DNA from: Bartonella koehlerae C-29
Lineage (GTDB): Bacteria; Pseudomonadota; Alphaproteobacteria; Rhizobiales; Rhizobiaceae
Length of the DNA: 64,000 nucleotides
Assembly (NCBI RefSeq): GCF_000706625.1
Contig: NZ_KL407334.1
Location: 1 to 64,000 of the forward strand
Reading direction: 5' to 3'
Part shown: positions 1 through 64,000 of the stretch, in pieces
Position numbering within the stretch: position 1 is the stretch's first letter
Layout: each line of letters opens with the position of its first letter
Position numbers and translations under genes: made by a program
The notes under the pieces: generated by a model
What the model saw: the letters and a program-made list of their open reading frames with translations, nothing else
What the model was told of the DNA's origin: nothing
Database searches by the model: none

Positions 1-433
1 TCATCACAACCGCTATATAGTACTCTTTCCTCTAAAGAGTCAATAGCATCTCTATAGCTTTTTTAGCATTTCTATAGCTTTTTTTAAAATAAATAATTCT
101 TCCATAAATTGCAATCAAAAAGTGTTATTTTAAAAATACTACCATAAATATCTTTCTATCTTTCAACCAAAATACTGCTAGAGAGAGTACTCTTAGCCAT
201 AAAACCCAGGAATCACCCGTGCATATTTCGTACATGTTTGTTGTGCGATGTTCAGATCCTTTTTAACGCTGTTGTTGCTCTTCTTCTTTTCTTTGCTATT
301 ATGTTCGTAGAAAGCCATTACTCGATAAATAAGGGTTCGTTCTTTCTGTAAAATAATCAACTTCTTGTAGAAACACTCTAGGCTATGCAAATTTTTCATA
401 TTCGATATTTTAAAAAGAGTACAATAAAATTCC
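1..433. other. AT-rich intergenic region, no gene seen
   Basis: No convincing reading frame on either strand; the open frames here are low-complexity shadows. A short imperfect tandem repeat of about 20 bp (copies near 45-64 and 65-84, each with a CTATAGCTTTTTT core) is the only local structure. The sequence before the peptidase start is AT-rich and lacks a clear Shine-Dalgarno motif. Confidence 0.5.
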
Positions 434-2440
434 ATGTGGGATGACAAACAACAAAAAAACGATCCCGGACTGGACCCTGCTATTGTGGTCAAACGCTTTC
501 TGCCTGCTCATCGACAAGTTTCTGTTCGTTGGCTTACAGGGACAATTCTTACCGGAATCACTTCCTGCGTTCTTATGGGTATTGCGCTTTTTGCTGCCCT
601 CGATGAACAACAACGTTTGGTAACACCCCCACAATGGTTTACGCCAACAAACCTCTCACAAACACAAAATCCTGATACCAATGGACATAAAAGAGATCGT
701 ATTGCTCAAACCCATGCACGGCAAAGTTTCGATAGTAAGCGCCAATTTGAATTATCAATTCTGCAAAAAAAGGGCGACCAAAAAGTTATTCAAACACAAA
801 ATTTTGAATGGATTCGAATGGCATTAGCCGAAGAGCGCCCCCAGAAATATAGCTATCCTAAATTTGATGCCCTAAATATTTTCGCTATTGATTCGAAAAA
901 TCAAGCCGCTATTCCACAAGACACCGGAGAAATTTATGCTGCAAAGGTAGAAACAAAAATAACCCTACGCAACCATAATTTTATCCTTGATCAAATAAAC
1001 TTTGATGGCGCAGATACCCTCACAGATGATGAAGCACAACAAGAATTACAAAAAGCTGGATTTACTTTAGAAAAAAACCATGAGCTCCTTTCAATTCTCA
1101 CACTGGTTGACCCTTTAAAATTAGAGAATTTATCCTCTAGCTCCCAATTTACAGATACCCCTGAGGTACGTATCATTCAAGAAAATGTAACCGTTTCCTC
1201 TCAAAATCACCGCATTGATCTCACCAAAAACTATGCTGAAGATATTATTCCTATTCATAAAAAACAAAAGATAATCGAAGCTTTTAAAGAAACCAATTAC
1301 ACAAAAGAGCAAATTGAACAGGTTGCAAAAACCTTAGCTCTGTTCAACCACTCTGAAACACTAAAAGCGGGAAGTCTTCTGCGTATTGGCATCGTCACAC
1401 AAGCTGGAGAAGAAGATCACCTTGTGCGGGCAAGTATCTATCAGGGCATGTATCATGTTCTCACCATTGCTCTAAATGATAAGGGGAAGTTCGTTGAAAG
1501 TACAGAACCCCAAATGTCTCAAGCACTGAAAGCCGCTTTTCAAAATGGTATTCCGCATTCTTATATCAATACAGCACAGTTACCAACAGTTTATGATGCA
1601 CTCTATAATGCTATACTAAGTCATAATATGTCACAATCTCTCTCGCGGCGTATCATTCGTTTACTTGCCACAAACGTTGATATGAAAAGTCGTATAGCAC
1701 CAACCGATCAGCTCGAAATATTTTATGCCGTTCCACAACAAAGCGAAACAGGAAAAAACAACAAAGAAACGCCAAATGGCCAAAAGAGCCAAAAAGCCAA
1801 AGAATATTCGACCAATGCAGATCCTGAAATTCGTTATATCAGTGCTACTTTTGGCAACGCAACATATAAATATTATCGTTACCAATCAAAAGATGGCAGT
1901 ATTGATTACTATGATTCAGAAGGAAAAAGCTCAAAACCTTTTTTACTCCGCAAACCCACTCCGAATGGCATCTTTGGCTCCCCCTTTGGACCACGCAAAC
2001 ATCCTATTTTAGGCTATATCCGCATGCACACAGGCGTTGATTGGGTTGCACCAAAAGGATCACCTATTATTGCTATAGGAGATGGTATTGTCATAAAAAT
2101 GGGTGTCAGAGGTGGCTACGGCAACCATACAGAAATTCAACATCCCAATGGATATATCAGCAGTTACTCACACCAAAGTCGTTATGCACCAAACATCAAA
2201 CCAGGTGTTAAAGTACAGCAAGGACAAATCATTGGATATGTTGGAACGACGGGGATGGCAACCGGTCCCCATTGTCACTTTGAAATTATTGTCAATGGCG
2301 TAAAAGTTGACCCCATGCGCATTCGTATACCTGACAGTAAAGCCCTAACCAATCAAGACCTACAAGCATTCTTACGCGAAAAAAACAATATTGATTCTTT
2401 GCTAAACAGCCCGATGAAACCATCAGAAGATACTTCTTAA
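434..2440 (+). CDS. Membrane-anchored M23 family metallopeptidase
   Basis: Predicted zinc endopeptidase acting on periplasmic peptidoglycan (LytM/M23 family), 668 aa. A short cytoplasmic N-terminus is followed by one hydrophobic segment (about residues 35-57), a long periplasmic region, then the M23 domain (about 515-640). The zinc and catalytic motifs are intact: HTGVD (His near 532) and HCHFE (His near 613 and 615). An intact active site argues for a real hydrolase rather than an EnvC/NlpD-type activator. The domain is followed by only about 45 residues. The gene stands alone, with nearly 1 kb of gene-poor DNA downstream. The ATG at 434 gives a normal N-terminus for this family, but no strong ribosome binding site precedes it, so the start is moderately secure. 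The substrate bond is not deducible. Confidence 0.9.
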   Translation: MWDDKQQKNDPGLDPAIVVKRFLPAHRQVSVRWLTGTILTGITSCVLMGIALFAALDEQQRLVTPPQWFTPTNLSQTQNPDTNGHKRDRIAQTHARQSFDSKRQFELSILQKKGDQKVIQTQNFEWIRMALAEERPQKYSYPKFDALNIFAIDSKNQAAIPQDTGEIYAAKVETKITLRNHNFILDQINFDGADTLTDDEAQQELQKAGFTLEKNHELLSILTLVDPLKLENLSSSSQFTDTPEVRIIQENVTVSSQNHRIDLTKNYAEDIIPIHKKQKIIEAFKETNYTKEQIEQVAKTLALFNHSETLKAGSLLRIGIVTQAGEEDHLVRASIYQGMYHVLTIALNDKGKFVESTEPQMSQALKAAFQNGIPHSYINTAQLPTVYDALYNAILSHNMSQSLSRRIIRLLATNVDMKSRIAPTDQLEIFYAVPQQSETGKNNKETPNGQKSQKAKEYSTNADPEIRYISATFGNATYKYYRYQSKDGSIDYYDSEGKSSKPFLLRKPTPNGIFGSPFGPRKHPILGYIRMHTGVDWVAPKGSPIIAIGDGIVIKMGVRGGYGNHTEIQHPNGYISSYSHQSRYAPNIKPGVKVQQGQIIGYVGTTGMATGPHCHFEIIVNGVKVDPMRIRIPDSKALTNQDLQAFLREKNNIDSLLNSPMKPSEDTS

Positions 2441-3432
2441 ACCATGCAGTGAAAACCTCTTGATCACTGGAAACAACTTTCTTTGAATCCTTTGTCAAAA
2501 AGGGACACTGTAAAAAATCTGAGAAAAAACAAAGCCTTAGCTTTTACCGTTTTCTCAACCTTTTTACAAAACCCTCACGAGTGGTGACAAGGTTTCTTAT
2601 TAATTTCCTATTTCTTGAGACCGATTGTCGCAAAGTAATAAATTTTACTGAAGCGCTTCTCACCATTAGAGGTTGATATGGTGGAAAACCTCAACAGGTT
2701 TTTAAAGTGATTACTGTATTTGACGTTCCCTTATCATACGCATCACGCCAAGAATACATCTTAGCAGACTTGAGAGAGCAGTGTTTCATCCTCTCCTTCC
2801 TCTAAAGAGAAAGGATAAGAAAACGGAAAAGACTGGTAAAAAAGAATATTGATGAACAAAAAGTGAAAATCATTGACCAATTTTTAACGGTTGATGAGGA
2901 TAACAATTCAGCACCCCTTCATTTTAAGGAAGATGAAATTACTCTAGAAATGCTTTGTAAAGGGAGAAAATACCAGAGCTTAAACATAAAATTCTTTGCC
3001 TTTTTTGCTTTTTGCCCATTTTTATCTTTTATAAATTTAAAGACATCTGTAGATAAAGATATCTCTTATGTCTTTGATTTATGATTGTTCGCTTATGTGG
3101 TACCTAAAAATATCTTTGTCAATGAAAACATCAATTGGACAGCAGGAAAACTTCAAAATTCAATTTATAAGAATACCAGCCCCCATGTTACGAAAACCTT
3201 TGCATTGATACAGTTTATAAACGCAGGTTATTTGACTTCTTTCTTCAAGAATTTTTCTCATACGCTAATTCGGCTTGTAATGTGTAATGAAATGGTTTTA
3301 GCGATTGAACATACACAGGTTTGAAATAAAAGAATCTTAATGTATTCGAGAATTCTCATTCAACATGAGAAACAATGAATTATTCTTATAAATCAATATG
3401 TTCCTATATATGCATTGCCTCTTTATTTAAAA
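2441..3432. other. Gene-poor region with possible decayed coding fragments
   Basis: About 1 kb between the peptidase and the sensor kinase. Open stretches at 2863-3084 and 3085-3324 (+) have a protein-like start (VKIIDQFLTVDEDNN) but run into low-complexity Phe-rich sequence and lack recognisable domains or good starts. I treat them as possible remnants. A small hairpin (TTCTCAT-TCAAC-ATGAGAA) lies at about 3353-3371 without a T-tract. Confidence 0.4.
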
Positions 3433-4854
3433 TCAAGCAGATGCTTCTTTTGAGGTGTTGGGGGTTAATTTTGGCAAAGGAATTACAATTTTTGTTCCTC
3501 CTAAAGCAGAAGTTTCAAAAAGTGGTTTCTCACCAAACTGCATACAAAGCTGTTCAACCACCACCCGACCAAGACCTGCTTTTTTCTCTAGCGTTTGGTT
3601 CTTCATACCCACGCCATTATCTTCCACAATCAGCATCAGTTGCCCATCTTTCTGAGGACCAAATGAGATGTAAATATCACCAGAGCGTTTATCAGGAAAA
3701 GCATGTTTTAAGGAATTTGTCAGCAATTCACCAAGAATAATGCCAAGTGTTGTCGCATCTCTTGAAGACAATCGACACTCTTTAAAAGAAGTATGAATAA
3801 CGATATTTTCGCGCAATTCAAGAGGCATTGCCAATTCAACATCATGTACCACTGAACTGAGAAACTCAGCCAATAAAGTTGTTTCCATATCATCACTCAA
3901 ACGCAAACGGCGATGTGCCGTGGAGATTGTCTGAATACGATCGCGTGCAGCACCAAGAACAGAACGCACTTCTTCATTGTCGCTGCGATTTAATTGGAGC
4001 CCTAGCAAAGAAGAGACCGTACCAAGAGAATTGCCAATGCGATGGCTCACATCTTGCAATAACATTTCAACACGTTGTCGTTCTTTCTCAGCGTGATTGC
4101 GTGCTTTTTCCAATTCTTGCGTACGTTCTTTCACCCTGGCTTCAAGAGCTATATTTTCACTATGAAGCAGCAATTGATACATTTTTAAAGAGCGTACATC
4201 ACGGTGAAAACGATTAATGACAAAATAAGCCGACATAAAAGTACTCACGACAGAAACAATGGCCGCCAATGTTAAAGCAGCCCGCATCAGTGCGATTCCT
4301 TCGCGCTGTTTTTGCCGCACCACATCATCACCATTAATAAAGCTTGTCATCAATTGTGCTAAACGCGCTACTTGAATCTTTGGGATTTCAGAAGAAGATG
4401 GTTGAGAAAATTGATTAGGAAGTGCATCAAGAGCACGCATATGGTCATTCATAAAAGCTTTGCGTGCTTCAACTTCTTTTTTAAAAGAAGTAAACCATTC
4501 ATACCACTGCGGATGTGCGTAAACAATAAGTTCAATATACTCGAGAATATCATCAAGATTACGAGCGGCATGTTCAAAGCGTGCTTTATCTTCTGCCTTA
4601 TGGTTTTTTGCATAGCTACGGTCAGCTACGGCCATATCGATCAAACTAATAAGCACCAAATCAGCCTGTTCACGCAATTCTGAACTTGTATTCAACTGTG
4701 CGACTTCGCGATCAACAGCGTTTGAGAGTAACAAAATAAAAGCCGAAGCCAACAGAGCCATAATAAGAGAAACAATAATCGCCAACCAACGCCAACGCGA
4801 TATTGTTGCATCAGAAGAGGGTATGTGAGGAAACAAATTCGTCTTTGTTGTCAT
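3433..4854 (-). CDS. Membrane sensor histidine kinase, HisKA_2/HWE type, general stress locus
   Basis: Probable sensor kinase feeding PhyR. 473 aa from the chosen start: TM1 at about 24-45, a periplasmic helical sensor region (CHASE3-like layout), TM2 at about 193-214, a coiled-coil linker (ARVKERTQELEKARNHAEKE), then a HisKA_2-type dimerisation domain with phospho-acceptor His near 271 (DVSHRIGNSLG) and an HATPase domain with the N box (GELLTNSLKHAF) and G1 motif (EDNGVGM). Such kinases commonly sit beside phyR-nepR-ecfG in alphaproteobacteria and control PhyR phosphorylation. ATG at 4854 is preceded by GGGA at suitable spacing; an upstream in-frame start at 4887 is less likely. The ligand is unknown. 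It is transcribed in the same direction as ecfG, 225 bp downstream of it, so co-transcription is possible but not shown. Confidence 0.88.
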   Translation of the reverse strand: MTTKTNLFPHIPSSDATISRWRWLAIIVSLIMALLASAFILLLSNAVDREVAQLNTSSELREQADLVLISLIDMAVADRSYAKNHKAEDKARFEHAARNLDDILEYIELIVYAHPQWYEWFTSFKKEVEARKAFMNDHMRALDALPNQFSQPSSSEIPKIQVARLAQLMTSFINGDDVVRQKQREGIALMRAALTLAAIVSVVSTFMSAYFVINRFHRDVRSLKMYQLLLHSENIALEARVKERTQELEKARNHAEKERQRVEMLLQDVSHRIGNSLGTVSSLLGLQLNRSDNEEVRSVLGAARDRIQTISTAHRRLRLSDDMETTLLAEFLSSVVHDVELAMPLELRENIVIHTSFKECRLSSRDATTLGIILGELLTNSLKHAFPDKRSGDIYISFGPQKDGQLMLIVEDNGVGMKNQTLEKKAGLGRVVVEQLCMQFGEKPLFETSALGGTKIVIPLPKLTPNTSKEASA

Positions 4855-5079
4855 AGAATTCCCATTGGCGAACCTGAAAATCGTCATTTTTCAGCGCAAA
4901 AGAGGGCGCCCTTATGGCATCATAGTGCAGCAAACCCAATAGAGAGTTCCTATAAGCTTCCTTTATTTTTCCCAAGGGTCACGTTAAACACCATGAATTT
5001 CTTTAGATGCTGACTTTACTTTAATAGCTATAAAGGGAATTAAAAAAACAAGACTCTTAAACATAATTATTATACTTTT

Positions 5080-5634
5080 TTAGCCGTTAAATGAACATAA
5101 TGTGCTTCTAGCCGAATAAGAATCGGGACCATAATCAGATTCACCATCCACTTTGAGAAGTTCCTGTAAACGATTACGCGCTCGGCTCACACGGCTTTTA
5201 ATTGTTCCAACAGCACAGCCACAAATCACCGCGGCATCTTCATAAGAAAAACCGGATGCACCAATCAGAATAATGGCTTCTCTTTGATCAGAAGAAAGTA
5301 GATTTAAGGCTTTTTTAAAGTCTTGCAAATCAAGCGATCCATATTGAGGAGGATGAACAGCCACATTTTCGCTAAATATCCCTTCGCTGTCTTGAACTTC
5401 TCTACCCCTTTTGCGCATTTGACTGTAAAATTCATTGCGTAAAATGGTAAAAAGCCAAGCTTTGAGATTGGTTCCCATTTCAAAACTATCCTGCTTAGCC
5501 CATGCTTTCATAATAGTATCTTGAACCAAATCCTCAGCTTTATCGTGCTTACTACTTAAAGAAAGTGCAAAAGCCCGCAGAGACGGTAGGATCAAAAGGA
5601 GTTCCTGTTTAAAGTCTTTCATACCCTTTGCCAT
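5080..5634 (-). CDS. ecfG: EcfG-type general stress ECF sigma factor
   Basis: RNA polymerase sigma factor directing the alphaproteobacterial general stress response (also called RpoE in Bartonella and Brucella). 184 aa. Region 2 carries the typical KAEDLVQDTIMKAW core and NLKAWLFTILRNEF; region 4 is near 110-165 with DREAIILIGASGFSYEDAA and GTIKSRVSRARNRL. ECF factors of this type recognise GGAAC -35 elements. The gene follows nepR by 7 bp with the start at 5634; another Met at 5622 (MKDFKQ) matches the usual EcfG N-terminus and is an alternative, while the longest frame would overlap nepR. nepR and ecfG form one minus-strand operon, so anti-sigma and sigma are made together. A short decayed copy of this gene exists at about 8166-8210. 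Confidence 0.93.
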   Translation of the reverse strand: MAKGMKDFKQELLLILPSLRAFALSLSSKHDKAEDLVQDTIMKAWAKQDSFEMGTNLKAWLFTILRNEFYSQMRKRGREVQDSEGIFSENVAVHPPQYGSLDLQDFKKALNLLSSDQREAIILIGASGFSYEDAAVICGCAVGTIKSRVSRARNRLQELLKVDGESDYGPDSYSARSTLCSFNG

Positions 5635-5641
5635 AAAGGAT

Positions 5642-5845
5642 TCAAACCTTTTCCACATTTTTTAAGCTAAATTGCTCTGCTTGCTCCAACCTATCCAAAA
5701 GTTCGAGCAAATGCGCAGGCAGTGCTTCTTCCTGAATTTCCAAGTAAAACTGGCGTAACTTCCGTGCTATTTCGCTATTGACACCGAGAAGATCCTCTCC
5801 AAACGTAAAATGATTGGTGAGATTTTTTTTATCACGGTCGTTCAT
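5642..5845 (-). CDS. nepR: NepR anti-sigma factor
   Basis: Small 67-aa protein that binds EcfG and holds it inactive; phosphorylated PhyR is known to bind NepR and release EcfG. The conserved NepR core is readable: NSEIARKLRQFYLEIQEEAL followed by PAHLLELLDRLEQ. The start at 5845 is fixed by a G-rich Shine-Dalgarno (TTAGGGGGGG) just upstream; the longer frame reaching 5980 would run through the divergent promoter region. It is the first gene of the nepR-ecfG pair and is transcribed away from phyR. A GGAAC box at 5929-5933 (reading on the minus strand) lies about 85 bp upstream, suggesting EcfG autoregulation. Confidence 0.93.
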   Translation of the reverse strand: MNDRDKKNLTNHFTFGEDLLGVNSEIARKLRQFYLEIQEEALPAHLLELLDRLEQAEQFSLKNVEKV

Positions 5846-5928
5846 TTTTTCCCCCCCTAATCCATATAATAAGTAGCAGCTAGAACAATTTTTCGCCCTG
5901 TAGTTGTAAATATGCTTGTATGTAAAAA

Positions 5929-5949
5929 GTTCCATACGAACAGAGGAAC
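5929..5949. promoter_or_regulatory. Divergent pair of GGAAC boxes (EcfG-type -35 elements)
   Basis: GTTCC at 5929-5933 and GGAAC at 5945-5949 face outward, 11 bp apart, between nepR (-) and phyR (+). GGAAC is the established -35 element of EcfG promoters, so both transcripts could be under EcfG control. The matching -10 (CGTT after 16-17 bp) is not clear on either side, so assignment of exact promoters is inference. Confidence 0.6.
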
Positions 5950-5960
5950 TTTTTCCTCTG
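5941..5960. promoter_or_regulatory. Perfect 8-bp hairpin in the phyR leader
   Basis: CAGAGGAA at 5941-5948 and TTCCTCTG at 5953-5960 form a perfect inverted repeat with a 4-nt loop. One arm contains the plus-strand GGAAC box. It could be an operator or simply constrain the promoter; it is not followed by a clean T-tract, so I do not call it a terminator. Confidence 0.5.
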
Positions 5961-6011
5961 TTAAGGATTTCGATCAACAAAGTGCTTCAAATGTCAAAGG
6001 AGTTAGAAATC

Positions 6012-6806
6012 ATGTCATTATCAACGCGCATTGCACCGCATCTCCCTTATCTTAGACGTTTTGCCCGCTCTGTCACAGGCAGCCAATCCTCTGGCGATGC
6101 TTATGTTTCAGCGATGTTAGAAGCGCTCATTACGGATATTTCCATTTTTCCAAGAGCATCCAGTGACCGGATTGGCACCTATTGGCTTTTTTGCCACCTT
6201 TTTGACCAAACCACGCCTAATATCCCCGAACCATTGCCACAATTTGGTCTTGAACAAAAAACCAGTGCGAAATTATCGTATCTCACACCCCGAGCACGCC
6301 AAGCGTTTTTGTTGATTGCTGTTGAAGGGTTTAATGAAAAAGAAGCCAGTGAAATCATGAATCTGGATGCAAAGGAGTTCCGTAAACTTCTCAACCAAGC
6401 ATCGCTTGATATTTCTCAACAAATTGCCACACAGGTTATGATTATTGAGGATGAACCTCTCATTGCAATGGATATTGAGCAAATGGTTGAAAGTCTCGGT
6501 CATCAGGTGGTAGGCATAGCTCGAACCCACAAAGAAGCTGTTGTCATGTATCATAAAGAAAAGCCACGGTTGATTTTGGCTGATATTCAACTGGCTGATA
6601 ACAGTTCCGGCATTGATGCAGTCAATGATATCTTGCAAAATGATCGTATACCAGTGATTTTTATTACGGCATTTCCTGAAAGATTATTGACCGGAGAGCG
6701 TCCAGAACCAACTTTTTTAGTCACAAAACCCTTTAATCCTGATATGGTAAAGGCTCTTATTTCACAGGCTTTATTTTTTAAAGAGAATGCTTCTAAAGCT
6801 GCCTAG
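6012..6806 (+). CDS. phyR: PhyR anti-anti-sigma response regulator
   Basis: Central switch of the general stress response: an N-terminal sigma-factor-like domain (about residues 1-135) that mimics EcfG, joined to a C-terminal receiver domain (about 142-260). 264 aa. The start MSLSTRIAPHLPYLRRFAR is typical of the family; the receiver has the acidic pocket (IIEDE), the phospho-acceptor Asp near 191 (LADIQLAD), Thr in FITAF and Lys in VTKPF. ATG at 6012 is preceded by AAAGGAG with 9-nt spacing, which decides it over in-frame Mets at 5916 and 5991. Phosphorylated PhyR sequesters NepR, freeing EcfG. Divergent from nepR-ecfG and followed after 20 bp by a second HWE-type kinase, probably in the same transcript. 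Confidence 0.95.
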   Translation: MSLSTRIAPHLPYLRRFARSVTGSQSSGDAYVSAMLEALITDISIFPRASSDRIGTYWLFCHLFDQTTPNIPEPLPQFGLEQKTSAKLSYLTPRARQAFLLIAVEGFNEKEASEIMNLDAKEFRKLLNQASLDISQQIATQVMIIEDEPLIAMDIEQMVESLGHQVVGIARTHKEAVVMYHKEKPRLILADIQLADNSSGIDAVNDILQNDRIPVIFITAFPERLLTGERPEPTFLVTKPFNPDMVKALISQALFFKENASKAA

Positions 6807-6826
6807 AAAAAATTAGCATCCTGACC

Positions 6827-7840
6827 ATGATCATTACGCCTATTCCCAAGCATCCTGTAGAGAGATCACATCTAAGCGCTCTGATGCAAGCGATCCGTGG
6901 TGCTAATATTTGTGTTTTATACCAGACAACGAATCTGGTCTATTTATGGGCTGAAAACCTGCCACATCATTTGCACAGCAAATGGCGGATGGGCTGCCGT
7001 GACAGTGATTTTTTTTCGCTTGATCTTGCAGACAATATGGAAACCATCAAATTACAGGTTTTAGCCACGGGCAAGATGCAAACCATTGAAGCACGGTTTG
7101 AAGATATGGCCAAACAAGCCATTTGGTATAAATTTTCTATTGATTGCCACCACAACGATAATGGAGATATTATCGGTATTATCACCACTGGTGTTGATAT
7201 TTCAGGATTACGCCGCCGTGAGCAAGTGCTAAAAATATTGCTTCGCGAAGTCAGCCACCGTTCTAAAAATCTTCTGGCTATCATTCAAAGCATTGCCAGT
7301 CAAACCGCACGCTATACTGAATCTCTTCAGGTTTTCTTACGCAAATTTCAAGGACGACTTCATTCTCTGTCACATTCTCAAGATCTGATCACCGCTTCCG
7401 ATTGGCGTGGAGCCCAATTTCGCGAATTGGTTCATTCGCAAACTTTGGGCTATGTGATTAAAGAAACAGAACGCTTTTCACTGGAAGGCATAGATCCTTA
7501 TCTATTTCCCAATGCTGCTTTGCACATTGGTTTGGCTTTCCATGAACTCATTGTCAATTCTCTTTCTTTTGGCGCTTTATCACAAGAAAAGGGAAGCGTC
7601 TGTGTGCGGTGTGAGGTGCACACAAAAATGAATGGAGAAACACAACTTCTCATCACTTGGAATGAAAATTTTGCAGCAGAGACTCCTCTCTCTAACCATA
7701 AAAAAGCTTGTTTTGGGAGTGCTGTCTTAGAAAAGATTGTCCCTGTTTCTGTCAATGGTTCGGCTTCCTTAAAACTGACCGAAGAAGGAATTATTTATTG
7801 CTTGTGGGTCCCTGACAGTTATTTTGACATCTTTTTTTAA
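6827..7840 (+). CDS. PAS-containing HWE/HisKA_2 sensor histidine kinase
   Basis: Soluble kinase of 337 aa encoded directly downstream of phyR, so a probable input into PhyR. An N-terminal PAS-like domain (about 22-130, with the closing DISGLRRREQVLK linker) is followed by the phospho-acceptor region EVSHRSKNLLAIIQSIASQ (His near 144) and a degenerate HATPase domain (FHELIVNSLSFGALS near 230-245). No transmembrane segment is visible, so the signal is probably cytoplasmic. Related kinases of Brucella (LovHK) carry a flavin-binding LOV domain with an NCRFLQ motif; I see no such motif here, so light or flavin sensing is not supported. Starts at ATG 6827, 20 bp after the phyR stop; the ribosome binding site is weak, consistent with coupling to phyR. 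Confidence 0.85.
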   Translation: MIITPIPKHPVERSHLSALMQAIRGANICVLYQTTNLVYLWAENLPHHLHSKWRMGCRDSDFFSLDLADNMETIKLQVLATGKMQTIEARFEDMAKQAIWYKFSIDCHHNDNGDIIGIITTGVDISGLRRREQVLKILLREVSHRSKNLLAIIQSIASQTARYTESLQVFLRKFQGRLHSLSHSQDLITASDWRGAQFRELVHSQTLGYVIKETERFSLEGIDPYLFPNAALHIGLAFHELIVNSLSFGALSQEKGSVCVRCEVHTKMNGETQLLITWNENFAAETPLSNHKKACFGSAVLEKIVPVSVNGSASLKLTEEGIIYCLWVPDSYFDIFF

Positions 7841-8119
7841 AAAAACGTTTAAAACACTGGGAAATGAAAAAAACAAAACACCTGCTCCGCACAATTGTCT
7901 GAGAACCTTCATTTCTCACAAAAAAACATATTTCCCAACAACCAGCGTCTTGTAAGTCGAACCTCTCGCCTTTATCCTATCCCATTGAAACGCCCACGCT
8001 AAAACGAGCACACTGTAGAAATCCAATTCAAATAAACACATCCCCACACACGGTAAATGTATTATCTAACTGCATCATCACCTAGCATATGCCCATGTCT
8101 TCTTTCAAAGGCAGAGCAT

Positions 8120-8440
8120 TTCCATTTTTTTACTGCTCTTTTTTTGATACATTGCTTTCACAAAAGATGAAGATTTGGTCCAAGATACTATTATGAAAGC
8201 ATGAGCAAAAATAAACAGTGTCTTTTCTTATCTTCAGTGTTTATTGCATCGCATTCTTGCGCCTTATTTTCATCGTGATTCTCATCACAGCGAACAAATG
8301 GAACTTTACCAACTCTCTTATCACATAAGAACAAAAAAGCAAAAAATATCCATCATCCCACACTGTTAAGACGATAACATCACCACAAATGCTTAAACAG
8401 CGCTTTTTCATTTAAGCATTTTTCCTTGCTAAAGAGAGCA
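8120..8440 (-). pseudogene. Decayed partial copy of the DUF4167 gene 3' region
   Basis: Blocks here align in order with the minus-strand DUF4167 gene: TCCATTTTTTTACTGCT matches the region near 10427, GTGATTCTCATCACAGCGAA matches near 10540, and about 8390-8430 (GCTTAAACAGCGCTTTTTCA) matches the sequence just past the DUF4167 stop near 10090. The order of the blocks is scrambled compared with the source and reading frames are lost. A better preserved copy lies at 9478-10008. Confidence 0.55.
8166..8210 (+). pseudogene. Fragment of ecfG inserted in DUF4167 debris
   Basis: Translating this strand gives DEDLVQDTIMKA then a stop (TGG to TGA) and then A-K, which is the region 2 core of the EcfG protein. 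Positions 8181-8203 are identical over 23 nt to the complement of 5501-5523 in the intact gene, with further similarity on the left. It is an isolated fragment of about 45 bp, 2.7 kb from its source and on the opposite strand. Confidence 0.7.
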
Positions 8441-8624
8441 CCCCCGCCCCAACATGATTTGTTTATCTTCACCCCAGAAAAAATACAGCCTAATCTTCCC
8501 ACTGGAAACCAACACAACAGCCCATTGGAACCAAGAACCTTTAAGAACGTTTTGCCGTAAGAAAGCTCGCAAAAGTAGACAGATTATGTGCCCTGCTATC
8601 AACCTCTCATTAAGAAAGTTTTTT

Positions 8625-8966
8625 ATGAATACCCTTGTTTTTATTCTCTTAGTGGTTTCATGTACAGATGATTTTAACAGCTGTTATTCTAACAATACAA
8701 TGGCCACAATCTACCCAACAGCTGAAGCCTGTGAACAAGCTATGGTGCCTTCCACCAAAAAATTTGCATCCTATGGGCAACAAATCTTCGCTCAATGTAC
8801 AAAGCTATATACAAACCTACACCGACAAGAAGTCAATCTGATCTGGTCTGTGACAAACCGAGGAAATTTCCTACTTCAAAGCCAAAACATCAATGATAAC
8901 ATGTCAACAGAAAACGAAGCAGATATCTTAACCACATCAACCCCTCTTCTACATCCCCCTCTATAA
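8625..8966 (+). CDS. Small exported protein of unknown function
   Basis: 113 aa from the ATG at 8625, where a hydrophobic stretch MNTLVFILLVVSC begins; the longer frame starting at 8454 would put this segment internally and has no good start signal. The mature part is Cys-rich (Cys at about 13, 19, 34 and 57), with a YPTAEACEQAM segment that looks like a conserved core of small alphaproteobacterial proteins. VVSC resembles a lipobox, but no positive charge precedes the hydrophobic run, so a lipoprotein call is uncertain. The C-terminus is Asn/Thr-rich and low-complexity. It precedes another small membrane protein gene by about 60 bp. I do not recognise the function. Confidence 0.55.
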   Translation: MNTLVFILLVVSCTDDFNSCYSNNTMATIYPTAEACEQAMVPSTKKFASYGQQIFAQCTKLYTNLHRQEVNLIWSVTNRGNFLLQSQNINDNMSTENEADILTTSTPLLHPPL

Positions 8967-9024
8967 ACTTCTTGCATAAATGCCTTTAAAAGCATAAGTC
9001 CATCGGACACTCAGAAAACAATTA

Positions 9025-9489
9025 ATGGAAAAGTGCAGCATGGTGGATAATAAGCAGATTCATATTTCAAAAGACCATTGCATAGAGCAATGCGCACTGC
9101 CTCAAGAGCTCCCTTTAGACCCTACAGTAGAGCGCATCAGAAAAAAACTTATGCGTTTCATGATTATTTCCATTTCCATAACGCTCATGATAACTCTTGC
9201 TGTCTTATTTTTAGTTGCTTATAAAATGTTAGCAACAAGATCAACTTCCAAACACCTTCCTCAATTTTCCTCTCACAGCAAAAATCCAGAAGTTGCTTAC
9301 CACACACTCTCTCTACCGAAAGGAACACAAATTCTGTCGCAAAGTCTTTCGGAACACAATATCGTATTGAAAATCTTAATGCCAGACAATCAAATAAAAT
9401 TTATGGTTTACAATTACCATACCGGTGCACTTATCGCTGTTCTTTCTGTTGAAACAACACAGCCAAATATCGCCCCTCAGCCCCGTTAA
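9025..9489 (+). CDS. Single-pass membrane protein, DUF6476-like
   Basis: 154 aa with a polar N-terminus, one transmembrane segment (about residues 45-68, MIISISITLMITLAVLFLVA) and a periplasmic domain ending in HNIVLKILMPDNQIKFMVYN and TGALIAVLSVE. The hydrophobic anchor followed by a short beta-rich domain with an ILMPD-type motif resembles the alphaproteobacterial DUF6476 family; that assignment is from memory and unverified. The start at 9025 is the first Met; an internal Met at residue 6 is possible. It sits between the small exported protein and the DUF4167 debris, and its last bases overlap the edge of the decayed copy. Role unknown. Confidence 0.65.
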   Translation: MEKCSMVDNKQIHISKDHCIEQCALPQELPLDPTVERIRKKLMRFMIISISITLMITLAVLFLVAYKMLATRSTSKHLPQFSSHSKNPEVAYHTLSLPKGTQILSQSLSEHNIVLKILMPDNQIKFMVYNYHTGALIAVLSVETTQPNIAPQPR

Positions 9490-10008
9490 CACGGCAACAC
9501 TGCCACAGACCCTTAAACAATGTTTTTTCGTTCAAACATTCTCCTCTGCCAAAGGGATTACGACAAAGTGACAACATGGTTTTCCCTATATTTCGCACCC
9601 AAGCAAAGGCAAAGACGTATCTTTCTCTGTCAGTTACAGCACCATTTTCTGATGCTGCCCATAAAAATCTAAAATGGGAAAATTCAAGGGATGATTCTTC
9701 TTGAACACGGACAGTGCGCTGACGTGAAGGTTGACGTGTTTTCTTGACAGGTTCAGGCTTTTCTCCCAAAATCCACTGCGCTTGGTCCGTATTTTCATCT
9801 GGCAAAGTACCTGCCTCTAGCGTCTCATACAGGCATATTCATTTTGAGTTTCTGCCCGCCGACCATTTCCATTTTTCTGCAGCTGTGTTTGTGACACACT
9901 GATATCACAGTGAACGACAGTGTCTTTTTTTGCATCTTCCACATTTATTTCATCGTATTATCGCGATTCTCATCACAACGAACAAATTGTGGCATCTGCT
10001 CAATCCTT
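9478..10008 (-). pseudogene. Decayed partial duplicate of the DUF4167 gene (3' half)
   Basis: Nearly collinear with 10045-10570. Shared blocks include the segment encoding PDENTDQAQ, the EPVKKTRxPSRxRTVRVQEESSLE segment (9690-9770 versus 10240-10320) and QTQQQKNG. Frame-breaking indels occur, for example in the region matching the Glu/Arg-rich C-terminus, and the copy lacks the conserved N-terminal DUF4167 domain. It lies immediately downstream of the intact gene in the same orientation, so it is a tandem 3' duplicate. Confidence 0.85.
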
Positions 10009-10104
10009 TTTCTCTCATGATAATAACAACGCAACCCAATACTGCTTCCCCCGCCCCATTAACAAAGCATCATCGCCACGGGCTCTTAAACAGTGTTTTC
10101 TCAT

Positions 10105-10842
10105 TTAAACATTTTTCTCTGCCGAAGAGGTTACTACCCGACGACGACGTGGTTTTCTCTGTATTTCTGCACCCAAGCAAAGCAAAGACGCATCTTTTTC
10201 TGTCGATGCATCGCCATTTTCCGATGTTGCTCGTGACAGTTCAAGGGATGATTCTTCTTGAACACGGACAGTGCGCCGACGTGAAGGTCGACGTGTTTTC
10301 TTGACAGGTTCAGGCTTTTCTTCCAAAATGCACTGCGCTTGGTCCGTATTTTCATCTGGCAAAGTACCTGTCTCTAGCGTCTCATCACAAGCATATCCAT
10401 TTTGAGTTTCTTCCCGTCGACCTTTTCCATTTTTTTGCTGCTGTGTTTGTGATACATCGATATCATAGTGAACGACAGTGTCTTTTTTTGCATCTTCCGC
10501 ATCTATCTCACCGTATTCTTGCACGTTGTTTTCGTCGCGATTCTCATCACGGCGAACAGATTGTTGCGTCTGCCCAACCGCTGCGAGAATAATACGCAAG
10601 TAGTGTTCAGCATGCTGCAGATAATTCTCTGACATAACGCGATCACCAGCACCCTGTGCATCACGCGCAAGACTTATGTATTTATCAGCAATTTGCTGAG
10701 CATTTCCGCGAATCTTAACATCCGGACCGCTACTTTCATAATTCCGAGACAACGGGTTAGGACCGCGACGATTATTATTATTGTTATTACCATTGCTGTT
10801 ATTATTGCGACCGCGTGCCCGTCTATTTTGTTGTGGCCTCAT
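10105..10842 (-). CDS. DUF4167 domain-containing protein
   Basis: 245 aa. The N-terminal part is the DUF4167 domain: a basic start (MRPQQNRRARGR), an Asn-rich run (residues 13-24), then the conserved segment PLSRNYESSGPDVKIRGNAQ and ISLARDAQGAGDRVMSENYL with QHAEHYLRI. The C-terminal half is disordered and charged, with two Arg-rich clusters (KKTRRPSRRRTVR and QRKPRRRRVV), suggesting nucleic-acid or ribosome association, but the family function is not established. Good ribosome binding site (AAAGGGATAAAG) before ATG 10842. The Asn run is coded by repeated AAT/AAC triplets, a possible site of length variation. In many relatives DUF4167 follows prfA-prmC; those genes are not here. Two decayed copies of its 3' half lie downstream. 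Confidence 0.88.
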   Translation of the reverse strand: MRPQQNRRARGRNNNSNGNNNNNNRRGPNPLSRNYESSGPDVKIRGNAQQIADKYISLARDAQGAGDRVMSENYLQHAEHYLRIILAAVGQTQQSVRRDENRDENNVQEYGEIDAEDAKKDTVVHYDIDVSQTQQQKNGKGRREETQNGYACDETLETGTLPDENTDQAQCILEEKPEPVKKTRRPSRRRTVRVQEESSLELSRATSENGDASTEKDASLLCLGAEIQRKPRRRRVVTSSAEKNV

Positions 10843-11635
10843 CTTTATCCCTTTTGGAGTGTTTGTATGTCTTAATGACTTTTCCTCATCGCATTACTTT
10901 TCTATAATGCTGATCATGTTAAAAATACGGTTATCAGGCTATCCGCGTTTACTTCACTCAAATGATAATACCTACTGATATTTGATAAAGCATATATGTT
11001 TTGAAAATCACAAAAACAGCAGGGAAACCGTAAACCTAAAATTCCCTATTTCTCTGCTAACCAGCAAAAACCTAGTGATGTTCACATAAAATGCCAAGTG
11101 TTTTTTTTCAAAATAGATCATATTTCACTAAAAAATAACCATCTTGTGGAAAAATAATGAAAAATGAGAACAGACACACAAAGCTTCTGGCACAAAAAAC
11201 ACCTCTGCTAGAAAAAAATATCTGTTTCTCTTTCCCTTTAAAACCATCGATCCTAAAAAAACCGATACTTTCTACCTTTCGCGCACTTAGCTTACAAGCA
11301 CTTGTACCCTTAGAAGTTATTGCACGAATGTATTTATTGATTATATAAGCATAACCTCTCTTTTACGCTAAAGCACCCCCCTTATGAAAGACAATTTTTA
11401 AGCGATACTTCCGCTTTACAAGACCTTTTCACATCTATAGCCTATAGATATAGATGAATAGAAAGCATTATTCAAGTACTATAACTATCATTGGATCTCT
11501 TTTCTTGCCAAAGCTAACCAAAAACACTGTAAATTTTTCAGTTCGGTAGATTTGGGTGAATTGTATCTATAATGGATGACAAACTCAACAGAAAAGCAAA
11601 AAAACTATAGAGCTTTTAAGAAAGAAACAAGCAAC
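10843..11635. other. Intergenic region, no convincing gene
   Basis: AT-rich. The open frame 11157-11348 (+) encodes 63 aa without a recognisable domain or ribosome binding site, and I do not call it. No RNA gene or repeat is obvious. Confidence 0.45.
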
Positions 11636-12577
11636 ATGGCGCACACCTTAAAAACAAAGTTTATCAATAAGAATGGCAGAAAACACTCTTCTGTTTGTGT
11701 TATACTTCCTGATGAAAAAACTGTGTTTGCAAAACGCACGCAACGTTTTATACATTTAGCCAATGAGACGCCAAACAAAGAATCTTTGCTTTTTTTTGCA
11801 CATTTTTGTAATGCCCAACAACAATCAATCGAAAAATTTAAAGATTTCGCCAGACCTCTTAGTCGTTTTGGAACAACTTCTACCTCTTCTTCTGCTTCTC
11901 CCACTTCTTTTGATCGCTCAAAATTGTTATCTTTGGGCTTGTATAGCAGTATTGTGAAAGATTTTCTGCAACGTCTCTCATCCCCCACGCTTTCTATCCG
12001 AGCCTTTTCGGCAACAAGGCACAAAGCTTTAAAACGCACGCATCAGCAAGAAGATCAATGGCGTTTGTGGGCAGAGAATCTGTTAAGCCATAGCCTTCCC
12101 CAACAACAATTAGCAGAACATCTTTTCATCATCGGCGCATTGCAAATTATGTATTCTCTTGCAGCTTCACAGCTTGATGGACAAAGCTTACCTCCACAAC
12201 CAAACAACCTCTGCCCTGCTTGCGGGGGCACACATTCAGCCAGCATCATTATCGAGAAGGAACCGCGAAAAACCATACGAGTGTGTTCTTGCCTTTATTG
12301 CAACACCCTTTGGCGCACCCCGCAGTCCCAATGCACTTTTTGTGCAACAACGCAGAATATTTCCACCTGCGCTATAGAAAATATTCCCAACGATATTGTA
12401 CTAGAAACCTGTAAAACATGTGGATATTATTGCAAACAATTCAATTCCCACCAAAATCCCACCTTGGATGTTTTTGCCGATGATATCAGCACACCTACAC
12501 CCGATTTTTTGCAGCAAGGCTCTTTTCATTTCAAACACGGAAACTTCAATCCCTTTTTAGCAAAAAAGAGGAAATAA
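11636..12577 (+). CDS. fdhE: FdhE-like formate dehydrogenase accessory protein
   Basis: FdhE proteins bind metal through paired CxxC motifs and assist maturation of molybdenum formate dehydrogenases. 313 aa from ATG 11636 (MAHTLKTKF); starting here puts the conserved LPDEKTVFAKRTQRFIHLA segment at the usual distance from the N-terminus, while an in-frame ATG at 11576 adds 20 residues. The C-terminal half carries the FdhE zinc-ribbon pairs: CPACGG, CSCLYC, CTFC and CKTCGYYC, near residues 190-275. The region between has the expected helical content, with a stretch of Ser (TSTSSSASPTS) that looks like a local insertion. No formate dehydrogenase genes are in the window, so its partner is elsewhere or lost. 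Cysteines look intact. Confidence 0.8.
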   Translation: MAHTLKTKFINKNGRKHSSVCVILPDEKTVFAKRTQRFIHLANETPNKESLLFFAHFCNAQQQSIEKFKDFARPLSRFGTTSTSSSASPTSFDRSKLLSLGLYSSIVKDFLQRLSSPTLSIRAFSATRHKALKRTHQQEDQWRLWAENLLSHSLPQQQLAEHLFIIGALQIMYSLAASQLDGQSLPPQPNNLCPACGGTHSASIIIEKEPRKTIRVCSCLYCNTLWRTPQSQCTFCATTQNISTCAIENIPNDIVLETCKTCGYYCKQFNSHQNPTLDVFADDISTPTPDFLQQGSFHFKHGNFNPFLAKKRK

Positions 12578-12842
12578 TTTTGTTCTCAAACAAAGAACTT
12601 AATGGACAACAAGCCACATTAGCAACGACTGGAACAAAAAGCTGACACAAATCTCCGGACAGTTAACAAAAAAAAAACGCCGATCTCAACAGGTAGATAT
12701 AACAAATACAAAGGCTCCCTTTACACCTCACTTGCACCCACAAGGAGCTCCAAATCTATCTTTACTGTCACAAGCAATAGGATAATTTTATGGTTTGATT
12801 GAAGTTCATCAGGTTAAAAATGCGCATGCTATCTTACCAAAA
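12578..12842. other. Intergenic region after fdhE, nothing identified
   Basis: No frame, RNA or repeat I can support; it leads into the integrase fossil. Confidence 0.4.
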
Positions 12843-13578
12843 CACCCTATTGATTTTTAAAGATAATTCATCATTTTGAAATGTGAATAAAAACCCTGAA
12901 TATCGTAAGATTCTCTGATCTCAAAGCCTCTTATAGTGAATAAAGCAAAATCATTGGCTTGCATGTCACGAGCGAGGTTCGCATGTGGATGAAAACTCTT
13001 CAAGAAAAGAATAAAAATACTCCTTATGAACCATCTCAAGTGCCGAGGGCTGATGCAACATTTTGAGCTGGCAAAGAGAATGATGATGCCGGTTTTCTCC
13101 TTCATAAGTGCAAAGAGGATGGTTCACAATAGCTTTTACGATACCCCCTTCACAAGCACCGTCGTAAAAGGAGATTGTGGACATTAAGAGATATCTCTTA
13201 AAAAAACACGTGAATGCACAACACAATATTGTTCTGTTTTGCATTGAGGGTCTTGCCCCCACTAAAGAACGAGATAAACAAAAATGTGAGGCAATACACA
13301 CTCTCCATTACTTAAAAGACAGTGCTCTGGATGCTCTTGCAAGCTGGAAAGCCGAATTAAAAGGAAATGGTAAGGCTGGAAACTGGTTTTCACTTTTACA
13401 ACTTCATATTCTCCCTAAATTAGGCAGCCTACCCATTTCAGAGATTCGCCAAACAGAGATACGCAAGCCTCTTCTATCTAGTGGCATACAAAAGCTGCAA
13501 CAACAGAGAAAGCACTTATCCATCTCAATCTTTGTCTTAAACATGCAGCTGTTGTTAGGTTTAGATATTGATTTATAA
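12843..13578 (+). pseudogene. Decayed phage integrase, copy A
   Basis: Remnant of a P4-type tyrosine integrase. The last third is still open (13177-13578) and reads as the SAM-like core-binding domain: ALASWKAELKGNGKAGNWF, LQLHILPKLGSLPISEIR and QTEIRKPL. Upstream, 12843-13150 is homologous to the integrase N-terminal and leader regions also found at 15208-15490 and 38150-38536, but contains stops and indels. The catalytic domain (R..HxxR..Y) is absent. Probably the scar of an old island integration; no tRNA is adjacent now. Confidence 0.75.
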
Positions 13579-13628
13579 GCAACAGAAAAAGCATGCACTT
13601 TAAATTAGAAACAACAACTCCATAAAAC

Positions 13629-13803
13629 GCATGAAATGAGTTGAGAAATCAAAGTAAAACACACCTCAGATCTAACGAACAACGTAGATTGCAATAACGA
13701 TTGATTGTTGCAAAGTCTCGTGTGTTTTGGGAGGATAAAGACTTGTGAAGCGTGCTTGTTTATCCTGATCAGAAAATTTATTATCTTTCTTGTATGGGAT
13801 TTT
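13629..13803. repeat. Left arm of about 172-bp inverted repeat
   Basis: Imperfect reverse complement of 14795-14965. Shared blocks include ATCCTGATCAGAAAATTTAT and CCTCAGATCTAACGA. The arms enclose about 1 kb with one intact small gene and a partial decayed copy of it. Confidence 0.85.
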
Positions 13804-13954
13804 GCAGCAGCTTTTCATCTTTTTCTCAAACGATAGCTACATCTCTTTCTTTCCAAAGTACTCTATGATATCTTTCAAACAGTTAGAAAAAAGAAAGAAT
13901 CCATTAAGCACTCATGATCACTTCAAAGTTGTCACTTTAAACAGGTTTGTTTTA

Positions 13955-14110
13955 CAAAATGAGATATTCTTTCATAGAACAAACAAGCCTTTGAAAGAAA
14001 ATAGTTTCCATCGCGATAGTCACATCCATTTTCATACATTTTTTTGCAGTAAGAGTACAACTTTTACCTTTTTTCACGCAACTTGCCGCCCTTTAAATTT
14101 GCTCATGAAT
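13955..14110 (-). pseudogene. Decayed copy of the 3' end of the neighbouring membrane protein gene
   Basis: GAAAATAGTTTCCATCGC followed by CATTTTCATACATTTTTT at about 14000-14045 repeats 14178-14222 inside the intact gene at 14111-14554, with the preceding fragment AACAAACAGGCCT-like sequence also similar. Frames are lost. It lies just downstream of that gene in the same orientation. Confidence 0.55.
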
Positions 14111-14554
14111 TTAAAAGTGGTTGCGCGCCTTATTTTTTTCACCGTCTTTTTCATTGAGCAAACAGTCCTGTAAGAGAAAATAGTTTCCATCGCCTGGTCG
14201 CACCATTTTCATACATTTTTTCTTTGAAGTATCAGAAAGCGTATTCCACATTTCACGAATTGCAAAATAAGCTTCACTTTCCAAATAAAGACAGTGCTGA
14301 TACGCTTCCTTTTTCATATCGGGCATCACTGAAGCAGCAATTTCTTTGCAATACACACGGTGATCAAAAACTGGAATAGTCAATTCAACAGGCACGTGTT
14401 GTGTTACTTGTTTGTTGGAAAAAAAATAACCGATAATTTTTACAACACCAAAACAAAAAAACACCACAAAAAAGAGCAGCATACAAACAAAAACGATCTT
14501 ACGATATAATTTTTTAAAATAAGCTTTTTGCCTCGCGCGGATTCTTTTTTCCAT
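14111..14554 (-). CDS. Small membrane-anchored protein of unknown function
   Basis: 147 aa from ATG 14554 (MEKRIRAR), chosen because it begins directly before a basic stretch and one transmembrane segment (about residues 20-42). The soluble part has a Cys-containing, mainly helical pattern: VYCKEIAASVMPDMKKEAYQ, HCLYLESEAYFAIREMW, KKKCMKMVRPGDGNYFLLQ, DCLL. Small rhizobial proteins with a similar C...E..A...W...C......Y..L..CL spacing are known without assigned function; this comparison is from memory. The gene is enclosed by a 172-bp inverted repeat and followed by a decayed copy of its own 3' end. A weak AAAGGA site lies about 11 nt upstream. Confidence 0.6.
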   Translation of the reverse strand: MEKRIRARQKAYFKKLYRKIVFVCMLLFFVVFFCFGVVKIIGYFFSNKQVTQHVPVELTIPVFDHRVYCKEIAASVMPDMKKEAYQHCLYLESEAYFAIREMWNTLSDTSKKKCMKMVRPGDGNYFLLQDCLLNEKDGEKNKARNHF

Positions 14555-14794
14555 AAAGACCGTATCCTTTGAATATCTCAAGAGAAGCTTTTTACAACAA
14601 AAAATGAGAGAAATATCAATGCACACCATACATGTTGTCGCCACACATGATCAATCTTTTCTGTAAAAATACGTTTTTTTCTTTATGCCATAAACGTTTT
14701 TATTTTCTTTGATATTAAAAAATCCTTGTCGATTTTTTTGTGTTGCCTTTATAAAAAGGGTATAGAGGTATTCTCCATAAAATTTTGGAGATGT

Positions 14795-14965
14795 AAAATC
14801 CCATACAAGAAACGTGATAAATTTTCTGATCAGGATAAATAAACACGCTTCACAAGTTCTTATCCCCCAAGACACACAGGACCTTGCAACAATCGTTATT
14901 GCAATCCACGCTGCTCGTTAGATCTGAGGTGTATTTTACTTTGATCTCTCAACTTATTTCATGCA
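14795..14965. repeat. Right arm of about 172-bp inverted repeat
   Basis: Reverse complement of 13629-13803 with scattered substitutions and short indels. Confidence 0.85.
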
Positions 14966-15903
14966 TTTCATTATTGTGAATGTGATTCTATTCTTTTTAC
15001 CTATTAACGACTTAATTACCTCTCTTATATTTTTCAAAAACTTTATAGAAAAAAATCATCTCAATTATCTCTTCTTGAGACAACCCACTCAAAGCAGCTT
15101 TTGAGAGATTTTCTGAATTTCTTTAACGCTATAGCATTAATAACATGAAAAGCAATTTCCGTACATCTCGGCTGTATGATCATTATGCTTTTTACATTAT
15201 CATATTGATTTATAAAGACAATTAATCGTTTTGAACGGTAAACGAGAACCCTGAATATCGTATGATACTCTTATAGTGAATTACTCAAAATCACTCGCTT
15301 GCACGTCATAAGAGGGATTGGCGTGTAGGTAAAAACTATTTAAAGAAAGGAATTTAAAATACCTCTCATAAACCGTCTCAATGCAAGGGCTAGTGAACTA
15401 TTTTGCGCTGGCACAGAAAATAATGGTGCCGACTTGCTCGTTCATAAGCGTAAAAAGAGGATAGTGCACAATGAGCTTTTACAGTAAAATCGTTCACACA
15501 CACAAACAAAAAAAAGAGAATTTTTCACCTCCGTGGTGGTATTGAGTTCTTCTCCCTCCCTTAATAATTCATAATATCCTTGCTTTTAACCAAATTGATC
15601 TATTGCTAAAATCCAGGGTGATAAGAGTTTTTTTTAATCAAAGAAGCAGATCTATGAATAATCAAAGATTTATTCATATCACGCAAGAGAGCAATACATT
15701 TGTCTAGCACCTCATCAAGCCCTATCAAGAGCAAGAAAGAAGCAGAAAGAGATAAAATTTCCTTCATCATTTTATCACGATTTTGTAAGATTGAAACAGC
15801 TTGGATCAAAGTTGTTATGCTCAAAGAAGCATCCATAAAAAAAGCTGCTCAACGCAGCGTCAAGCATAAAGACGACAAGAAAGCTCTCATAGAGAGAAAA
15901 AAA
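14966..15903. other. Gene-poor region with integrase fossil and unresolved fragments
   Basis: Contains integrase fossil copy B (separate entry). 15540-15903 has overlapping open frames on both strands (15606-15836 minus, 15700-15981 plus) with no domain I recognise. One may be a remnant linked to the lysis genes just upstream on the minus strand. Confidence 0.4.
15208..15490 (+). pseudogene. Decayed phage integrase leader and N-terminus, copy B
   Basis: Homologous and collinear with 12843-13150 and 38150-38450: shared blocks include CCCTGAATATCGTA, TTGCACGTCATAAG and TTCATAAGCGTAAAAA. Stops and indels throughout; only the 5' part is present. Confidence 0.7.
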
Positions 15904-16218
15904 TCACGAGTACTCTTCTCTCATCTGATAGACAGACATCCCAATAGCAGTGATTGTAGCCAAAACCATAACCACAACTAAAGCCCATTGTATAGGTCCC
16001 TGTCCCGTTAAAATCCCTGTTAATCCTGAAAATGAACCAAGGATTGGCGCTAAAACTTCTATCTTCCCCAAAAGGCTTTCTAGGCGTTTTGACTTGTTGA
16101 TAATTGGAAGCAATATAAGCACCCTTAGCCTACAAACCTGCTTCAGAATCTCGGCGATCACAAGTCTCTGTAAGCGTTTCCTTCCTGCTCTGGTCCATTT
16201 TTGCAATTCAGTCGGCAT
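15904..16218 (-). CDS. Small membrane protein, holin-like position
   Basis: 104 aa: a basic helical N-terminus (KWTRAGRKRLQRLVIAEILK) then two closely spaced hydrophobic segments (about residues 52-70 and 76-97) and a short charged tail (YQMREEYS). It lies 37 bp downstream of a broken phage lysozyme gene in the same orientation, the usual place for a holin or other lysis-associated membrane protein, and downstream of the virion module. The family is not recognised, so holin is inference from size, topology and context. ATG 16218 is preceded by AAAGGGAAG about 10 nt upstream. The frame is intact although the lysozyme is not. Confidence 0.6.
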   Translation of the reverse strand: MPTELQKWTRAGRKRLQRLVIAEILKQVCRLRVLILLPIINKSKRLESLLGKIEVLAPILGSFSGLTGILTGQGPIQWALVVVMVLATITAIGMSVYQMREEYS

Positions 16219-16255
16219 AGCTTCATACTTCCCTTTATTAAGTTTTTTAGGAGTT

Positions 16256-16565
16256 TAGAATTGCAAAAAGTTTCTTATTCCAATATTACAGCAAAAAGGT
16301 ATAAGAGCAGAAAACTGCTCATCGTTTAAGGGCTGCTTCACCATTTCTTCGACAGTTTTTTCAAATTGTACGAGATCTTTTTGCAACAGAGTTTCCGCTT
16401 CAGCAACAGTAATCTGCGTTCCTTCCTGCACAAGAGGATTGCCCACTCTTGGGCGGTGTGTCCATAACCAATTGTCTACACACCAACGGCATCTTGATAA
16501 GCATGCAAATGGAGCCCTTCCCATTGTTTAATGAGTGTAAGTCACTCTTTTGAAATTTTTCGCAT
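16256..16565 (-). pseudogene. Broken phage lysozyme (endolysin, GH24 family)
   Basis: From ATG 16565 the frame reads MRKISKE then stop (GGA to TGA), LTLIKQWEGLHLHAYQDAVGV then stop (TGG to TAG), then TIGYGHT; after a frameshift it continues as GTQITVAEAETLLQKDLVQF and KQPLNDEQFSALIPFCCNIG. These are the hallmark segments of GH24 lysozymes: the catalytic Glu of the QWEG motif, the following TIGYGHT, and the QFSAL..F..N.G helix. Two nonsense mutations and one frameshift make it non-functional. The C-terminus is also short. It sits between the small coiled-coil genes and the holin-like gene, forming the decayed lysis cassette. Confidence 0.88.
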
Positions 16566-16704
16566 TTTTAAAAACTCCTCAAATCACCTAAGAATATAAA
16601 AATAAAATTGGAGCATAAGCCATGACGATTACTTACAAAATACTCATCTCCAGAAACAGCCTCATAACCTGCCACGGATTACTTTTTCCTCTCTCTTGTA
16701 TATT

Positions 16705-16884
16705 TTATATGTAGTGCAATAAATGATATGCTCCTTTCAGCGAGCGATAGGCTTTCTCCTCTAGCAAATAATCGGCTTTTTCAGTGAGTAATAGATTTTC
16801 TTTAGCTCCTGATAGACACACTTTTTCAGCTACTTTTGTTGCATAATAATCTGTTTCACTGTTTTTGCTAGCCTTCTTTGGCAT
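16705..16884 (-). CDS. Small phage-module protein of unknown function
   Basis: 59 aa from the ATG at 16884 (MPKKASKNSETDYYATK), which overlaps the end of the preceding 87-aa gene by 17 bp and so looks translationally coupled. It is charged and helical with a repeated pattern of KADYLLEEKAYRSLKGAYHL and no recognisable domain. A longer start at 16908 is possible. Its place between the tail genes and the lysis cassette suggests an accessory phage gene. Confidence 0.5.
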   Translation of the reverse strand: MPKKASKNSETDYYATKVAEKVCLSGAKENLLLTEKADYLLEEKAYRSLKGAYHLLHYI

Positions 16885-17131
16885 CTCGTTGAAATTTAAG
16901 ATGTTCAAGATCTTTGAGAATCACTTTCAATTGTTGTTCCAAAGCATCCATACGCTGTAAAATTTGCGTAGTATTTTTAACTTGTTTTTTTTCAAAACAT
17001 CCGATGGTTTGGTGCATTTGCTTTAACAGTGCATTTAAAGGGGCATGGCCCATTCTTCCGCTAGCGTAAAGAACCACACGAATATGTTCAGGATCATCAA
17101 TATCAGCAATAGAAAATGGGAAAAGTGCCAT
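16868..17131 (-). CDS. Small coiled-coil protein of the phage module
   Basis: 87 aa with a strong ribosome binding site (AAAGGAGAGAATGCA) before ATG 17131. The N-terminal half (FSIADIDDPEHIRVVLYASG) is a compact conserved-looking region, the second half (about residues 50-85, TQILQRMDALEQQLKVILKD) a short coiled coil. No family recognised. It is the first gene of the lysis-side cluster, about 1.3 kb downstream of the tail-collar fibre gene and in the same orientation. Confidence 0.6.
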   Translation of the reverse strand: MALFPFSIADIDDPEHIRVVLYASGRMGHAPLNALLKQMHQTIGCFEKKQVKNTTQILQRMDALEQQLKVILKDLEHLKFQRDAKEG

Positions 17132-18440
17132 TGCATTCTCTCCTTTTACTGAACTCTAGAGCAGCGATATTGTTAGATTTCAGTACATTTTTACCGACAA
17201 ACTTTTGCACCGTGCAAAGCCCCTCAAGATGGCCCCCCAAGGCAGAACCATTGAAAAAATTTAGGAAACCCGAGCAAAAAATCATCACAAGACAGCGTCT
17301 TTTTTCTCTCACTCGAAACGGATGAGCTCCCAATCTAAAACCTTATCCTCTAGAACACACTCGAAACAAAGAATACCTTCCCAACAAAGTTGGTCTTATT
17401 ATCCACCATCGTCTAAGCACAAAGACATTTTTCCGCAAACCAGCCCTTTAAACTTAACCTCTAGAATCTAGCCCCTGTAACGCACCCACTAGATCTAACC
17501 GACAGAGAATCCAGACTGGTAAAATTCCAACTCAGACGGTCACATCTCCACAAATGATTCAACACCACTCTCTCACTTGAACATTTTCCTCTGCCACAGG
17601 TTTTACCACCTAACGTTAACGTGGTTTTCTCTGTATCTCTTCACCAAAACACAAGCAAAGTGGAATCGAGCTCTTTGGAAACCAACCAACTAGAAACCAG
17701 TCTACGCCCCCCCAAAAAAGAAATGCTCCAAAACCTCGCAGGTCCACTCCATCACCTACCATCTTTTACAAATAACTTTTCTGGTCCTCATATTCCTCGT
17801 AAGCCAATTTTCAGCAACCAAAAGCAAAATGTCATAAGGAAAAGCTTTTAGAGCACACACGCCCACCATAGGTTGGTGTCATAATAAATTGGTCATAGAT
17901 AAAAGCCATACAATTTTTTTTTGCACACCTTCCTTCTTTATCAAAAAAGACAGAGCATTGTTATTCCCTATTTTCTTAAACCATGGCAAACTTGAAACAA
18001 CACAGAAAGTCTTTCATCAATAAATGTCACTTCTACCAACTGAACAAAGATGCATATAAATTTTAAACGCACCTTTACGCATGCTATTTTTCTTAGCCAA
18101 TTTTTCGTATATTAAAGACAAAATAATGCTCCCTTAACAAAAAGAGGAAGCGCTTACAAAAAACAAAAGCACTTGTACTTTTTTCTTGTCAGCCGATGGG
18201 AGAAAAATGGCAAAGAGATCAAGAAACAGATCCAAACGCTGGAAAACACCCCACACAGCCCTCACTTCTCTCTGCACAGAAGCATTGAAATACCTTCAAG
18301 ACAAAGTAAACGAAAGATGCATTTTTTCTTAAAATCAAGCGCTTGCCATTAAATTTAGTGCACGACATATTTTCAATTTTTTAATGCACCTTTTATGCCA
18401 AAGCTCTTGCAACAATTGAAATCTACAAGAGTTTCAATTT
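17132..18440. other. 1.3-kb gene desert with a further DUF4167-tail remnant
   Basis: No intact gene. About 17555-17660 (for example GAACATTTTCCTCTGCC and GTGGTTTTCTCTGTATCTCT) is similar to the end of the DUF4167 gene and its flank near 10100-10190, making a third dispersed remnant 7.5 kb away. The rest is C-rich in places (17650-17850) without protein-like frames. Confidence 0.5.
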
Positions 18441-19448
18441 TCACACTTTGATAGCATAAACAACAGCCACATTGACGGGGCGCGTTTCATGCCCACCTGT
18501 TTTTTCCAAAAAAATCTGATGATCATGCTCTCCTTCAAATTCTGTTAAAGAATTTTGGGAATCGTATCCATAGGCATAAGCTTTCCACTCATCCAAATTG
18601 CGCTGTACAACCACGCTTTTAAACCCTTTAAAACCATGCTGGTGCTTACCGGTGGAATTTGTTTTTCCTTCATGGGTATGGGCTTTAAAAGACTCTTCTT
18701 GCCTACTTCCCAAAAGACGTCCTTTATCAATTTCTTTTCCACTATCGAGTCCCCGCAAAAACATTCCACGCAAATCAGGCACATTAAATGTTGTTTGCCC
18801 ATCACCTTTTCCCCATATTTCACCGAGAACAGCAAAGAGGCTTGCATATGCGTTGCGCGAATATTCTTTCCCATCGCAAAGAAGCCAACCCGTTGGAATT
18901 TTTTCCGTAGCAAAAGTCCCAATAAAACCTGATGAAAAACTTTCCGGCAAAGGGGGAAAGGAGGGGATTTCAGGAAATCTGAGTGTAGGATTGGTTAAAA
19001 ACCAACCATCCGCATTTTTTCCAGCAATATCACAAACGTAAACGAGTTCATAAAGGCCGCCCCTTTGAATTTCCCCGCCCTTTAAAGGCACTATACCATC
19101 ATCGTGATTTACCATATAAACAGGCCGTGAGAACAATTGATTTAAGGCAACATTTGTCATTCCCTTATTCACCTCTTGTGCTTTAAAGCGCACAACAATC
19201 CCACCCATATAAGCCTCAAGAGAAGACTTTGTCATCAAATGGATAGATGTTCTATTCTTCTCCTCATCGAGCATAAACTGCGTCTCAATCACCCCACCAT
19301 TATCTAATAAATATTCTTTGATGCGTTGCATCATCGCCCGCGCACTATCATTGACCGAACTTGGAGGCTGTCCTTCTGCCCAGTTTATACTCTCATCAAC
19401 ATAAGCATTTTCAGATGCAGTAAGCGACCAATCATAAATCGAACTCAT
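18441..19448 (-). CDS. Phage tail fibre protein with tail-collar domain
   Basis: 335 aa. The N-terminal part (SSIYDWSLTASENAYVDESI, NWAEGQPPSSVNDSARAMMQ) is a common virion-attachment segment of podovirus and prophage fibres. The second half holds a phage tail collar domain: GFIGTFATEKIPTGWLLCDG, YASLFAVLGEIWGKGDGQTT, FNVPDLRGMFLRGLD. The His-rich stretch after it (KAHTHEGKTNSTGKHQHG) is typical of metal-binding fibre tips. Start at ATG 19448, overlapping the upstream stop in an ATGA arrangement; AAAAAGGAT lies just upstream. It is probably the receptor-binding protein of the particle. Confidence 0.9.
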   Translation of the reverse strand: MSSIYDWSLTASENAYVDESINWAEGQPPSSVNDSARAMMQRIKEYLLDNGGVIETQFMLDEEKNRTSIHLMTKSSLEAYMGGIVVRFKAQEVNKGMTNVALNQLFSRPVYMVNHDDGIVPLKGGEIQRGGLYELVYVCDIAGKNADGWFLTNPTLRFPEIPSFPPLPESFSSGFIGTFATEKIPTGWLLCDGKEYSRNAYASLFAVLGEIWGKGDGQTTFNVPDLRGMFLRGLDSGKEIDKGRLLGSRQEESFKAHTHEGKTNSTGKHQHGFKGFKSVVVQRNLDEWKAYAYGYDSQNSLTEFEGEHDHQIFLEKTGGHETRPVNVAVVYAIKV

Positions 19449-20569
19449 AGAATATATCCTTTTTGCAAAAAGCAAAAACGTGCAAAGAGAGCAGAAAAGA
19501 AAGCAGAAATTCTTTTTTTAGGTGCTGGTATTTTCTTCATTTTCAAGCCGATTTTGTCATAATCGACATGCAACAATTTTGTTTTTGCATTAACAAAAAC
19601 AGCCTCAGGCTTCAAACACAACACTTCTTGGGCAAGAACGCCACGATAGCGTTGCGGATCTCCTTTATAATTAAAGACATAAAGTGAATAGCCATTTTTT
19701 TCGCCCACAGGGACGATATTTTCTTTAGCTCTCATATCACAAAGTCCTAAGACTCCTCCCATCAATCCAAGCACTTGCTGTGCATCACGCAACGGATCTT
19801 TTGTAACGGAAGGCATTTTTGTAGATTTTCCTGATATTGTTCCATAATTTCCAGCGGCTTGCGTACCCACACGCAACAAGCGTTCTAATTGGTTCCAAGC
19901 TTGATTATCTTGTTCTGTCCATTTTTGGCGTTCAGTATCTAAGGCATTTTGCCGGTTAACATCTTGAATGAGACCACCTTTCAAAGCATTGTTTTGTGCA
20001 TTACTTTGCCCTTGATAGTAGTTATTTGCCGCATTCACTTGATCATACAAGGAGCGATCAATCATCTGATTAGCATTCACCATATTATGAATATCTTGAT
20101 TATATTGCTGTGCAGCAGCGTTTGTTGCCAATGCACCAAGCTCATCAGCAAGCACCCCGGTATGCGCACCAGAACCATAGCGACCAGCTCCCGCCATAGA
20201 TTGATTAATAGCATCGGAAGTTTTACTTAAAGCATTTTGCAAAGCAGCATTAAATTTACTATTATTTCCAATCCAATCACCCTTAGCCATACCAAGAAGA
20301 TTCTGAGCACTTTGGGTTGGTGTATTAAACCACTGTGTCAATGCGGGATTATTATACTGACCAGCAACCTGTTCTAAACCGGTAAGAGCATTCTTTGTCA
20401 TAGTACCAAGCCCAGCGATGCGTTCTCCTTGATAAACATTTCCACCAATTCCTTTATTATAAAGATCAAGTGCTTGGCTACTTGCTTTTTTAAGGATATC
20501 AGCTGCCCAAGCAGGTGGTGCATTTGTTTGTGTTGTTGTTTGCACTTGAGGTTTTGTTTTTCTACTCAT
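19445..20569 (-). CDS. Virion protein with S74-type intramolecular chaperone end
   Basis: 374 aa. The first 260 residues are Ala/Asn/Gln-rich and helical (TNAAAQQYNQDIHNMVNANQ), typical of internal virion or fibre-shaft proteins. From about residue 282 comes an S74-like chaperone domain: CDMRAKENIVPVGEKNGYSL, YVFNYKGDPQRYRGVLAQEV, then VDYDKIGLKM. S74 domains drive trimerisation and usually cleave themselves off; here the conserved first Ser appears as Cys-Asp (LCDMRAKENI), so autoprocessing is uncertain. The tail after the domain (KKRISAFFSALFARFCFLQK) is unusual. Linked to both neighbours by ATGA-type overlaps. Confidence 0.8.
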   Translation of the reverse strand: MSRKTKPQVQTTTQTNAPPAWAADILKKASSQALDLYNKGIGGNVYQGERIAGLGTMTKNALTGLEQVAGQYNNPALTQWFNTPTQSAQNLLGMAKGDWIGNNSKFNAALQNALSKTSDAINQSMAGAGRYGSGAHTGVLADELGALATNAAAQQYNQDIHNMVNANQMIDRSLYDQVNAANNYYQGQSNAQNNALKGGLIQDVNRQNALDTERQKWTEQDNQAWNQLERLLRVGTQAAGNYGTISGKSTKMPSVTKDPLRDAQQVLGLMGGVLGLCDMRAKENIVPVGEKNGYSLYVFNYKGDPQRYRGVLAQEVLCLKPEAVFVNAKTKLLHVDYDKIGLKMKKIPAPKKRISAFFSALFARFCFLQKGYIL

Positions 20570-21072
20570 GGAACGAGAACCTTTCTATAATGAATAAGAT
20601 TACGGAAATATCCGTGATGACTAAGCATTTTAGACCATCCAGGCCTTCCAAACATATGCATTTCCTCAGCATGAATTGTTCGCGCCCATTCTTCAACCTT
20701 ATCGATCAATTTGACCAAATCCAGCCCTCCCTCTCCCGCCAAATCTGAAAGGATGACGCGTTTTTTTCCCGTATGGGTTATTTCAACTTTGGTAATCGCA
20801 AAAGCACTAAATTGGGTTTTATTTTTAAAGGCTAACCACAATTGTGCTTGTCCTCTCACCAGTTCTTCCGCAATTGTTGCCAAATAAACATCATCAGGAA
20901 AGCGCTGAGCGTATTTTTTCAGTGCGGCATTGATAGCCTCTTGATAACGTGCAACTTTTTCCCATGACCATTGCTCTGTAAGATGAACAGAATAAGAATT
21001 TTGTCTCTCGCAACGCCGTTTCATAACTTTGGCTTTTTCCGCTTTTTCGCTACGAATCTTCCAGCCTTTCAC
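20566..21072 (-). CDS. Phage-associated protein, possibly GNAT-like fold
   Basis: 168 aa from a GTG at 21072 that has GAGGA seven bases upstream; an ATG at 21024 is the alternative. The segment AFAITKVEITHTGKKRVILS, with AGEGGLDLVKLIDKVEEWAR and MFGRPGWSKMLSHHGYF, resembles small GNAT-like proteins often found among podovirus structural genes. I cannot verify that fold or an acetyltransferase activity. Its place between the large tail protein and the S74 fibre suggests a role in particle assembly. Stop overlaps the next start (ATGA). Confidence 0.6.
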   Translation of the reverse strand: MKGWKIRSEKAEKAKVMKRRCERQNSYSVHLTEQWSWEKVARYQEAINAALKKYAQRFPDDVYLATIAEELVRGQAQLWLAFKNKTQFSAFAITKVEITHTGKKRVILSDLAGEGGLDLVKLIDKVEEWARTIHAEEMHMFGRPGWSKMLSHHGYFRNLIHYRKVLVP

Positions 21073-21281
21073 AGCAAATCCTCAAAAAATATTCATTTTT
21101 TCCGCAGCATATAAGGGCATTACTTGTTTTTTATAATAAGCCATTCTAACACATTATTTTTGACGTTATAAAGCATAGTTAACATGCTGCTTCCCCCTCA
21201 TAAGGCGTATCTCACTGCATTATTCTTTCACGATAGGAGGCATGCTTTACCGTATAGCGCCTTTATATTTAAAGCCATGCA

Positions 21282-22745
21282 TTAGCGCATGCCAGCAGAC
21301 TGCAATTCCACATCGAACCCCGTAACATGAGACCAATTCATTCCTTCCGGGATGCGCAACTTAAAGCGATAAAACCTTGCTCTTGCACGGAGATGAATTT
21401 GCCCCGTATTATGAGAAGGTTGTCTTTCTGGCAACCAAACAGTTTCCTCTTCAAGGGATTGCCGAAAGCGCATGCCCACAGATAAATAAAACTCTCCACT
21501 ATTCACTTGAGGCATAATATTTTTCACCCGTGTTATCATGCCATTTGTCTGCCCCATTTCCTGTGATGTCACCACACAAGCCATAGGAGAACCAGAAAAC
21601 GACCCCATTCTCCCCTGATGATCAAATGCACCAAGAATAGGAGATTCATTTTTCCAAACTTTACTGTCGAGAGAAAAGGGTAAATCATCAATATTCTGAG
21701 CAACCCGATCCAGTCCTTCTAAGGTAATTCCTGCAAAAAAAATGGGCAAAATCATTTTGATATCCACGACCGCCTTTGTCCATTTTTGCAATCCCCAATC
21801 ATAAACAAGTAAAATGCGTTCGTGAATACTCTCATCGGTATCAACCATCCAATAAACGCGATTATACACCCCATCGATAGCAGCAGACAGAGTATACAGA
21901 TTATTCTGTCTCGATTTTGCCGTCATGGTTCGGTCGACTTTTTCGAAGCCAATTGGTATAATTTGTCCCTCATTGGTGATCTGATAAAATCCACCCTCAT
22001 CAGCAAAGAATGCAAGATCTCCTCGACAAACGATAGATTCAGCGTTTTTTGCGCCGCGCTTATCGTGGATTTTTTGGAAACTAAAAATAATCTTAGATCC
22101 AGGAATAAAAGAGCCGGCATAGATTGCAGAACGCATAAATATGATTGGATTTGTTGTTTCTGTTGCGCCTTGCACAAAACCGCCATCGGGAAAATCTTGA
22201 TAATCGCAGCTTTTTTTTCCCACAGTCCAAAATTCGGCATCGTTCAATCCTGACCAATGGACACGTCTTGGATGCTCTGTCAATTTCATCAAACAAACGA
22301 AATCTCCCCACACACGCACAATCCCGGCTTGTGGTGGATTTCCACCTAAATTTCTAAAGTTTTTGTCATGATTAATGTCGATCACTTGTGGCTTATCATT
22401 GGCATTCACAGCAATGACATAATCCCCAAATAAAGCGAAAGACCATGGAGCATCGACATTGGCAAGATAAGATTTTCCCTTTTGACTGATATTTTTCCAC
22501 TGCTTTGTAGTATTGTCGAGAAGGTAAATTTTTTGTCCGGTCCCAACAATAATAGACACACCATTTTTCGTTTTAACGGCAAGAGCTCCTAAAATTGGAT
22601 CAGGGCAAGGTTCTGACATAGGTTGAAAGCTTGGCATAGGAATATAGGACCCATCAGCAGGCAATACATTGATAAGCTCATCGGTAAAGATGCCATTAAT
22701 ATCAGCGACATCAGGCCGATAATCAGCAACTGGAAAAAAAGCCAT
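21282..22745 (-). CDS. Phage tail structural protein, podovirus type
   Basis: 487 aa from ATG 22745 (MAFFPVADYRPDVADINGIF); an ATG 12 bp further up lies inside a decayed copy of the upstream gene 3' end, so I prefer the internal start. The sequence is beta-rich with propeller-like repeats (ALFGDYVIAVNANDKPQVID, YWMVDTDESIHERILLVYDW), as in packaged-DNA stabilisation or tail-hub proteins of P22-like phages. It follows the gp4-like adaptor gene, in the order seen in such phages. Exact role (tail tube, hub or receptor binding) is not determined. Confidence 0.75.
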   Translation of the reverse strand: MAFFPVADYRPDVADINGIFTDELINVLPADGSYIPMPSFQPMSEPCPDPILGALAVKTKNGVSIIVGTGQKIYLLDNTTKQWKNISQKGKSYLANVDAPWSFALFGDYVIAVNANDKPQVIDINHDKNFRNLGGNPPQAGIVRVWGDFVCLMKLTEHPRRVHWSGLNDAEFWTVGKKSCDYQDFPDGGFVQGATETTNPIIFMRSAIYAGSFIPGSKIIFSFQKIHDKRGAKNAESIVCRGDLAFFADEGGFYQITNEGQIIPIGFEKVDRTMTAKSRQNNLYTLSAAIDGVYNRVYWMVDTDESIHERILLVYDWGLQKWTKAVVDIKMILPIFFAGITLEGLDRVAQNIDDLPFSLDSKVWKNESPILGAFDHQGRMGSFSGSPMACVVTSQEMGQTNGMITRVKNIMPQVNSGEFYLSVGMRFRQSLEEETVWLPERQPSHNTGQIHLRARARFYRFKLRIPEGMNWSHVTGFDVELQSAGMR

Positions 22746-22805
22746 TGAGAACCCCATTAGAAGAATATTTGAAAAGCCTTATCAATGCGAGATTTCAAAC
22801 CGCCA
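22746..22805 (-). repeat. Decayed copy of the adaptor gene 3' end
   Basis: 22746-22805 matches 22998-23060 (for example AGAAGAATATTTGAA versus GGAAGAATATTTGAA, then CGCCAAAGCT versus CGCAAAGCT). The source encodes the end of the gp4-like adaptor (SSNILPMRF); the copy has stops. It abuts the start of the tail protein gene. Confidence 0.75.
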
Positions 22806-23006
22806 AAGCTTTTTTATTTTAACCACAAAAGTTCTATAAGATAAGACTCTGTAACAAAAGCATAAAACTTAGATTATAGAGAGCAAACGCAAACACATTG
22901 ATATATTCACGAGTAAAATGACATAAATGTCAACACACCAGCAATTAACACCAGTCATCAGCCACCAGCGACCAACGCCAATCATCAATGATAGAGTAAA
23001 GAGCCT

Positions 23007-23702
23007 CTAAAACCGCATTGGAAGAATATTTGAAGAGCCTTTTCGACGCGATGTTTCAAATCGCAAAGCTTGGAGCTGTTCTTGAAAGTCTCTAAAAGAA
23101 GAAGAAGCATATTCAGGATCTTTAAGGATATTTTTGTAGAGTTCGTATTTTGCACGTGCTTTAATAAGATCAAATGCATAAATCAACCAAGGATTATCGT
23201 CCTCCATCACCTGTTCATCTCCAAAACGGATAGAAGCATAAGAAAGACGCACGGTCTCAACCTCTTTGGGTGTTGGAAAAAGCCCTATTTTTTGATCAAG
23301 GTATGTATAAAAGAGAGGCATTCCTTGTGGAGGTTTTAATCCATATTGTTGTTGCAACACTTCAACGGATTTAAAAAGTAATTGTATTTGTGTTGCAGCA
23401 TGTGCTCCTAAAAAGACGGTTTCAAGAGACCTTTTTGATTGAATAAAAACGCCCTCTTCCTGCCCATACCATGTTTTTTCACATTGCGTTTTGAATATCA
23501 CCTCCCTTTTTTCATTAAAGAAAAAGGGTTCTCGTTCACACAAACGCAAAGCATTAAAAATTGAATCTTGAATTTGAACGGAATATTCAGCTGTTGTATC
23601 ATCAATTTCATCTTGAATAAGTGCGACCATAAAGGCAAAAGTGTGAGAATGGTCTGAATGTATAAGATTGAGATGATTTGGATCAATGGATGAAACGGTC
23701 AT
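23007..23702 (-). CDS. gp4-like head-to-tail adaptor protein
   Basis: 231 aa, mostly helical, starting MTVSSIDPNHLNLIHSD. The layout (an N-terminal helical part with FAFMVALIQDEIDDTTAEYS, a central strand region YLDQKIGLFPTPKEVETVRL, a C-terminal helical tail RAKYELYKNILKDPEYA) fits the P22 gp4 family that extends the portal and accepts the tail. The position right after the capsid gene and before the tail protein agrees. ATG 23702 has AAAGGA 12 nt upstream; a TTG two codons earlier has better spacing, so the start may be 23708. Confidence 0.75.
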   Translation of the reverse strand: MTVSSIDPNHLNLIHSDHSHTFAFMVALIQDEIDDTTAEYSVQIQDSIFNALRLCEREPFFFNEKREVIFKTQCEKTWYGQEEGVFIQSKRSLETVFLGAHAATQIQLLFKSVEVLQQQYGLKPPQGMPLFYTYLDQKIGLFPTPKEVETVRLSYASIRFGDEQVMEDDNPWLIYAFDLIKARAKYELYKNILKDPEYASSSFRDFQEQLQALRFETSRRKGSSNILPMRF

Positions 23703-24080
23703 GGGCAATGATAATCCTTTTGCGTGTGAAGCATTTTAAGTATCTTTCCTACAAAAAATGTATTCTTGTGAGAGAAAAAATTCGCAAGCTTTTCAAACAG
23801 CTTTTAAAGTAAGCACTCCAGAAGCTCAAATCACGCGCGTACAGAAATTCGAACACCTTCTCTCCTCTAGAAATTTCTCCTCCCTAGCAGCATCTTCTGT
23901 TAAGAAGAAGGATTCCTATAACTTTTAAGCAGCTCTTAAAGGAAGTGCTCCATAAATTGGCATCACGATACTACCAAAATTCTAGGCTCTTTGGTTGTTC
24001 TCTGACAAGCTCTAAAGCCAATACTTGGAGCCGCTCCCCCCAACAAGATATTCTGTTGGGAAGAAGCATTCGAATATCCT
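23703..24080 (-). repeat. Two decayed copies of the capsid gene 3' end
   Basis: Three tandem units of about 125 bp can be lined up: the real capsid end (from about 24055), a copy at about 23905-24010 and an older one at about 23785-23880. Guide blocks are GTGCTCCATAAGTTGGGATC, GTGCTCCATAAATTGGCATC and GCACTCCAGAAGCTCAAATC. Neither copy is open. Together they fill the gap before the adaptor gene. Confidence 0.8.
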
Positions 24081-25199
24081 TTAAGCGGGTGCTCCATAAG
24101 TTGGGATCACGATGGTACCAAAATCTTGTGCCCCTTGTGTACTTCCTGGCAAGGTGAAGCAAGTTTTTTTCATACCGATAATGGTTTTTGCTGCAACACC
24201 GAACTCTCGTTCATAATCGAACAACTCTTCTACCAATTTATAGCGTGTAGCGCCGCGATCTTTTCCAAAAGCGATGACAGCACTTTGTGCACCCAAAAGA
24301 ACAGCACGGCGCACATTTGGTACAGCTTTATTTGTTGCACTTGATTCAACACCTTCGGTAACATGCTCAGCCTCACGCAAGACGACGCCATTATACATCC
24401 CAAGTGATCCATCATAGAGAGGGTTTTTAAGGCGGCTCCCACTATAGATTGCCTTGGTAATATCAAGCCACTGACCGGCTTCTGTATTTGTTCGCAATTG
24501 TGTCACCTGCGTTGGGTGCAGATAAAGCACATAAACATTTTCCCCCTCGACGCGGACAGGTCTAATTTTTGGATTTGCCAACTTAGCTCGTTCAACAGCT
24601 TGATCGATCAGTTTAAGATCAAAGACATCGGTTTGTTTCAAATCTTCATCTTTTGTTTTTCCATTAGGGCGCACGACGCGTTTATCGGTTGGTGCAGTTG
24701 GTGCATTAAACCCATAATGGACAGGTTTAAGAGCAATAGTACGTCCTTCAAAATTAATGGCTTTTGCAGTATAGCCGCAAACTTGAATAAAGAACATCAA
24801 ACTTAAACGATCAGCATACCAATCAACCAACCCATTTTTGGCTTCAGTACGCAAATCGTGCAAGATACGTTGCTGATCGATGGTACCTTCATTTTTGACA
24901 CGCACCGCATGAACAAGTTCATTAATTGCCAAGCGATCACTGAGAAATTGGAGGGCTTCTTCATTGCCTTCAAGCGCCTGCCCTTCACTCACCCCATCGC
25001 CAAGCAGCTGTACGCGCAAATTAAAACTAATGGCATCACCACTTGCTTTGGTGGTTTCATCTTTTAATTGTACGATACTATTTGAATCATTCCCAATCAA
25101 AGGTGCAATAGGGATTGCTTTTGAGACTTCCTGGTTCAAGAGTTTAGACCACGTGCGCACTGCCATTGGGTCATTAAGTCCGATGTAAGTTACAGTCAT
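24081..25199 (-). CDS. Major capsid protein, N4-gp56 family
   Basis: 372 aa forming the shell of the particle. The start MTVTYIGLNDPMAVRTWSKL, the LNQEVSKAIPIAPLIGNDSN segment and the N-arm/E-loop region GDAISFNLRVQLLGDG with GVSEGQALEGNEEALQF are typical of the N4-gp56 (HK97-fold) capsid family; DGSLGMYNGVVLREAEHV and AQSAVIAFGKD lie in the second half. The length is normal. Good ribosome binding site (AGAGGATAAA) before ATG 25199. Preceded by the scaffold-like gene and followed by the adaptor. Two decayed copies of the 3' end follow the stop. Confidence 0.9.
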   Translation of the reverse strand: MTVTYIGLNDPMAVRTWSKLLNQEVSKAIPIAPLIGNDSNSIVQLKDETTKASGDAISFNLRVQLLGDGVSEGQALEGNEEALQFLSDRLAINELVHAVRVKNEGTIDQQRILHDLRTEAKNGLVDWYADRLSLMFFIQVCGYTAKAINFEGRTIALKPVHYGFNAPTAPTDKRVVRPNGKTKDEDLKQTDVFDLKLIDQAVERAKLANPKIRPVRVEGENVYVLYLHPTQVTQLRTNTEAGQWLDITKAIYSGSRLKNPLYDGSLGMYNGVVLREAEHVTEGVESSATNKAVPNVRRAVLLGAQSAVIAFGKDRGATRYKLVEELFDYEREFGVAAKTIIGMKKTCFTLPGSTQGAQDFGTIVIPTYGAPA

Positions 25200-25530
25200 T
25201 TTATCCTCTAAAAGTTTATTGACATAAAAAAGTCGGCAAAGTGCCGGTTGTTAACATTCCACATTTCTCCTTTTCAGAGAGTGGATCAGTTATTAGGTGT
25301 TTTGTATGATTTTTATTGATTATCTTTGCCTCCCCCTTTGAGCAATTTTCTCATTGCACGAGCCACCTCAACTCCCATAGGTTTGCCTCAAGAGTTCCTA
25401 GGCAGACGTCTCAAAAGGCCCGGCACATATCGCCTCCAATCCCTCACGCAACCGCCTCAAGCCCTACACAACCACTTCACGCCTCCAAACAATCTACTTC
25501 GAGAATTTCCCCACCATGCATTCATGGCTT
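25200..25530. other. Gap between scaffold and capsid genes, decayed repeats
   Basis: No gene. Segments such as GAATTTCCCCACCATGCATT (about 25502-25521) resemble the 3' end of the scaffold gene at 25533 (GAATTCTCCACCACCCATTA), suggesting an old partial copy; a more decayed one may start near 25328. Similarity is weak. Confidence 0.4.
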
Positions 25531-26328
25531 TTAGAATTCTCCACCACCCATTAAGCGATTAAAAACAGCTTTGTTTTTTGGATCAGCAATCCAATGATTA
25601 AATTCTGTCTCCGACATTTTGTCGAGCATATCCAAAGAAATGGGTTCTTTTGGCGTCAAACCGTTATAGGCAGCAAGTGTGCGTGCAGAATTTTGCCTTT
25701 CCTGAAAATTTTCACCAATGGTATTTGGAGAATTTGTGTAACCAATTTTTTGCGCGATAGCGTAAATCACTTCGGCAGGATTTTGATTTTTTTTCGCACA
25801 ATCGTGCAAGATCTGTTTCAATTCATTACCAATCACTGCATCCACGATATTTGGGTCAGCCATTTCAGGATAGAGCGAAGAGAAAGCTGCCAACTGCTTA
25901 GCCCGCGTATCATAAATAAAGTCAGCAGCTTGATCAAAATCATGATGCTTTTGTTTAACAGCAGCAACAGATTTCTGATAGAAAGCATGCAACTGTTCTG
26001 AGTCAGGGCTCATAACAGGTGGTTGTTCAGAGAGCAACGCCCCTTGTTTGTAGAGTGTTTTTCCCAACCATTGTATATAACCCATAAAATCTTTTTGCGG
26101 GTCTGGTGGAACATCAACTTCTAGCACCTTTTGAACATCTTGTGACTGTGAATCTACTTGCAATGATCGCTGTTGTTGATGTACATTTCGGTGCCCTTGG
26201 AAATTTTCTTCGAAAGTTTTTGCTTTTTCTCCCGCTCCAATTTCACTATCTTCTCCCTGTTGGGCTCCTGAAAGAGAACCCTTTTTCAATTGGTTTTGTT
26301 CTGCTGGGTTTAAATGTTCTTGATCCAT
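25531..26328 (-). CDS. Scaffold-like protein of the capsid module
   Basis: 265 aa, very polar. Acidic/Gln-rich disordered N-terminus (EQNQLKKGSLSGAQQGEDSE), central helices (PQKDFMGYIQWLGKTLYKQG, HAFYQKSVAAVKQKHHDFDQ) and a C-terminal helical part. This composition and the place between portal and major capsid genes fit an assembly scaffold; sequence families of scaffolds are poorly conserved, so the call rests on context. ATG 26328 is chosen because AGAGAAGG lies eight bases upstream; the longer frame begins with TTG. Confidence 0.75.
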   Translation of the reverse strand: MDQEHLNPAEQNQLKKGSLSGAQQGEDSEIGAGEKAKTFEENFQGHRNVHQQQRSLQVDSQSQDVQKVLEVDVPPDPQKDFMGYIQWLGKTLYKQGALLSEQPPVMSPDSEQLHAFYQKSVAAVKQKHHDFDQAADFIYDTRAKQLAAFSSLYPEMADPNIVDAVIGNELKQILHDCAKKNQNPAEVIYAIAQKIGYTNSPNTIGENFQERQNSARTLAAYNGLTPKEPISLDMLDKMSETEFNHWIADPKNKAVFNRLMGGGEF

Positions 26329-26910
26329 ATTGTTGGCCTTCTCTTTTTCAGACAATAAAATAATATTTTTTCAAATGAAGTCGTTTACCTTTACACATGC
26401 GCCTTCTACAAAATGGTCTACCAACTGCTTTTCCCCTGCATGACCACTAAGGCTGCCTCCAACATTACCAGCGCCTCCCCTTTATTCACACCGCAATGTT
26501 ATACTCTCCACTAGCTCCACCACTAAGTTCTTCTACTACTGAGCTGCTCTCCAGCATGTCATGTAATGGAGCACTTTGCCTCACTAAGCTCTGTTTTGTA
26601 TTCTGAGTATAATCTTATGGATGAGTGATGCGGACAAAAGAAAAGAACGCTGAAGATTAGGCATCCTGAACATAAAGCCATTTACCTTTGCGCCTTTGCC
26701 TTCTACAAAATGGATTGCATCAACTGCTCCACATTACCGTTAAGCTCTCCACTAGCCTCTCTGCTAAACTCTCCTCAACGCCTGCCATACAATGGAGAAC
26801 TTTTCCTCTCTAAACTCTACTTATGCGTTTTAAGTGCAATTTTGTTGAAAAGCCGATGCGGACAAAAGAAAAGTATGCAAAAAATTAGGCATCCTAAACA
26901 CAAAGCCATT
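26329..26910 (-). repeat. Two decayed copies of the portal gene 3' end
   Basis: Copies at about 26380-26640 and 26670-26900 match the last 150-200 bp of the portal gene (26911 onward): CCTTCTACAAAATGGATTGC versus TCTTCTGCAAAATGGATTGC, then CACTTTGCCTCACTAAGCTC-type sequence, and GGATGAGTGATGCGGACAAA versus GGATGAGTGATGCGGGCAAA. Frames are broken. The nearer copy is the better preserved, so duplication happened at least twice. Confidence 0.85.
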
Positions 26911-28755
26911 TCACTTTTTATGTGTCTTCTGCAAAATGGATTGCATCAGCTGCTCCACACCGGCATGACCGCTAAACCCTCCTAAAGCCTCAGTACTATT
27001 TTGCAATGAAGCACTTTGTTCCTCTAAACTCTGCTTTTGTACTTTGAGTGCAATTTTATGGATGAGTGATGCGGGCAAAGGTGAATAACGCAAAAGATCG
27101 AGCATAATATCTGGCGTTGTAAAACTTTGCATCAAAGGCAGCAATTGTATAATAATAGCAAATGTCCGCTCTTTTTCATTGAGACTTGTTGGAGCATCAT
27201 CAACCACAATATCATATTCCAAACTGGTGATCATTTCGCGTGTTAACGGCACATACCTAGCATTTTCATCACCAGCAATACGCACCAATCGCCCATCGGA
27301 AAGATAGTTTTGAATAAGATAGAGAATAATTTTTCCCTGTCGTTGCCGATATCGCCGCAAACCATCAAAAAAAGAAGCTAACAAATTGAGTGAAGATTGG
27401 CGACGTTGTTGTTCAAGAATTCCTGGTTGGTTTACCGCCCGCGTTCCGACAAATTCAGAAGACAATCCGGTCACTTGTTCGATCGCGCCTTTTGCTTCAT
27501 TAAACAACTGAAAGAAGCCTTGTGGGAATTGTGCAACAGGCTTAGGCTGGATTCTTCCCCCAGAAACAGCCCCACTTTTTAGCCAAGTAATGCTATCGGC
27601 TCTTGCCCAACTCTCTGTGGCTTGGCGATCATCATCAAAAGCATCGCGTTCAGCCATAATTCCGCCTTTTGACTGACTATTAAGCAAATGCATCACTTGA
27701 CTAAAATATTTATTTGCCCAGCGTTGCGGATCTTTTGTTGGTTTGACAATCCCATAAAATTGCCGGCTCAACTTATCAAAAGTGCCGGTAATACACTCCC
27801 ACCCCAATTGATTTGGTGGCACCAAAGGTTTATCTGGTGCTTCAAGCAGTTTTCGACCCAAAAAAGCACGTTTGACAATTTTTTTCGTCAATCTTGTCGC
27901 TTGGAGTCCAGGAAAATTTTCGAACAAATTTTGGAAATCCTGCTCCGAATAATCGATAAATTTTCCACTTAAAGGATCGAGGACTTTATAAACAATCTCA
28001 CGCTCGAACCAGCGGCATTCAGCTAATGTGACCATTTTAGGACGTTGATAGCTACCCACCTCCTCCACATCTACACGATAGCTTTGCGTATTAATAACGC
28101 TAGTTTGATGAAAAAATGTCTGATGTTTGACCCAATCAGCATTGAGATCACTCCAATGGACATGAGGAAACATTTCCTGAGCCATTGCCAGCGGTTTTTC
28201 ATCAATATACCATAGACGCTGTGCATCAACTAGATTGGGCTTTACAGCACTTGCATCCCAGACCATTTTCATTGGGTCCAATCGTGCAATCACAGGTTTT
28301 CCTTGCGGATCCTCTTCATAATCAAGCCTGGTATCTGTCCACCCCATTCCGCAAATGATAGCATCTTGAAAGGCATCAGAATCCTCGTACTCTCCGTCAG
28401 CTTCATCACGAAACCATTCGGCTGCTCCAGTGAGAATCTGGTTGGCAAAGGCAGCCCCTTCTTGACGTGGAATAAATTGCACTTGTCGTTTATTATTACG
28501 CTCTGCACCAATCACAGCATTGATCAAAGGAGCAATGCGGTTAAAAGTCATGACCGGTCTGTTTTGTTCGCGCAACACGGCAAGATCTTGCTCATTCCAT
28601 TGGCGTCCATTATAAAAATCGTAGTCTTCTTGGGCATTTTTTCGCCATTGCTCGACATGTGCAATATCGTCCTGATACCAGCTGACGAGTTTTTTGAAGA
28701 GTGCTTGGTGTTCAAGCGTCTCTAGTGGATCAAAAGAGTCTGTAAAAATATTCAT
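26911..28755 (-). CDS. Portal protein, P22-like
   Basis: 614 aa. The dodecameric portal forms the DNA entry channel and docks the terminase. Family segments: WRKNAQEDYDFYNGRQWNEQ, NRPVMTFNRIAPLINAVIGA, AFQDAIICGMGWTDTRLDYE and DPMKMVWDASAVKPNLVDAQ, then a long helical C-terminal part. P22-type portals are longer than lambda types, as here. The start at 28755 overlaps the terminase stop by one base (TAATG) with GGATGG upstream; an in-frame ATG at 28770 would lie inside terL. The C-terminal tail is Gln/Ser-rich. Two decayed 3' copies follow. Confidence 0.9.
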   Translation of the reverse strand: MNIFTDSFDPLETLEHQALFKKLVSWYQDDIAHVEQWRKNAQEDYDFYNGRQWNEQDLAVLREQNRPVMTFNRIAPLINAVIGAERNNKRQVQFIPRQEGAAFANQILTGAAEWFRDEADGEYEDSDAFQDAIICGMGWTDTRLDYEEDPQGKPVIARLDPMKMVWDASAVKPNLVDAQRLWYIDEKPLAMAQEMFPHVHWSDLNADWVKHQTFFHQTSVINTQSYRVDVEEVGSYQRPKMVTLAECRWFEREIVYKVLDPLSGKFIDYSEQDFQNLFENFPGLQATRLTKKIVKRAFLGRKLLEAPDKPLVPPNQLGWECITGTFDKLSRQFYGIVKPTKDPQRWANKYFSQVMHLLNSQSKGGIMAERDAFDDDRQATESWARADSITWLKSGAVSGGRIQPKPVAQFPQGFFQLFNEAKGAIEQVTGLSSEFVGTRAVNQPGILEQQRRQSSLNLLASFFDGLRRYRQRQGKIILYLIQNYLSDGRLVRIAGDENARYVPLTREMITSLEYDIVVDDAPTSLNEKERTFAIIIQLLPLMQSFTTPDIMLDLLRYSPLPASLIHKIALKVQKQSLEEQSASLQNSTEALGGFSGHAGVEQLMQSILQKTHKK

Positions 28756-30080
28756 TAAAAAGCCATCCATGAAGTTTGAGAATGGTGATAAGAATGATAA
28801 ACACTTTTTTTCAGCCGTATATTTGGCTGTTCATAAGCCACACACATGAGTCCGAAACTATCAGCACCATGGCTTGCCCAATCATGTTCAGCACCCAGTC
28901 CGATATTACGCTGTTCGTCCCGTTTTTCATGATACCAAGCGAGTGCTTTTCGCCCAGCATGTGTTGTTTCACGGTTAAACCATATAGCAGGAAACAATCG
29001 CCTTACGGCTTCGATACGCATTTTCACAGCCCCCACACCTTGATTAGGAATAACCTTAGTTTGAAACCCAGCTTGTTGGAGAGCACTTTCAAAACTCACA
29101 TTATAGACACGATCTTTCGTTGCCCCATCATGGGGCAAGACCATCAATGCCTTGTCATATCCTCTTTGAAACACCCAGCCAACATGCTCAGAGAGTGGTT
29201 GTCCTTGGGCTTCATAATAATCGAGGACACGGATTTCTCGTCCTACAAATTGTGCTACCCATAAAGCGGTGGCATCAGCCTTTGCTCCTGTTCCACCGAT
29301 ATCCCAAAAGATTCTGATCTGCATCAAGGGATCACGAGGAACAGTAGTAATGCGCCCCTCCTGTTCAGCTTCCAGCAGCACTTTTTGATAATAAGCACCT
29401 TCAACAGTTTGGAGATATTCCCCTTCCCAAATATGGTTATAGTATTCAGGCCGTTGTTCTAAATCCGCCTTGCGATCTCGATTAAGTTTTTCGGGAAATT
29501 GAGGATTATCACGCCAAGTGATTTCAGCACCTTTGATATGAGGATTATTGACATTTCGGAAACGTTTTTCGACGGGTGCATTTTCACGGCAAGGATTCCA
29601 TGTCACCCACAATTCGGCATTCCAATCTTTTCCTTCCTCGCGCAAAGTTGGAATAAGCGTTTGCCAAGCGGCCTCAGTCACAGGCTCTGCCTCATCGACC
29701 CAGCAAAGGAAAACACGCCCCATGGATTTAATACTTGCGATATTGCGATCAAGTCCAGCAAAAACATAGACGATATTTCCATCTTTTGACTTGATATATT
29801 TATCGCCGATTTCATAATAGTCTTGCAGGAAAGGATAGGCTTTAATAGCCCGTTTAATTTCTTCCAAGGAACTTTCACTGAGTGAATTTTGAAATTGTCG
29901 TGCACAGAGTATAATCCCTTGTTCTCCAGACTTTCCATGCCGATATCCAATCACGGCAGACATCAAAGCAAAGGAGCGTGTTTTCCCAGACCCCCGTCCT
30001 CCCCAAGCAGCACGCACATCGGCTTTTCCGGTAAAAACAGGTATAAGCTTTGGAATAAGAGCAATTTGCGCAGTCGTCAT
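28755..30080 (-). CDS. Terminase large subunit, PBSX/podovirus type
   Basis: 441 aa ATPase and nuclease that pumps DNA into the capsid. Walker A GGRGSGKT at residues 27-34, Walker B with catalytic Glu in VFLCWVDEAE (about 123-132), coupling motif LWVTWNPC, and the C-terminal RNase H-like nuclease starting FWDIGGTGAKADATALWV near 260, with its acidic residues visible. Full length and undamaged, so packaging is probably functional. The ribosome binding site GAGGATGA precedes ATG 30080. A decayed copy of its first codons lies upstream near 30355-30405, part of a junction-spanning duplication with the preceding small gene. Confidence 0.93.
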   Translation of the reverse strand: MTTAQIALIPKLIPVFTGKADVRAAWGGRGSGKTRSFALMSAVIGYRHGKSGEQGIILCARQFQNSLSESSLEEIKRAIKAYPFLQDYYEIGDKYIKSKDGNIVYVFAGLDRNIASIKSMGRVFLCWVDEAEPVTEAAWQTLIPTLREEGKDWNAELWVTWNPCRENAPVEKRFRNVNNPHIKGAEITWRDNPQFPEKLNRDRKADLEQRPEYYNHIWEGEYLQTVEGAYYQKVLLEAEQEGRITTVPRDPLMQIRIFWDIGGTGAKADATALWVAQFVGREIRVLDYYEAQGQPLSEHVGWVFQRGYDKALMVLPHDGATKDRVYNVSFESALQQAGFQTKVIPNQGVGAVKMRIEAVRRLFPAIWFNRETTHAGRKALAWYHEKRDEQRNIGLGAEHDWASHGADSFGLMCVAYEQPNIRLKKSVYHSYHHSQTSWMAF

Positions 30081-30516
30081 TCATCCTCAAGCATAACGCC
30101 CCTCAAAAAACACGAGTGCCCGTAGACTACAGTGTCAAGACTCTACCATCTTCAAATATCATGCCAAATACTCCTCCCCTCAAGCATCACCCTCTTTACT
30201 CTTCTCAGAGATTGCATCCTTTGCACGCACCAGTACAATCTCAACAGGTGAAACAGTCTTAACACCTCCTCCCTTTTCATCCCATAACTTGCACAGGTAA
30301 AATTTACAAGAAGCGAAAAACAGCCTCATAAGGCACACACACCAGCTTTTCCAGTAAAAACAGAAATAAGCTTTGGAATAAGAGCAATTTGCGCAGTTGT
30401 CATTCATCCTCAAGCATAACACTCTTCAAAAAACATGCCCCCAAAGGAGACGATGCCCGTAGACTACAGTGTCAAGACTCTACTATCTTCAAATATCACG
30501 CCAAATACTCCTCCCC
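30081..30516 (-). repeat. Remnant of a terS-terL junction duplication
   Basis: Unit about 30030-30340 is repeated at about 30350-30660. Reading leftward from the intact small gene one meets intergenic sequence, then a fragment of the terL start (30355-30405, including the ribosome binding site and the first codons), then a decayed copy of the small gene 3' end (about 30180-30290), then intact terL. Identical blocks include CCCGTAGACTACAGTGTCAA and TTTGGAATAAGAGCAATTTG. Confidence 0.9.
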
Positions 30517-30843
30517 TCAAGTATCACTCTCTTTACTCTTCTCAGAGAGAGCATCTTTTGCGATCACCGGCACAATCTCAACACGTGAAATTGTTTTAAC
30601 ATCTCTACCCGCTTCTCCGGTAACTTGCAGAGGCAACACTTTAGCCAGAAGCGAAAAAAAAGGCACAGGATTATTCAATGCATGATATTGAAGATAAGAC
30701 ACCAACCCATCTTCACCATAGTGATATCCAGCTTGCTCAGCAGCTGTAAGAAGGGCTTCATTAAAGCGCTTTGTTGTTTTATTCAAAGCACTTTTTGACC
30801 GTCCTCTTCGGCGTAAGGGAAGAAGCTGTTTCTCTGCCATCAT
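30517..30843 (-). CDS. Terminase small subunit-like or phage DNA-associated protein
   Basis: 108 aa, directly upstream of terL in the same orientation. Basic N-terminus (RRRGRSKSALNKTTKRFNEA) and a helical core with EDGLVSYLQYHALNNPVPFF and SLLAKVLPLQVTG. Proteins with this G..GLV.YL....P..F..LL.KVLPLQ pattern commonly precede PBSX-type terminases in podovirus-like prophages and are taken as small terminase subunits; I infer that role here. AAGGA five bases before ATG 30843. Possible first gene of the virion operon; nearly 1 kb without genes lies upstream. Confidence 0.65.
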   Translation of the reverse strand: MMAEKQLLPLRRRGRSKSALNKTTKRFNEALLTAAEQAGYHYGEDGLVSYLQYHALNNPVPFFSLLAKVLPLQVTGEAGRDVKTISRVEIVPVIAKDALSEKSKESDT

Positions 30844-31810
30844 CTTGTTCCTTCAAATTAAAGAAAAGCTAATCCTATATCTTGAAAAACAGCATGAAAA
30901 TCAGCAATGAAATTTTAAGAACAACCAACTACACGCAAAAAATTTGTGATCAGAGACCAATCGGATAGCTTCGATAAGCTTTGTGTAATGATGTATTTTT
31001 GGTAATCCTTTACCGGATAATTGAGCGAAAATTTTTTTGCCTTTTTATCATAAGCTTCTCTCTCTCATAACCGTAGCTCTCTTTATCCTCTAAAGAAACG
31101 CGCAAACCTTCCCTTATAGTTTCCAACAAAGAATACATAAAAGCTACAACAGCAATAGAAGAGAAAAAGAATCATGACCTTTAGAAGAGAAACCACCTGA
31201 GATAGAATAAAATAGAATTTTCTGATAAAAAAAAACGAAAAAAATCTACACTCATTCCCCCAACCTTAGCCATCCGGCAAAGGATTACCAAAAATGTATC
31301 ATCACGTAAAGACTCACTAAGCCATACCCTCTTTCAGAGAAAGACATCTCTTAGAAATCTCTCAACGACCGGAAAACTTATTGATTATATAACACAGTAA
31401 AACTGATGAATACGACAGAGTCTGACTACTGAGTGAACAGAATTCAAGAATTTATAAATGAATAACCACTTATAACAATAAGCCTGTCATGATAATCCAG
31501 AAAACGATCACTGAAAATGAGAGGAGCTGAAAGCTCACAGACTCTAGAAAGCTCTTAGGAAGTAACCGAAAGACAGAAAGTATCTTGTTTACAAACCGCT
31601 TCTCCCGTAATGAAGTGTCACCACCACTCTATCATCCGCTTTACAAAAGCAAAGAACGCTGATTGTATCATTATGATACGCGTTCAGATTTACCTTGTCA
31701 AGTTTTTTGATGTTTTATTATTTTTTCTCTGCTTCATGCAGCATTGTCTTAACGCATTATCATATCCTTATTTCATTGCCATGTTCCTTATTTCTAAGGC
31801 GTACAGTGTC
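30844..31810. other. Upstream region of the virion operon, with an inverted repeat
   Basis: No gene. It must hold the promoter of the minus-strand virion operon. Its main structure is a pair of 30-bp inverted arms (listed separately). The 31600-31810 part shows no supported frame. Confidence 0.5.
30989..31301. repeat. Inverted repeat with 30-bp arms upstream of the virion operon
   Basis: Arms 30989-31018 and 31272-31301 match at 27 of 30 positions as reverse complements (core TTTTTGGTAATCCTTT), with weaker similarity beyond on both sides. The 253-bp centre has no gene. It could be a regulatory site, an old insertion, or a DNA processing site. Confidence 0.8.
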
Positions 31811-34390
31811 TTAATTTTCAGGAAAAAAAGTCAACTGCTCTCCTTTTTTTGCAATTGTCACCATCATCTCATCGTGAATTTTCCCGAACAAAATGTTTTC
31901 TGCCAGTGGATCTTGAATTTCTCTTTGGATAATGCGTTTGAGAGGTCGCGCCCCATAGAGAGGATCATAACCCTTATCGCCAAGGAATTGCCGGACTTCT
32001 GGTTCGATATGCAAAGTTATTTTGCGTTCATTGAGCAAATTTTGCAAATGTTGTATTTGGATATCAACGATGGCTTCCATGTCCTTACGTTGTAATCTCT
32101 GAAAGAGAATGATCTCATCAATACGATTAAGAAATTCGGGACGGAAAGCTGCTTTTACAACATTCATGACGTCATTTTTTGCCTGATCGGTCGTTTGCCC
32201 TTCTGGCAAGGCGGTTAAAAATTCCGCTCCCAAATTTGAAGTCATAATCAGCAAAGTATTACGAAAATCGACGGTACGTCCCTGGCTATCGGTCAAGCGC
32301 CCTTCATCAAGCACTTGCAGCAAGAGATTAAAAATATCGGGATGCGCTTTTTCAATTTCATCGAACAAAATGACCTGATAAGGTCTTCGCCTCACAGCTT
32401 CAGTAAGCACTCCCCCTTCTTCATATCCGACATATCCGGGCGGTGCCCCAATCAGTCGTGCACCGGCGTGCTTCTCCATATATTCCGACATATCGATGCG
32501 CAACATGGCATTGGGGTCTTGGAAAAGAAAAGCGGCAAGAGCTTTGGTTAATTCAGTTTTTCCCACACCGGTAGGACCAAGAAACATAAAGGAGCCAATG
32601 GGGCGATTAGGGTCTTGCAGACCGGCACGTGCACGCCGTACAGCACGCGAAACAGCTTGCACAGCTTCACCCTGTCCAACCACACGGGTGCTAATTTCGT
32701 CTTCCATACGCAGGAGTGCCTCTCGTTCTGCCTCGAGCATACGATCAACAGGAACTCCAGTCCATCGAGAAACAATCCGAGCCACATGTTCAGCGGTAAC
32801 AGTTTCTTCAACGAGATGATTTTGCTGATCATCATTTTCAGCTAAGCTCAATTGTTTTTCGAGCTGCGGAATGACGCTATAAGCGAGTTCTCCAGCTTTT
32901 TGGAATTGTCCATCACGCTGTGCAATAGCCAAAGCATTGCGTGCTTCTTCGAGCTGTTTTTTCAGATCTGCAGCATGTCCTAATTTTTGTTTTTCAGCCT
33001 GCCAAGCAGTTGTCATCTCGGTAGACTGTTGTTCCAATGTTTCAAGTTCAGCTTGCACGATTTTCAGACGATCTTTTGCTGTTGGCTCCACATCAGTTTT
33101 CAAAGCCTCACGTTCGATTTTCAACTGTAAGATTTTCCGATCAAGTACATCGAGTTCTTCAGGCTTTGAATCGACTTGCATGCGCAACCGTGCCGCCGCT
33201 TCATCGATAAGATCAATGGCTTTATCGGGCAAGAAACGATCAGTAATATAACGGTTAGACAAACGAGCCGCAGCGATTAAGGCGCTGTCTGCCAAACGCA
33301 CTTTATGATGCTGTTCATATTTTTCTTTAATGCCGCGCAAGATAGAGATTGTATCCTCAAGGGTTGGTTCAGGCACAAAGACGGGTTGGAAGCGACGTGC
33401 AAGAGCGGCATCTTTTTCAACATATTTGCGATATTCATCGAGTGTCGTTGCCCCCACACAATGGAGTTCTCCGCGCGCAAGAGCAGGTTTTAGCAAATTG
33501 GAAGCATCCATAGGACCATCAGATTTTCCAGCACCAACGAGATTATGCAATTCATCAATAAAGAGAATGATCTGTCCATCTTCGACTTGCACCTCGGCCA
33601 AAACAGCTTTAAGACGTTCTTCGAATTCGCCGCGATATTTTGCACCAGCGATAAGTGCTCCCATATCTAATGCATAGAGTCGTTTATCACGCAAAGTTTC
33701 TGGCACATCGCCATTAACAATACGCAGCGCTAACCCTTCAACAATTGCCGTTTTTCCCACCCCTGGTTCACCAATGAGCACAGGATTATTTTTGGTACGC
33801 CGTGAAAGCACCTGAATAGTGCGACGAATTTCTTCTTCACGTCCAATAACAGGATCAAGTTTTCCTTCCCGTGCATCTTTGGTAAGATCGCGAGCATATT
33901 TTTGCAAAGCATCATATTGGCTTTCGGCATGAGGGCTTGTAGCCGTTTTTCCTTTACGCAGCGCATTAATGGCTTGATTGAGCGCTTGCGGAGTCAAGCC
34001 TGCTTTTGTGAGAATATCGGCTGTTTTTGCAGTTTTTTCCATGATAAGCGCTTGCAGAACACGCTCCACGGTTACAAACTGATCCCCGGCTTTGTGTGCG
34101 AGATCTTCTGCTAGAGTGAAGACTTTTGCCAACGGCTGCGAGAGATAGAGCTGCCCATTTCCGCCTTGTACTTTTGGCAAAGCATCGAGCGTTTCTTCAA
34201 GCGATTTTTGAATAAGAGAGAGATCACCGCCAGCTTTTTGGATCAATGATGCGGCCAATCCTTGAGAATCCTCTAACAATACTTTGAGGAAATGCTCCGG
34301 CATAAATTGTTGATGATCAGAAGAGAGAGCCTTATTTTGTGCTGTTTGTAAAAAACCTTGCAAACGTTCGCTATATTTTTCCAGATTCAT
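31811..34390 (-). CDS. clpB: ClpB disaggregase chaperone
   Basis: 859-aa cytoplasmic AAA+ hexamer that rescues aggregated proteins with DnaK. Clp_N repeats (about 1-145), NBD1 with Walker A GEPGVGKT and Walker [11 protein letters not shown], a long coiled-coil M domain (about 410-520, which distinguishes ClpB from ClpA/ClpC), and NBD2 with Walker A GPTGVGKT and Walker [12 protein letters not shown]. The start [20 protein letters not shown] at 34390 has AAAGGAAAAAGA upstream; the longer frame to 34444 adds an unlikely basic extension. A sigma-32-type promoter lies about 120 bp upstream. Complete and ordinary. Confidence 0.97.
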
Positions 34391-35262
34391 TCTTTTTCCT
34401 TTCTTGCGCCACCGCTGCACTTTAACTCCCCAAGGCATCCGCAAGGATCAGACCTACCCCTACAAAACACCGCGAACGAAGCAGCATGAAAATAGCTGTA
34501 GTGCTAAAACAAATATGGGTTCTCACAAGCCCCATAGCAAGAGGGGAATCACGCGAGTAAAGAAGAAACAAGAGTAAAAACAAACAACGACAAAAAGAAC
34601 CGTACAAGAAAGATGATAGCAAAGAGAACAATTGAAAAAAAGAGAGTATTGTTCATAACAAAGAGTGACAATATTCTGTTTTAACATACCACTCTCAAGG
34701 CTCAATTTTCTTTTTGGTTTCAAATATATGGTTTTCTTTCAACTTCAAATACTTAAACACTCCGGACTTCAAGCACGCAACACCCGCTCTATCATTCATC
34801 CAATCGACTTCCTTCTTGCTACCTAGTGCCGGCTCCCATGGTCCAATACCCAATCCTTCTCTAACAAAAATACCAATTCCCCCAACCCTAATGCCCAGCC
34901 CTGCTCAACTTCAAACACCCGTGCTCTACCCAACCAAAAGCCAGATCTTCAACGCTTCTCAAAACTGCGCAACTCTTTTTACTCTTCTTCGTCAGTTTTT
35001 TTCGAAGGTAGAGCTTTTTCTCAACTTCAAACACTTAAGCGCTCCGGACCTCAAACACGCAACACCTGCCCTATCATTCATCCAATCGACCTCCTTCTTA
35101 GTACCCAAGGTGCAATTCTCTCGGTTCCAATAGCCAATCCTTCTCTAACAAAAATGCTGCTTTTCTTTTCGTTCAAACACCAATCTTGCCCAACTTCACC
35201 ATCTCAATCCTTGTAAAATCCAAAGCCAGATCTTTAATGCTTCTCAAGACTATGCAGCCTTT
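34391..35262. repeat. Direct repeats and yacG tail debris between clpB and yacG
   Basis: About 34730-34870 and 35010-35150 are imperfect direct repeats of roughly 140 bp (shared blocks CCTATCATTCATCCAATCGA-type and CCAATCCTTCTCTAACAAAA). About 34940-34995 (TCTTCGTCAGTTTTTT) repeats the yacG 3' end at 35222-35290 (TCTTCATCAGTTTTTT). No gene; tandem duplication debris. Confidence 0.75.
34510..34541 (-). promoter_or_regulatory. Candidate RpoH (sigma-32) promoter of clpB
   Basis: On the minus strand CTTG (34538-34541), an 18-bp spacer and CCCATATTTG (34510-34519). The alphaproteobacterial sigma-32 consensus is CTTG, 17-18 bp, CYTATNTNNG; only one constrained position of the -10 differs. It lies about 120 bp before clpB, a known heat-shock gene. 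Confidence 0.65.
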
Positions 35263-35568
35263 TCACTCTTCTTCATCAGTTTTTTGTGGCGGGGGTGGCA
35301 AGATATAAGACCCCGAAAGCCATCGGTTTAGATCAATTGCCCGGCATCGTGTTGAACAGAAAGGATAGGCGTTTTGCTGTGCCATCTGACCACAAATTGG
35401 ACAAGGATGGGGAGGACGGATTGAAGAGATCTCTGTTTGCGTCAAATTCGGCTGTGTTTGCGTTTGGTGCATTTTTTTTATCTGTTCGCGTACCTTGCTT
35501 AATTTTTGTTTTGTTTGCTTCTTTCCGTTTTTCTTCCTCTGTTCTATTTGTTTCTTATTCTGTTCCAT
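35263..35568 (-). CDS. yacG: YacG-type DNA gyrase inhibitor / zinc protein with long N-terminal extension
   Basis: Small zinc protein; E. coli YacG binds GyrB and inhibits gyrase. The zinc site is intact at residues about 56-80: CPICGQ then FCSTRCRAIDLNRWLSGSY. Classical YacG is about 65 aa; this one has 101 because a Lys/Gln-rich extension (MEQNKKQIEQRKKNGKKQTK and onward) precedes the domain. No clear ribosome binding site precedes 35568, so the true start may be further in, for example Met at 35472. It follows maf by 25 bp in the infA-maf-yacG order common in rhizobia, so it is probably in that operon. Its 3' end is echoed near 34960. Confidence 0.85.
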   Translation of the reverse strand: MEQNKKQIEQRKKNGKKQTKQKLSKVREQIKKMHQTQTQPNLTQTEISSIRPPHPCPICGQMAQQNAYPFCSTRCRAIDLNRWLSGSYILPPPPQKTDEEE

Positions 35569-35593
35569 TGGTTTTGCCAGTCAATCCATTTCT

Positions 35594-36292
35594 CTAGTGT
35601 GTTTTTCCATTCCAATGCGGAAGAAGTGGATAGTGATAAGCCGTCAGAAGATCCATTGTTTCAGCCAAAGGCAAGCCCACCACATTGGAATAAGAGCCAG
35701 CGATATAGACAACAAAAGCACCCGCTTTGCCCTGAATAGCGTATCCACCGGCTTTTCCTTGCCATTCTCCAGAATAAAGATAGGCCTCCATCATGGGAGA
35801 GGTCAATCGTTTAAAACGGACACGACTTTCGACCAATTTTACGGTTATTTTTCCGCATTCATTCAGCGCACAAACAGCGCCATAGACTTTGTGTGCACGT
35901 CCAGAAAGGAAGCGCAAACATTCATAAGCCTCATCTTCACTTTCTGGTGAGGGAAGAATGGTACGTCCAACAGCAACCACAGTATCAGCAGCCAAGATGA
36001 CCATTTTCTGCACTGATGCTTTTCCTCCACTGCTTTGATAGCGCCACAGAAAAGTTTCTTGCGCTTTAAGAGCTTTTTCCTTTGCCAAACGTTTTGCAAG
36101 GTTTGCAGGATGTTCTCTTAATTTTGGTGTTTCATTGATATTGGTTGCATAAACCTGATGGGGATCAAGACCAATTTGTGCTAAAAGCGCCAAACGACGC
36201 GGCGAAGCGGAAGCAAGCACCAACTGTATTTCCTCTAACGAGGTTTCTCCCAAACGAGACTTTTTAAAGAAAGCTTTTCTTATGACTTCCAT
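35594..36292 (-). CDS. maf: Maf-family nucleotide pyrophosphatase
   Basis: Hydrolyses non-canonical or modified nucleoside triphosphates to monophosphates (dTTP/UTP or m7GTP type). 232 aa from ATG 36292, chosen for the strong GAGGGGG just upstream; a GTG two codons earlier is weaker. Motifs: LVLASASPRRLALLAQIGL (substrate loop) near residue 25-43, NINETP, the catalytic ILAADTVVAVG, and GRAHKVYGAV. The first about 22 residues extend beyond the usual Maf start. The Q(G)KAG segment (YAIQGKAGAFV) is the usual dTTPase/UTPase type. Middle gene of infA-maf-yacG. Confidence 0.92.
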   Translation of the reverse strand: MEVIRKAFFKKSRLGETSLEEIQLVLASASPRRLALLAQIGLDPHQVYATNINETPKLREHPANLAKRLAKEKALKAQETFLWRYQSSGGKASVQKMVILAADTVVAVGRTILPSPESEDEAYECLRFLSGRAHKVYGAVCALNECGKITVKLVESRVRFKRLTSPMMEAYLYSGEWQGKAGGYAIQGKAGAFVVYIAGSYSNVVGLPLAETMDLLTAYHYPLLPHWNGKTH

Positions 36293-36496
36293 TTTCACCC
36301 CCTCAAAATAATCTTAAACGACCAGCCAATGCGTTTTAGCACCACAGATTTTCTTGTTGAGAGACCTCTAATATTCTTCACTCACTCATATGACGCATTT
36401 CCAAGATGATTTTTTTTGCCTTTTTAATTTTTTTCTCTCGAAGGCTTTTAGAGAACACTATTGCTGCTTTTAGAGAAAGTAACAACCACAGATGAG

Positions 36497-36715
36497 CTAC
36501 TTATAGCGATATATAATACGGCCTTTTGTTAGATCATATGGAGTCATTTCAACCATGATTTTATCACCAGCTAACACACGAATACGATTTTTGCGCATTC
36601 TTCCAGCGGTATGGGCAATAATTTCATGATCATTTTCCAGTTTTACGCGAAACATCGCATTCGGTAAGAGTTCAGTTACGATACCAGAAAATTCCAAAAC
36701 TTCTTCTTTTGACAT
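36497..36715 (-). CDS. infA: Translation initiation factor IF-1
   Basis: 72-aa S1/OB-fold protein that binds the ribosomal A site during initiation. [20 protein letters not shown], then [20 protein letters not shown] and [20 protein letters not shown], is full-length canonical IF-1, ending [20 protein letters not shown] precedes ATG 36715. It is followed by maf after about 200 bp. Confidence 0.98.
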
Positions 36716-37289
36716 AAAATAATAATTTCCTTTATAGATAGCTGATGCGTTTTTGAGCAGCGCATTATTTTTCAGCGTTCATATCTTATTTTCTTGGTTT
36801 TGTGAACAAAAATTCAACAAAAAGGAAAAGGTTTTTCTTGTTATATTTGTTCCCTGACGCTCTCAAAAAAACTTTAACAAGTCTCTGTACATATCCTTTT
36901 AGCAGGTTGAACTACACTCTCAAGGCATTCTTTAGGGCAAATTTCACTCTTCTTACTCTTTATCTCACCGACATCGTACCTGACCAAACTTCTCGTTTAG
37001 CGCACTCTCCAGCCTACTCTTTTTTCCTTCTTTCCGTTCTACTCTCCCCATAGTCACCACACCTCACTGATAACCAATCATCCTCCAACCTTCCAACAAC
37101 AACCTCATCGCAAACCGCACAATCCTCCTTGTCATCCGGCCCTTCACCCCACTCCCCATCTCATCCTTCAGCCTACTCTCTCTCCATCGGACACAATCAC
37201 ACCAATAACTCCCCTTCACATCCCTCTCATTTCTCCCTTCAAATGGCACACCATATCATTCTTTAGAACAATCTTTGCCCCATCTTTAC

Positions 37290-37400
37290 AATACATTTGT
37301 GAGGACGAAGATCATACACACTGTTTTCCATTTTTACAGATTTACGTTTTATCGTTTTTGTGATTACACGAAAAATAGTAAAGTAAGCTTATGATAAAAA
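37290..37400. repeat. TTTTACG-rich repeat tract, copy 1
   Basis: AAGATCATACACACTGTTTT followed by TTTTTACAGATTTACG and TTTATCGTTTTTGTG. Related tracts lie at 37920-38000 (AGATCATACACAATTTTCC, then TTTACGTTTTTACATTTTTA) and 63470-63556. Each sits downstream of a CCACC/CTCC-rich stretch. Confidence 0.6.
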
Positions 37401-37919
37401 CACCGTTAGGATACATTTGAAAAACACTTAAAATAAGAAGAAAACACATGAAAGTGTACTCCTCTTATTCACTCATCCACTCCTTTCTTTTCCAGCTTGC
37501 TCTCAGCCTATAAGCAAACTTCCACGAACAATTACCCCACCAAAAACCACTCTCATGATTTAATTTTGAAAAGTCCTATTTCTTTTCATTGCAAGATAAA
37601 AAAGTAAATTTTAACATGTCATTCAACTCTGCATTATGCAAAACTTTTTACGAACGAACAACTTCCCCACCGGCATCCAATTCCACCAGAAACAACCTCC
37701 TTCAACGCCGCTTCACCAACAACCAACCCACAAACCTACAAGTACCAGCCGCCTCCTCATCCTTTAGCCCACTTTTTCACCTCGCTCACTACACCACCCT
37801 CCAACATCCTCTCTCCCTACCGGAAACGGCCTCACCGGCAACTCCTCTTCACCTCACTTTTCAATTTCCCCTTCAAAAAGCCATCCTCCCACACACCCTT
37901 TCCCATCTTTACATCACAC

Positions 37920-38000
37920 TTTTAAAAACACAGATCATACACAATTTTCCTATTTTTTTTATCTTTACGTTTTTACATTTTTACGAATTTACAGAAAAAT
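37920..38000. repeat. TTTTACG-rich repeat tract, copy 2
   Basis: Second member of the family described at 37290-37400. Confidence 0.6.
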
Positions 38001-38149
38001 ATAAAAGAGTATAAAATGAAACACGATGATAAGTTTTTAAGTTTATCGATCAGAGAACGCACTTAATAGAAGCTATAGTATATTGATATTTTCTCTTTAA
38101 AAGCCAGTATTTTCACAATAAAAATGCACACTATCCCCCGCATTAAAGT

Positions 38150-38536
38150 AATGCAACACATCGATTTATAATGATAAATCATCGTTTTGCTTATTGAATA
38201 AGATCCCTGAATATCGTAAGGTTCTCTCATCTCAAATCCTTTTATAATCAATCGATTAAAATCACTTACTTGCATGTCATAAGCGGGGCTGGCGTGTGAA
38301 TAAAAACTCTTCAAGAAAAGAGGTAAAAATACTCCACCATCTCAATGCAAGGACAATCGCAACATTTTGAGCTGACAAAGAGTTATGACAAAACTATCTT
38401 CCAATTTCATAAGCGTAAAAACGATAGTGAACAATGGCTTTTACAGTACCTCCTTCACAAACGCCTTCGTGAAATAGGCTTAGGAGCCTTGAAAAATGTT
38501 TCTTTAAAACAAGCGCGTGAATTGGCAACACAATAG
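38150..38536 (+). pseudogene. Decayed phage integrase leader and N-terminus, copy C
   Basis: The final open part (38345-38536) reads as the DUF4102-type integrase N-terminal domain: SEQWLLQYLLHKRLREIGLG then ALKNVSLKQARELATQ and a stop where the protein should go on. The leader shares blocks with copies A and B (CCTGAATATCGTAAGGTTCT, ACTTGCATGTCATAAGCG). No core or catalytic domain follows. Confidence 0.8.
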
Positions 38537-39541
38537 CATTTTATTCTTCGTGAGGAGCATACCCCCATTATACAATGCATAAACTTTTGCTATTTTAAAA
38601 GAAATAATTATATAGACTCTATAACCCCGTTTATGATGACATATTATCCAACTAAGAACTTTAAGAGTCTTCAAAAAAAAACAAGACGAATATCATCTTT
38701 GTTTTACCCTATTCTTAATCTTTATCTCACCCCTTAACATCTGCTCTGTCTTCCGTGGGGCATAACATCCATAGCCTTATCTCCAACTGCTTTATCACGA
38801 TGCACAGCTTGTTTTGATAGAGCGCCCCTGTAAAATTATAGTGGAAGTGAAGAACAAAGGATAAGGTTAAAAGCATACTTGAACACTTTTCGCAAGTGCA
38901 CTCCTACCCCCAAGCACCGCAATTTCTCATTCATTTACCATTTATTGCATTTTTATTCAAAACAATCGTGGCTGCTTTAATCAATGACGCATGGAGAATT
39001 GCGTTATTTTACATCCATAATTTCAATCTACACTTCCTGCTTTATGCCTGGCAAAAACTTCACCATCCTTAACAGTCGCAAAGCTATGCATGTGGATGAT
39101 TATGCCACATTGCATAAATAGAAAAATCCTTTTGCCAATGCGTAACGCACATGATTATTTAAACAATCATCCCCCTCCTCAACATTGTTTAAGCATGCTT
39201 TGCACTCATAAAACCCTCAAAATGCGGACCCTTATTTAACAGGGAAAATCCGTATGTATATCTGATCGCTACAGAGAAAAAATCTGCCTCACGACAAAAC
39301 CGACAATCATTTATAACACGAAAAACAATCCACCGACAAATAGACACGCTCCACTAAAAGCTTTTGGTAACCAACCATTCCTGTTTGACGCAAAAAATTC
39401 TTAAAATTAATCAAATAAGCTGATAAATTATTGAGCCCACTTCAATCAAACGCACCCAATCAACCGCCTTTGCAAAAGCAAAGCAGTCTTGCCAGAAGAT
39501 CAAAAACTGGAGAGCTTTGCTCTCAAAAGCTTTTGCAAAAA
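38537..39541. other. 1-kb gene desert upstream of the dsbB terminator
   Basis: No frame, RNA or clear repeat I can support. A small perfect hairpin (GAGAGC-TTT-GCTCTC) lies near 39513-39527. Confidence 0.45.
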
Positions 39542-39545
39542 AGAA

Positions 39546-39575
39546 GCGGCACAGTTAAAAATGCCGCCTTTTTAG
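39546..39575. terminator. Bidirectional Rho-independent terminator downstream of dsbB
   Basis: GCGGCA (39546-39551) and TGCCGC (39562-39567) pair around a 10-nt loop. CTTTTT follows on the plus strand and TTCTTTTTT on the minus strand, so it can end leftward transcription from dsbB (stop at 39642). Confidence 0.8.
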
Positions 39576-39641
39576 TTATAACATTCAAGATATACAGATA
39601 GAAAATTTATTGAAAAACCTCTTTAATGAAGAGGAAAAAAA

Positions 39642-40205
39642 CTAATAGGATAACAGCTCATATCTTACGGGATCATCGGCACACTGCCCAACTCCACATT
39701 CAAGCACAGTAGAAACCAAGTTTGCTGCAATTAAAAACACAAAGAGAGCACTTGCCATTTTACTGAGTAAAGGGAAAGGAGCAAATACTTTGAATTTGTA
39801 CGACAGTTCACTTAAAATCATGAGGAAAGCAACTGCAAAAATACAGAGCACAGCAATAATAAATGCCCAAGTATAAAAATGCAGTCCAAAGAACGTTGAA
39901 CCATATCCAAGATCATCTGGTGTGATATGTAAAAATACCTGACGTGCAGCAACAATACTGGTTACCATACAACCAAGAATAACCATACCATAATGGGTAT
40001 TTTTAACCTTATAATGGATATTGAGAAGGAAGCCACATCCTGCCAGCATCAACCCCACGCGCTGAAGAAGACAAAGAGGGCATGGTAATTCAAACTTCAC
40101 CAGTTGATAATAGAAAGCCACCAACAGGACAGCAGAAAGCCCTAATAATCCTAATGTGTTCATAAATATGATAAAATGATGATTTTTTTGTTGAACATTT
40201 TCCAT
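39642..40205 (-). CDS. dsbB: Disulfide bond formation protein B
   Basis: Inner-membrane quinone reductase that reoxidises DsbA. 187 aa with four hydrophobic segments. First Cys pair in PCPLCLLQR (Cys 42 and 45) after TM1, matching the DsbB CxxC; the second periplasmic pair is in ECGVGQCADD near the C-terminus, later than in E. coli DsbB, which suggests the DsbI-like subgroup. It follows a tiny DUF5993 gene by 10 bp on the same strand; these two are commonly paired in proteobacteria. A terminator lies downstream. ATG 40205 follows directly from that arrangement. Confidence 0.88.
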   Translation of the reverse strand: MENVQQKNHHFIIFMNTLGLLGLSAVLLVAFYYQLVKFELPCPLCLLQRVGLMLAGCGFLLNIHYKVKNTHYGMVILGCMVTSIVAARQVFLHITPDDLGYGSTFFGLHFYTWAFIIAVLCIFAVAFLMILSELSYKFKVFAPFPLLSKMASALFVFLIAANLVSTVLECGVGQCADDPVRYELLSY

Positions 40206-40215
40206 GGTTATTATC

Positions 40216-40368
40216 TCAAAAAGACAGATTTAAAGTAGAAGTTGCATGATGATTAAAAGTGAGAAGAATAACAACCAAGAGAATTGCCCATAAGGCGTAA
40301 CTTATGTTTTTTTTGCCATACACAGTCGTTATTGCTGTACTTAAAGCGAGTAAAAACGGAACAAACAT
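40216..40368 (-). CDS. DUF5993 family small membrane protein
   Basis: 50-aa membrane protein: MFVPFLLALSTAITTVYGKK, then NISYALWAILLVVILLTFNH, ending HATSTLNLSF. Two hydrophobic segments and the H-x-T-x-x-L-N-L-S-F end are typical of DUF5993 proteins encoded next to dsbB. Strong ribosome binding site AAAGGAGA six bases before ATG 40368. It ends 10 bp before dsbB, so the two are one operon; the small protein probably assists or modulates DsbB, which is inference. It is easy to miss because of its length. Confidence 0.8.
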   Translation of the reverse strand: MFVPFLLALSTAITTVYGKKNISYALWAILLVVILLTFNHHATSTLNLSF

Positions 40369-41291
40369 CTAAAGTCTCCTTTCTTATGTAACGTGCAACA
40401 TATCGCACAATTGTGCTAAAAAATGGAGATAATATATTAATTATTCACAATTCATTACAAGTTATTACAATTCACAATTATATTGTGTTCTCTATATGAT
40501 TATAGACAAGGACAATGAAACAGAGAGACTGCTAAAAGTGAATTTCAAAACAAAGCATCTCAGCATGTGCTGGCTTTTTCATGAAGCAAAAGAACGTATT
40601 CAGCCTAACCATAGAAGAATCATCTGAACGACAAAAATCATCATTCACTAAATATTGAGATTTTCATATCTTTCTTTTCACAACATACTCTTTCTTATTT
40701 TTGCAACAAAATTCTCCTTCTCGCCAACTAAGCGGTGGTTTAAATTGTAATACAATGTGCCAATTTTCTGCCCTTTTAGCAAATAAAAAATGCTGAGAAT
40801 TTCTAAAGGTCTCACAAAAAGGTGGGTTTATGCCTCTAAAATCTCTCAGAGGAAAAGAATTAGAATGAATCTCCAAGAAAAATGAGGAATGCATTAGGAG
40901 AAAAACGATTTGCGTCAAGAAAGAAGGAGATGTTTTACCCACGTAACCTTAACAGCTGTTCAATTTTCACCCTCCACTTCTCACCCTCTGCCTCTCATCT
41001 CTCATTAAAAAATTGTACGTTCAAAAAAGCTATCTTAATTTTTATTGTAAATCCCCTGAAATTACTTTACGATTTTAAAAATGTTTGGTCGAATACGCAA
41101 CAACCAACAGAGAACTGAAAGCCCGAAACCCTAGCGTAAAAATGAACCCACTCTGTGGATGTCTCGGGATTCCGGGATTTTTTGCTATATCCAGGTACTT
41201 CTCAGCACTAAAAGCAAAAAAACTGACTCGAACTCAGTATTTTGACTCCCAGAATACTAATGCGAGAGCACTCGCAACCGGCTGGGATCAA
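40369..41291. other. Intergenic region upstream of dsbB operon and XRE gene
   Basis: No supported gene. AT-rich, with the dsbB operon promoter presumably just upstream of 40368. The stretch 41120-41280 is open in the XRE frame but lacks a good start and is not included in that gene. Confidence 0.45.
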
Positions 41292-41663
41292 ATGCAAACT
41301 AGCAATCTTCATCAAGAAAAAAATCCTCATAACGACATTTTTGTTGGCAAAAAAATTCGCTTTAGAAGAAAAATGCTGAAAATGTCTCAAAAAACATTAG
41401 CTGATCACTTTAAGGTAAGCCATCAACAAATTCAAAAATATAAAACAGGATTAAATCGTGTGAGCGCAGAGCGTTTAAAGGAAATTGCTAATATATTGAA
41501 TATTCCTATTGCCTTTTTTTATACGGATCTCTTAACACAACAAGAGCACTCCACCCAGCATGATGAAATCGCCTCAAACAGAGAGGAATACTTCCTTTTT
41601 AAAAATTTTAGAGAACTCAAACCTAAAAAACAGAAGGCAATTTTACAATTGATTTCTGATTAA
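41292..41663 (+). CDS. XRE-family transcriptional regulator
   Basis: 123-aa DNA-binding protein. The helix-turn-helix lies at about residues 18-70: VGKKIRFRRKMLKMSQKTLA, DHFKVSHQQIQKYKTGLNRV, SAERLKEIANILNIPIAFFY. The C-terminal part is helical and charged and ends LKPKKQKAILQLISD, as in many rhizobial prophage-type repressors. ATG 41292 is preceded by GGGATCAA; an in-frame extension to 41085 is open but unlikely. No neighbours within 900 bp on either side, so target genes are not evident. Confidence 0.8.
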   Translation: MQTSNLHQEKNPHNDIFVGKKIRFRRKMLKMSQKTLADHFKVSHQQIQKYKTGLNRVSAERLKEIANILNIPIAFFYTDLLTQQEHSTQHDEIASNREEYFLFKNFRELKPKKQKAILQLISD

Positions 41664-42770
41664 AATAAAATCACTTTTCCTTCATTAACCTTTCACAGAA
41701 TCATTATAATGGCGGATTAAAAACTGTAAAAACATCACCAAGAGTGAAAAATTTTACTTAAGCCGCGTCAATTTCTTAACAAGTACCCGAAGTACATTTA
41801 CATTTTGTGAATAACACACCTTACTATCTTATTAGCATATATGATCGTCAAATAGCCGCTAATAGAACGGTCTTGCGTATTCATCACGAGGATTTTTTTT
41901 AAGCACTTAGTATTGCTCCAGAGCTTAAATATGAACGTGAAAGAGACCCCAATATTCCCGCGTGTCAGGCTATTCAGGCTATTATTTCTCAACGTACGGT
42001 GCATCTTGCTGTCGATCAACTAAATTTTTAAAATATAGTTATTTTTAATTTTTTAGTTACTAATGCTGATGTTCAGGGCAAAAATTTTTCCCTCCTTTAT
42101 AGACAAAAAAACAAAGTTTTCTCCTGCATATGATTTATTAATATAGCTATTTATCCAGATTTATCTCAGAAAATGGCTATAAAAATAGGAGGAGAGTATA
42201 TGCCGAAAATACATATTTACGTCATTTTATAAAATGGTTGCTAATACAAAAGAATCTTAATTATCTTTGGAAAAGCAAATAAAAAGAATGATTGTTTCAA
42301 TTAATGATAAGGCAATAAAATTAAAAAAAGAACTTAAGATGCAAGATTTGAATTCTGAAGTTTTTAGTGCAATTATGAATATTATTCAAAAACGTTCTCA
42401 ACATTTAAAATTTTAAGCTTTTCTCTTTCCACTTTATGTCATGATAGACAATTCAATCATGAAAAATTGTTTGTTTTTAGCTTACTTTAGCTTAAAAGAA
42501 GCTTCGCTAAAAGCTATTAAAAAGAGCTAAGAGACAAAAAAGTCCCTTTCTGACTTTTTTCACCCAAAAGAAGAGCTCTTACTTGACCACTTTGACACCA
42601 TATTACCTGTTATCGTAGCTGATATATCTAGGACATATCCAGAAAACGCACCAACCAATCTGCTTTTCCAAGACTAAACTGCTAAAACAAGGGCGTTTCT
42701 TTGCAAGAAAGTGAATCTCGTACAACAAGATACACTTTCTTCATCAAGAGTCGTTCTCTCTTTACTACTT
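41664..42770. other. Gene-poor region with small remnants
   Basis: 41800-42030 contains a protein-like broken stretch on the plus strand (APELKYERERDPNIPACQAI then QAIISQRTVHLAVDQLNF after a stop) that I cannot name. A 42-codon frame at 42288-42416 is listed separately with low confidence. Confidence 0.45.
42288..42416 (+). CDS. Possible 42-aa peptide or gene remnant
   Basis: ATG 42288 to TAA 42416 reads MIVSINDKAIKLKKELKMQD then LNSEVFSAIMNIIQKRSQHL. It is polar and helical without a ribosome binding site I trust; it may be the tail of a lost gene rather than an active one. No function proposed. Confidence 0.25.
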   Translation: MIVSINDKAIKLKKELKMQDLNSEVFSAIMNIIQKRSQHLKF

Positions 42771-43115
42771 TTAATTAATAGAGCATAACATCCATTTTTG
42801 GCCACTATATTCCTTCGGGTCAAGATCCATACAACCATTCCTCATTCCCATAGCCCTAAGAATTGCATGGTACTTCTTTTGAATTTTAAATTTGTCATTG
42901 TTATATGTAAAGAGATTCTTTCTTTCAGGAACAATGATTTCTTGAAGAATCTTTTTCTCTCTGTCTCCAAAACCATTTTTTGTTACAAGTTGCCCGACTA
43001 TCGCATCACTCTTAGTTCCCCAGCTATTTCCCACCGGCAGAGCATTAGCCGTTACCGGAGATAATACTGAAGAAAAGATAGAAAACAAAGCTGCAGTTAA
43101 AACAATACGTTTCAT
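42771..43115 (-). CDS. Small secreted protein of unknown function
   Basis: 114 aa with a clear signal peptide (MKRIVLTAALFSIFSSVLSP then VTANALP, likely cleaved after the Ala-Asn-Ala region). The mature protein, about 88 aa, has two late Cys residues (NGCMDLD and WMLCSIN), which could form a disulfide, and a basic central segment (YNNDKFKIQKKYHAILRAMG). AAGGGAATT precedes ATG 43115. It stands alone in a decayed region, so selection seems to keep it. Not recognised; an exported host-interaction factor or inhibitor is possible but unsupported. Confidence 0.65.
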   Translation of the reverse strand: MKRIVLTAALFSIFSSVLSPVTANALPVGNSWGTKSDAIVGQLVTKNGFGDREKKILQEIIVPERKNLFTYNNDKFKIQKKYHAILRAMGMRNGCMDLDPKEYSGQKWMLCSIN

Positions 43116-43464
43116 GAGATAAATTCCCTTATTAATAATTAAATTTATAAATGATTTCTGCTATGAAATAAAGCAGTGCACATTTTGTGTTATAAACATT
43201 TTTGTTATTTTTTTGTTATACACATTTTGGTTATAATTGTCAACTTTATATTCTGCTTATACCTTTCAGCCTCTCACCGTCCCCTTATTACACCTCTTCT
43301 GCTTATATTCCATTTATCATTGTCGATTTGTAAGATACGGCATCTCGTTTAACTAGCTATAACTACCAGTCAGTCTGATTTCGTCATCATTTCAATGAAG
43401 GAACAGCAATAAAATGTTTTGGTCATCATTGATGATTATTAAAGAAATTCATTGAAACATAAAA
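43116..43464. other. Intergenic, no gene seen
   Basis: AT-rich; includes TTTTGTTATAC-type repeats near 43188-43232 (three TTTTGTTATA or TTTTGGTTATA units) upstream of the secreted protein gene, possibly its promoter region. Confidence 0.4.
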
Positions 43465-43740
43465 GCTGTACGCCGTTCTATCACTCACGCTGTTTTATTT
43501 ATTCAGTCTAAAGTTGTTGCCAAATCTAGAGCTTCTCACTTTGTCTCATCTCAGTTTAGAAAAAATCACCAAATTGATACCTTTGAAACTGAAATCAACG
43601 AATGTGATGCATTCTCAGCGATTTTTGCAGCTGGAGATTTTCATTGTGACCTCAATATAAAGGAAATCAATGACCTCAACGCTGTAATGAGTAATTTTGA
43701 AGCATTCGCTGCAGAAGTTATTAAAAAAACTGAGAGATAA
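43465..43740 (+). pseudogene. C-terminal fragment of a ParA-type partition ATPase
   Basis: Open stretch of 92 codons without its start: HAVLFIQSKVVAKSRASHFV, FETEINECDAFSAIFAAG and NAVMSNFEAFAAEVIKKTER. This is the end of plasmid/integrative-element ParA proteins (L.E.NEREAFRAIF...GG pattern). The ATP-binding N-terminus is missing. It suggests a plasmid or conjugative island once lay here. Confidence 0.65.
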
Positions 43741-44082
43741 GCAGACAAAGAAAGAAATAACGTCATGCGTTAACACTTAAGAACACTCTTTCTATGCTTT
43801 GTTGAATCAAGATTGCATAGAAAGACTGAACAATGGACATACAGAAAAAACTATTAAACCAAAATCAAAAAATGAAACAATTCTTTAGTTTCAATCAGAA
43901 CTAAATCAATTTTTGAAAAATTTAAAAACGTCAAAATTTTCAAATAAATTTACTTAACAAAACTAAAGAGACAAAGGCATTCTTAAAAAACCTCATTTTT
44001 GTAGCTCAATTAAGCCATATGATAAAAAGGTCATCAAAGGAGGTTTACTATAGAATATAGCAATGGCTTCAAAAGATGTTGT
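43741..44082. other. Intergenic between parA and dinJ remnants
   Basis: AT-rich, no supported gene. Confidence 0.4.
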
Positions 44083-44325
44083 ATGAATACGCATAGACAA
44101 AAATTAAAAAAAGAAGCACATGAAAAAATATAAAATGCTCTAGAACTTACAGTGTCTGATTTTAGAGGGATTGCTCTCACTAAAGTTGTTAGTGAAAAAG
44201 AATTGCCGTTTGAAATGCATATTCCTAATACAGAAACGCTTAAAACTTTTGAAAAAACGAACAAAGGTGAAGATATTTTTTACGCACAAGATATGAAAGA
44301 CTTGTTTAAACAAATCGATATTTAA
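44083..44325 (+). pseudogene. RelB/DinJ-type antitoxin with internal stop
   Basis: 81 codons from ATG 44083 with one TAA at codon 17: MNTHRQKLKKEAHEKI, stop, NALELTVSDFRGIALTKVVS, EKELPFEMHIPN. The ribbon-helix-helix pattern (LGLTVSDAFRLLLTKV in relatives) and the basic PFE...PN end are recognisable. In the intact family it binds and neutralises YafQ. It ends 3 bp before the broken toxin gene. Confidence 0.75.
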
Positions 44326-44327
44326 TT

Positions 44328-44586
44328 ATGCGTTCAGTTAGCTATTCTGGTAAGTTTAAAAAGAGCGAAAAAATGCGGAGAAGATATGTATAAATTAACA
44401 GAGGTTATGCAACTTCTGATCAATAAGAAGAAATTACCAGGCATCTTAAAAGATTATGCTTTGCAAGGGAACTGGAAAGCATGTTGTGATCTTCATAAAG
44501 AACCAGATTGGTTGTTAATTGATAGTGTGAATGATAAACATGTTCATTGTGATAGAACAGGAACACGTTCTGATTTATTTAAATGA
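44328..44586 (+). pseudogene. YafQ-type mRNA interferase toxin, frameshifted
   Basis: Begins MRSVSYSGKFKKS from ATG 44328; after a frameshift near 44360 it continues as LTEVMQLLINKKKLPGILKD, YALQGNWKACCDLHKEPDWL, and DRTGTRSDLF. The catalytic core of YafQ (H.KPDWLL...RTG.HSDLF) is largely present, with the last His replaced by Arg (TRSDLF). The frameshift and His loss make activity unlikely, consistent with the broken antitoxin beside it. An internal ATG at 44386 could still give a 66-aa C-terminal piece. Confidence 0.78.
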
Positions 44587-44984
44587 ATTTAATCTAATCC
44601 CTGTAAAATAAACATTGATTCATTAACGATGATAATTGTGTGTGTTTTAAGCTTGCTTTCTCTTGTATAGGTTGATCACTACAGCGCTATATGACGGCGC
44701 GTTCCCTTCCCTATACATCGCTTTACTTGTAAAATGACAGGCTTTCCGTCTCTCAAACTTTCTGACCTTTCATCAAAATTATGACATCATAACCTGCGTT
44801 TTTTGAGGAAACTAATAAACCTTGGTTTTAAGGTCAAAGAAACCCTTACAGGGCACCTTATAACGTCATTGACTCCATAATCAAACAACTTATTTTGTCC
44901 TTCACACACGAATCCAAAATCATGATTATCAGTGGGAGCTAATAATGGCACCTTAAGAAAGGATTATAATATGGTATAAAGATA
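44587..44984. other. Intergenic, no gene seen
   Basis: No supported frame or RNA. It separates the dinJ-yafQ and higBA remnants. Confidence 0.4.
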
Positions 44985-45272
44985 CTAGCGTAAACGCGTA
45001 GAAAGTGGATCTATCTTAGGTTGTTTACGTTTTAAAGCTTTCGATAAATCATAATTTGTTTGCATAATTAGCCAAGCACGTGCTGTACTTACACCAGCCA
45101 TTTCAAGCCGAATAGAGAGATTAGTACTAATAGCGGCTTTTCCATTTAAAACTCTAGAAAATGCGAAACGCGACATACCAAGACGTGTAACCGCTTCATT
45201 AACAAACAAACCAAATTCTTTAATCACATCTTCACGCAATAATTCACCGAGATGTAGAGGATTTTTTCTTAT
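44985..45272 (-). pseudogene. HigA-type antitoxin, start codon lost
   Basis: Reads (ATA)RKNPLHLGELLREDVIKEF, then VNEAVTRLGMSRFAFSRVLN, GKAAISTNLSIRLEMAGVST, ARAWLIMQTNYDLSKALKR. This is a normal HigA XRE domain, but the codon where ATG is expected (45270-45272) is ATA. Translation might still begin at a TTG at 45237-45239, which would remove only the first 11 residues, so residual function is possible. Confidence 0.75.
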
Positions 45273-45275
45273 TGT

Positions 45276-45510
45276 TTAGCAATCTTTTTTAGTGATAATT
45301 ATGCCATCAAAGCAGAACATTATGCGACAATTTCCATTTACAGTAATTGACCAATAACCCTTGAGATCACCCTTTAGCGAATGGAGACGAAAAGATAGAT
45401 AATTTAAATCATTTTATTATATAACGACTTCAATAGCAGAGAGAATACGCTTGAGTTTTTCAGCATGTGCAGCTGTAATCTCTTCGATAGTACCAATTTA
45501 TAGAAGGCTT
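45276..45510 (-). pseudogene. HigB-type toxin remnant
   Basis: The frame ending at 45276 reads FRLHSLKGDLKGYWSITVNG then NCRIMFCFDG, the C-terminal core of HigB (R.HPLKGDLKGYWSV.VNGNWRI.F.F). The Trp of NWRI is Cys here. The upstream half (AEKLKRILSAIEVVI) is out of frame. It overlaps the position of the higA start as in typical higBA operons. Confidence 0.75.
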
Positions 45511-46583
45511 TAAATCTTTTATGTTTAAAGCTTATAATCATGATTTATCGTATATTGATACAAGAAAAATATTCATTTTTAATCTAAAATATCATAAATC
45601 CTAATAATAAAATCGCATCTTTCTATGCTACGTCTTTTTTCTATTTAAAAGCAGTCGCTCCCCGTGCCCGTTATTTACGCTGCTGTAGCGACAATATCTA
45701 CAATGTTAGTGCCATTAATAAACCTCAAACGTTGTATGAGCAAATTCTATACTTGTTAATTTTGCATTCCCATATATTTTCTCTTAAACCTTTACATAAC
45801 CAGAAAGTTTAGCATTATCATAAACAGAGTCATAGATTCTTGCGTAGCCACTCACTGTAGCATTACCATCAACACTAACCTCTCCGATAAACCATAGCAT
45901 TCTCCCCAACCCAACAATCACCATAATGTTCTAAATTTTCTACCTTATGTATAAAATAAATTGGAAAACACAGATTAATTTAACTTAACGTATAGGTATT
46001 TTTCTAAACCTCTTCTGTTAATCTCAGTTGTTTTTTGCCATTCTATTTCCTTTTATTTTGAACAATTAACGTTTTCAAAAATTAAGGTTTAACTCTATTG
46101 ATAAAGAAAAAAGTTAAAAATATTCAAAAGTAAAGCTCTTTCAGTATTGTTTTTTCGATCTAATACATGAAGTGTCAACGAGAAGCTTGCCAATAAAAAC
46201 AAAATTGCGATGAATAAAATAGCAAATTTTACAAGTTGTTTAGCAATTATCTTGGCGTTTTTTCATTCAGCCAAATCACGCAAAATAAAACACTGCACAA
46301 CGAGCAGAGCATTCGCAATCCATTTATCTTTAAATATCCAAGCTCATAGAAGTAATTCATAGCTTTATAAACGAGCTGTTTTCAATATTTTACAGGTCCT
46401 CATATTTACCATGAATCCCCCTTATTGTTTACTGTATCTTACATTCTATAGCCCACCTTAAAAAGGAAAGTGAAATTGAAAAAAACTGTTGTTCTGTCAT
46501 CAATTAACTTTGCAAAAGCCTGTAAGGCTCTTAAAGAGTAAGGAGAGAGAATCGCCTTGAACGTTTGAAAAGGATGTAGAACG
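45511..46583. other. Gene-poor region upstream of purE, with hexapeptide-repeat fragment
   Basis: Besides the hexapeptide remnant near 45785-45900 nothing is supported. The purE promoter should be in the last 150 bp. Confidence 0.45.
45785..45900 (-). pseudogene. Hexapeptide-repeat protein fragment
   Basis: The minus strand reads EVSVDGNATVSGYARIYDSV then YDNAKLSGYVKV and a stop. NA.VSG.A.IYD-type hexads are typical of left-handed beta-helix proteins carried on Bartonella and phage islands. Only a few repeats remain. Confidence 0.6.
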
Positions 46584-47078
46584 ATGAAAAAATCATGCGA
46601 CGTAGCGATTTTAATGGGCAGCCAATCGGATTGGCAAACGATGTGCCATAGTTCAGATATTTTAACCTGTCTTGGTATTTCTCATATTGCACATATTATC
46701 TCAGCCCACCGAACTCCTGAACGACTTTACCAATTTGCGAAAGAAGCAAAAGCGGTAGGTTTTAAAGTTTTGATTGCTGGAGCTGGCGGTGCAGCGCATC
46801 TTCCTGGTATGCTAGCGGCACTCACTCCCCTTCCTGTTTTTGGAGTTCCAGTGCACTCACAATCTCTATCTGGTCAAGATTCTTTACTTTCAATTGTGCA
46901 AATGCCGGCAGGAATACCGGTTGGAACGTTAGCAATTGGAAAAGCAGGAGCTATTAACGCAGCTCTTTTAGCGGCAGCAGTGATGGCAGTTTATGATGAT
47001 CATTTAGCACAACGGTTAGACGATTGGCGTCAGAAACAAACAGCTAGTGTTGCGCAAACGCCTACAATTGAGGTTTAA
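46584..47078 (+). CDS. purE: N5-carboxyaminoimidazole ribonucleotide mutase
   Basis: Converts N5-CAIR to CAIR in de novo purine synthesis, using the product of PurK. 164 aa, class I Pur[13 protein letters not shown] near the start, [17 protein letters not shown] with the catalytic His, and [29 protein letters not shown] precedes ATG 46584. It is followed directly by purK (2-bp gap from stop to ATG), the usual operon. Confidence 0.97.
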
Positions 47079-47079
47079 A

Positions 47080-48276
47080 ATGACGGACTCTTTTAACATT
47101 CTGTTCTCATCCAGCACATCCTCCTCACTCAGCACGTTCGCTTCACCCAATACATTCCCCTCATCCAACGTATCTTCTTCATCCAATATTCTCCCTTCGA
47201 GAAGCGTGATCGGTTTAATAGGTGGAGGACAGTTGGCGCGCATGTTAGCCATAGCAGCAGCAGAACTAGGATTTCGAACGGTTGTTTTTTGCCCTGAAAC
47301 GGATTGCCCAGCGTCACAAACAACAAACGACCATATTGTTTCACCCTATGATGATTACTCAGCCTTAGATCATTTTATATCTCTGTGTGATGTTATAACC
47401 TATGAGTTTGAAAATCTTTCCCTTCAAATGGTTCAATATGTAGAGAAAAGCAAGCCAGTTTATCCCTCTTCGAAGGCATTAGAGCTTACGCAAGATCGGC
47501 TTTTTGAGAAGCAATTTCTGCAAAAGCAAGGCATCAAAACGACATCATGGTATGCTGTTGATGATATGTCTTCTCTGCTTTCGGGACTTTCCCAGTTAGG
47601 CGGTCGTGGTCTTTTGAAGACACGACGTTTTGGTTATGATGGAAAAAATCAGATGATGCTCAATCATCCCAGTGAAGAAGCCCTAGAGAAAGCATTTATG
47701 ACTTTTAAGGAACAGGCATTGATTTTGGAAGAAATTGTTCCTTTTTTATCGGAAATTTCGGTTCTTTCGGCACGCACGAAACAAGGAGAACATATTTTTT
47801 ATGATTGCCCTGAAAATCAGCATCAAAACGGCATTCTTTACAAATCATTTGTTCCATCACGTATTCCGTTTTCGGTACAGAAGGCAGCACAAGAAATAAG
47901 TGCAACGGTTATGGATTCCTTAAAGTATGTAGGTATTCTTTGTATTGAATTTTTTGTCTTAATGGATGGAAGCCTTTTAGTGAATGAATTGGCGCCTCGT
48001 GTTCATAACTCTGGTCACTGGACGCAAAAGGCGTGCGTAACTTCACAATTTGAACAGCATATCCGTGCCATTTGCGGTCTTCCTTTAGGGAGCACATACC
48101 GACATAGCAATTGCGAGATGATCAATCTTCTTGGCAGCAATCTGCAAGATTTCAAATATTATCTCACACAAGAGCATACATCAGTCCACTTATATGGCAA
48201 AAGCTCTTTGCAGCCGACGCGCAAAATGGGGCATGTCATCCAATTAACGGGACCAGTTACTAAATCCAAACAGTAA
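47080..48276 (+). CDS. purK: N5-carboxyaminoimidazole ribonucleotide synthase
   Basis: ATP-grasp enzyme that makes N5-CAIR from AIR, bicarbonate and ATP; partner of PurE. 398 aa. The Rossmann-like start VIGLIGGGQLARMLAIAAAE comes only at about residue 41 because an unusual Ser/Thr-rich segment (SSSTSSSLSTFASPNTFPSS and following) precedes it. ATP-grasp motifs follow: ITYEFENL, KTRRFGYDGKNQ, LVNELAPRVHNSGHWT. ATG 47080 is preceded by GAGG seven bases upstream within the end of purE; an earlier in-frame start at 47047 is unlikely. Function should be intact, since the extension lies before the fold. Confidence 0.95.
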   Translation: MTDSFNILFSSSTSSSLSTFASPNTFPSSNVSSSSNILPSRSVIGLIGGGQLARMLAIAAAELGFRTVVFCPETDCPASQTTNDHIVSPYDDYSALDHFISLCDVITYEFENLSLQMVQYVEKSKPVYPSSKALELTQDRLFEKQFLQKQGIKTTSWYAVDDMSSLLSGLSQLGGRGLLKTRRFGYDGKNQMMLNHPSEEALEKAFMTFKEQALILEEIVPFLSEISVLSARTKQGEHIFYDCPENQHQNGILYKSFVPSRIPFSVQKAAQEISATVMDSLKYVGILCIEFFVLMDGSLLVNELAPRVHNSGHWTQKACVTSQFEQHIRAICGLPLGSTYRHSNCEMINLLGSNLQDFKYYLTQEHTSVHLYGKSSLQPTRKMGHVIQLTGPVTKSKQ

Positions 48277-49268
48277 CCCCAAACAGTAGCCTATGTGAGA
48301 AAGAATATATTTCATTACACTGTTTGAACACAGGACAACAATTTTCAGGACTCTTCATACGCTTACTCTTGGTGTGCAAGGGAAGACGCAAAACAGCAGT
48401 ATAGCTTTCCAACGGCACCTTCGAGCATTACCCTTAAAAGTTTTCTGTCAAAACACCTCATCAGATACAGCACTCCCAATATCACTCCACTATCTTCTCA
48501 AGAATAACACCCCAAAATCTTTCGTTCAGAGCATATTTCTCAGAACATCCCCCTAAAACAACTCTCACGCCTCCCCTGAAATATCTTCGAAAGCCTTACT
48601 CATCACCTTTAGCAATACATAACCGATCACCGCGACTTAATTGCAAAGTGCAAACGAACAAATCGTCAGCCATAGCTTTTTCCAAACGTAACACTGCTTA
48701 ATCCTGAGAAAAATCTGACAAAAGCACGCACTCTTTCTCAAAGCAAACCAAGACTTTAAGGAGCATCATTCTGGACAAGACGTTAATCTCCCCTGTTACG
48801 CCAGCCTCCACAACACCCGTACAGCCCTCACGCTTCCCCAATGCTCCCAGCGCAAATTTTCCTCAGGAAATCTTTTCCAAAAACCTCTCTCACACCTCAT
48901 CAGCCTACTTTTTGGTGGGCAAATTGCTCCTTATCCCAAGCTCTTTCAACATCCTGCACGGCTGAGAAGTTATAGGGAATTTGTAAGGGAAGATTACTTG
49001 ACAAGAATAAGACTTCTTGTTAGAAATAAGGTAGATTTTTTTGTAATTTTCACTTATTCGTTGTGCTGATGAAGTGTTTTAATGCGTGCTATATTAAAGG
49101 TGCGTTTTTCTTTTGTGATTACAATGAAAAAGTGCATAACAAGATGTTATGACGCAATCACAGTCTTAGATACAGTGTTGTCTCTTACAGCGTGTGGCTA
49201 TGAGAATGCGATTAGAGGCTTGAAGTTATGACATTGCGTTAGAGAAATATCTATCAACGGTGAGTATG
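48277..49268. other. 1-kb gene-poor region between purK and rpmJ
   Basis: No supported frame; 48370-48960 is C-rich degenerate sequence. The rpmJ promoter is presumably between 49000 and 49250. Confidence 0.45.
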
Positions 49269-49394
49269 ATGAAAATTAAAAATTCGCTTAAAGCACTTAG
49301 GGAACGCCACCGTAACAATCGTTTGGTGCGTCGCAAAGGTCGTGTTTATATCCTCAACAAAACGAATCCACGTTTTAGAGCGCGTCAAGGCTGA
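49269..49394 (+). CDS. rpmJ: 50S ribosomal protein L36
   Basis: 41-aa ribosomal protein: [20 protein letters not shown] then [20 protein letters not shown] and G. It lacks the four zinc ligands of classical L36, so it is the Cys-less type standard in alphaproteobacteria. Two adjacent ATGs (49266 and 49269) are possible; the second gives the usual N-terminus. A terminator-like hairpin follows at 49404. Confidence 0.95.
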
Positions 49395-49403
49395 TGGTTT
49401 TTG

Positions 49404-49435
49404 TGCCTGCTTTTTTGCAGGCATTAAACCTTTTT
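49404..49435 (+). terminator. Hairpin terminator of rpmJ
   Basis: TGCCTGC (49404-49410) and GCAGGCA (49417-49423) around a TTTTTT loop, followed by TTAAACCTTTTT. It is 10 bp after the rpmJ stop. Confidence 0.7.
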
Positions 49436-49505
49436 GGTCTTTTGGAAATTTGTTTTTGCATCGCCAATCGGTTGGTTGGTCCCTCATTTTTGAAGATTTG
49501 TTTTT

Positions 49506-50303
49506 ATGAAGTTTTTTATTTTTTTAAAAACTTTACAATTACGCAGCTTTTGTATTTTTCAACAAATTTTTTTGCTTTTTTTTACGGTTTTTTTTATTAT
49601 TTTTGTAAGCAATCTTTGTTTTATTTCTCGCGGATACGGGCAAAATCCTCCTTCACTTCCTGAGGAATCTCCTTCTCCACAATTGCTTTTGCCCTTAGAT
49701 GATCTGATCCCCAACGATTCTGCCTCAACACCAACTGAGCCTGATTCTGATTCGGCAGCAACCATTCTTGAAAATTTTGACGCCGCCCACCAGTCCCATA
49801 CCCAGAGAGCTGAACAACAAAAAGAAGTAGAAGTTTTACGCTTACTCAAAGAATTGAAATTTTGTGCTGATGTTGAAAAAGCAAGAAAGATCAGTCGGCA
49901 ACTTCAGCGTTTATGGTCACAATCGGGCAGTGAGACAATTGATCTTTTGATGTTATGGGCAGAAAATGCTATTAATGCTGACAATTATGGTCTTGCTCTT
50001 GATTATATTGACAATGCTCTTGCACTTTCACCGACTTACGCTGAAGGTTGGGTAAGGCGCGCTTGGGTGCATATTCAACTGAGTGATTTTAAACTTGCCA
50101 TGCTTGACCTGCATCATGCTCTAAAACTCGAACCGCGCAATTATATAGCATTTTTTGAGCTTGGAATTACTATGGAAGCAACGGAACGTCCAAAGCTTGC
50201 ACTCAAAGCTTATGAAACAGCACTAAAATATTATCCGCAAATGCAAAAACTACAAAAGCGCATTGAAGAGCTTTTAAACAAGCAATCACCGCAAGCTCTT
50301 TAA
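49506..50303 (+). CDS. Exported tetratricopeptide repeat protein
   Basis: 265 aa. A long hydrophobic N-terminus (about residues 16-40, LQQIFLLFFTVFFIIF-like) acts as signal or anchor, followed by a Pro/Ser/Asp-rich linker, then three TPR motifs from about residue 160: AENAINADNYGLALDYIDNA, GWVRRAWVHIQLSDFKLAML, FFELGITMEATERPKLALKA. TPRs mediate protein contacts, so a periplasmic assembly role is likely but the partner is unknown. The start is preceded by an AT-rich stretch without a clear ribosome binding site; other Mets would cut the hydrophobic region. A recent partial copy of the 3' end follows. Confidence 0.8.
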   Translation: MKFFIFLKTLQLRSFCIFQQIFLLFFTVFFIIFVSNLCFISRGYGQNPPSLPEESPSPQLLLPLDDLIPNDSASTPTEPDSDSAATILENFDAAHQSHTQRAEQQKEVEVLRLLKELKFCADVEKARKISRQLQRLWSQSGSETIDLLMLWAENAINADNYGLALDYIDNALALSPTYAEGWVRRAWVHIQLSDFKLAMLDLHHALKLEPRNYIAFFELGITMEATERPKLALKAYETALKYYPQMQKLQKRIEELLNKQSPQAL

Positions 50304-50344
50304 ATTTACCCCTGAAAACTAGTGATTACATCCTTGTGCTTTTA

Positions 50345-50622
50345 CCAACTTATACTGAAAACTGAAGCGGAGGTGCTTGTGCATATTCAACTGAGTGATT
50401 TTAAACTTGCCATGCTTGACCTGCATCATGCTCTAAAACTCGAACCGCGCTAATTATAGAGCATTTGAGCTTGGAGGTTACTATGGAAGCAACACAACCA
50501 CCAAAGTTTGCATTCAAAGCCTATGAAAGAGCACTGGAATATTACCCACAAATGCAAAAGCTAAAAAAGCACTTTAATGTGCTTTTAGACGAGCAATCAC
50601 CGCAAGTTCACTTACTCCCTTA
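50345..50622 (+). pseudogene. Partial tandem copy of the TPR gene 3' end
   Basis: 50379-50450 is identical over about 72 bp to 50069-50140 in the intact gene, with a +1 indel (CGCGCTAATTATAGAG) just after it. The rest to 50622 matches the remaining 3' end and stop with about 15-20 percent divergence. No start of its own. Confidence 0.9.
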
Positions 50623-50849
50623 AGAGTGGAATGCTCTTCTCCTTCTTTTTTCATTTTGAGCGAAAGTTTTCATATTCTATAAATAATATGTTTTTAACCA
50701 AGGATCATAATATAGATGAGGTTTTTATCAAACCATTTTGAATATTCACTATTTGATTTTCATTTTGAGAATAATAATGGCAAAGAAAGTACAAGAAAAG
50801 AATTGCATGCAAAATCATTTTCTCTCTAGCTGAAGACTTCAAACTGTCT

Positions 50850-50855
50850 TATAAT
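50850..50855 (+). promoter_or_regulatory. -10 element of the 6S RNA gene
   Basis: TATAAT seven bases before the inferred 6S RNA 5' end; no clear -35 consensus is seen at the expected distance. Confidence 0.5.
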
Positions 50856-50861
50856 AAGAAC

Positions 50862-51000
50862 GGTGTTCTACGCTTCGCGACAGGAAATAATGTATTCCTG
50901 AGACCTTAGTGATTTCCAAGGGAGCTGTCCCTGATTAAGCTCGTGGGCTTTTTCATATGGCGCCCACCTATTTTTGTAGGTTCCCGGGGATCAACTTTTT
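50862..51000 (+). ncRNA. ssrS: 6S RNA
   Basis: RNA that mimics an open promoter and binds sigma-70 RNA polymerase in stationary phase. Features that identify it: the 5' GGTGTTCTACGC segment, GGGAGCTGTCCCTGATTAAG, CTCGTGGGC, and the 3' strand GCGCCCACCT then TTTTGTAGGTTCCCGGGGAT, which I recognise from alphaproteobacterial 6S RNAs. The location just upstream of the 5-formyltetrahydrofolate cyclo-ligase gene is the conserved one. 5' end set by the TATAAT box, 3' end by CAACTTTTT; both are approximate. The 3' third and flank are duplicated downstream. Confidence 0.85.
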
Positions 51001-51078
51001 CCATCGGTTGTTGTGGATCACCACTTTTGCACAAATGCAACAAGATGGTATTGTCCTTTGGAGCTTCTTTGCATTAAA

Positions 51079-51217
51079 ATCGTGGGCTTTTTCATATGGC
51101 ACCCACCTATTTTTGTAGGTTCCCAGGGATCAACTTTTTTCATCGGTTGTTGTGAATCATCACTTTTTGCACAAATGTAGCAAAATGGTATCGTCCTTTT
51201 TGGCGGGGGGAAAATCA
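51079..51217 (+). repeat. Tandem copy of the 6S RNA 3' segment and flank
   Basis: 51081-51217 repeats 50942-51078 with a period of 139 bp and about 90 percent identity, including CGTGGGCTTTTTCATATGGC, CCACCTATTTTTGTAGGTTC and the following CATCGGTTGTTGTG. In the copy GCGCCCACC is CACCCACC-like and CCCGGGG is CCCAGGG. It has no 5' half, so it is not a second 6S RNA. Confidence 0.9.
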
Positions 51218-51308
51218 TTTTGATCTTTTTAAGAGATTTATGAGAGCTAGCTTTAGAATAGCTTATTTTATTACACCTTTTCGCCATTTATGAAATAATT
51301 GAGAAATA

Positions 51309-51917
51309 ATGACCCAAGACACAAAAACCGCGCAATCTGTCTCATCGATTCGCTCACAGTTACGCAAGAGCGGCTTATCCAAACGCGATGCACTCTCAGC
51401 ACAAGAGCGGGATGTTTTTTCGCAGCAAGCTTGTTCTCACCTGATGCATCTCCTTGAACAAAGGGGGGAAGATTTTTCACGTATGATTCTAGCGGGTTAT
51501 TGGCCAATCAAATCAGAAATCGATCCACGTCCTTTATTCGATTGCATAAGAGCGCGTGGTGGAAGTTTAGCATTACCGGCAGTGCTTGATTCCACTACCA
51601 TGGTTTTTCGTACATTTTCACAAAACACGGTTTTAAAGCCTATGCGCTTTGTCACATTGGGTCCTGGTGCAGAAAATGCAGTTGTTGTTCCAAGCCTTAT
51701 TCTCGTCCCCCTTTCAGCGTTTGATAGTCAATGTCACCGTCTTGGCTATGGAGGAGGCTACTATGATCGTGCTATTGAAAGTCTTCAAAAACAAGGGCAT
51801 CAAATTACTTTATTGGGTTTAGGCTTTTCGTGCCAGGAAGTTATTTCCATTCCTCATGCAGAACATGATCTGATAGTAGAGGGCGTTTTTACAGAAAAGG
51901 GTTTCTTAAAACGCTAA
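51309..51917 (+). CDS. 5-formyltetrahydrofolate cyclo-ligase
   Basis: Converts 5-formyl-THF to 5,10-methenyl-THF with ATP, rescuing folate. 202 aa; SQLRKSGLSKRDALSAQERD near the start, GYWPIKSEIDPRPL (substrate and ATP region) and the signature LGYGGGYYDRAIESLQ near residue 150. Preceded by 6S RNA, as often in proteobacteria where the two may be co-transcribed. Followed after 3 bp by the phosphoesterase gene, so one operon. ATG 51309 has GAGAAATA upstream. Confidence 0.93.
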   Translation: MTQDTKTAQSVSSIRSQLRKSGLSKRDALSAQERDVFSQQACSHLMHLLEQRGEDFSRMILAGYWPIKSEIDPRPLFDCIRARGGSLALPAVLDSTTMVFRTFSQNTVLKPMRFVTLGPGAENAVVVPSLILVPLSAFDSQCHRLGYGGGYYDRAIESLQKQGHQITLLGLGFSCQEVISIPHAEHDLIVEGVFTEKGFLKR

Positions 51918-51920
51918 AGT

Positions 51921-52757
51921 ATGATTAAAACGCTCATGCGTTTTTTATTTTTAGGTGACATTGTTGGAGAAACGGGTTGTAGCGCTGTTTTTGCAAAGCT
52001 TCCAGGGCTTATTAAAAAATGGCAGCTTGATTTTGTTGTGGTGAACGGTGAAAACGCCTCTGGTGGTTTTGGGATCACGCAAGAGACTTATCAAGATCTT
52101 TTAATGGCAGGTGTTGATGTTGTAACCACAGGAAACCATGCTTTTGCACGCAGAGAAATAATGCGCTATATACATGAGAATGATCGTTTTTTACGTCCAG
52201 CCAATTTTTCTAATGAAACTCCAGGAAAAGGTTCAGGTGTTTTTACGGCAAAGAACGGAGCGCGTGTTCTTGTAGCAAATTTTTTGGGACGTGTTTTTAT
52301 GCCGTGTAAAGTTGATGATCCGTTTGAAATGGCTGAAAAGATTCTTCTTGCCTGTTCTTTGAGAGAGCAAGCAGATGCGATTATTTTTGACTTTCACGCA
52401 GAAACGACGAGTGAGAAGCAATGTTTTGGTCATTTTCTTGATGGTCGTGCCAGCGTTATTGTAGGTACTCACACGCACACTCCAACAGCTGACGCGCAAA
52501 TTTTAGAAGGCGGCACTGCTTATTTATCGGATGCGGGGATGTGCGGAGACTACAATTCATCTCTTGGAATGGATAAGGAAGAACCTTTACACCGTTTTCT
52601 TTATAAGAAGAAGCAAGATCGTTATGAGCCAGCGCGAGGTCCTGCAACACTTTGCGGTTTAGCGGTTGAGATTTCAGAGAAAACAGGTTTAGCAGCAAAG
52701 GTCTCACCGGTACGGATTGGTCCCCATTTAAAGCCTGAGAGTCCAGATTTTTGGTAA
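51921..52757 (+). CDS. TIGR00282/YmdB-type metallophosphoesterase
   Basis: 278 aa calcineurin-like phosphoesterase; YmdB relatives hydrolyse 2',3'-cyclic nucleotides. Metal motifs: FLGDIVGETG, VVNGENASGGFG, TTGNHAF, IFDFHAETTSEK and VGTHTHTPTAD, all intact. Normal family length. ATG 51921 lies 3 bp after the cyclo-ligase stop; a second Met at 51936 (MRFLFLGD) matches many relatives and may be the true start. It is usually next to the cyclo-ligase gene in rhizobia. Confidence 0.92.
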   Translation: MIKTLMRFLFLGDIVGETGCSAVFAKLPGLIKKWQLDFVVVNGENASGGFGITQETYQDLLMAGVDVVTTGNHAFARREIMRYIHENDRFLRPANFSNETPGKGSGVFTAKNGARVLVANFLGRVFMPCKVDDPFEMAEKILLACSLREQADAIIFDFHAETTSEKQCFGHFLDGRASVIVGTHTHTPTADAQILEGGTAYLSDAGMCGDYNSSLGMDKEEPLHRFLYKKKQDRYEPARGPATLCGLAVEISEKTGLAAKVSPVRIGPHLKPESPDFW

Positions 52758-53079
52758 CCCCCTTTGCCCACTTCGGGGATTTGGGGAGGAGAAAGCTTCT
52801 TCTACGGTGATTCCTTAGTTCATTCTTTGAGGGGTTTTCTTTTCAAGTTTTTCTCCCTTGAATACCATTTTTCAAGGTGAAAATCTGACAGATGACCATC
52901 CTCCACGATAATTTTTTTAAAGAGCTGCCTCATCTTCGATGGAAAACCTTTCTGGAGCGACGTTTCTTAGGGCACCCCTCTTCGAAAGAAAGTGCTTAAT
53001 AAAAGGAAGGAGAGAGCTTGAAGAAACTACACTAAGACAGGGATAAACCCCGAAGGGAGTGAAAAGAGTAAAAAGGAAA
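52758..53079. other. Convergent intergenic between phosphoesterase and murA
   Basis: No gene. It lies between convergent stops; I see no perfect hairpin with a T-tract. Confidence 0.4.
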
Positions 53080-54375
53080 TTATACTGTTATGCGTTGAAT
53101 GGTAGCCCCACAACGTGCTAATTTTTCTTCCAACCTCTCAAACCCGCGATCAAGATGATACACACGATTGACGGTAGTTTTTCCTTTTGCAGCAAGCGCG
53201 GCGATAACAAGAGAGACAGAGGCACGCAAATCGGTTGCCATTACTGGTGCACCTTGTAGGCTCTCTGTTCCAGAGATAGTTGCTGTCCGACCATCGAGCT
53301 TTATTTTCGCGCCCAAACGAGAGAGTTCCTGCACATGCATGAAGCGATTTTCGAAAATTGTTTCGGTAATATGAGAGGTTCCTTGAGCACGTGTCATCAG
53401 AGCCATGAATTGGGCTTGGAGATCTGTTGGGAAAGCAGGATAAGGACCTGTTTTAATATCGACGGGCATTATTTTTGTTTGCCGTGGATTTCTTTTAAGG
53501 TGAATTTCTTGAGGTTTAATTTCGATATCGAGGCCAGTTTTTTGGAGGATCTTAAGCACCTGTGTAAGATGGTGAGAGTTAGCATTTTTGAGCACCACAT
53601 CGCCCCCTGTCATAGCAACAGCCATTGCATAAGTTCCAGCTTCGATTCGATCAGGGATGACAGAGATTCTTGTTCCCTTAAGTTTTTCAACACCCTCGAT
53701 GATAAGAGTTTTTGTTTCTTCACCGGTTATTTTTGCTCCCATTGCATTAAGGGCTTGAACAAGATTTGTCACCTCAGGTTCACAAGCAGCATTTTCGAGG
53801 ACGGTTGTTCCATTTGCGGTTGCTGCAGCCATGATCATAACGTGCGTTCCACCGACAGTGACTTTAGGAAAACGATAGTGAGCACCTTTTAATTCTTTTG
53901 GGACCTTAGCATGAACATATCCATTTTCGATAGTAATACGAGCGCCTAAAGCTTTGAGTCCCTCGAGGATAAAATCAACAGGCCTTGTTCCGATAGCACA
54001 CCCTCCTGGCAGTGAAACATAGGCCTCTCGGCATCGTGCGAGCAATGGCCCGATCACCCAAAAGCTTGCACGCATTTTTCGAACGAGATCGTATGGTGCA
54101 TATGTTGTGGTTATTTTTTGTGCGGTAAAATGAATTGTTCTTGAATGAATACAATCGGTATGGTTTTTTTGCCCATCGACGGCATATCCGACACCATGAT
54201 TATTGAGGATACGGATTAACAGCTCGATATCAGCGAGATGGGGGATATTGTCTAAAGAAAGGGTCTCTTCGGTGAGCAAAGCAGCAATCATAAGAGGCAA
54301 TGCAGCATTTTTTGCCCCTGAGATAGGAATAGTACCTTTCAGTTTTTTCCCCCCAACAATTTCAATAGAATCCAT
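53080..54375 (-). CDS. murA: UDP-N-acetylglucosamine 1-carboxyvinyltransferase
   Basis: First committed step of peptidoglycan synthesis: transfers enolpyruvate from PEP to UDP-GlcNAc. 431 aa, full length. Catalytic residues visible: Lys22-Asn23 in ISGAKNAALPLM and the PEP/fosfomycin-reactive Cys near 126 in SLPGGCAIGTRPVD; Asp in FPTDLQAQFMALM. AAGGAAAG precedes ATG 54375. Divergent overlap with nothing; upstream on the same strand is a small basic protein gene, the common rhizobial order. Confidence 0.97.
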   Translation of the reverse strand: MDSIEIVGGKKLKGTIPISGAKNAALPLMIAALLTEETLSLDNIPHLADIELLIRILNNHGVGYAVDGQKNHTDCIHSRTIHFTAQKITTTYAPYDLVRKMRASFWVIGPLLARCREAYVSLPGGCAIGTRPVDFILEGLKALGARITIENGYVHAKVPKELKGAHYRFPKVTVGGTHVMIMAAATANGTTVLENAACEPEVTNLVQALNAMGAKITGEETKTLIIEGVEKLKGTRISVIPDRIEAGTYAMAVAMTGGDVVLKNANSHHLTQVLKILQKTGLDIEIKPQEIHLKRNPRQTKIMPVDIKTGPYPAFPTDLQAQFMALMTRAQGTSHITETIFENRFMHVQELSRLGAKIKLDGRTATISGTESLQGAPVMATDLRASVSLVIAALAAKGKTTVNRVYHLDRGFERLEEKLARCGATIQRITV

Positions 54376-54526
54376 AGTACTTTCCTTCTTTTGCTTTGCA
54401 TTCCCCCTTCGAAAGCTTTTGCTTCCTTAGGAATTTATTGTTCGTGATGGTTTTAGAACGAATCCCAAACTTTAGAACGAATCATGAAGAAATTTGGTTG
54501 CAAAGAAGCCGTAAAAGGCATTCTTT

Positions 54527-54679
54527 TTAGGGTTCTGTTTGCGCCCTTTTTCGACTTTGCTCTTTTCGACGTTTTAAGTTTTGGCGCAATTGTTGCGCCA
54601 ATCTTTCCTGACGTTGTTTTTGTTTTTGTTCTTGATGATTCATTTTCTCTTGCTTTTGGTTTTGATACATTTGTGTCAT
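54527..54679 (-). CDS. Small basic Gln/Arg-rich conserved protein
   Basis: 50 aa from ATG 54679, where AAAAGG lies at good distance; the frame is open to 54718 and another Met is at 54643. The C-terminal part (QERLAQQLRQNLKRRKEQSR then KRAQTEP) resembles small proteins encoded next to murA in rhizobia, in which R..RLA..LR.NL.RRK.Q.R is conserved. The N-terminal part is low-complexity Gln/Lys. Function unknown; a nucleic acid or ribosome contact is possible from charge. Confidence 0.6.
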   Translation of the reverse strand: MTQMYQNQKQEKMNHQEQKQKQRQERLAQQLRQNLKRRKEQSRKRAQTEP

Positions 54680-54848
54680 TGCACAGCCTTTTGAGGAGTC
54701 TTGAGCATTTTTAAGCAATCCATTACTATTTATATAAAGAAAGAAAATACGTCATGACACAAGACGTATTTTCTTTCAAGAATGCATAAATGCTCTCTTG
54801 CCTATTTTATGACAATATGGCACAAGGCAGCGCAGGAATTGAAAAAGT

Positions 54849-54923
<75 letters not shown>

Positions 54924-55008
54924 TTGTTTAGCGGTTTTCTTGCGCGCAATCTAGTAACACTCTTGTAAACTTTTGTTTCGGTATTTTCTGTGGGTTTTTA
55001 GTACTGCG

Positions 55009-55752
55009 CTAATCCGCCTCTTTTCTTTCCCTTCCTATACTTTGTTTTGCCTTTTCTGCCCCGGAGAGACCTCTCCTCTCACACGCCTGCCGGCTTATAC
55101 TCTCCTCTGAATCATTTTGGCTTCTCACGCTTTCTGCTGTTTTGGCACCCTGAATTTGTTGCACCATAATTTCCAAAGCCTCATTAAAATGGTTAATCTC
55201 ACTTTCCAGTTTGCGAATATAGGCTTCGTCACGATAAGCGCGTTTAATCAAAGGCGGCATATCAGGCCAATAGAGCATCAAATCGATCCATTCGCGTTGG
55301 GCGATCCATAATCCTCCCTGACATTGCGCTTTATGCTCTGCGGGAAAACTTTTTTGCGTAAAATGCGGGATCAAGATTTCAGGTTTTTTTGTTTTAATTT
55401 CCAAGAGTCCATTTGTTCCAATAAAAGCATCGGGAGAAAACCCTTTCATGCGATCATCAGCCAGAACAAAACCAACAGACTGAGGCTCAGTATGCGTGAG
55501 TGTAGCATAAAGCTCGCGTGCAATTGGTTCCAATTCTGTACCGCGGCGCATGGAAAGCGTTGTTGCCTCTTCGACGACTTTTCCGGTGATTCTTTCTCCC
55601 GCGAGTTTTCTCATAACAGCATGATATTTTGAGGTTTTTTGCCCCTGTTTTTTTTGTGCCATCACCATTTCAAACAAAGACGCCGTAATCAAGCCATTGC
55701 GCACCTGATGCCATTGCTCTGTTCCTTGAATACAATCGATAATAATTGGCAT
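55009..55752 (-). CDS. YqaJ-family viral recombinase nuclease
   Basis: Lambda-exonuclease-like nuclease of phage recombination systems. 247 aa from ATG 55752, which has AGGGGAG seven bases upstream; the longer frame to 55779 is not preferred. Motifs: GTEQWHQVRNGLITASLFEM at the N-terminus, MRRGTELEPIARELY, the metal-binding GFSPDAFIGTNGLLEIKTKK (Asp, and Glu-x-Lys), and AHKAQCQGGLWIAQREWIDL. The C-terminal 60 residues are charged and less typical. No single-strand annealing partner is seen nearby. Ends 86 bp from tRNA-Thr. Confidence 0.9.
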   Translation of the reverse strand: MPIIIDCIQGTEQWHQVRNGLITASLFEMVMAQKKQGQKTSKYHAVMRKLAGERITGKVVEEATTLSMRRGTELEPIARELYATLTHTEPQSVGFVLADDRMKGFSPDAFIGTNGLLEIKTKKPEILIPHFTQKSFPAEHKAQCQGGLWIAQREWIDLMLYWPDMPPLIKRAYRDEAYIRKLESEINHFNEALEIMVQQIQGAKTAESVRSQNDSEESISRQACERRGLSGAEKAKQSIGRERKEAD

Positions 55753-56522
55753 ATTATTCTCCCCTGATTTTTGAAGCATCTTTACTCTTTAAAAAGACTT
55801 GAAGAAGTCTTTTTTATAAAGCAGCACCTCTTTCGAAACCCATCCGCTATTTCCAATATTTTTGAAACATTGTGCGATATGATCCCCCTGCAAACATGGG
55901 CCCGCATCCCCACGGATGCACTGCACCTCTCCCCAGCATAAACACTTTCCCCTTAGCTGCCCCACCTAGACGCTCCCCCCCAGAAAAACTAATAACTTCT
56001 CTGTTCTGCTATAAAAGCCCCAAGAATCTTCGATCCAAAAAACTTTCAGTCCAAAGAAACTTCAGTCTGAAGGGCTTTCTCCCTTGTCACTAACCTCGCA
56101 ATCTCTGCCTCCTCCATCAAACACAATACAGCTTTTCCCAAAACACCTCAGACATAAAGCATTTTGAGTATTTTTCATGCTTATCTTAAAGAGCTATCGA
56201 TCAAATCACAGAGGATTTCTAAGTCTACGTCCTTACTTCATTGACTCAACATGATCCCTCCTCAATAAAGTCTACATTTCCCCATGGACGCTCTGCACCT
56301 CTCCCCAACATACACCCCCGTAGCCGCCCCACCTAAACACTCTCTCAGAAAAACCAAGTAACTTCTCTGTTCTGTTATAAAAGCTCCAAGAATCTTCGAT
56401 CCGCAGAATCTCCACCCTAAAGAACTTTTAATCTGAAGGACTTAAGGACTTTTAGCTAGCCACATCTTCAATCTGAAGAATTCTAATGGCTTTTTTTCCT
56501 GAGCTTCTATGACAAAAGATTT
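55753..56522. repeat. Direct repeat of about 200 bp in gene-free DNA
   Basis: About 55875-56085 and 56245-56450 are imperfect direct repeats roughly 365 bp apart (TAACTTCTCTGTTCTGCTAT versus TAACTTCTCTGTTCTGTTAT; CCAAGAATCTTCGATCC in both). No gene in either; their source is not in the window as an intact gene. Confidence 0.75.
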
Positions 56523-56720
56523 TCAATCATGCTGTTGCACAACGAAAAAATCATTTCGTAGATATTTCTCTGCCAATTTTTTTGCCATACACTCTGCAGC
56601 CTTTTGCGATATGAAAACAACAGCATTGTGTTTTTGTGGTTCGAGTCTGATTTTATTTTGGGCATTTCCCGCGTAATAAAGTGGAAATCCCTGATAAAAA
56701 GTCTTCAGATAACGTGCCAT
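56523..56720 (-). CDS. Small phage-module protein
   Basis: 65 aa from ATG 56720 (MARYLKTFYQGFPLYYAGNA), with GGTGG upstream; it overlaps nothing if this start is used, while a start at 56732 overlaps the preceding gene. It contains NAVVFISQKAAECMAKKLAE and a C-terminal basic-aromatic end. Not recognised. It follows the 129-aa acidic protein gene within 6 bp, so is in the same early operon. Confidence 0.6.
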   Translation of the reverse strand: MARYLKTFYQGFPLYYAGNAQNKIRLEPQKHNAVVFISQKAAECMAKKLAEKYLRNDFFVVQQHD

Positions 56721-56725
56721 GATCT

Positions 56726-57115
56726 TTACCACCAGTAATCGTTCAAGACGTCACATGGGCGCAAACGATGCTGTTTCTCGTAAGAACCATAGAGATTATC
56801 TTCATACTCGCACGCGACTTTTTCATCTAAATAAGCATGATAGGCATCACTATTGAGAATGAATGGCTGAAATTGGGTATTCTGTTCGTCAATTTCATAA
56901 TTAAGGACGTATGCATCAGCGATTTGCTCACTCACATCATCGGCATGTAGTGTTGTAAGATCAAGACGTAAGATTCTTTGAACGGTTTCTTTCTCTTCAA
57001 TAAATTCGAGCACTTCTTCGACTTGTTCGATCGGTCCTTCAATAACATCACAACTTTCATCTTCACAGAGAAGTATGATAATTTCGTCCTCTTTAACGAA
57101 TGGAATATTTTTCAT
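56726..57115 (-). CDS. Acidic phage early protein of unknown function
   Basis: 129 aa, strongly acidic (pI clearly low: EDEIIILLCEDESCDVIEGP then IEQVEEVLEFIEEKETVQRI). A strong ribosome binding site AAGGGGGG precedes ATG 57115. The acidic, DNA-mimic-like composition is seen among phage inhibitors of host proteins, but no family is recognised. First gene leftward from the regulatory region that contains a TTGAC-ATA-GTCAA palindrome. Confidence 0.6.
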   Translation of the reverse strand: MKNIPFVKEDEIIILLCEDESCDVIEGPIEQVEEVLEFIEEKETVQRILRLDLTTLHADDVSEQIADAYVLNYEIDEQNTQFQPFILNSDAYHAYLDEKVACEYEDNLYGSYEKQHRLRPCDVLNDYWW

Positions 57116-57153
57116 GATTTCCCCCCTTTGTAAGTTAAAACCAAAGCTTTATC

Positions 57154-57166
57154 TTGACATAGTCAA
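57154..57166. promoter_or_regulatory. Palindromic operator overlapping a -35 box
   Basis: TTGAC-ATA-GTCAA, a perfect inverted repeat in the 250-bp gap between divergent genes at 57115 (-) and 57366 (+). TTGACA inside it is a sigma-70 -35 match on the plus strand. A likely target for the neighbouring XRE repressor; unproven. Confidence 0.5.
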
Positions 57167-57365
57167 ATATAGCGTTAGTCTTATCTCCTCTATGGGAGAG
57201 ATGTCAAATTATTTTATCCTTAATAAAAGATATATTTTTAGTCTATACGACGTTCCAAACGGCATGTGTGAATAAAAACTTGCCTTATTTTGTTCACCTC
57301 ATAGCCTTGTATTGTTCTCTATTTGTTCTTACTCAACGCAACCACAAACAGACAGGAGAGCTAAA

Positions 57366-57506
57366 ATGAGTGATTTAGAACTGATAAGGTATTGGCGTAC
57401 TCTTGATTTAAAAACACAGAAAGAACTTATTTTGATGCTTCGTCGGATGGCCGCCGCAAAAGAGTCAAAATTGCCTGCCTCTCCTGAGGAGAAAGCTTTG
57501 AAATAA
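57366..57506 (+). CDS. 46-aa protein, antisense to the repressor gene end
   Basis: MSDLELIRYWRTLDLKTQKE then LILMLRRMAAAKESKLPASP. GGAGAGC lies just before ATG 57366, which is a strong start. Its last 80 bp overlap the 3' end of the convergent XRE gene. Short, helical, no family recognised; it could be a small regulator of the phage switch. Confidence 0.55.
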   Translation: MSDLELIRYWRTLDLKTQKELILMLRRMAAAKESKLPASPEEKALK

Positions 57507-57744
57507 GATCAAGGAACTCTTTATCTTCAGGACTAGCGCCCTGTCCATAGAGAATATAATTCATACTGATATTAATTTCATGACAAATGCGCGCTAAAGA
57601 TTGAATTGTTGGTTCTTTTCCTTCAATGAGGATAGAATGAAGATATCCCGCACCTTTACCGGCTGCGAGGGAGATAGATCTTTTAGACCGACCACTTTTT
57701 TCAAGTGCTGCCGCGAGTCTTTGACGCCAACCATTAATATACAT
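57427..57744 (-). CDS. XRE-family phage repressor-like regulator
   Basis: 105 aa from ATG 57744 (MYINGWRQRLAAALEKSGRS), with GGTGAAACT upstream; the frame is open further to 57807. Helix-turn-helix at residues about 8-62: SGRSKRSISLAAGKGAGYLH, SILIEGKEPTIQSLARICHE, INISMNYILYG. The short C-terminus (LSPQERQAILTLLRR) is typical of small prophage repressors without a cleavage domain. It faces the replication genes across a 457-bp divergent region and probably controls them. Confidence 0.85.
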   Translation of the reverse strand: MYINGWRQRLAAALEKSGRSKRSISLAAGKGAGYLHSILIEGKEPTIQSLARICHEINISMNYILYGQGASPEDKEFLDLISKLSPQERQAILTLLRRPSDEASK

Positions 57745-58201
57745 AGTTTCACCATATAGCGCGTCTTTTAAAAAAAACACGTCCTTTTTTATAAAACAGA
57801 CTTGCATTATCCTCCAAAAAGGATAAAATTAAGGAAACAAATTTTACTTTTTTAGGGGGGTAAGAGCTCATTTTCGGGTCAAAAGAACACTTTCCCACCC
57901 CAAAGGATGCGAAAAGGCGCCCCCCGAAAGGCCGTGCGTCTCTCAAGTTTTGTACTGTTTACCCTTTGTCATCTATACAATCTCAAACTGTAAGCATGCA
58001 CCCGAACATGCACAACGAGCTGTCAGAGTGTACGAAAGCCTTTCAAGAGCACGTTCTCTAACAGAACAACCGCAACAAACCTGTAACACATTGCACTAAA
58101 GCGTAAAAACTTTAATCGCACACCAACAACTGCACAAGAACATTGTTTTGGTTTTGTTGTGAAAAAAAAAACATAAAAAAAAGAAGAAAGTGGATTGAAG
58201 T
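57745..58201. promoter_or_regulatory. Divergent control region between repressor and DUF1376 gene
   Basis: No gene. Contains a perfect inverted repeat GTTCT-CTAAC-AGAAC (58053-58067) about 135 bp before the DUF1376 start, and a near direct repeat CATGCACCCGAACATGCAC near 57995-58014. These are candidate repressor sites; a phage-type replication origin could also lie here or inside the genes downstream. Confidence 0.5.
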
Positions 58202-59218
58202 ATGCAACACGCCAATCAACAAGAAACTCCATATTATGAATCGTGTACGCTTCCCTATGTTTGTTGGTATCAGAATGATTTTCTAGGAGGTGTTCGTGGA
58301 ATGCGGGCACACGAAATTGGGATTTATACGATTCTCCTTAACGAAATGTACGCACGTGGTCGTCCTCTAGAGTTATCGGTAGAACGTTTAGCGCGTCTTT
58401 GCGGTTGTGACAAGCGAACTTTTGTAAATGTTTTAGAAATGCTTGTACGAGAGGGAAAGATTTTAAATTTAGCGAATGGTTTATGGAATAAGCGGTGCGA
58501 AAATGTATTTTATGAGCGAGCGAAATTGCTTGAACAAAAATCCTTTGCGGGTCGTTCTTCGGCAAAAAAACGCAAGGAAATCAATGCTAAGATTCAACGA
58601 CTGCTCAACGAGAGAGCAAGAGATAATGAACGTAACTCAGAATCTCAGAAGGGAGAAGAAAAGGAAACACCTCACGGTGTTTCAGAAAAGCCATTTTTTT
58701 TGATGCAAGCAGGAGAAGAGAAAAGGTATGAGACAGCATGCACAGACCTATGTTCTGGATGCACATCCACACAGGCTTGTACCCTTACGACACCTCCAGA
58801 ACAAGAGAACAGCAAGCACTTTGCTGATTCTAGCGGAGAGCAAGCAAGTTTCTCCGGCTCTATCGGCAAAGCCACAAGCCGGCCAATACTCCCCAAAGGA
58901 CAACGTCTTCCGAGCGATTGGCAAGCAGACATCGGTGCAGCGATTTCAGAAGGTTTGAGTGAAGAGCAAGCGCGTTGGCAAGAAAAGAAATTTCGTGATT
59001 ACTGGCATGCAAAAAGCGGCAAAGAGGCGCTGAAAGTAGATTGGCAAGCCACATGGCGCAACTGGTTTCGCCGCGAGATTGAACGAATAAAAGAACATCA
59101 AGAAAGGCTTGCCATTTTTTCTTCTCATGCATCCCCAGCACCACCTCGGAGCGACAATAATGCCCTTTACCGCAGTCTCATCAACTACCACACGAATGAA
59201 CATGAACACGATTGTTGA
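58202..59218 (+). CDS. DUF1376-type phage replication protein
   Basis: 338 aa. N-terminal DUF1376 domain: YVCWYQNDFLGGVRGMRAHE, IGIYTILLNEMYARGRPLEL, then a winged-helix-like SVERLARLCGCDKRTFVNVL. Proteins of this type sit where lambda O-like initiators are found and are often followed by a primase-helicase, as here. The middle is a charged linker; the C-terminal segment LPSDWQADIGAAISEGLSEE and KFRDYWHAKSGKEALKVDWQ, TWRNWFRR is a common C-terminal module of phage initiator/helicase-loader proteins. The start at ATG 58202 has AAGTGGATTGAAGT upstream, a weak site. Its 3' end and the next gene's 5' end are duplicated downstream. Confidence 0.82.
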   Translation: MQHANQQETPYYESCTLPYVCWYQNDFLGGVRGMRAHEIGIYTILLNEMYARGRPLELSVERLARLCGCDKRTFVNVLEMLVREGKILNLANGLWNKRCENVFYERAKLLEQKSFAGRSSAKKRKEINAKIQRLLNERARDNERNSESQKGEEKETPHGVSEKPFFLMQAGEEKRYETACTDLCSGCTSTQACTLTTPPEQENSKHFADSSGEQASFSGSIGKATSRPILPKGQRLPSDWQADIGAAISEGLSEEQARWQEKKFRDYWHAKSGKEALKVDWQATWRNWFRREIERIKEHQERLAIFSSHASPAPPRSDNNALYRSLINYHTNEHEHDC

Positions 59219-59877
59219 AATCAAACAAAAGCTTATCTCTCAAACGAACACAAGAGCAAAATCAACGGGATCGCAGTGTGAAACAATCTTGTTTGGCTGG
59301 CAAGCTCTTTACCCTGCAGGCTACGCACCTAACTCAACAGACCACACACCACTCTTCACACATCACGCCCCTACTTCTATAAACCACGTATCCTCTTCGA
59401 TGCACCATGCCTCCAACACAAACAGCAACACCCAAAGTCTTCCTGCTACACTGACAAACGAGGAAAACTCTAACCATTCACAGGCAAACATCAAGAACCC
59501 CAAAAGCTTGCAAGAAAATACACAAAATGCCTCCTCCCCCACAAACCACACATCCACCTCCACACACCAAAACACCTACCCTAAAAGACCACACATTTCC
59601 CTCAATAAACCGAGTTCTTGCCTCAATGGTTTCATCAGGTTTGAGCGAAAAAAAACGCGTTGGCAAAAATGTCGTAATTACTGGCATGCAAAAAGCGGCA
59701 AAGAAGTACTGACTGTAGATTGGCAAATCCCATAGCGCAACGAGTTTCAAAGTAAGATTGAACGGATAAAAAATCATCAAGAAAGACTTGCTATTTTTTC
59801 TTCTCATACATCCCCAGCACCGCCTTGGAGCAACAACGATACCCTCTAGCATCTCATCAACGATCATAGGAATGAAC
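59219..59877 (+). pseudogene. Remnant of a DUF1376-primase junction duplication
   Basis: From left to right: about 59209-59260 copies the primase start (TTGAAATCAAACAAAAGCTT), joined by an internal deletion to a copy of the primase low-complexity repeat (59270-59560, beginning at the FGWQALYP codons), then about 59640-59870 copies the DUF1376 3' end (TACTGGCATGCAAAAAGCGG) with stops, leading into the intact primase start. Collapsed tandem duplicate of the junction. Confidence 0.9.
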
Positions 59878-62268
59878 ATGAGTACCATTGTTGAAATCAA
59901 ACAAAAGCTTATCTCTCAAACAAGCGCAATAGCAGAAATGCTCCTTCCACAGGGGCGAAGACGTGGCAACGATTGGGTTGTCGGCAACACAAGAGGAGAA
60001 GCGGGTCAAAGTTTATCGGTCTGCTTGAGCGGCAGTAAAGCCGGTCTCTGGTATGACTTTGCAGAAGGCAGAGGCGGTGATCTTTTAGACCTTTGGTGTG
60101 CAGTCAAAGGGATTAGCCTCTCTCAAGCCTTAGAGGAAGCACGTGCCATCCTCAATCTGACGCGCCACAAACCCTTTATAGCACCGCATCGTTCCTATCG
60201 GCGTCCACCAGTTCCTAAAGGAGGCATACCCCAAAATTTGGTGAAGACGTACTTAAACAGAGAACGCAGTATTCCCCTTGAGATTTTAAAACGTTACCGC
60301 ATAGGAGAAGAGGGTGAAAAAATCATTTTCCCCTTTTATAAGCCTGATGGCACCCTTGCTTTGGTAAAAGAACGATTGGCACAAGCGGGAGCAAAAGCAA
60401 AACCAACAGCAGCACAATGTGAAGCAATCTTGTTTGGCTGGCAAGCTCTTTACCCCATGGACCACACGCCTACCTCCACAAACCATGTACCCTCTTCCAT
60501 GAACCATGCCACCAACACAAACAGCAACACCCAAAGCCTTCCTGCCACACCAACAAACGAGGAAAACTCTAACCCTTCACAGGCAAACATCAAAAAACCC
60601 ACAAACTTGCAGACAAATACGAAAAACGCATCCTCTCTCACAGATCGCATAGTTTTCTCTACGCACCATTCATCTCCTTCCACGCATCACATACCTACCC
60701 CAACAGACCACACACCACTCTTCACACATCATGCCCCTACCTCTATAAACCACGTACCCTCTTCCATGCACCATGCCGCCAACACAAACAGCAACACCCA
60801 AAGCCTTCCTGCCACACCAACAAACGAGGAAAACTCTAACCCTTCACAGGCAAACATCAAAAAACCCACAAGCTTGCAGACAAATACGAAAAACGCATCC
60901 TCTCTTACAGATCGCACAGTGTGCTCCACGCACCACGCATCTACCCCAACAGATCAGGTCTTTTGCTTCACGAACCGTACACTTGTCATCACTGAAGGAG
61001 AAATTGATGCCCTCTCGCTAGCTGCCTATGGCTATCCAGCAGTTTCAGTTCCATTTGGAGGAGGCAGCGGAGGTAAACATAACTGGATTGAAAATGAATT
61101 TGATCATTTAGAATCTTTTGAAACCATTTTTTTAGCCACCGATATGGATAAGCCTGGCGAAGAAGCAGCATATGAGATTGCCAACAGACTTGGTCGTCAC
61201 CGCTGCTACCGTGTACAACTCCCCCGCAAGGATGCCAATGACTGTTTAATCGCTGGTATTGATGCAGCCACCATAAAAGCTGCTTTTTCATCAGCAAAAA
61301 GCTTTGCACCAGAAGGCTTACGACGCGCCTCAAACTATAAAGATCAAGTTATCGGTCTGTTTTGGCCAGAACCTAAACAGCATCTTGGCTATACGGTTCC
61401 CTATCCTAAACTCAACGGCAAGCTATATTTTCGCCCAGCAGAATTAACGCTATGGAGTGGCGCCAGTGGTGCTGGAAAAAGCCAACTGTTATCAGACTGT
61501 ATTCCCCATTGGATTTCGCAAAATAGTCGTCTTTGCTTAGCCTCTCTAGAGATGAAAGGAGCACAATCCTTGCGCCGTTTAACGAAACAAACCGGAGGTT
61601 TAGAACAACCAACAAGAGAGATGATTGAACGAATTTTACAGTTTTTAGATAACGGACTTATTCTCTATGAGCATGTTGGCAAATCGAGCGTTGACACATT
61701 GCTGGATGTTTTTGACTATTGCCGTGCGCGCTATGGCTGCGATCAATTTGTCATAGACAGTCTCATGCGGCTAGGCATTGCCTCAGATGATTATACTGGT
61801 CAAGAACAAGCAGTTTATAAAATGGTTGATTGGGCTGTTTTAAACAATGTACACATTCATCTTGTTGCCCATGCACGCAAAGGCAGTTTGGATAAGGATA
61901 TTCCAGGCACTGAAGACATTAAAGGTGCCTCAGAGATTGGTGCCAATGCTTTTAATATCATCACCATCTGGCGCAATCGATCCTTAGAAGACAAAATTTT
62001 TGCTGCCTCTCTCGAGCAAGAAAAAGCAGATTTAGAGAAACGTCCAGGCGTGATTATGAATATCGCCAAACAACGTTCTGGTGATTTTGAAGGCAAAATA
62101 GGTCTTTGGTTTGACCCGCACACTTATCGCTATCGCTGTTCTTCTGAACGCCCTTTAACCCTACGTCGTTATCTGGAACACCCAATCCAAAACACTAACC
62201 TCTCTAAGTACCAACCCCATGAAACACCAAAACACTTTGTCACTTCATCAGCAAATCTCCCTTCATAG
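59878..62268 (+). CDS. T7-like phage primase-helicase with in-frame internal repeats
   Basis: 796 aa from ATG 59878 (AGGA six bases upstream). N-terminal primase part with a nucleotide/template-binding region (LPQGRRRGNDWVVGNTRGEA, GLWYDFAEGRGGDLLDLW), then FGWQALYP, then a Toprim core: LVITEGEIDALSLAAYGYPA near 368-387 and FLATDMDKPGEEAAYEI near 418. C-terminal RecA-like helicase with Walker A SGASGAGKSQ near 528 and Walker B FVIDSLMRL. No N-terminal Cys4 zinc motif is evident. Residues about 195-357, just before Toprim, are two tandem 89-residue Asn/Thr/His/Pro-rich repeats absent from normal relatives. The frame is intact on both sides, so the enzyme may work with this linker. Probably drives the phage-type replication from a nearby origin. 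Confidence 0.88.
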   Translation: MSTIVEIKQKLISQTSAIAEMLLPQGRRRGNDWVVGNTRGEAGQSLSVCLSGSKAGLWYDFAEGRGGDLLDLWCAVKGISLSQALEEARAILNLTRHKPFIAPHRSYRRPPVPKGGIPQNLVKTYLNRERSIPLEILKRYRIGEEGEKIIFPFYKPDGTLALVKERLAQAGAKAKPTAAQCEAILFGWQALYPMDHTPTSTNHVPSSMNHATNTNSNTQSLPATPTNEENSNPSQANIKKPTNLQTNTKNASSLTDRIVFSTHHSSPSTHHIPTPTDHTPLFTHHAPTSINHVPSSMHHAANTNSNTQSLPATPTNEENSNPSQANIKKPTSLQTNTKNASSLTDRTVCSTHHASTPTDQVFCFTNRTLVITEGEIDALSLAAYGYPAVSVPFGGGSGGKHNWIENEFDHLESFETIFLATDMDKPGEEAAYEIANRLGRHRCYRVQLPRKDANDCLIAGIDAATIKAAFSSAKSFAPEGLRRASNYKDQVIGLFWPEPKQHLGYTVPYPKLNGKLYFRPAELTLWSGASGAGKSQLLSDCIPHWISQNSRLCLASLEMKGAQSLRRLTKQTGGLEQPTREMIERILQFLDNGLILYEHVGKSSVDTLLDVFDYCRARYGCDQFVIDSLMRLGIASDDYTGQEQAVYKMVDWAVLNNVHIHLVAHARKGSLDKDIPGTEDIKGASEIGANAFNIITIWRNRSLEDKIFAASLEQEKADLEKRPGVIMNIAKQRSGDFEGKIGLWFDPHTYRYRCSSERPLTLRRYLEHPIQNTNLSKYQPHETPKHFVTSSANLPS
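60462..60950 (+). repeat. Two 267-bp in-frame tandem repeats inside the primase gene
   Basis: ACCAACACAAACAGCAACAC at 60511 recurs at 60778, a period of 267 bp (89 codons), with high identity through the unit (NTNSNTQSLPATPTNEENSN, PSQANIKKPT, TNTKNASSLTDR). A third, deleted copy lies in the pseudogene upstream at 59412. The unit contains shorter H-x-P-T/S-S-T-N/D-H motifs. Confidence 0.92.
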
Positions 62269-62601
62269 GCAACACTAAGGACACTTCCAACAATACAGAT
62301 CAACCCCCACTCACCCAAGAACCAAAGCCAGCTAAAACCAAAATGCTTTGCTCCCATAAAAGCAAAGACAGCACTCACAATGCACCAACCAATTCAAAAA
62401 CAACAAACCACGCAACACCAATGCACCCCGTACTCTCTCATGAGTATAGACCAATGGCACTCGCAACAATGAAGGCAACTCAGACTTTTCAAAGATTCCC
62501 TCTTTGCAGAAGAGCACGCACAAAAACTTTCTCTCGACAAGCTTATATTGAGCGGCATTCAATTTCTTTAAACCAAAACTTACAATTTTCGAGGAGATAA
62601 C
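62269..62601. other. Gap between primase-helicase and regulator-like gene
   Basis: No gene; parts (near 62330-62360 and 62395-62450) may be decayed copies of flanking gene ends but identity is too low to assert. Confidence 0.4.
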
Positions 62602-63180
62602 ATGAACCATCAAAATAAAAGAAAAAACACTCCACCAACTTTTTACCCTTTCCACTGTGGTGAAGCACAACCACATCTTGGCCATTTAAAGACGCAAGAA
62701 GTGGCCATTGAAACAAGCAATCCTTATTTTCAATCAACACATCCAGAAAGCTCTAGCAACCCACGCACCATCAAAGCCATTATCAATGCCCGAAGCCGTC
62801 CCATTGCGCTTTTATACGGGAAAGGGCATATCAGCAAAGCACAATATAGAGCAGCAGAACGTTTCTATATTTATTGGCGCCAAAGTCAGGCAGATCTGCA
62901 TATGAGCCCTGATTATACACGTCAAAAGGTTGCGTGCAGTCAGAGTTACACACACCCCATTGAACTACAAATAGAGGCATCCAATCATTTACAAAAGGTC
63001 AAAGTTCTTCTTGGTGTTCTTGGTTATTCTCTTGTAGAAAAAGTTGTTGGTTACGGTCAAACGATCAAAGACTTAACCTCTTCAAAACGCAAACAAAACT
63101 CCCTTGCTGATCATTTGCGAGATTGTTTAGAGCTCCTGGCATGCCATTGGGGATATACAAGCCGTAAACACTCTAAATAA
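62602..63180 (+). CDS. Phage regulator-like protein (DUF6456-like C-terminus)
   Basis: 192 aa with GAGGAG five bases before ATG 62602. The N-terminus is polar and probably unfolded; the conserved part begins near residue 55 with IKAIINARSRPIALLYGKGH, ISKAQYRAAERFYIYWRQSQ, then VKVLLGVLGYSLVEKVVGYG and LADHLRDCLELLACHWGY. This last pattern (LG..GY.L...V.G.G.........RLRDCLD.LA..W) is the DUF6456 type seen in rhizobial phage and GcrA-adjacent regulators; assignment is from memory. Last gene of the replication module; probably late or cell-cycle linked regulation. Confidence 0.7.
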   Translation: MNHQNKRKNTPPTFYPFHCGEAQPHLGHLKTQEVAIETSNPYFQSTHPESSSNPRTIKAIINARSRPIALLYGKGHISKAQYRAAERFYIYWRQSQADLHMSPDYTRQKVACSQSYTHPIELQIEASNHLQKVKVLLGVLGYSLVEKVVGYGQTIKDLTSSKRKQNSLADHLRDCLELLACHWGYTSRKHSK

Positions 63181-64000
63181 GCTCTGCGCCTCTCTTTTCC
63201 ACCCCCTCTCTAAGCCTCTTTCTCTCCATTTTTCTCCACGCCATTCTCTACACACTTCCCCCTTTCGCTTATCATCCCCCACCTTCTCGCCCACCGGCAA
63301 CCAACCCATGAGTAGCTAAACATCCCAAGTTCTTCACCAGCAACCACCCCATCTTTCTCCATCCATTCACTTGCTCTCCAGCCTCTTCTCCTCCATCTAT
63401 TCACCCTACTCACCAGTCCCTTTTCCGCTACCAGCACCTCAGCTCATTCTTTACATCATACTGATAAGAATATATGTCATGTGCAATACTTCTATTTTCC
63501 GTTTTATCGTTTTTACGTTTTATCGTTTTTACGTTTTTACGTTTTTAAAGAAATAAGACAAATAGATTTCTGATAAAAAACTCCAATAAAAATACCATGG
63601 CAACATATGCGAAAAACCCTTGAATGGAATACAAAACTTTTAAAATTTTCTCCCCTACTCCCCCATCCTTCTCTCATTCTTTAACTTTGCTTGTCCAGCC
63701 TCTTCTCTTCTACGGCAATCAGCCCACGAACAACTAACCACTAAAAACTACCTCACCAGCCACCAATATCTCCCAGACAACCGTCAAGTATCTAACGACC
63801 AGGAAATATACACCTCTAGCGCCTCTACACTTTTCCACTGCCGCACATCACCATCCCCCGCACCCACCACGTCTCTAACCACCATAGAGTTTCAACAAAG
63901 CGCACTCCCACAGAAATAAAAACCGAATGACAAAAAACAAAAAGCACTTATGCTGAACCAACGCAATCATTTTTTACCAGAGCAAATCACACACAAAACC
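63181..64000. other. Gene-free C-rich sequence at the window end
   Basis: No supported gene. CTCC/CACC-rich degenerate DNA followed at 63470-63556 by a TTTTTACG tract (TTTTATCGTTTTTACG repeated) related to those at 37290 and 37920. Confidence 0.5.

What the first reader, a model, noticed from the sequence alone, without database searches (positions are those of the whole stretch)
22746..30516. Virion genes followed by decayed copies of their own 3' ends
gp4 (one copy), capsid (two), portal (two), terS/terL (one) and perhaps scaffold (one) each have degenerate 3' copies filling the downstream gap. Copies nearer the gene are better preserved. The same pattern occurs at DUF4167, yacG, TPR, 6S RNA and DUF1376 elsewhere in the window. 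This is not a normal intergenic pattern and suggests repeated small tandem duplications, perhaps linked to local over-replication.
Basis: partly seen in the sequence, partly recalled or inferred. Interest (0 to 1): 0.85.

Follow-up and report, generated by a model that had tools for sequence, protein, structure and literature searches.

The report
Tandem-duplication hotspot around run-off replication origin
Around the spot where Bartonella bacteria over-copy part of their chromosome to fill gene-transfer particles, the DNA is full of short stuttered copies of nearby sequence, including gene ends, which suggests that this over-copying leaves lasting mutations in bacteria that survive.

Summary
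The window is the gene-transfer-agent/run-off-replication (ROR) region of a Bartonella. It holds 13 local head-to-tail repeat clusters, against 0 in each of 20 shuffles and 2 inverted clusters; four overlap the flagged interval.

They are short tandem duplications, not a 3'-end-specific process: two gaps carry both a 3' echo of the upstream gene and a 5' echo of the downstream gene, as duplication across a gene junction predicts. 3' echoes do outnumber 5' ones.

The main result is position. In 12 ROR-bearing genomes clusters number 23.4 per 100 kb within 31 kb of ROR, 10.4 at 31-130 kb, 3.05 beyond. Young non-intragenic ones (at least 90% identical) fall from 9.7 to 1.4 to 0.16. The fitted centre (20-70 kb) includes ROR and BaGTA and excludes oriC and terminus. 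BaGTA-like paralogue clusters (1 young in 626 kb) and ROR-less relatives (1 in 220 kb) have almost none. G042, with ROR, has no cluster near it; unexplained.

Best reading: over-replication from the captured phage origin is a heritable local duplication mutator. Whether duplications arise in over-replicating survivors or in DNA recipients is unsettled.

The parts
58202..59218 (+). ROR gene 4 (DUF1376 protein); the literature places the run-off origin inside this gene
   Evidence: PF07120; Guy 2013 section 9; that this ORF is gene 4 is inferred from its place upstream of the helicase
59788..62268 (+). ROR primase-helicase (Toprim and weak DnaB-like match)
   Evidence: gap to gene 4 varies from -47 to 1309 bp among 11 other genomes
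55009..55779 (-). ROR phage exonuclease (YqaJ)
   Evidence: PF09588
30517..30843 (-). gene in the TerS position of BaGTA (phrog_11043, unknown function)
28755..30080 (-). terminase large subunit
   Evidence: PF04466, phrog_3717
26911..28770 (-). P22-like portal
   Evidence: PF16510
25531..26355 (-). gene in the scaffold position (no echo found downstream)
   Evidence: phrog_24697, unknown function
24081..25199 (-). major capsid protein
   Evidence: PF13252
   Evidence: phrog_19385
21282..22757 (-). virion structural protein gp3287
   Evidence: phrog_3287
30333..30435 (-). 5' echo of terL and its upstream sequence (copy of 30010-30112)
   Evidence: 90% over 103 nt
30117..30278 (-). 3' echo of terS and its downstream sequence (copy of 30454-30615)
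   Evidence: 87% over 162 nt
26554..26885 (-). two decayed portal 3' echoes, periods 226 and 440 (copy in the gene 27002-27098)
   Evidence: z 15.2
23877..23980 (-). capsid 3' echo (gene side 24034-24124)
   Evidence: 71%; z 6.8
22750..22811 (-). 3' echo of gp19385 (copy of 23011-23071)
   Evidence: 84%; z 9.9 for the whole gap
22812..22953 (-). 5' echo of gp3287 (copy of about 22566-22728)
   Evidence: score 191 against a maximum of 137 in 300 shuffles
9453..10003 (-). 3' echo of the DUF4167 gene
   Evidence: 81% over 570 columns, period 572
   Evidence: 75%, period 282
50379..50609 (+). 3' echo of the TPR gene
   Evidence: 88%, period 312
51073..51199 (+). 3' echo of 6S RNA (RNA at 50862-51023)
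   Evidence: 91%, period 139; RF00013
59630..59937 (+). 3' echo of gene 4, reaching into the start of the helicase ORF
   Evidence: 81%, period 686
59251..59591 (+). gap copy of a segment inside the helicase ORF (60392-60642 and 60693-60956)
   Evidence: 73% and 85%
55907..56443 (.). tandem pair upstream of the exonuclease gene
   Evidence: 79%, period 372
37143..38007 (.). pair, period 633
   Evidence: 67%
13970..14221 (.). pair, period 179
   Evidence: 84%

Best explanation
The echoes are decaying remains of short tandem duplications (periods of about 90-870 bp for the middle 80% near ROR) that arise at a greatly raised rate around the phage-derived run-off replication origin that serves the Bartonella gene transfer agent. 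Shown here: the tandem geometry, the peak over the ROR/BaGTA region, the excess of young copies there, and their near absence from similar gene sets elsewhere and from ROR-less relatives. Inferred: extra rounds of bidirectional replication crowd and break forks, and repair or template switching joins ends head to tail with little homology; at least some cells in which this happens survive. Duplications across a gene junction leave both genes intact and so are kept; between gene u and gene v they leave a 5' piece of v followed by a 3' piece of u. The 5' pieces carry start signals and are probably lost faster, which would give the 3' bias.
For: Peak in G000: 57 clusters in 841.5 kb sampled, 26.7 and 20.0 per 100 kb in the 30 kb on either side of ROR against 0-3.9 in the bins beyond 200 kb; fitted centre 50 kb (20-70), likelihood ratio 48.6, centre at 310 kb next to oriC worse by 23 log units and at 1180 kb by 24 (oriC about 314 kb and terminus about 1.1 Mb from GC skew). 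Twelve genomes: 169 clusters in 722 kb near, 66 in 636 kb mid, 38 in 1244 kb far; near copies are younger (median 89% vs 76%, p 2e-7), with shorter periods (p 5e-5) and abutting in 94 of 169 against 7 of 38, which points to more births rather than slower loss. Young non-intragenic: 70 near, 9 mid, 2 far. TRF, period >=50: 66, 16, 5. Near exceeds far in 11 of 12 genomes. BaGTA-like paralogue loci: 1 young in 626 kb against 45 in 719 kb of BaGTA loci, and 7 of 8 measured gaps of the paralogues have a median of 97 bp or less. ROR-less genomes: 9 non-intragenic and 1 young in 220 kb around BaGTA (p 2e-9 and 3e-7 against near ROR). Units are not one repeat family: 10 of 176 resemble another unit of the same genome. 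Thirteen young two-copy arrays have array length minus period of median 0 nt. Amplification in B. grahamii peaks close to or within the ROR helicase and falls off on both sides (Berglund 2009).
Against: G042 has hits to all six ROR proteins tried but no cluster within 31 kb of ROR. The window's own genome has only 1 young near event. ROR-less G003 has a mild excess around BaGTA: 7 vs 3 non-intragenic clusters per 100 kb and 5 vs 1 TRF arrays per 100 kb, and several BaGTA gaps are long in ROR-less G003 and G044. The unsorted non-Bartonella loci gave 7.4 clusters per 100 kb, above the Bartonella far value. BaGTA release goes with lysis of the donor (review), so survival of over-replicating cells must be assumed. 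Guy 2012 found only a minor rise in synonymous substitutions in the amplified segment. The BaGTA genes also lie in the centre interval, 1.5 log units worse than the best. Species share ancestry and some old echoes; homogenisation of arrays can make copies look young.
Confidence: 0.62

Rival explanations
1. Duplications arise in recipient cells: BaGTA particles deliver mostly ROR-proximal DNA, and faulty recombination of incoming fragments makes tandem copies.
For: Packaging and transfer depend on distance to ROR (review; Berglund 2009), so this predicts the same spatial profile.
Against: It should raise ordinary recombination there as well; [quoted passage not shown] Young two-copy arrays without long end homology are not the usual product of homologous uptake (general knowledge).
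Confidence: 0.2
2. No raised birth rate: the region is gene-poor and weakly constrained, so random duplications persist longer there.
For: Noncoding DNA is 339,659 of 660,000 bp near ROR and 162,580 of 660,000 bp far away in 11 genomes.
Against: Per noncoding base the excess remains 45.6 vs 14.2 clusters per 100 kb, and near copies are younger, not older; young events differ about 60-fold per base.
Confidence: 0.08
3. The BaGTA genes, or an active phage-like locus as such, attract duplications independently of ROR.
For: The fitted interval includes BaGTA; ROR-less G003 has one young repeat just after TerL and one older repeat a little upstream of it (TerL place).
Against: BaGTA-like paralogue clusters have 1 young event in 626 kb; three ROR-less genomes have 1 in 220 kb around BaGTA; in G000 density stays high for 100 kb on the side of ROR away from BaGTA.
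Confidence: 0.07
4. The arrays are functional, for example as packaging, termination or regulatory sites kept by selection.
For: They cluster at a functional element.
Against: Units rarely resemble each other (10 of 176), periods differ between species at the same gap, and copies decay.
Confidence: 0.03

Closest known systems
Bartonella run-off replication (BaROR) and BaGTA (Berglund 2009: passages and one section; Guy 2013: passages and one section; Quebatte and Dehio 2019: abstract and two sections)
   Same: Same locus, same origin gene, same peaked bidirectional amplification zone
   Different: These describe amplification, packaging and transfer. Nothing I read in them reports a duplication gradient at ROR. 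[quoted passage not shown] that is a coding segment at two sites. Guy 2012 tested substitutions and found a minor rise.
Re-replication induced gene amplification in yeast (Finn and Li 2013, abstract read)
   Same: Refiring one origin yields head-to-tail duplications around it
   Different: There, segments flanked by homologous repeats are amplified by single-strand annealing; here units are short, lie beside the origin over tens of kb, and show no long end homology.
Replification as a genome instability factor (Kuzminov 2016, abstract and one section read)
   Same: Proposal that local over-replication breaks forks and that bubbles can become tandem duplications
   Different: A proposal; this would be a natural bacterial case with a mapped gradient.
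B. henselae VNTR loci used for MLVA (passages of three papers)
   Same: Tandem arrays whose copy number changes; BHV-A, the only intergenic one of five, is called the less stable
   Different: Their map positions were not in the passages seen, so any link to ROR is untested.

Membership tests
Over-replication-induced tandem duplication | Head-to-tail duplications | tested here: met
   Abutting direct copies and junction geometry; in G000 82 local direct against 7 local inverted matches
Over-replication-induced tandem duplication | Centred on the refiring origin | tested here: met
   near exceeds far in 11 of 12 genomes; the interval for the centre, 20-70 kb, also holds BaGTA
Over-replication-induced tandem duplication | Lost when the origin does not fire | tested here: inconclusive
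   ROR-less genomes are low, but G042 has ROR genes and no excess; no mutant was tested
RRIGA (yeast) | Homologous repeats at the amplicon boundaries | tested here: not met
   13 young two-copy arrays: length minus period median 0, range -31 to 18. They were picked by length/period 0.85-1.25 out of 70 young events, which itself bars very long end homology.
RRIGA (yeast) | Amplicon contains the origin | tested here: not met
   Of 57 clusters in G000 one, 58944-60956, overlaps gene 4; the rest lie beside it
BaROR region | exonuclease, gene 4 and helicase near BaGTA | tested here: met
   gene 4 matches in 60 of 71 genus genomes, three of them weak
BaROR region | Active amplification in this strain | not testable with these tools
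   Sequence only
VNTR/minisatellite | Many near-identical copies, polymorphic within a species | tested here: inconclusive
   47 of 152 near non-intragenic arrays have more than 2.6 copies; no within-species data

The most novel reading that the evidence does not exclude
The domesticated phage origin that feeds the gene transfer agent is a germline duplication mutator: it fires, perhaps often, in cells that do not lyse, and over evolutionary time it has pulled apart once-overlapping genes and built much of the intergenic DNA in the surrounding 100-200 kb, including its own origin locus.
Probability: 0.5. Interest if true: 0.85.

Novelty: new variant of a known kind. Interest (0 to 1): 0.76.

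Why it matters
If run-off replication leaves heritable duplications, then over-replicating cells, or the recipients of their DNA, contribute to the lineage, contrary to a picture in which every producing cell simply lyses. It would give a countable genomic record of past origin firing that can be compared between species, explain one source of the noncoding DNA in this part of Bartonella genomes, and provide a natural system for the proposal that local over-replication causes tandem duplication. It also adds a mutation class that the earlier test of ROR mutagenesis (Guy 2012, substitutions) did not cover in the parts I read.

Tried and rejected
Rejected as readings: a 3'-end-specific mechanism (5' echoes occur at the same junctions); a mobile or sequence-specific repeat (10 of 176 near units, 7 of the 176 from ROR-less G003, resemble another unit of their genome); an oriC or terminus effect; noncoding content alone. 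Events with both copies in one called gene were left out of the non-intragenic counts: 17 of 169 near, 15 of 66 mid, 11 of 38 far.

Led nowhere: placing the B. henselae MLVA loci (no coordinates in the passages). Tamarit 2018 and Quebatte 2017 are not held. The non-Bartonella control is too small and unsorted: 19 loci, 81 kb, 6 clusters, 2 of them in L235. G042's lack of duplications is unexplained. Searches in which a prior report of this gradient could have shown; no title or abstract start in the listed rows reports one, but most listings were cut (for example 15 of 182, 10 of 74) and the library lacks most subscription papers.

Limits: gene calls come from a simple caller written here. A cluster means overlapping direct repeats of blastn bits >=38 at distance <=1500 (bits >=36). 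The stretches of the 11 other ROR genomes were chosen after seeing G000 but before seeing theirs; G000 is included in the 12-genome totals. The distance of the 41 paralogue loci from ROR was not measured. Calling the ROR-less genomes bee-type, G042 B. clarridgeiae-type, and the gene names BaGTA and ROR for the window, are inferences from gene content, kinship and the papers.
Full report
What is there. The window is C1:1-64000 of a 1.747 Mb genome; 70 of 71 genomes of its genus hold its TerL, and the named relatives are Bartonella. It contains the virion-gene cluster of the Bartonella gene transfer agent: tail fibre, structural genes, capsid, portal, TerL and a gene in the TerS position. It also contains genes matching the run-off replication (ROR) module: exonuclease 55009-55779, DUF1376 gene 58202-59218 and primase-helicase 59788-62268. 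Guy 2013 (section 9 read) places the run-off origin in gene 4, directly upstream of the helicase gene. The review by Quebatte and Dehio (its sections 2 and 3 read) states that in B. henselae BaGTA and ROR genes lie in an 80 kb segment, that ROR amplifies DNA in both directions, and that BaGTA became linked to ROR only in the mammal-associated lineage.

The observation. The window has 13 direct clusters (bits >=38, distance <=1500) and 2 inverted clusters, and 0 direct clusters in each of 20 dinucleotide-preserving shuffles. Some details of the finding fail: no scaffold echo, one significant capsid echo, no gradient of preservation at the portal.

Anatomy. The terS-terL pair shows how these arise. 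Reading from terS, the gap holds a copy of the terL 5' end, then a copy of the terS 3' end, then terL. That is what a head-to-tail duplication of a segment across the junction leaves, with both genes intact. I then predicted that the gp19385-gp3287 gap should also hold a 5' echo of gp3287, because these genes overlap by about 12 bp in the BaGTA-like paralogue clusters and in ROR-less G003 and G044. It does: score 191 against a maximum of 137 in 300 shuffles. Portal and capsid gaps show significant 3' echoes only; scaf-capsid and gp3287-p20566 show none.

3' bias. In 39 BaGTA loci (38 named records and the window) there are 31 3' echoes and 8 5' echoes, p 3e-4 if independent, which they are not fully. 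Of 181 gaps of at least 100 nt, 35 have a 3' echo and 17 a 5' echo, against 6 and 5 for the ends of a non-adjacent gene. In the 12-genome set near plus mid the split is 44 to 12, and far 5 to 6. I infer selection against stray start signals; this was not tested.

Recurrence. The same gaps hold duplications of different period in different species. A terS 3' echo occurs in 12 loci with 12 different periods, 222 to 832 bp. The terS-terL gap runs from 43 to 1506 bp (33 loci) and portal-scaf from 21 to 1399 bp (38 loci), while p20566-p19445 overlaps in all 35 loci measured and terL-portal is long (422-646 bp) in only 3 of 39. Some echoes look shared by descent, for example that of gp19385 with periods of 211-302 bp in six loci.

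Position. I sampled 841.5 kb of G000. Cluster density is 26.7 and 20.0 per 100 kb in the 30 kb on either side of the origin, 15.8-17.5 from there to 100 kb, 4-10 at 100-150 kb, 2.1-6.0 at 150-200 kb and 0-3.9 in the bins beyond. A peak-plus-baseline fit puts the centre at 50 kb (95% interval 20-70 kb), decay 77 kb, likelihood ratio 48.6; ROR at 58.7 kb fits about as well (0.2 log units), BaGTA at 25 kb is 1.5 units worse, and a centre near oriC 23 units worse. oriC is near 314 kb and the terminus near 1.1 Mb by sign changes of GC skew; dnaA is at 469 kb.

Other species. From 11 further ROR-bearing genomes I took three 20 kb stretches at ROR, two at about 100 kb and three far away. Near: 155 clusters in 660 kb; mid: 38 in 440 kb; far: 23 in 660 kb; inverted clusters 5, 3, 0. 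With G000 and a mid zone to 130 kb: 169 in 722 kb, 66 in 636 kb and 38 in 1244 kb. Near exceeds far in 11 of 12 genomes. The exception is G042, with 0 near and 2 far, although all six ROR proteins tried have hits there. Its gene 4 and helicase ORFs overlap (-47 bp), while in the other ten the gap runs from 41 to 1309 bp. Non-intragenic duplications of at least 90% identity number 70, 9 and 2. The Tandem Repeats Finder, period >=50, gives 66, 16 and 5.

Birth or retention. If copies merely lasted longer near ROR they should be older there. They are younger: median identity 89% near and 76% far, p 2e-7. Homogenisation within arrays could inflate identity; 47 near arrays have more than 2.6 copies, so the young count is not a pure clock.

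Controls. BaGTA-like paralogue clusters with the same gene order (41 loci, distance to ROR not measured) give 28 non-intragenic events and 1 young in 626 kb, against 107 and 45 in 719 kb of BaGTA loci. Of the eight paralogue gaps measured, seven have a median of 97 bp or less and one, capsid-gp19385, of 549 bp. BaGTA in three genomes without a gene-4 match gives 9 non-intragenic events and 1 young in 220 kb: G003 7 in 100 kb, G044 2 in 80 kb, G014 0 in 40 kb, significantly fewer than near ROR. Against this, G003 has a mild excess around BaGTA over far (7 vs 3 per 100 kb; TRF 5 vs 1), and several BaGTA gaps are long in G003 and G044, so a ROR-independent part cannot be excluded. The non-Bartonella control, 6 unsorted clusters in 81 kb, is too small to use.

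Mechanism. [quoted passage not shown] Guy 2012 (Discussion read) asked whether ROR raises mutation and saw only a minor increase in synonymous substitutions. Kuzminov 2016 (abstract and one section read) argues that local over-replication breaks forks and could yield tandem duplications; Finn and Li 2013 (abstract read) report duplications from re-replication in yeast with homologous boundaries. Here thirteen young two-copy arrays, picked by length, show no long end homology, which fits end joining or template switching at broken or crowded forks better than annealing of repeats. The alternative that duplications form in recipients of BaGTA DNA predicts the same profile and is not excluded.

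Verdict. The echo pattern is real and is the visible part of a duplication hotspot at the ROR/BaGTA region. The location, age structure and controls are strong; the causal mechanism is inferred.

Noticed in passing
window 59251-60956: The helicase ORF carries two tandem copies of a unit with an 89-codon period (60469-60675 and 60736-60942, 94%) related to the gap after gene 4; no hit to about residues 243-389 was shown for G006, G012 and G042.
   Followed up: partly
G042 (L184-L186): A ROR-bearing genome with no duplication cluster within 31 kb of ROR and overlapping gene 4 and helicase ORFs; perhaps a lineage in which run-off replication is inactive.
   Followed up: partly
window 13622-13806 and 14792-14971: Inverted repeat, 86% over 185 nt.
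   Followed up: no
window 12848-13228, 15201-15501, 38157-38535: Three dispersed related copies of about 300-380 nt, 68-74% alike.
   Followed up: no
window 37001-38000: GC skew of -0.61 in one kilobase, by far the most negative of the window.
   Followed up: no
G000:C1:184718-186770 and 1706787-1714733: Dense arrays with longer periods (about 430, 880, 1300-1480 bp) some 85-130 kb from ROR; contents not examined.
   Followed up: no
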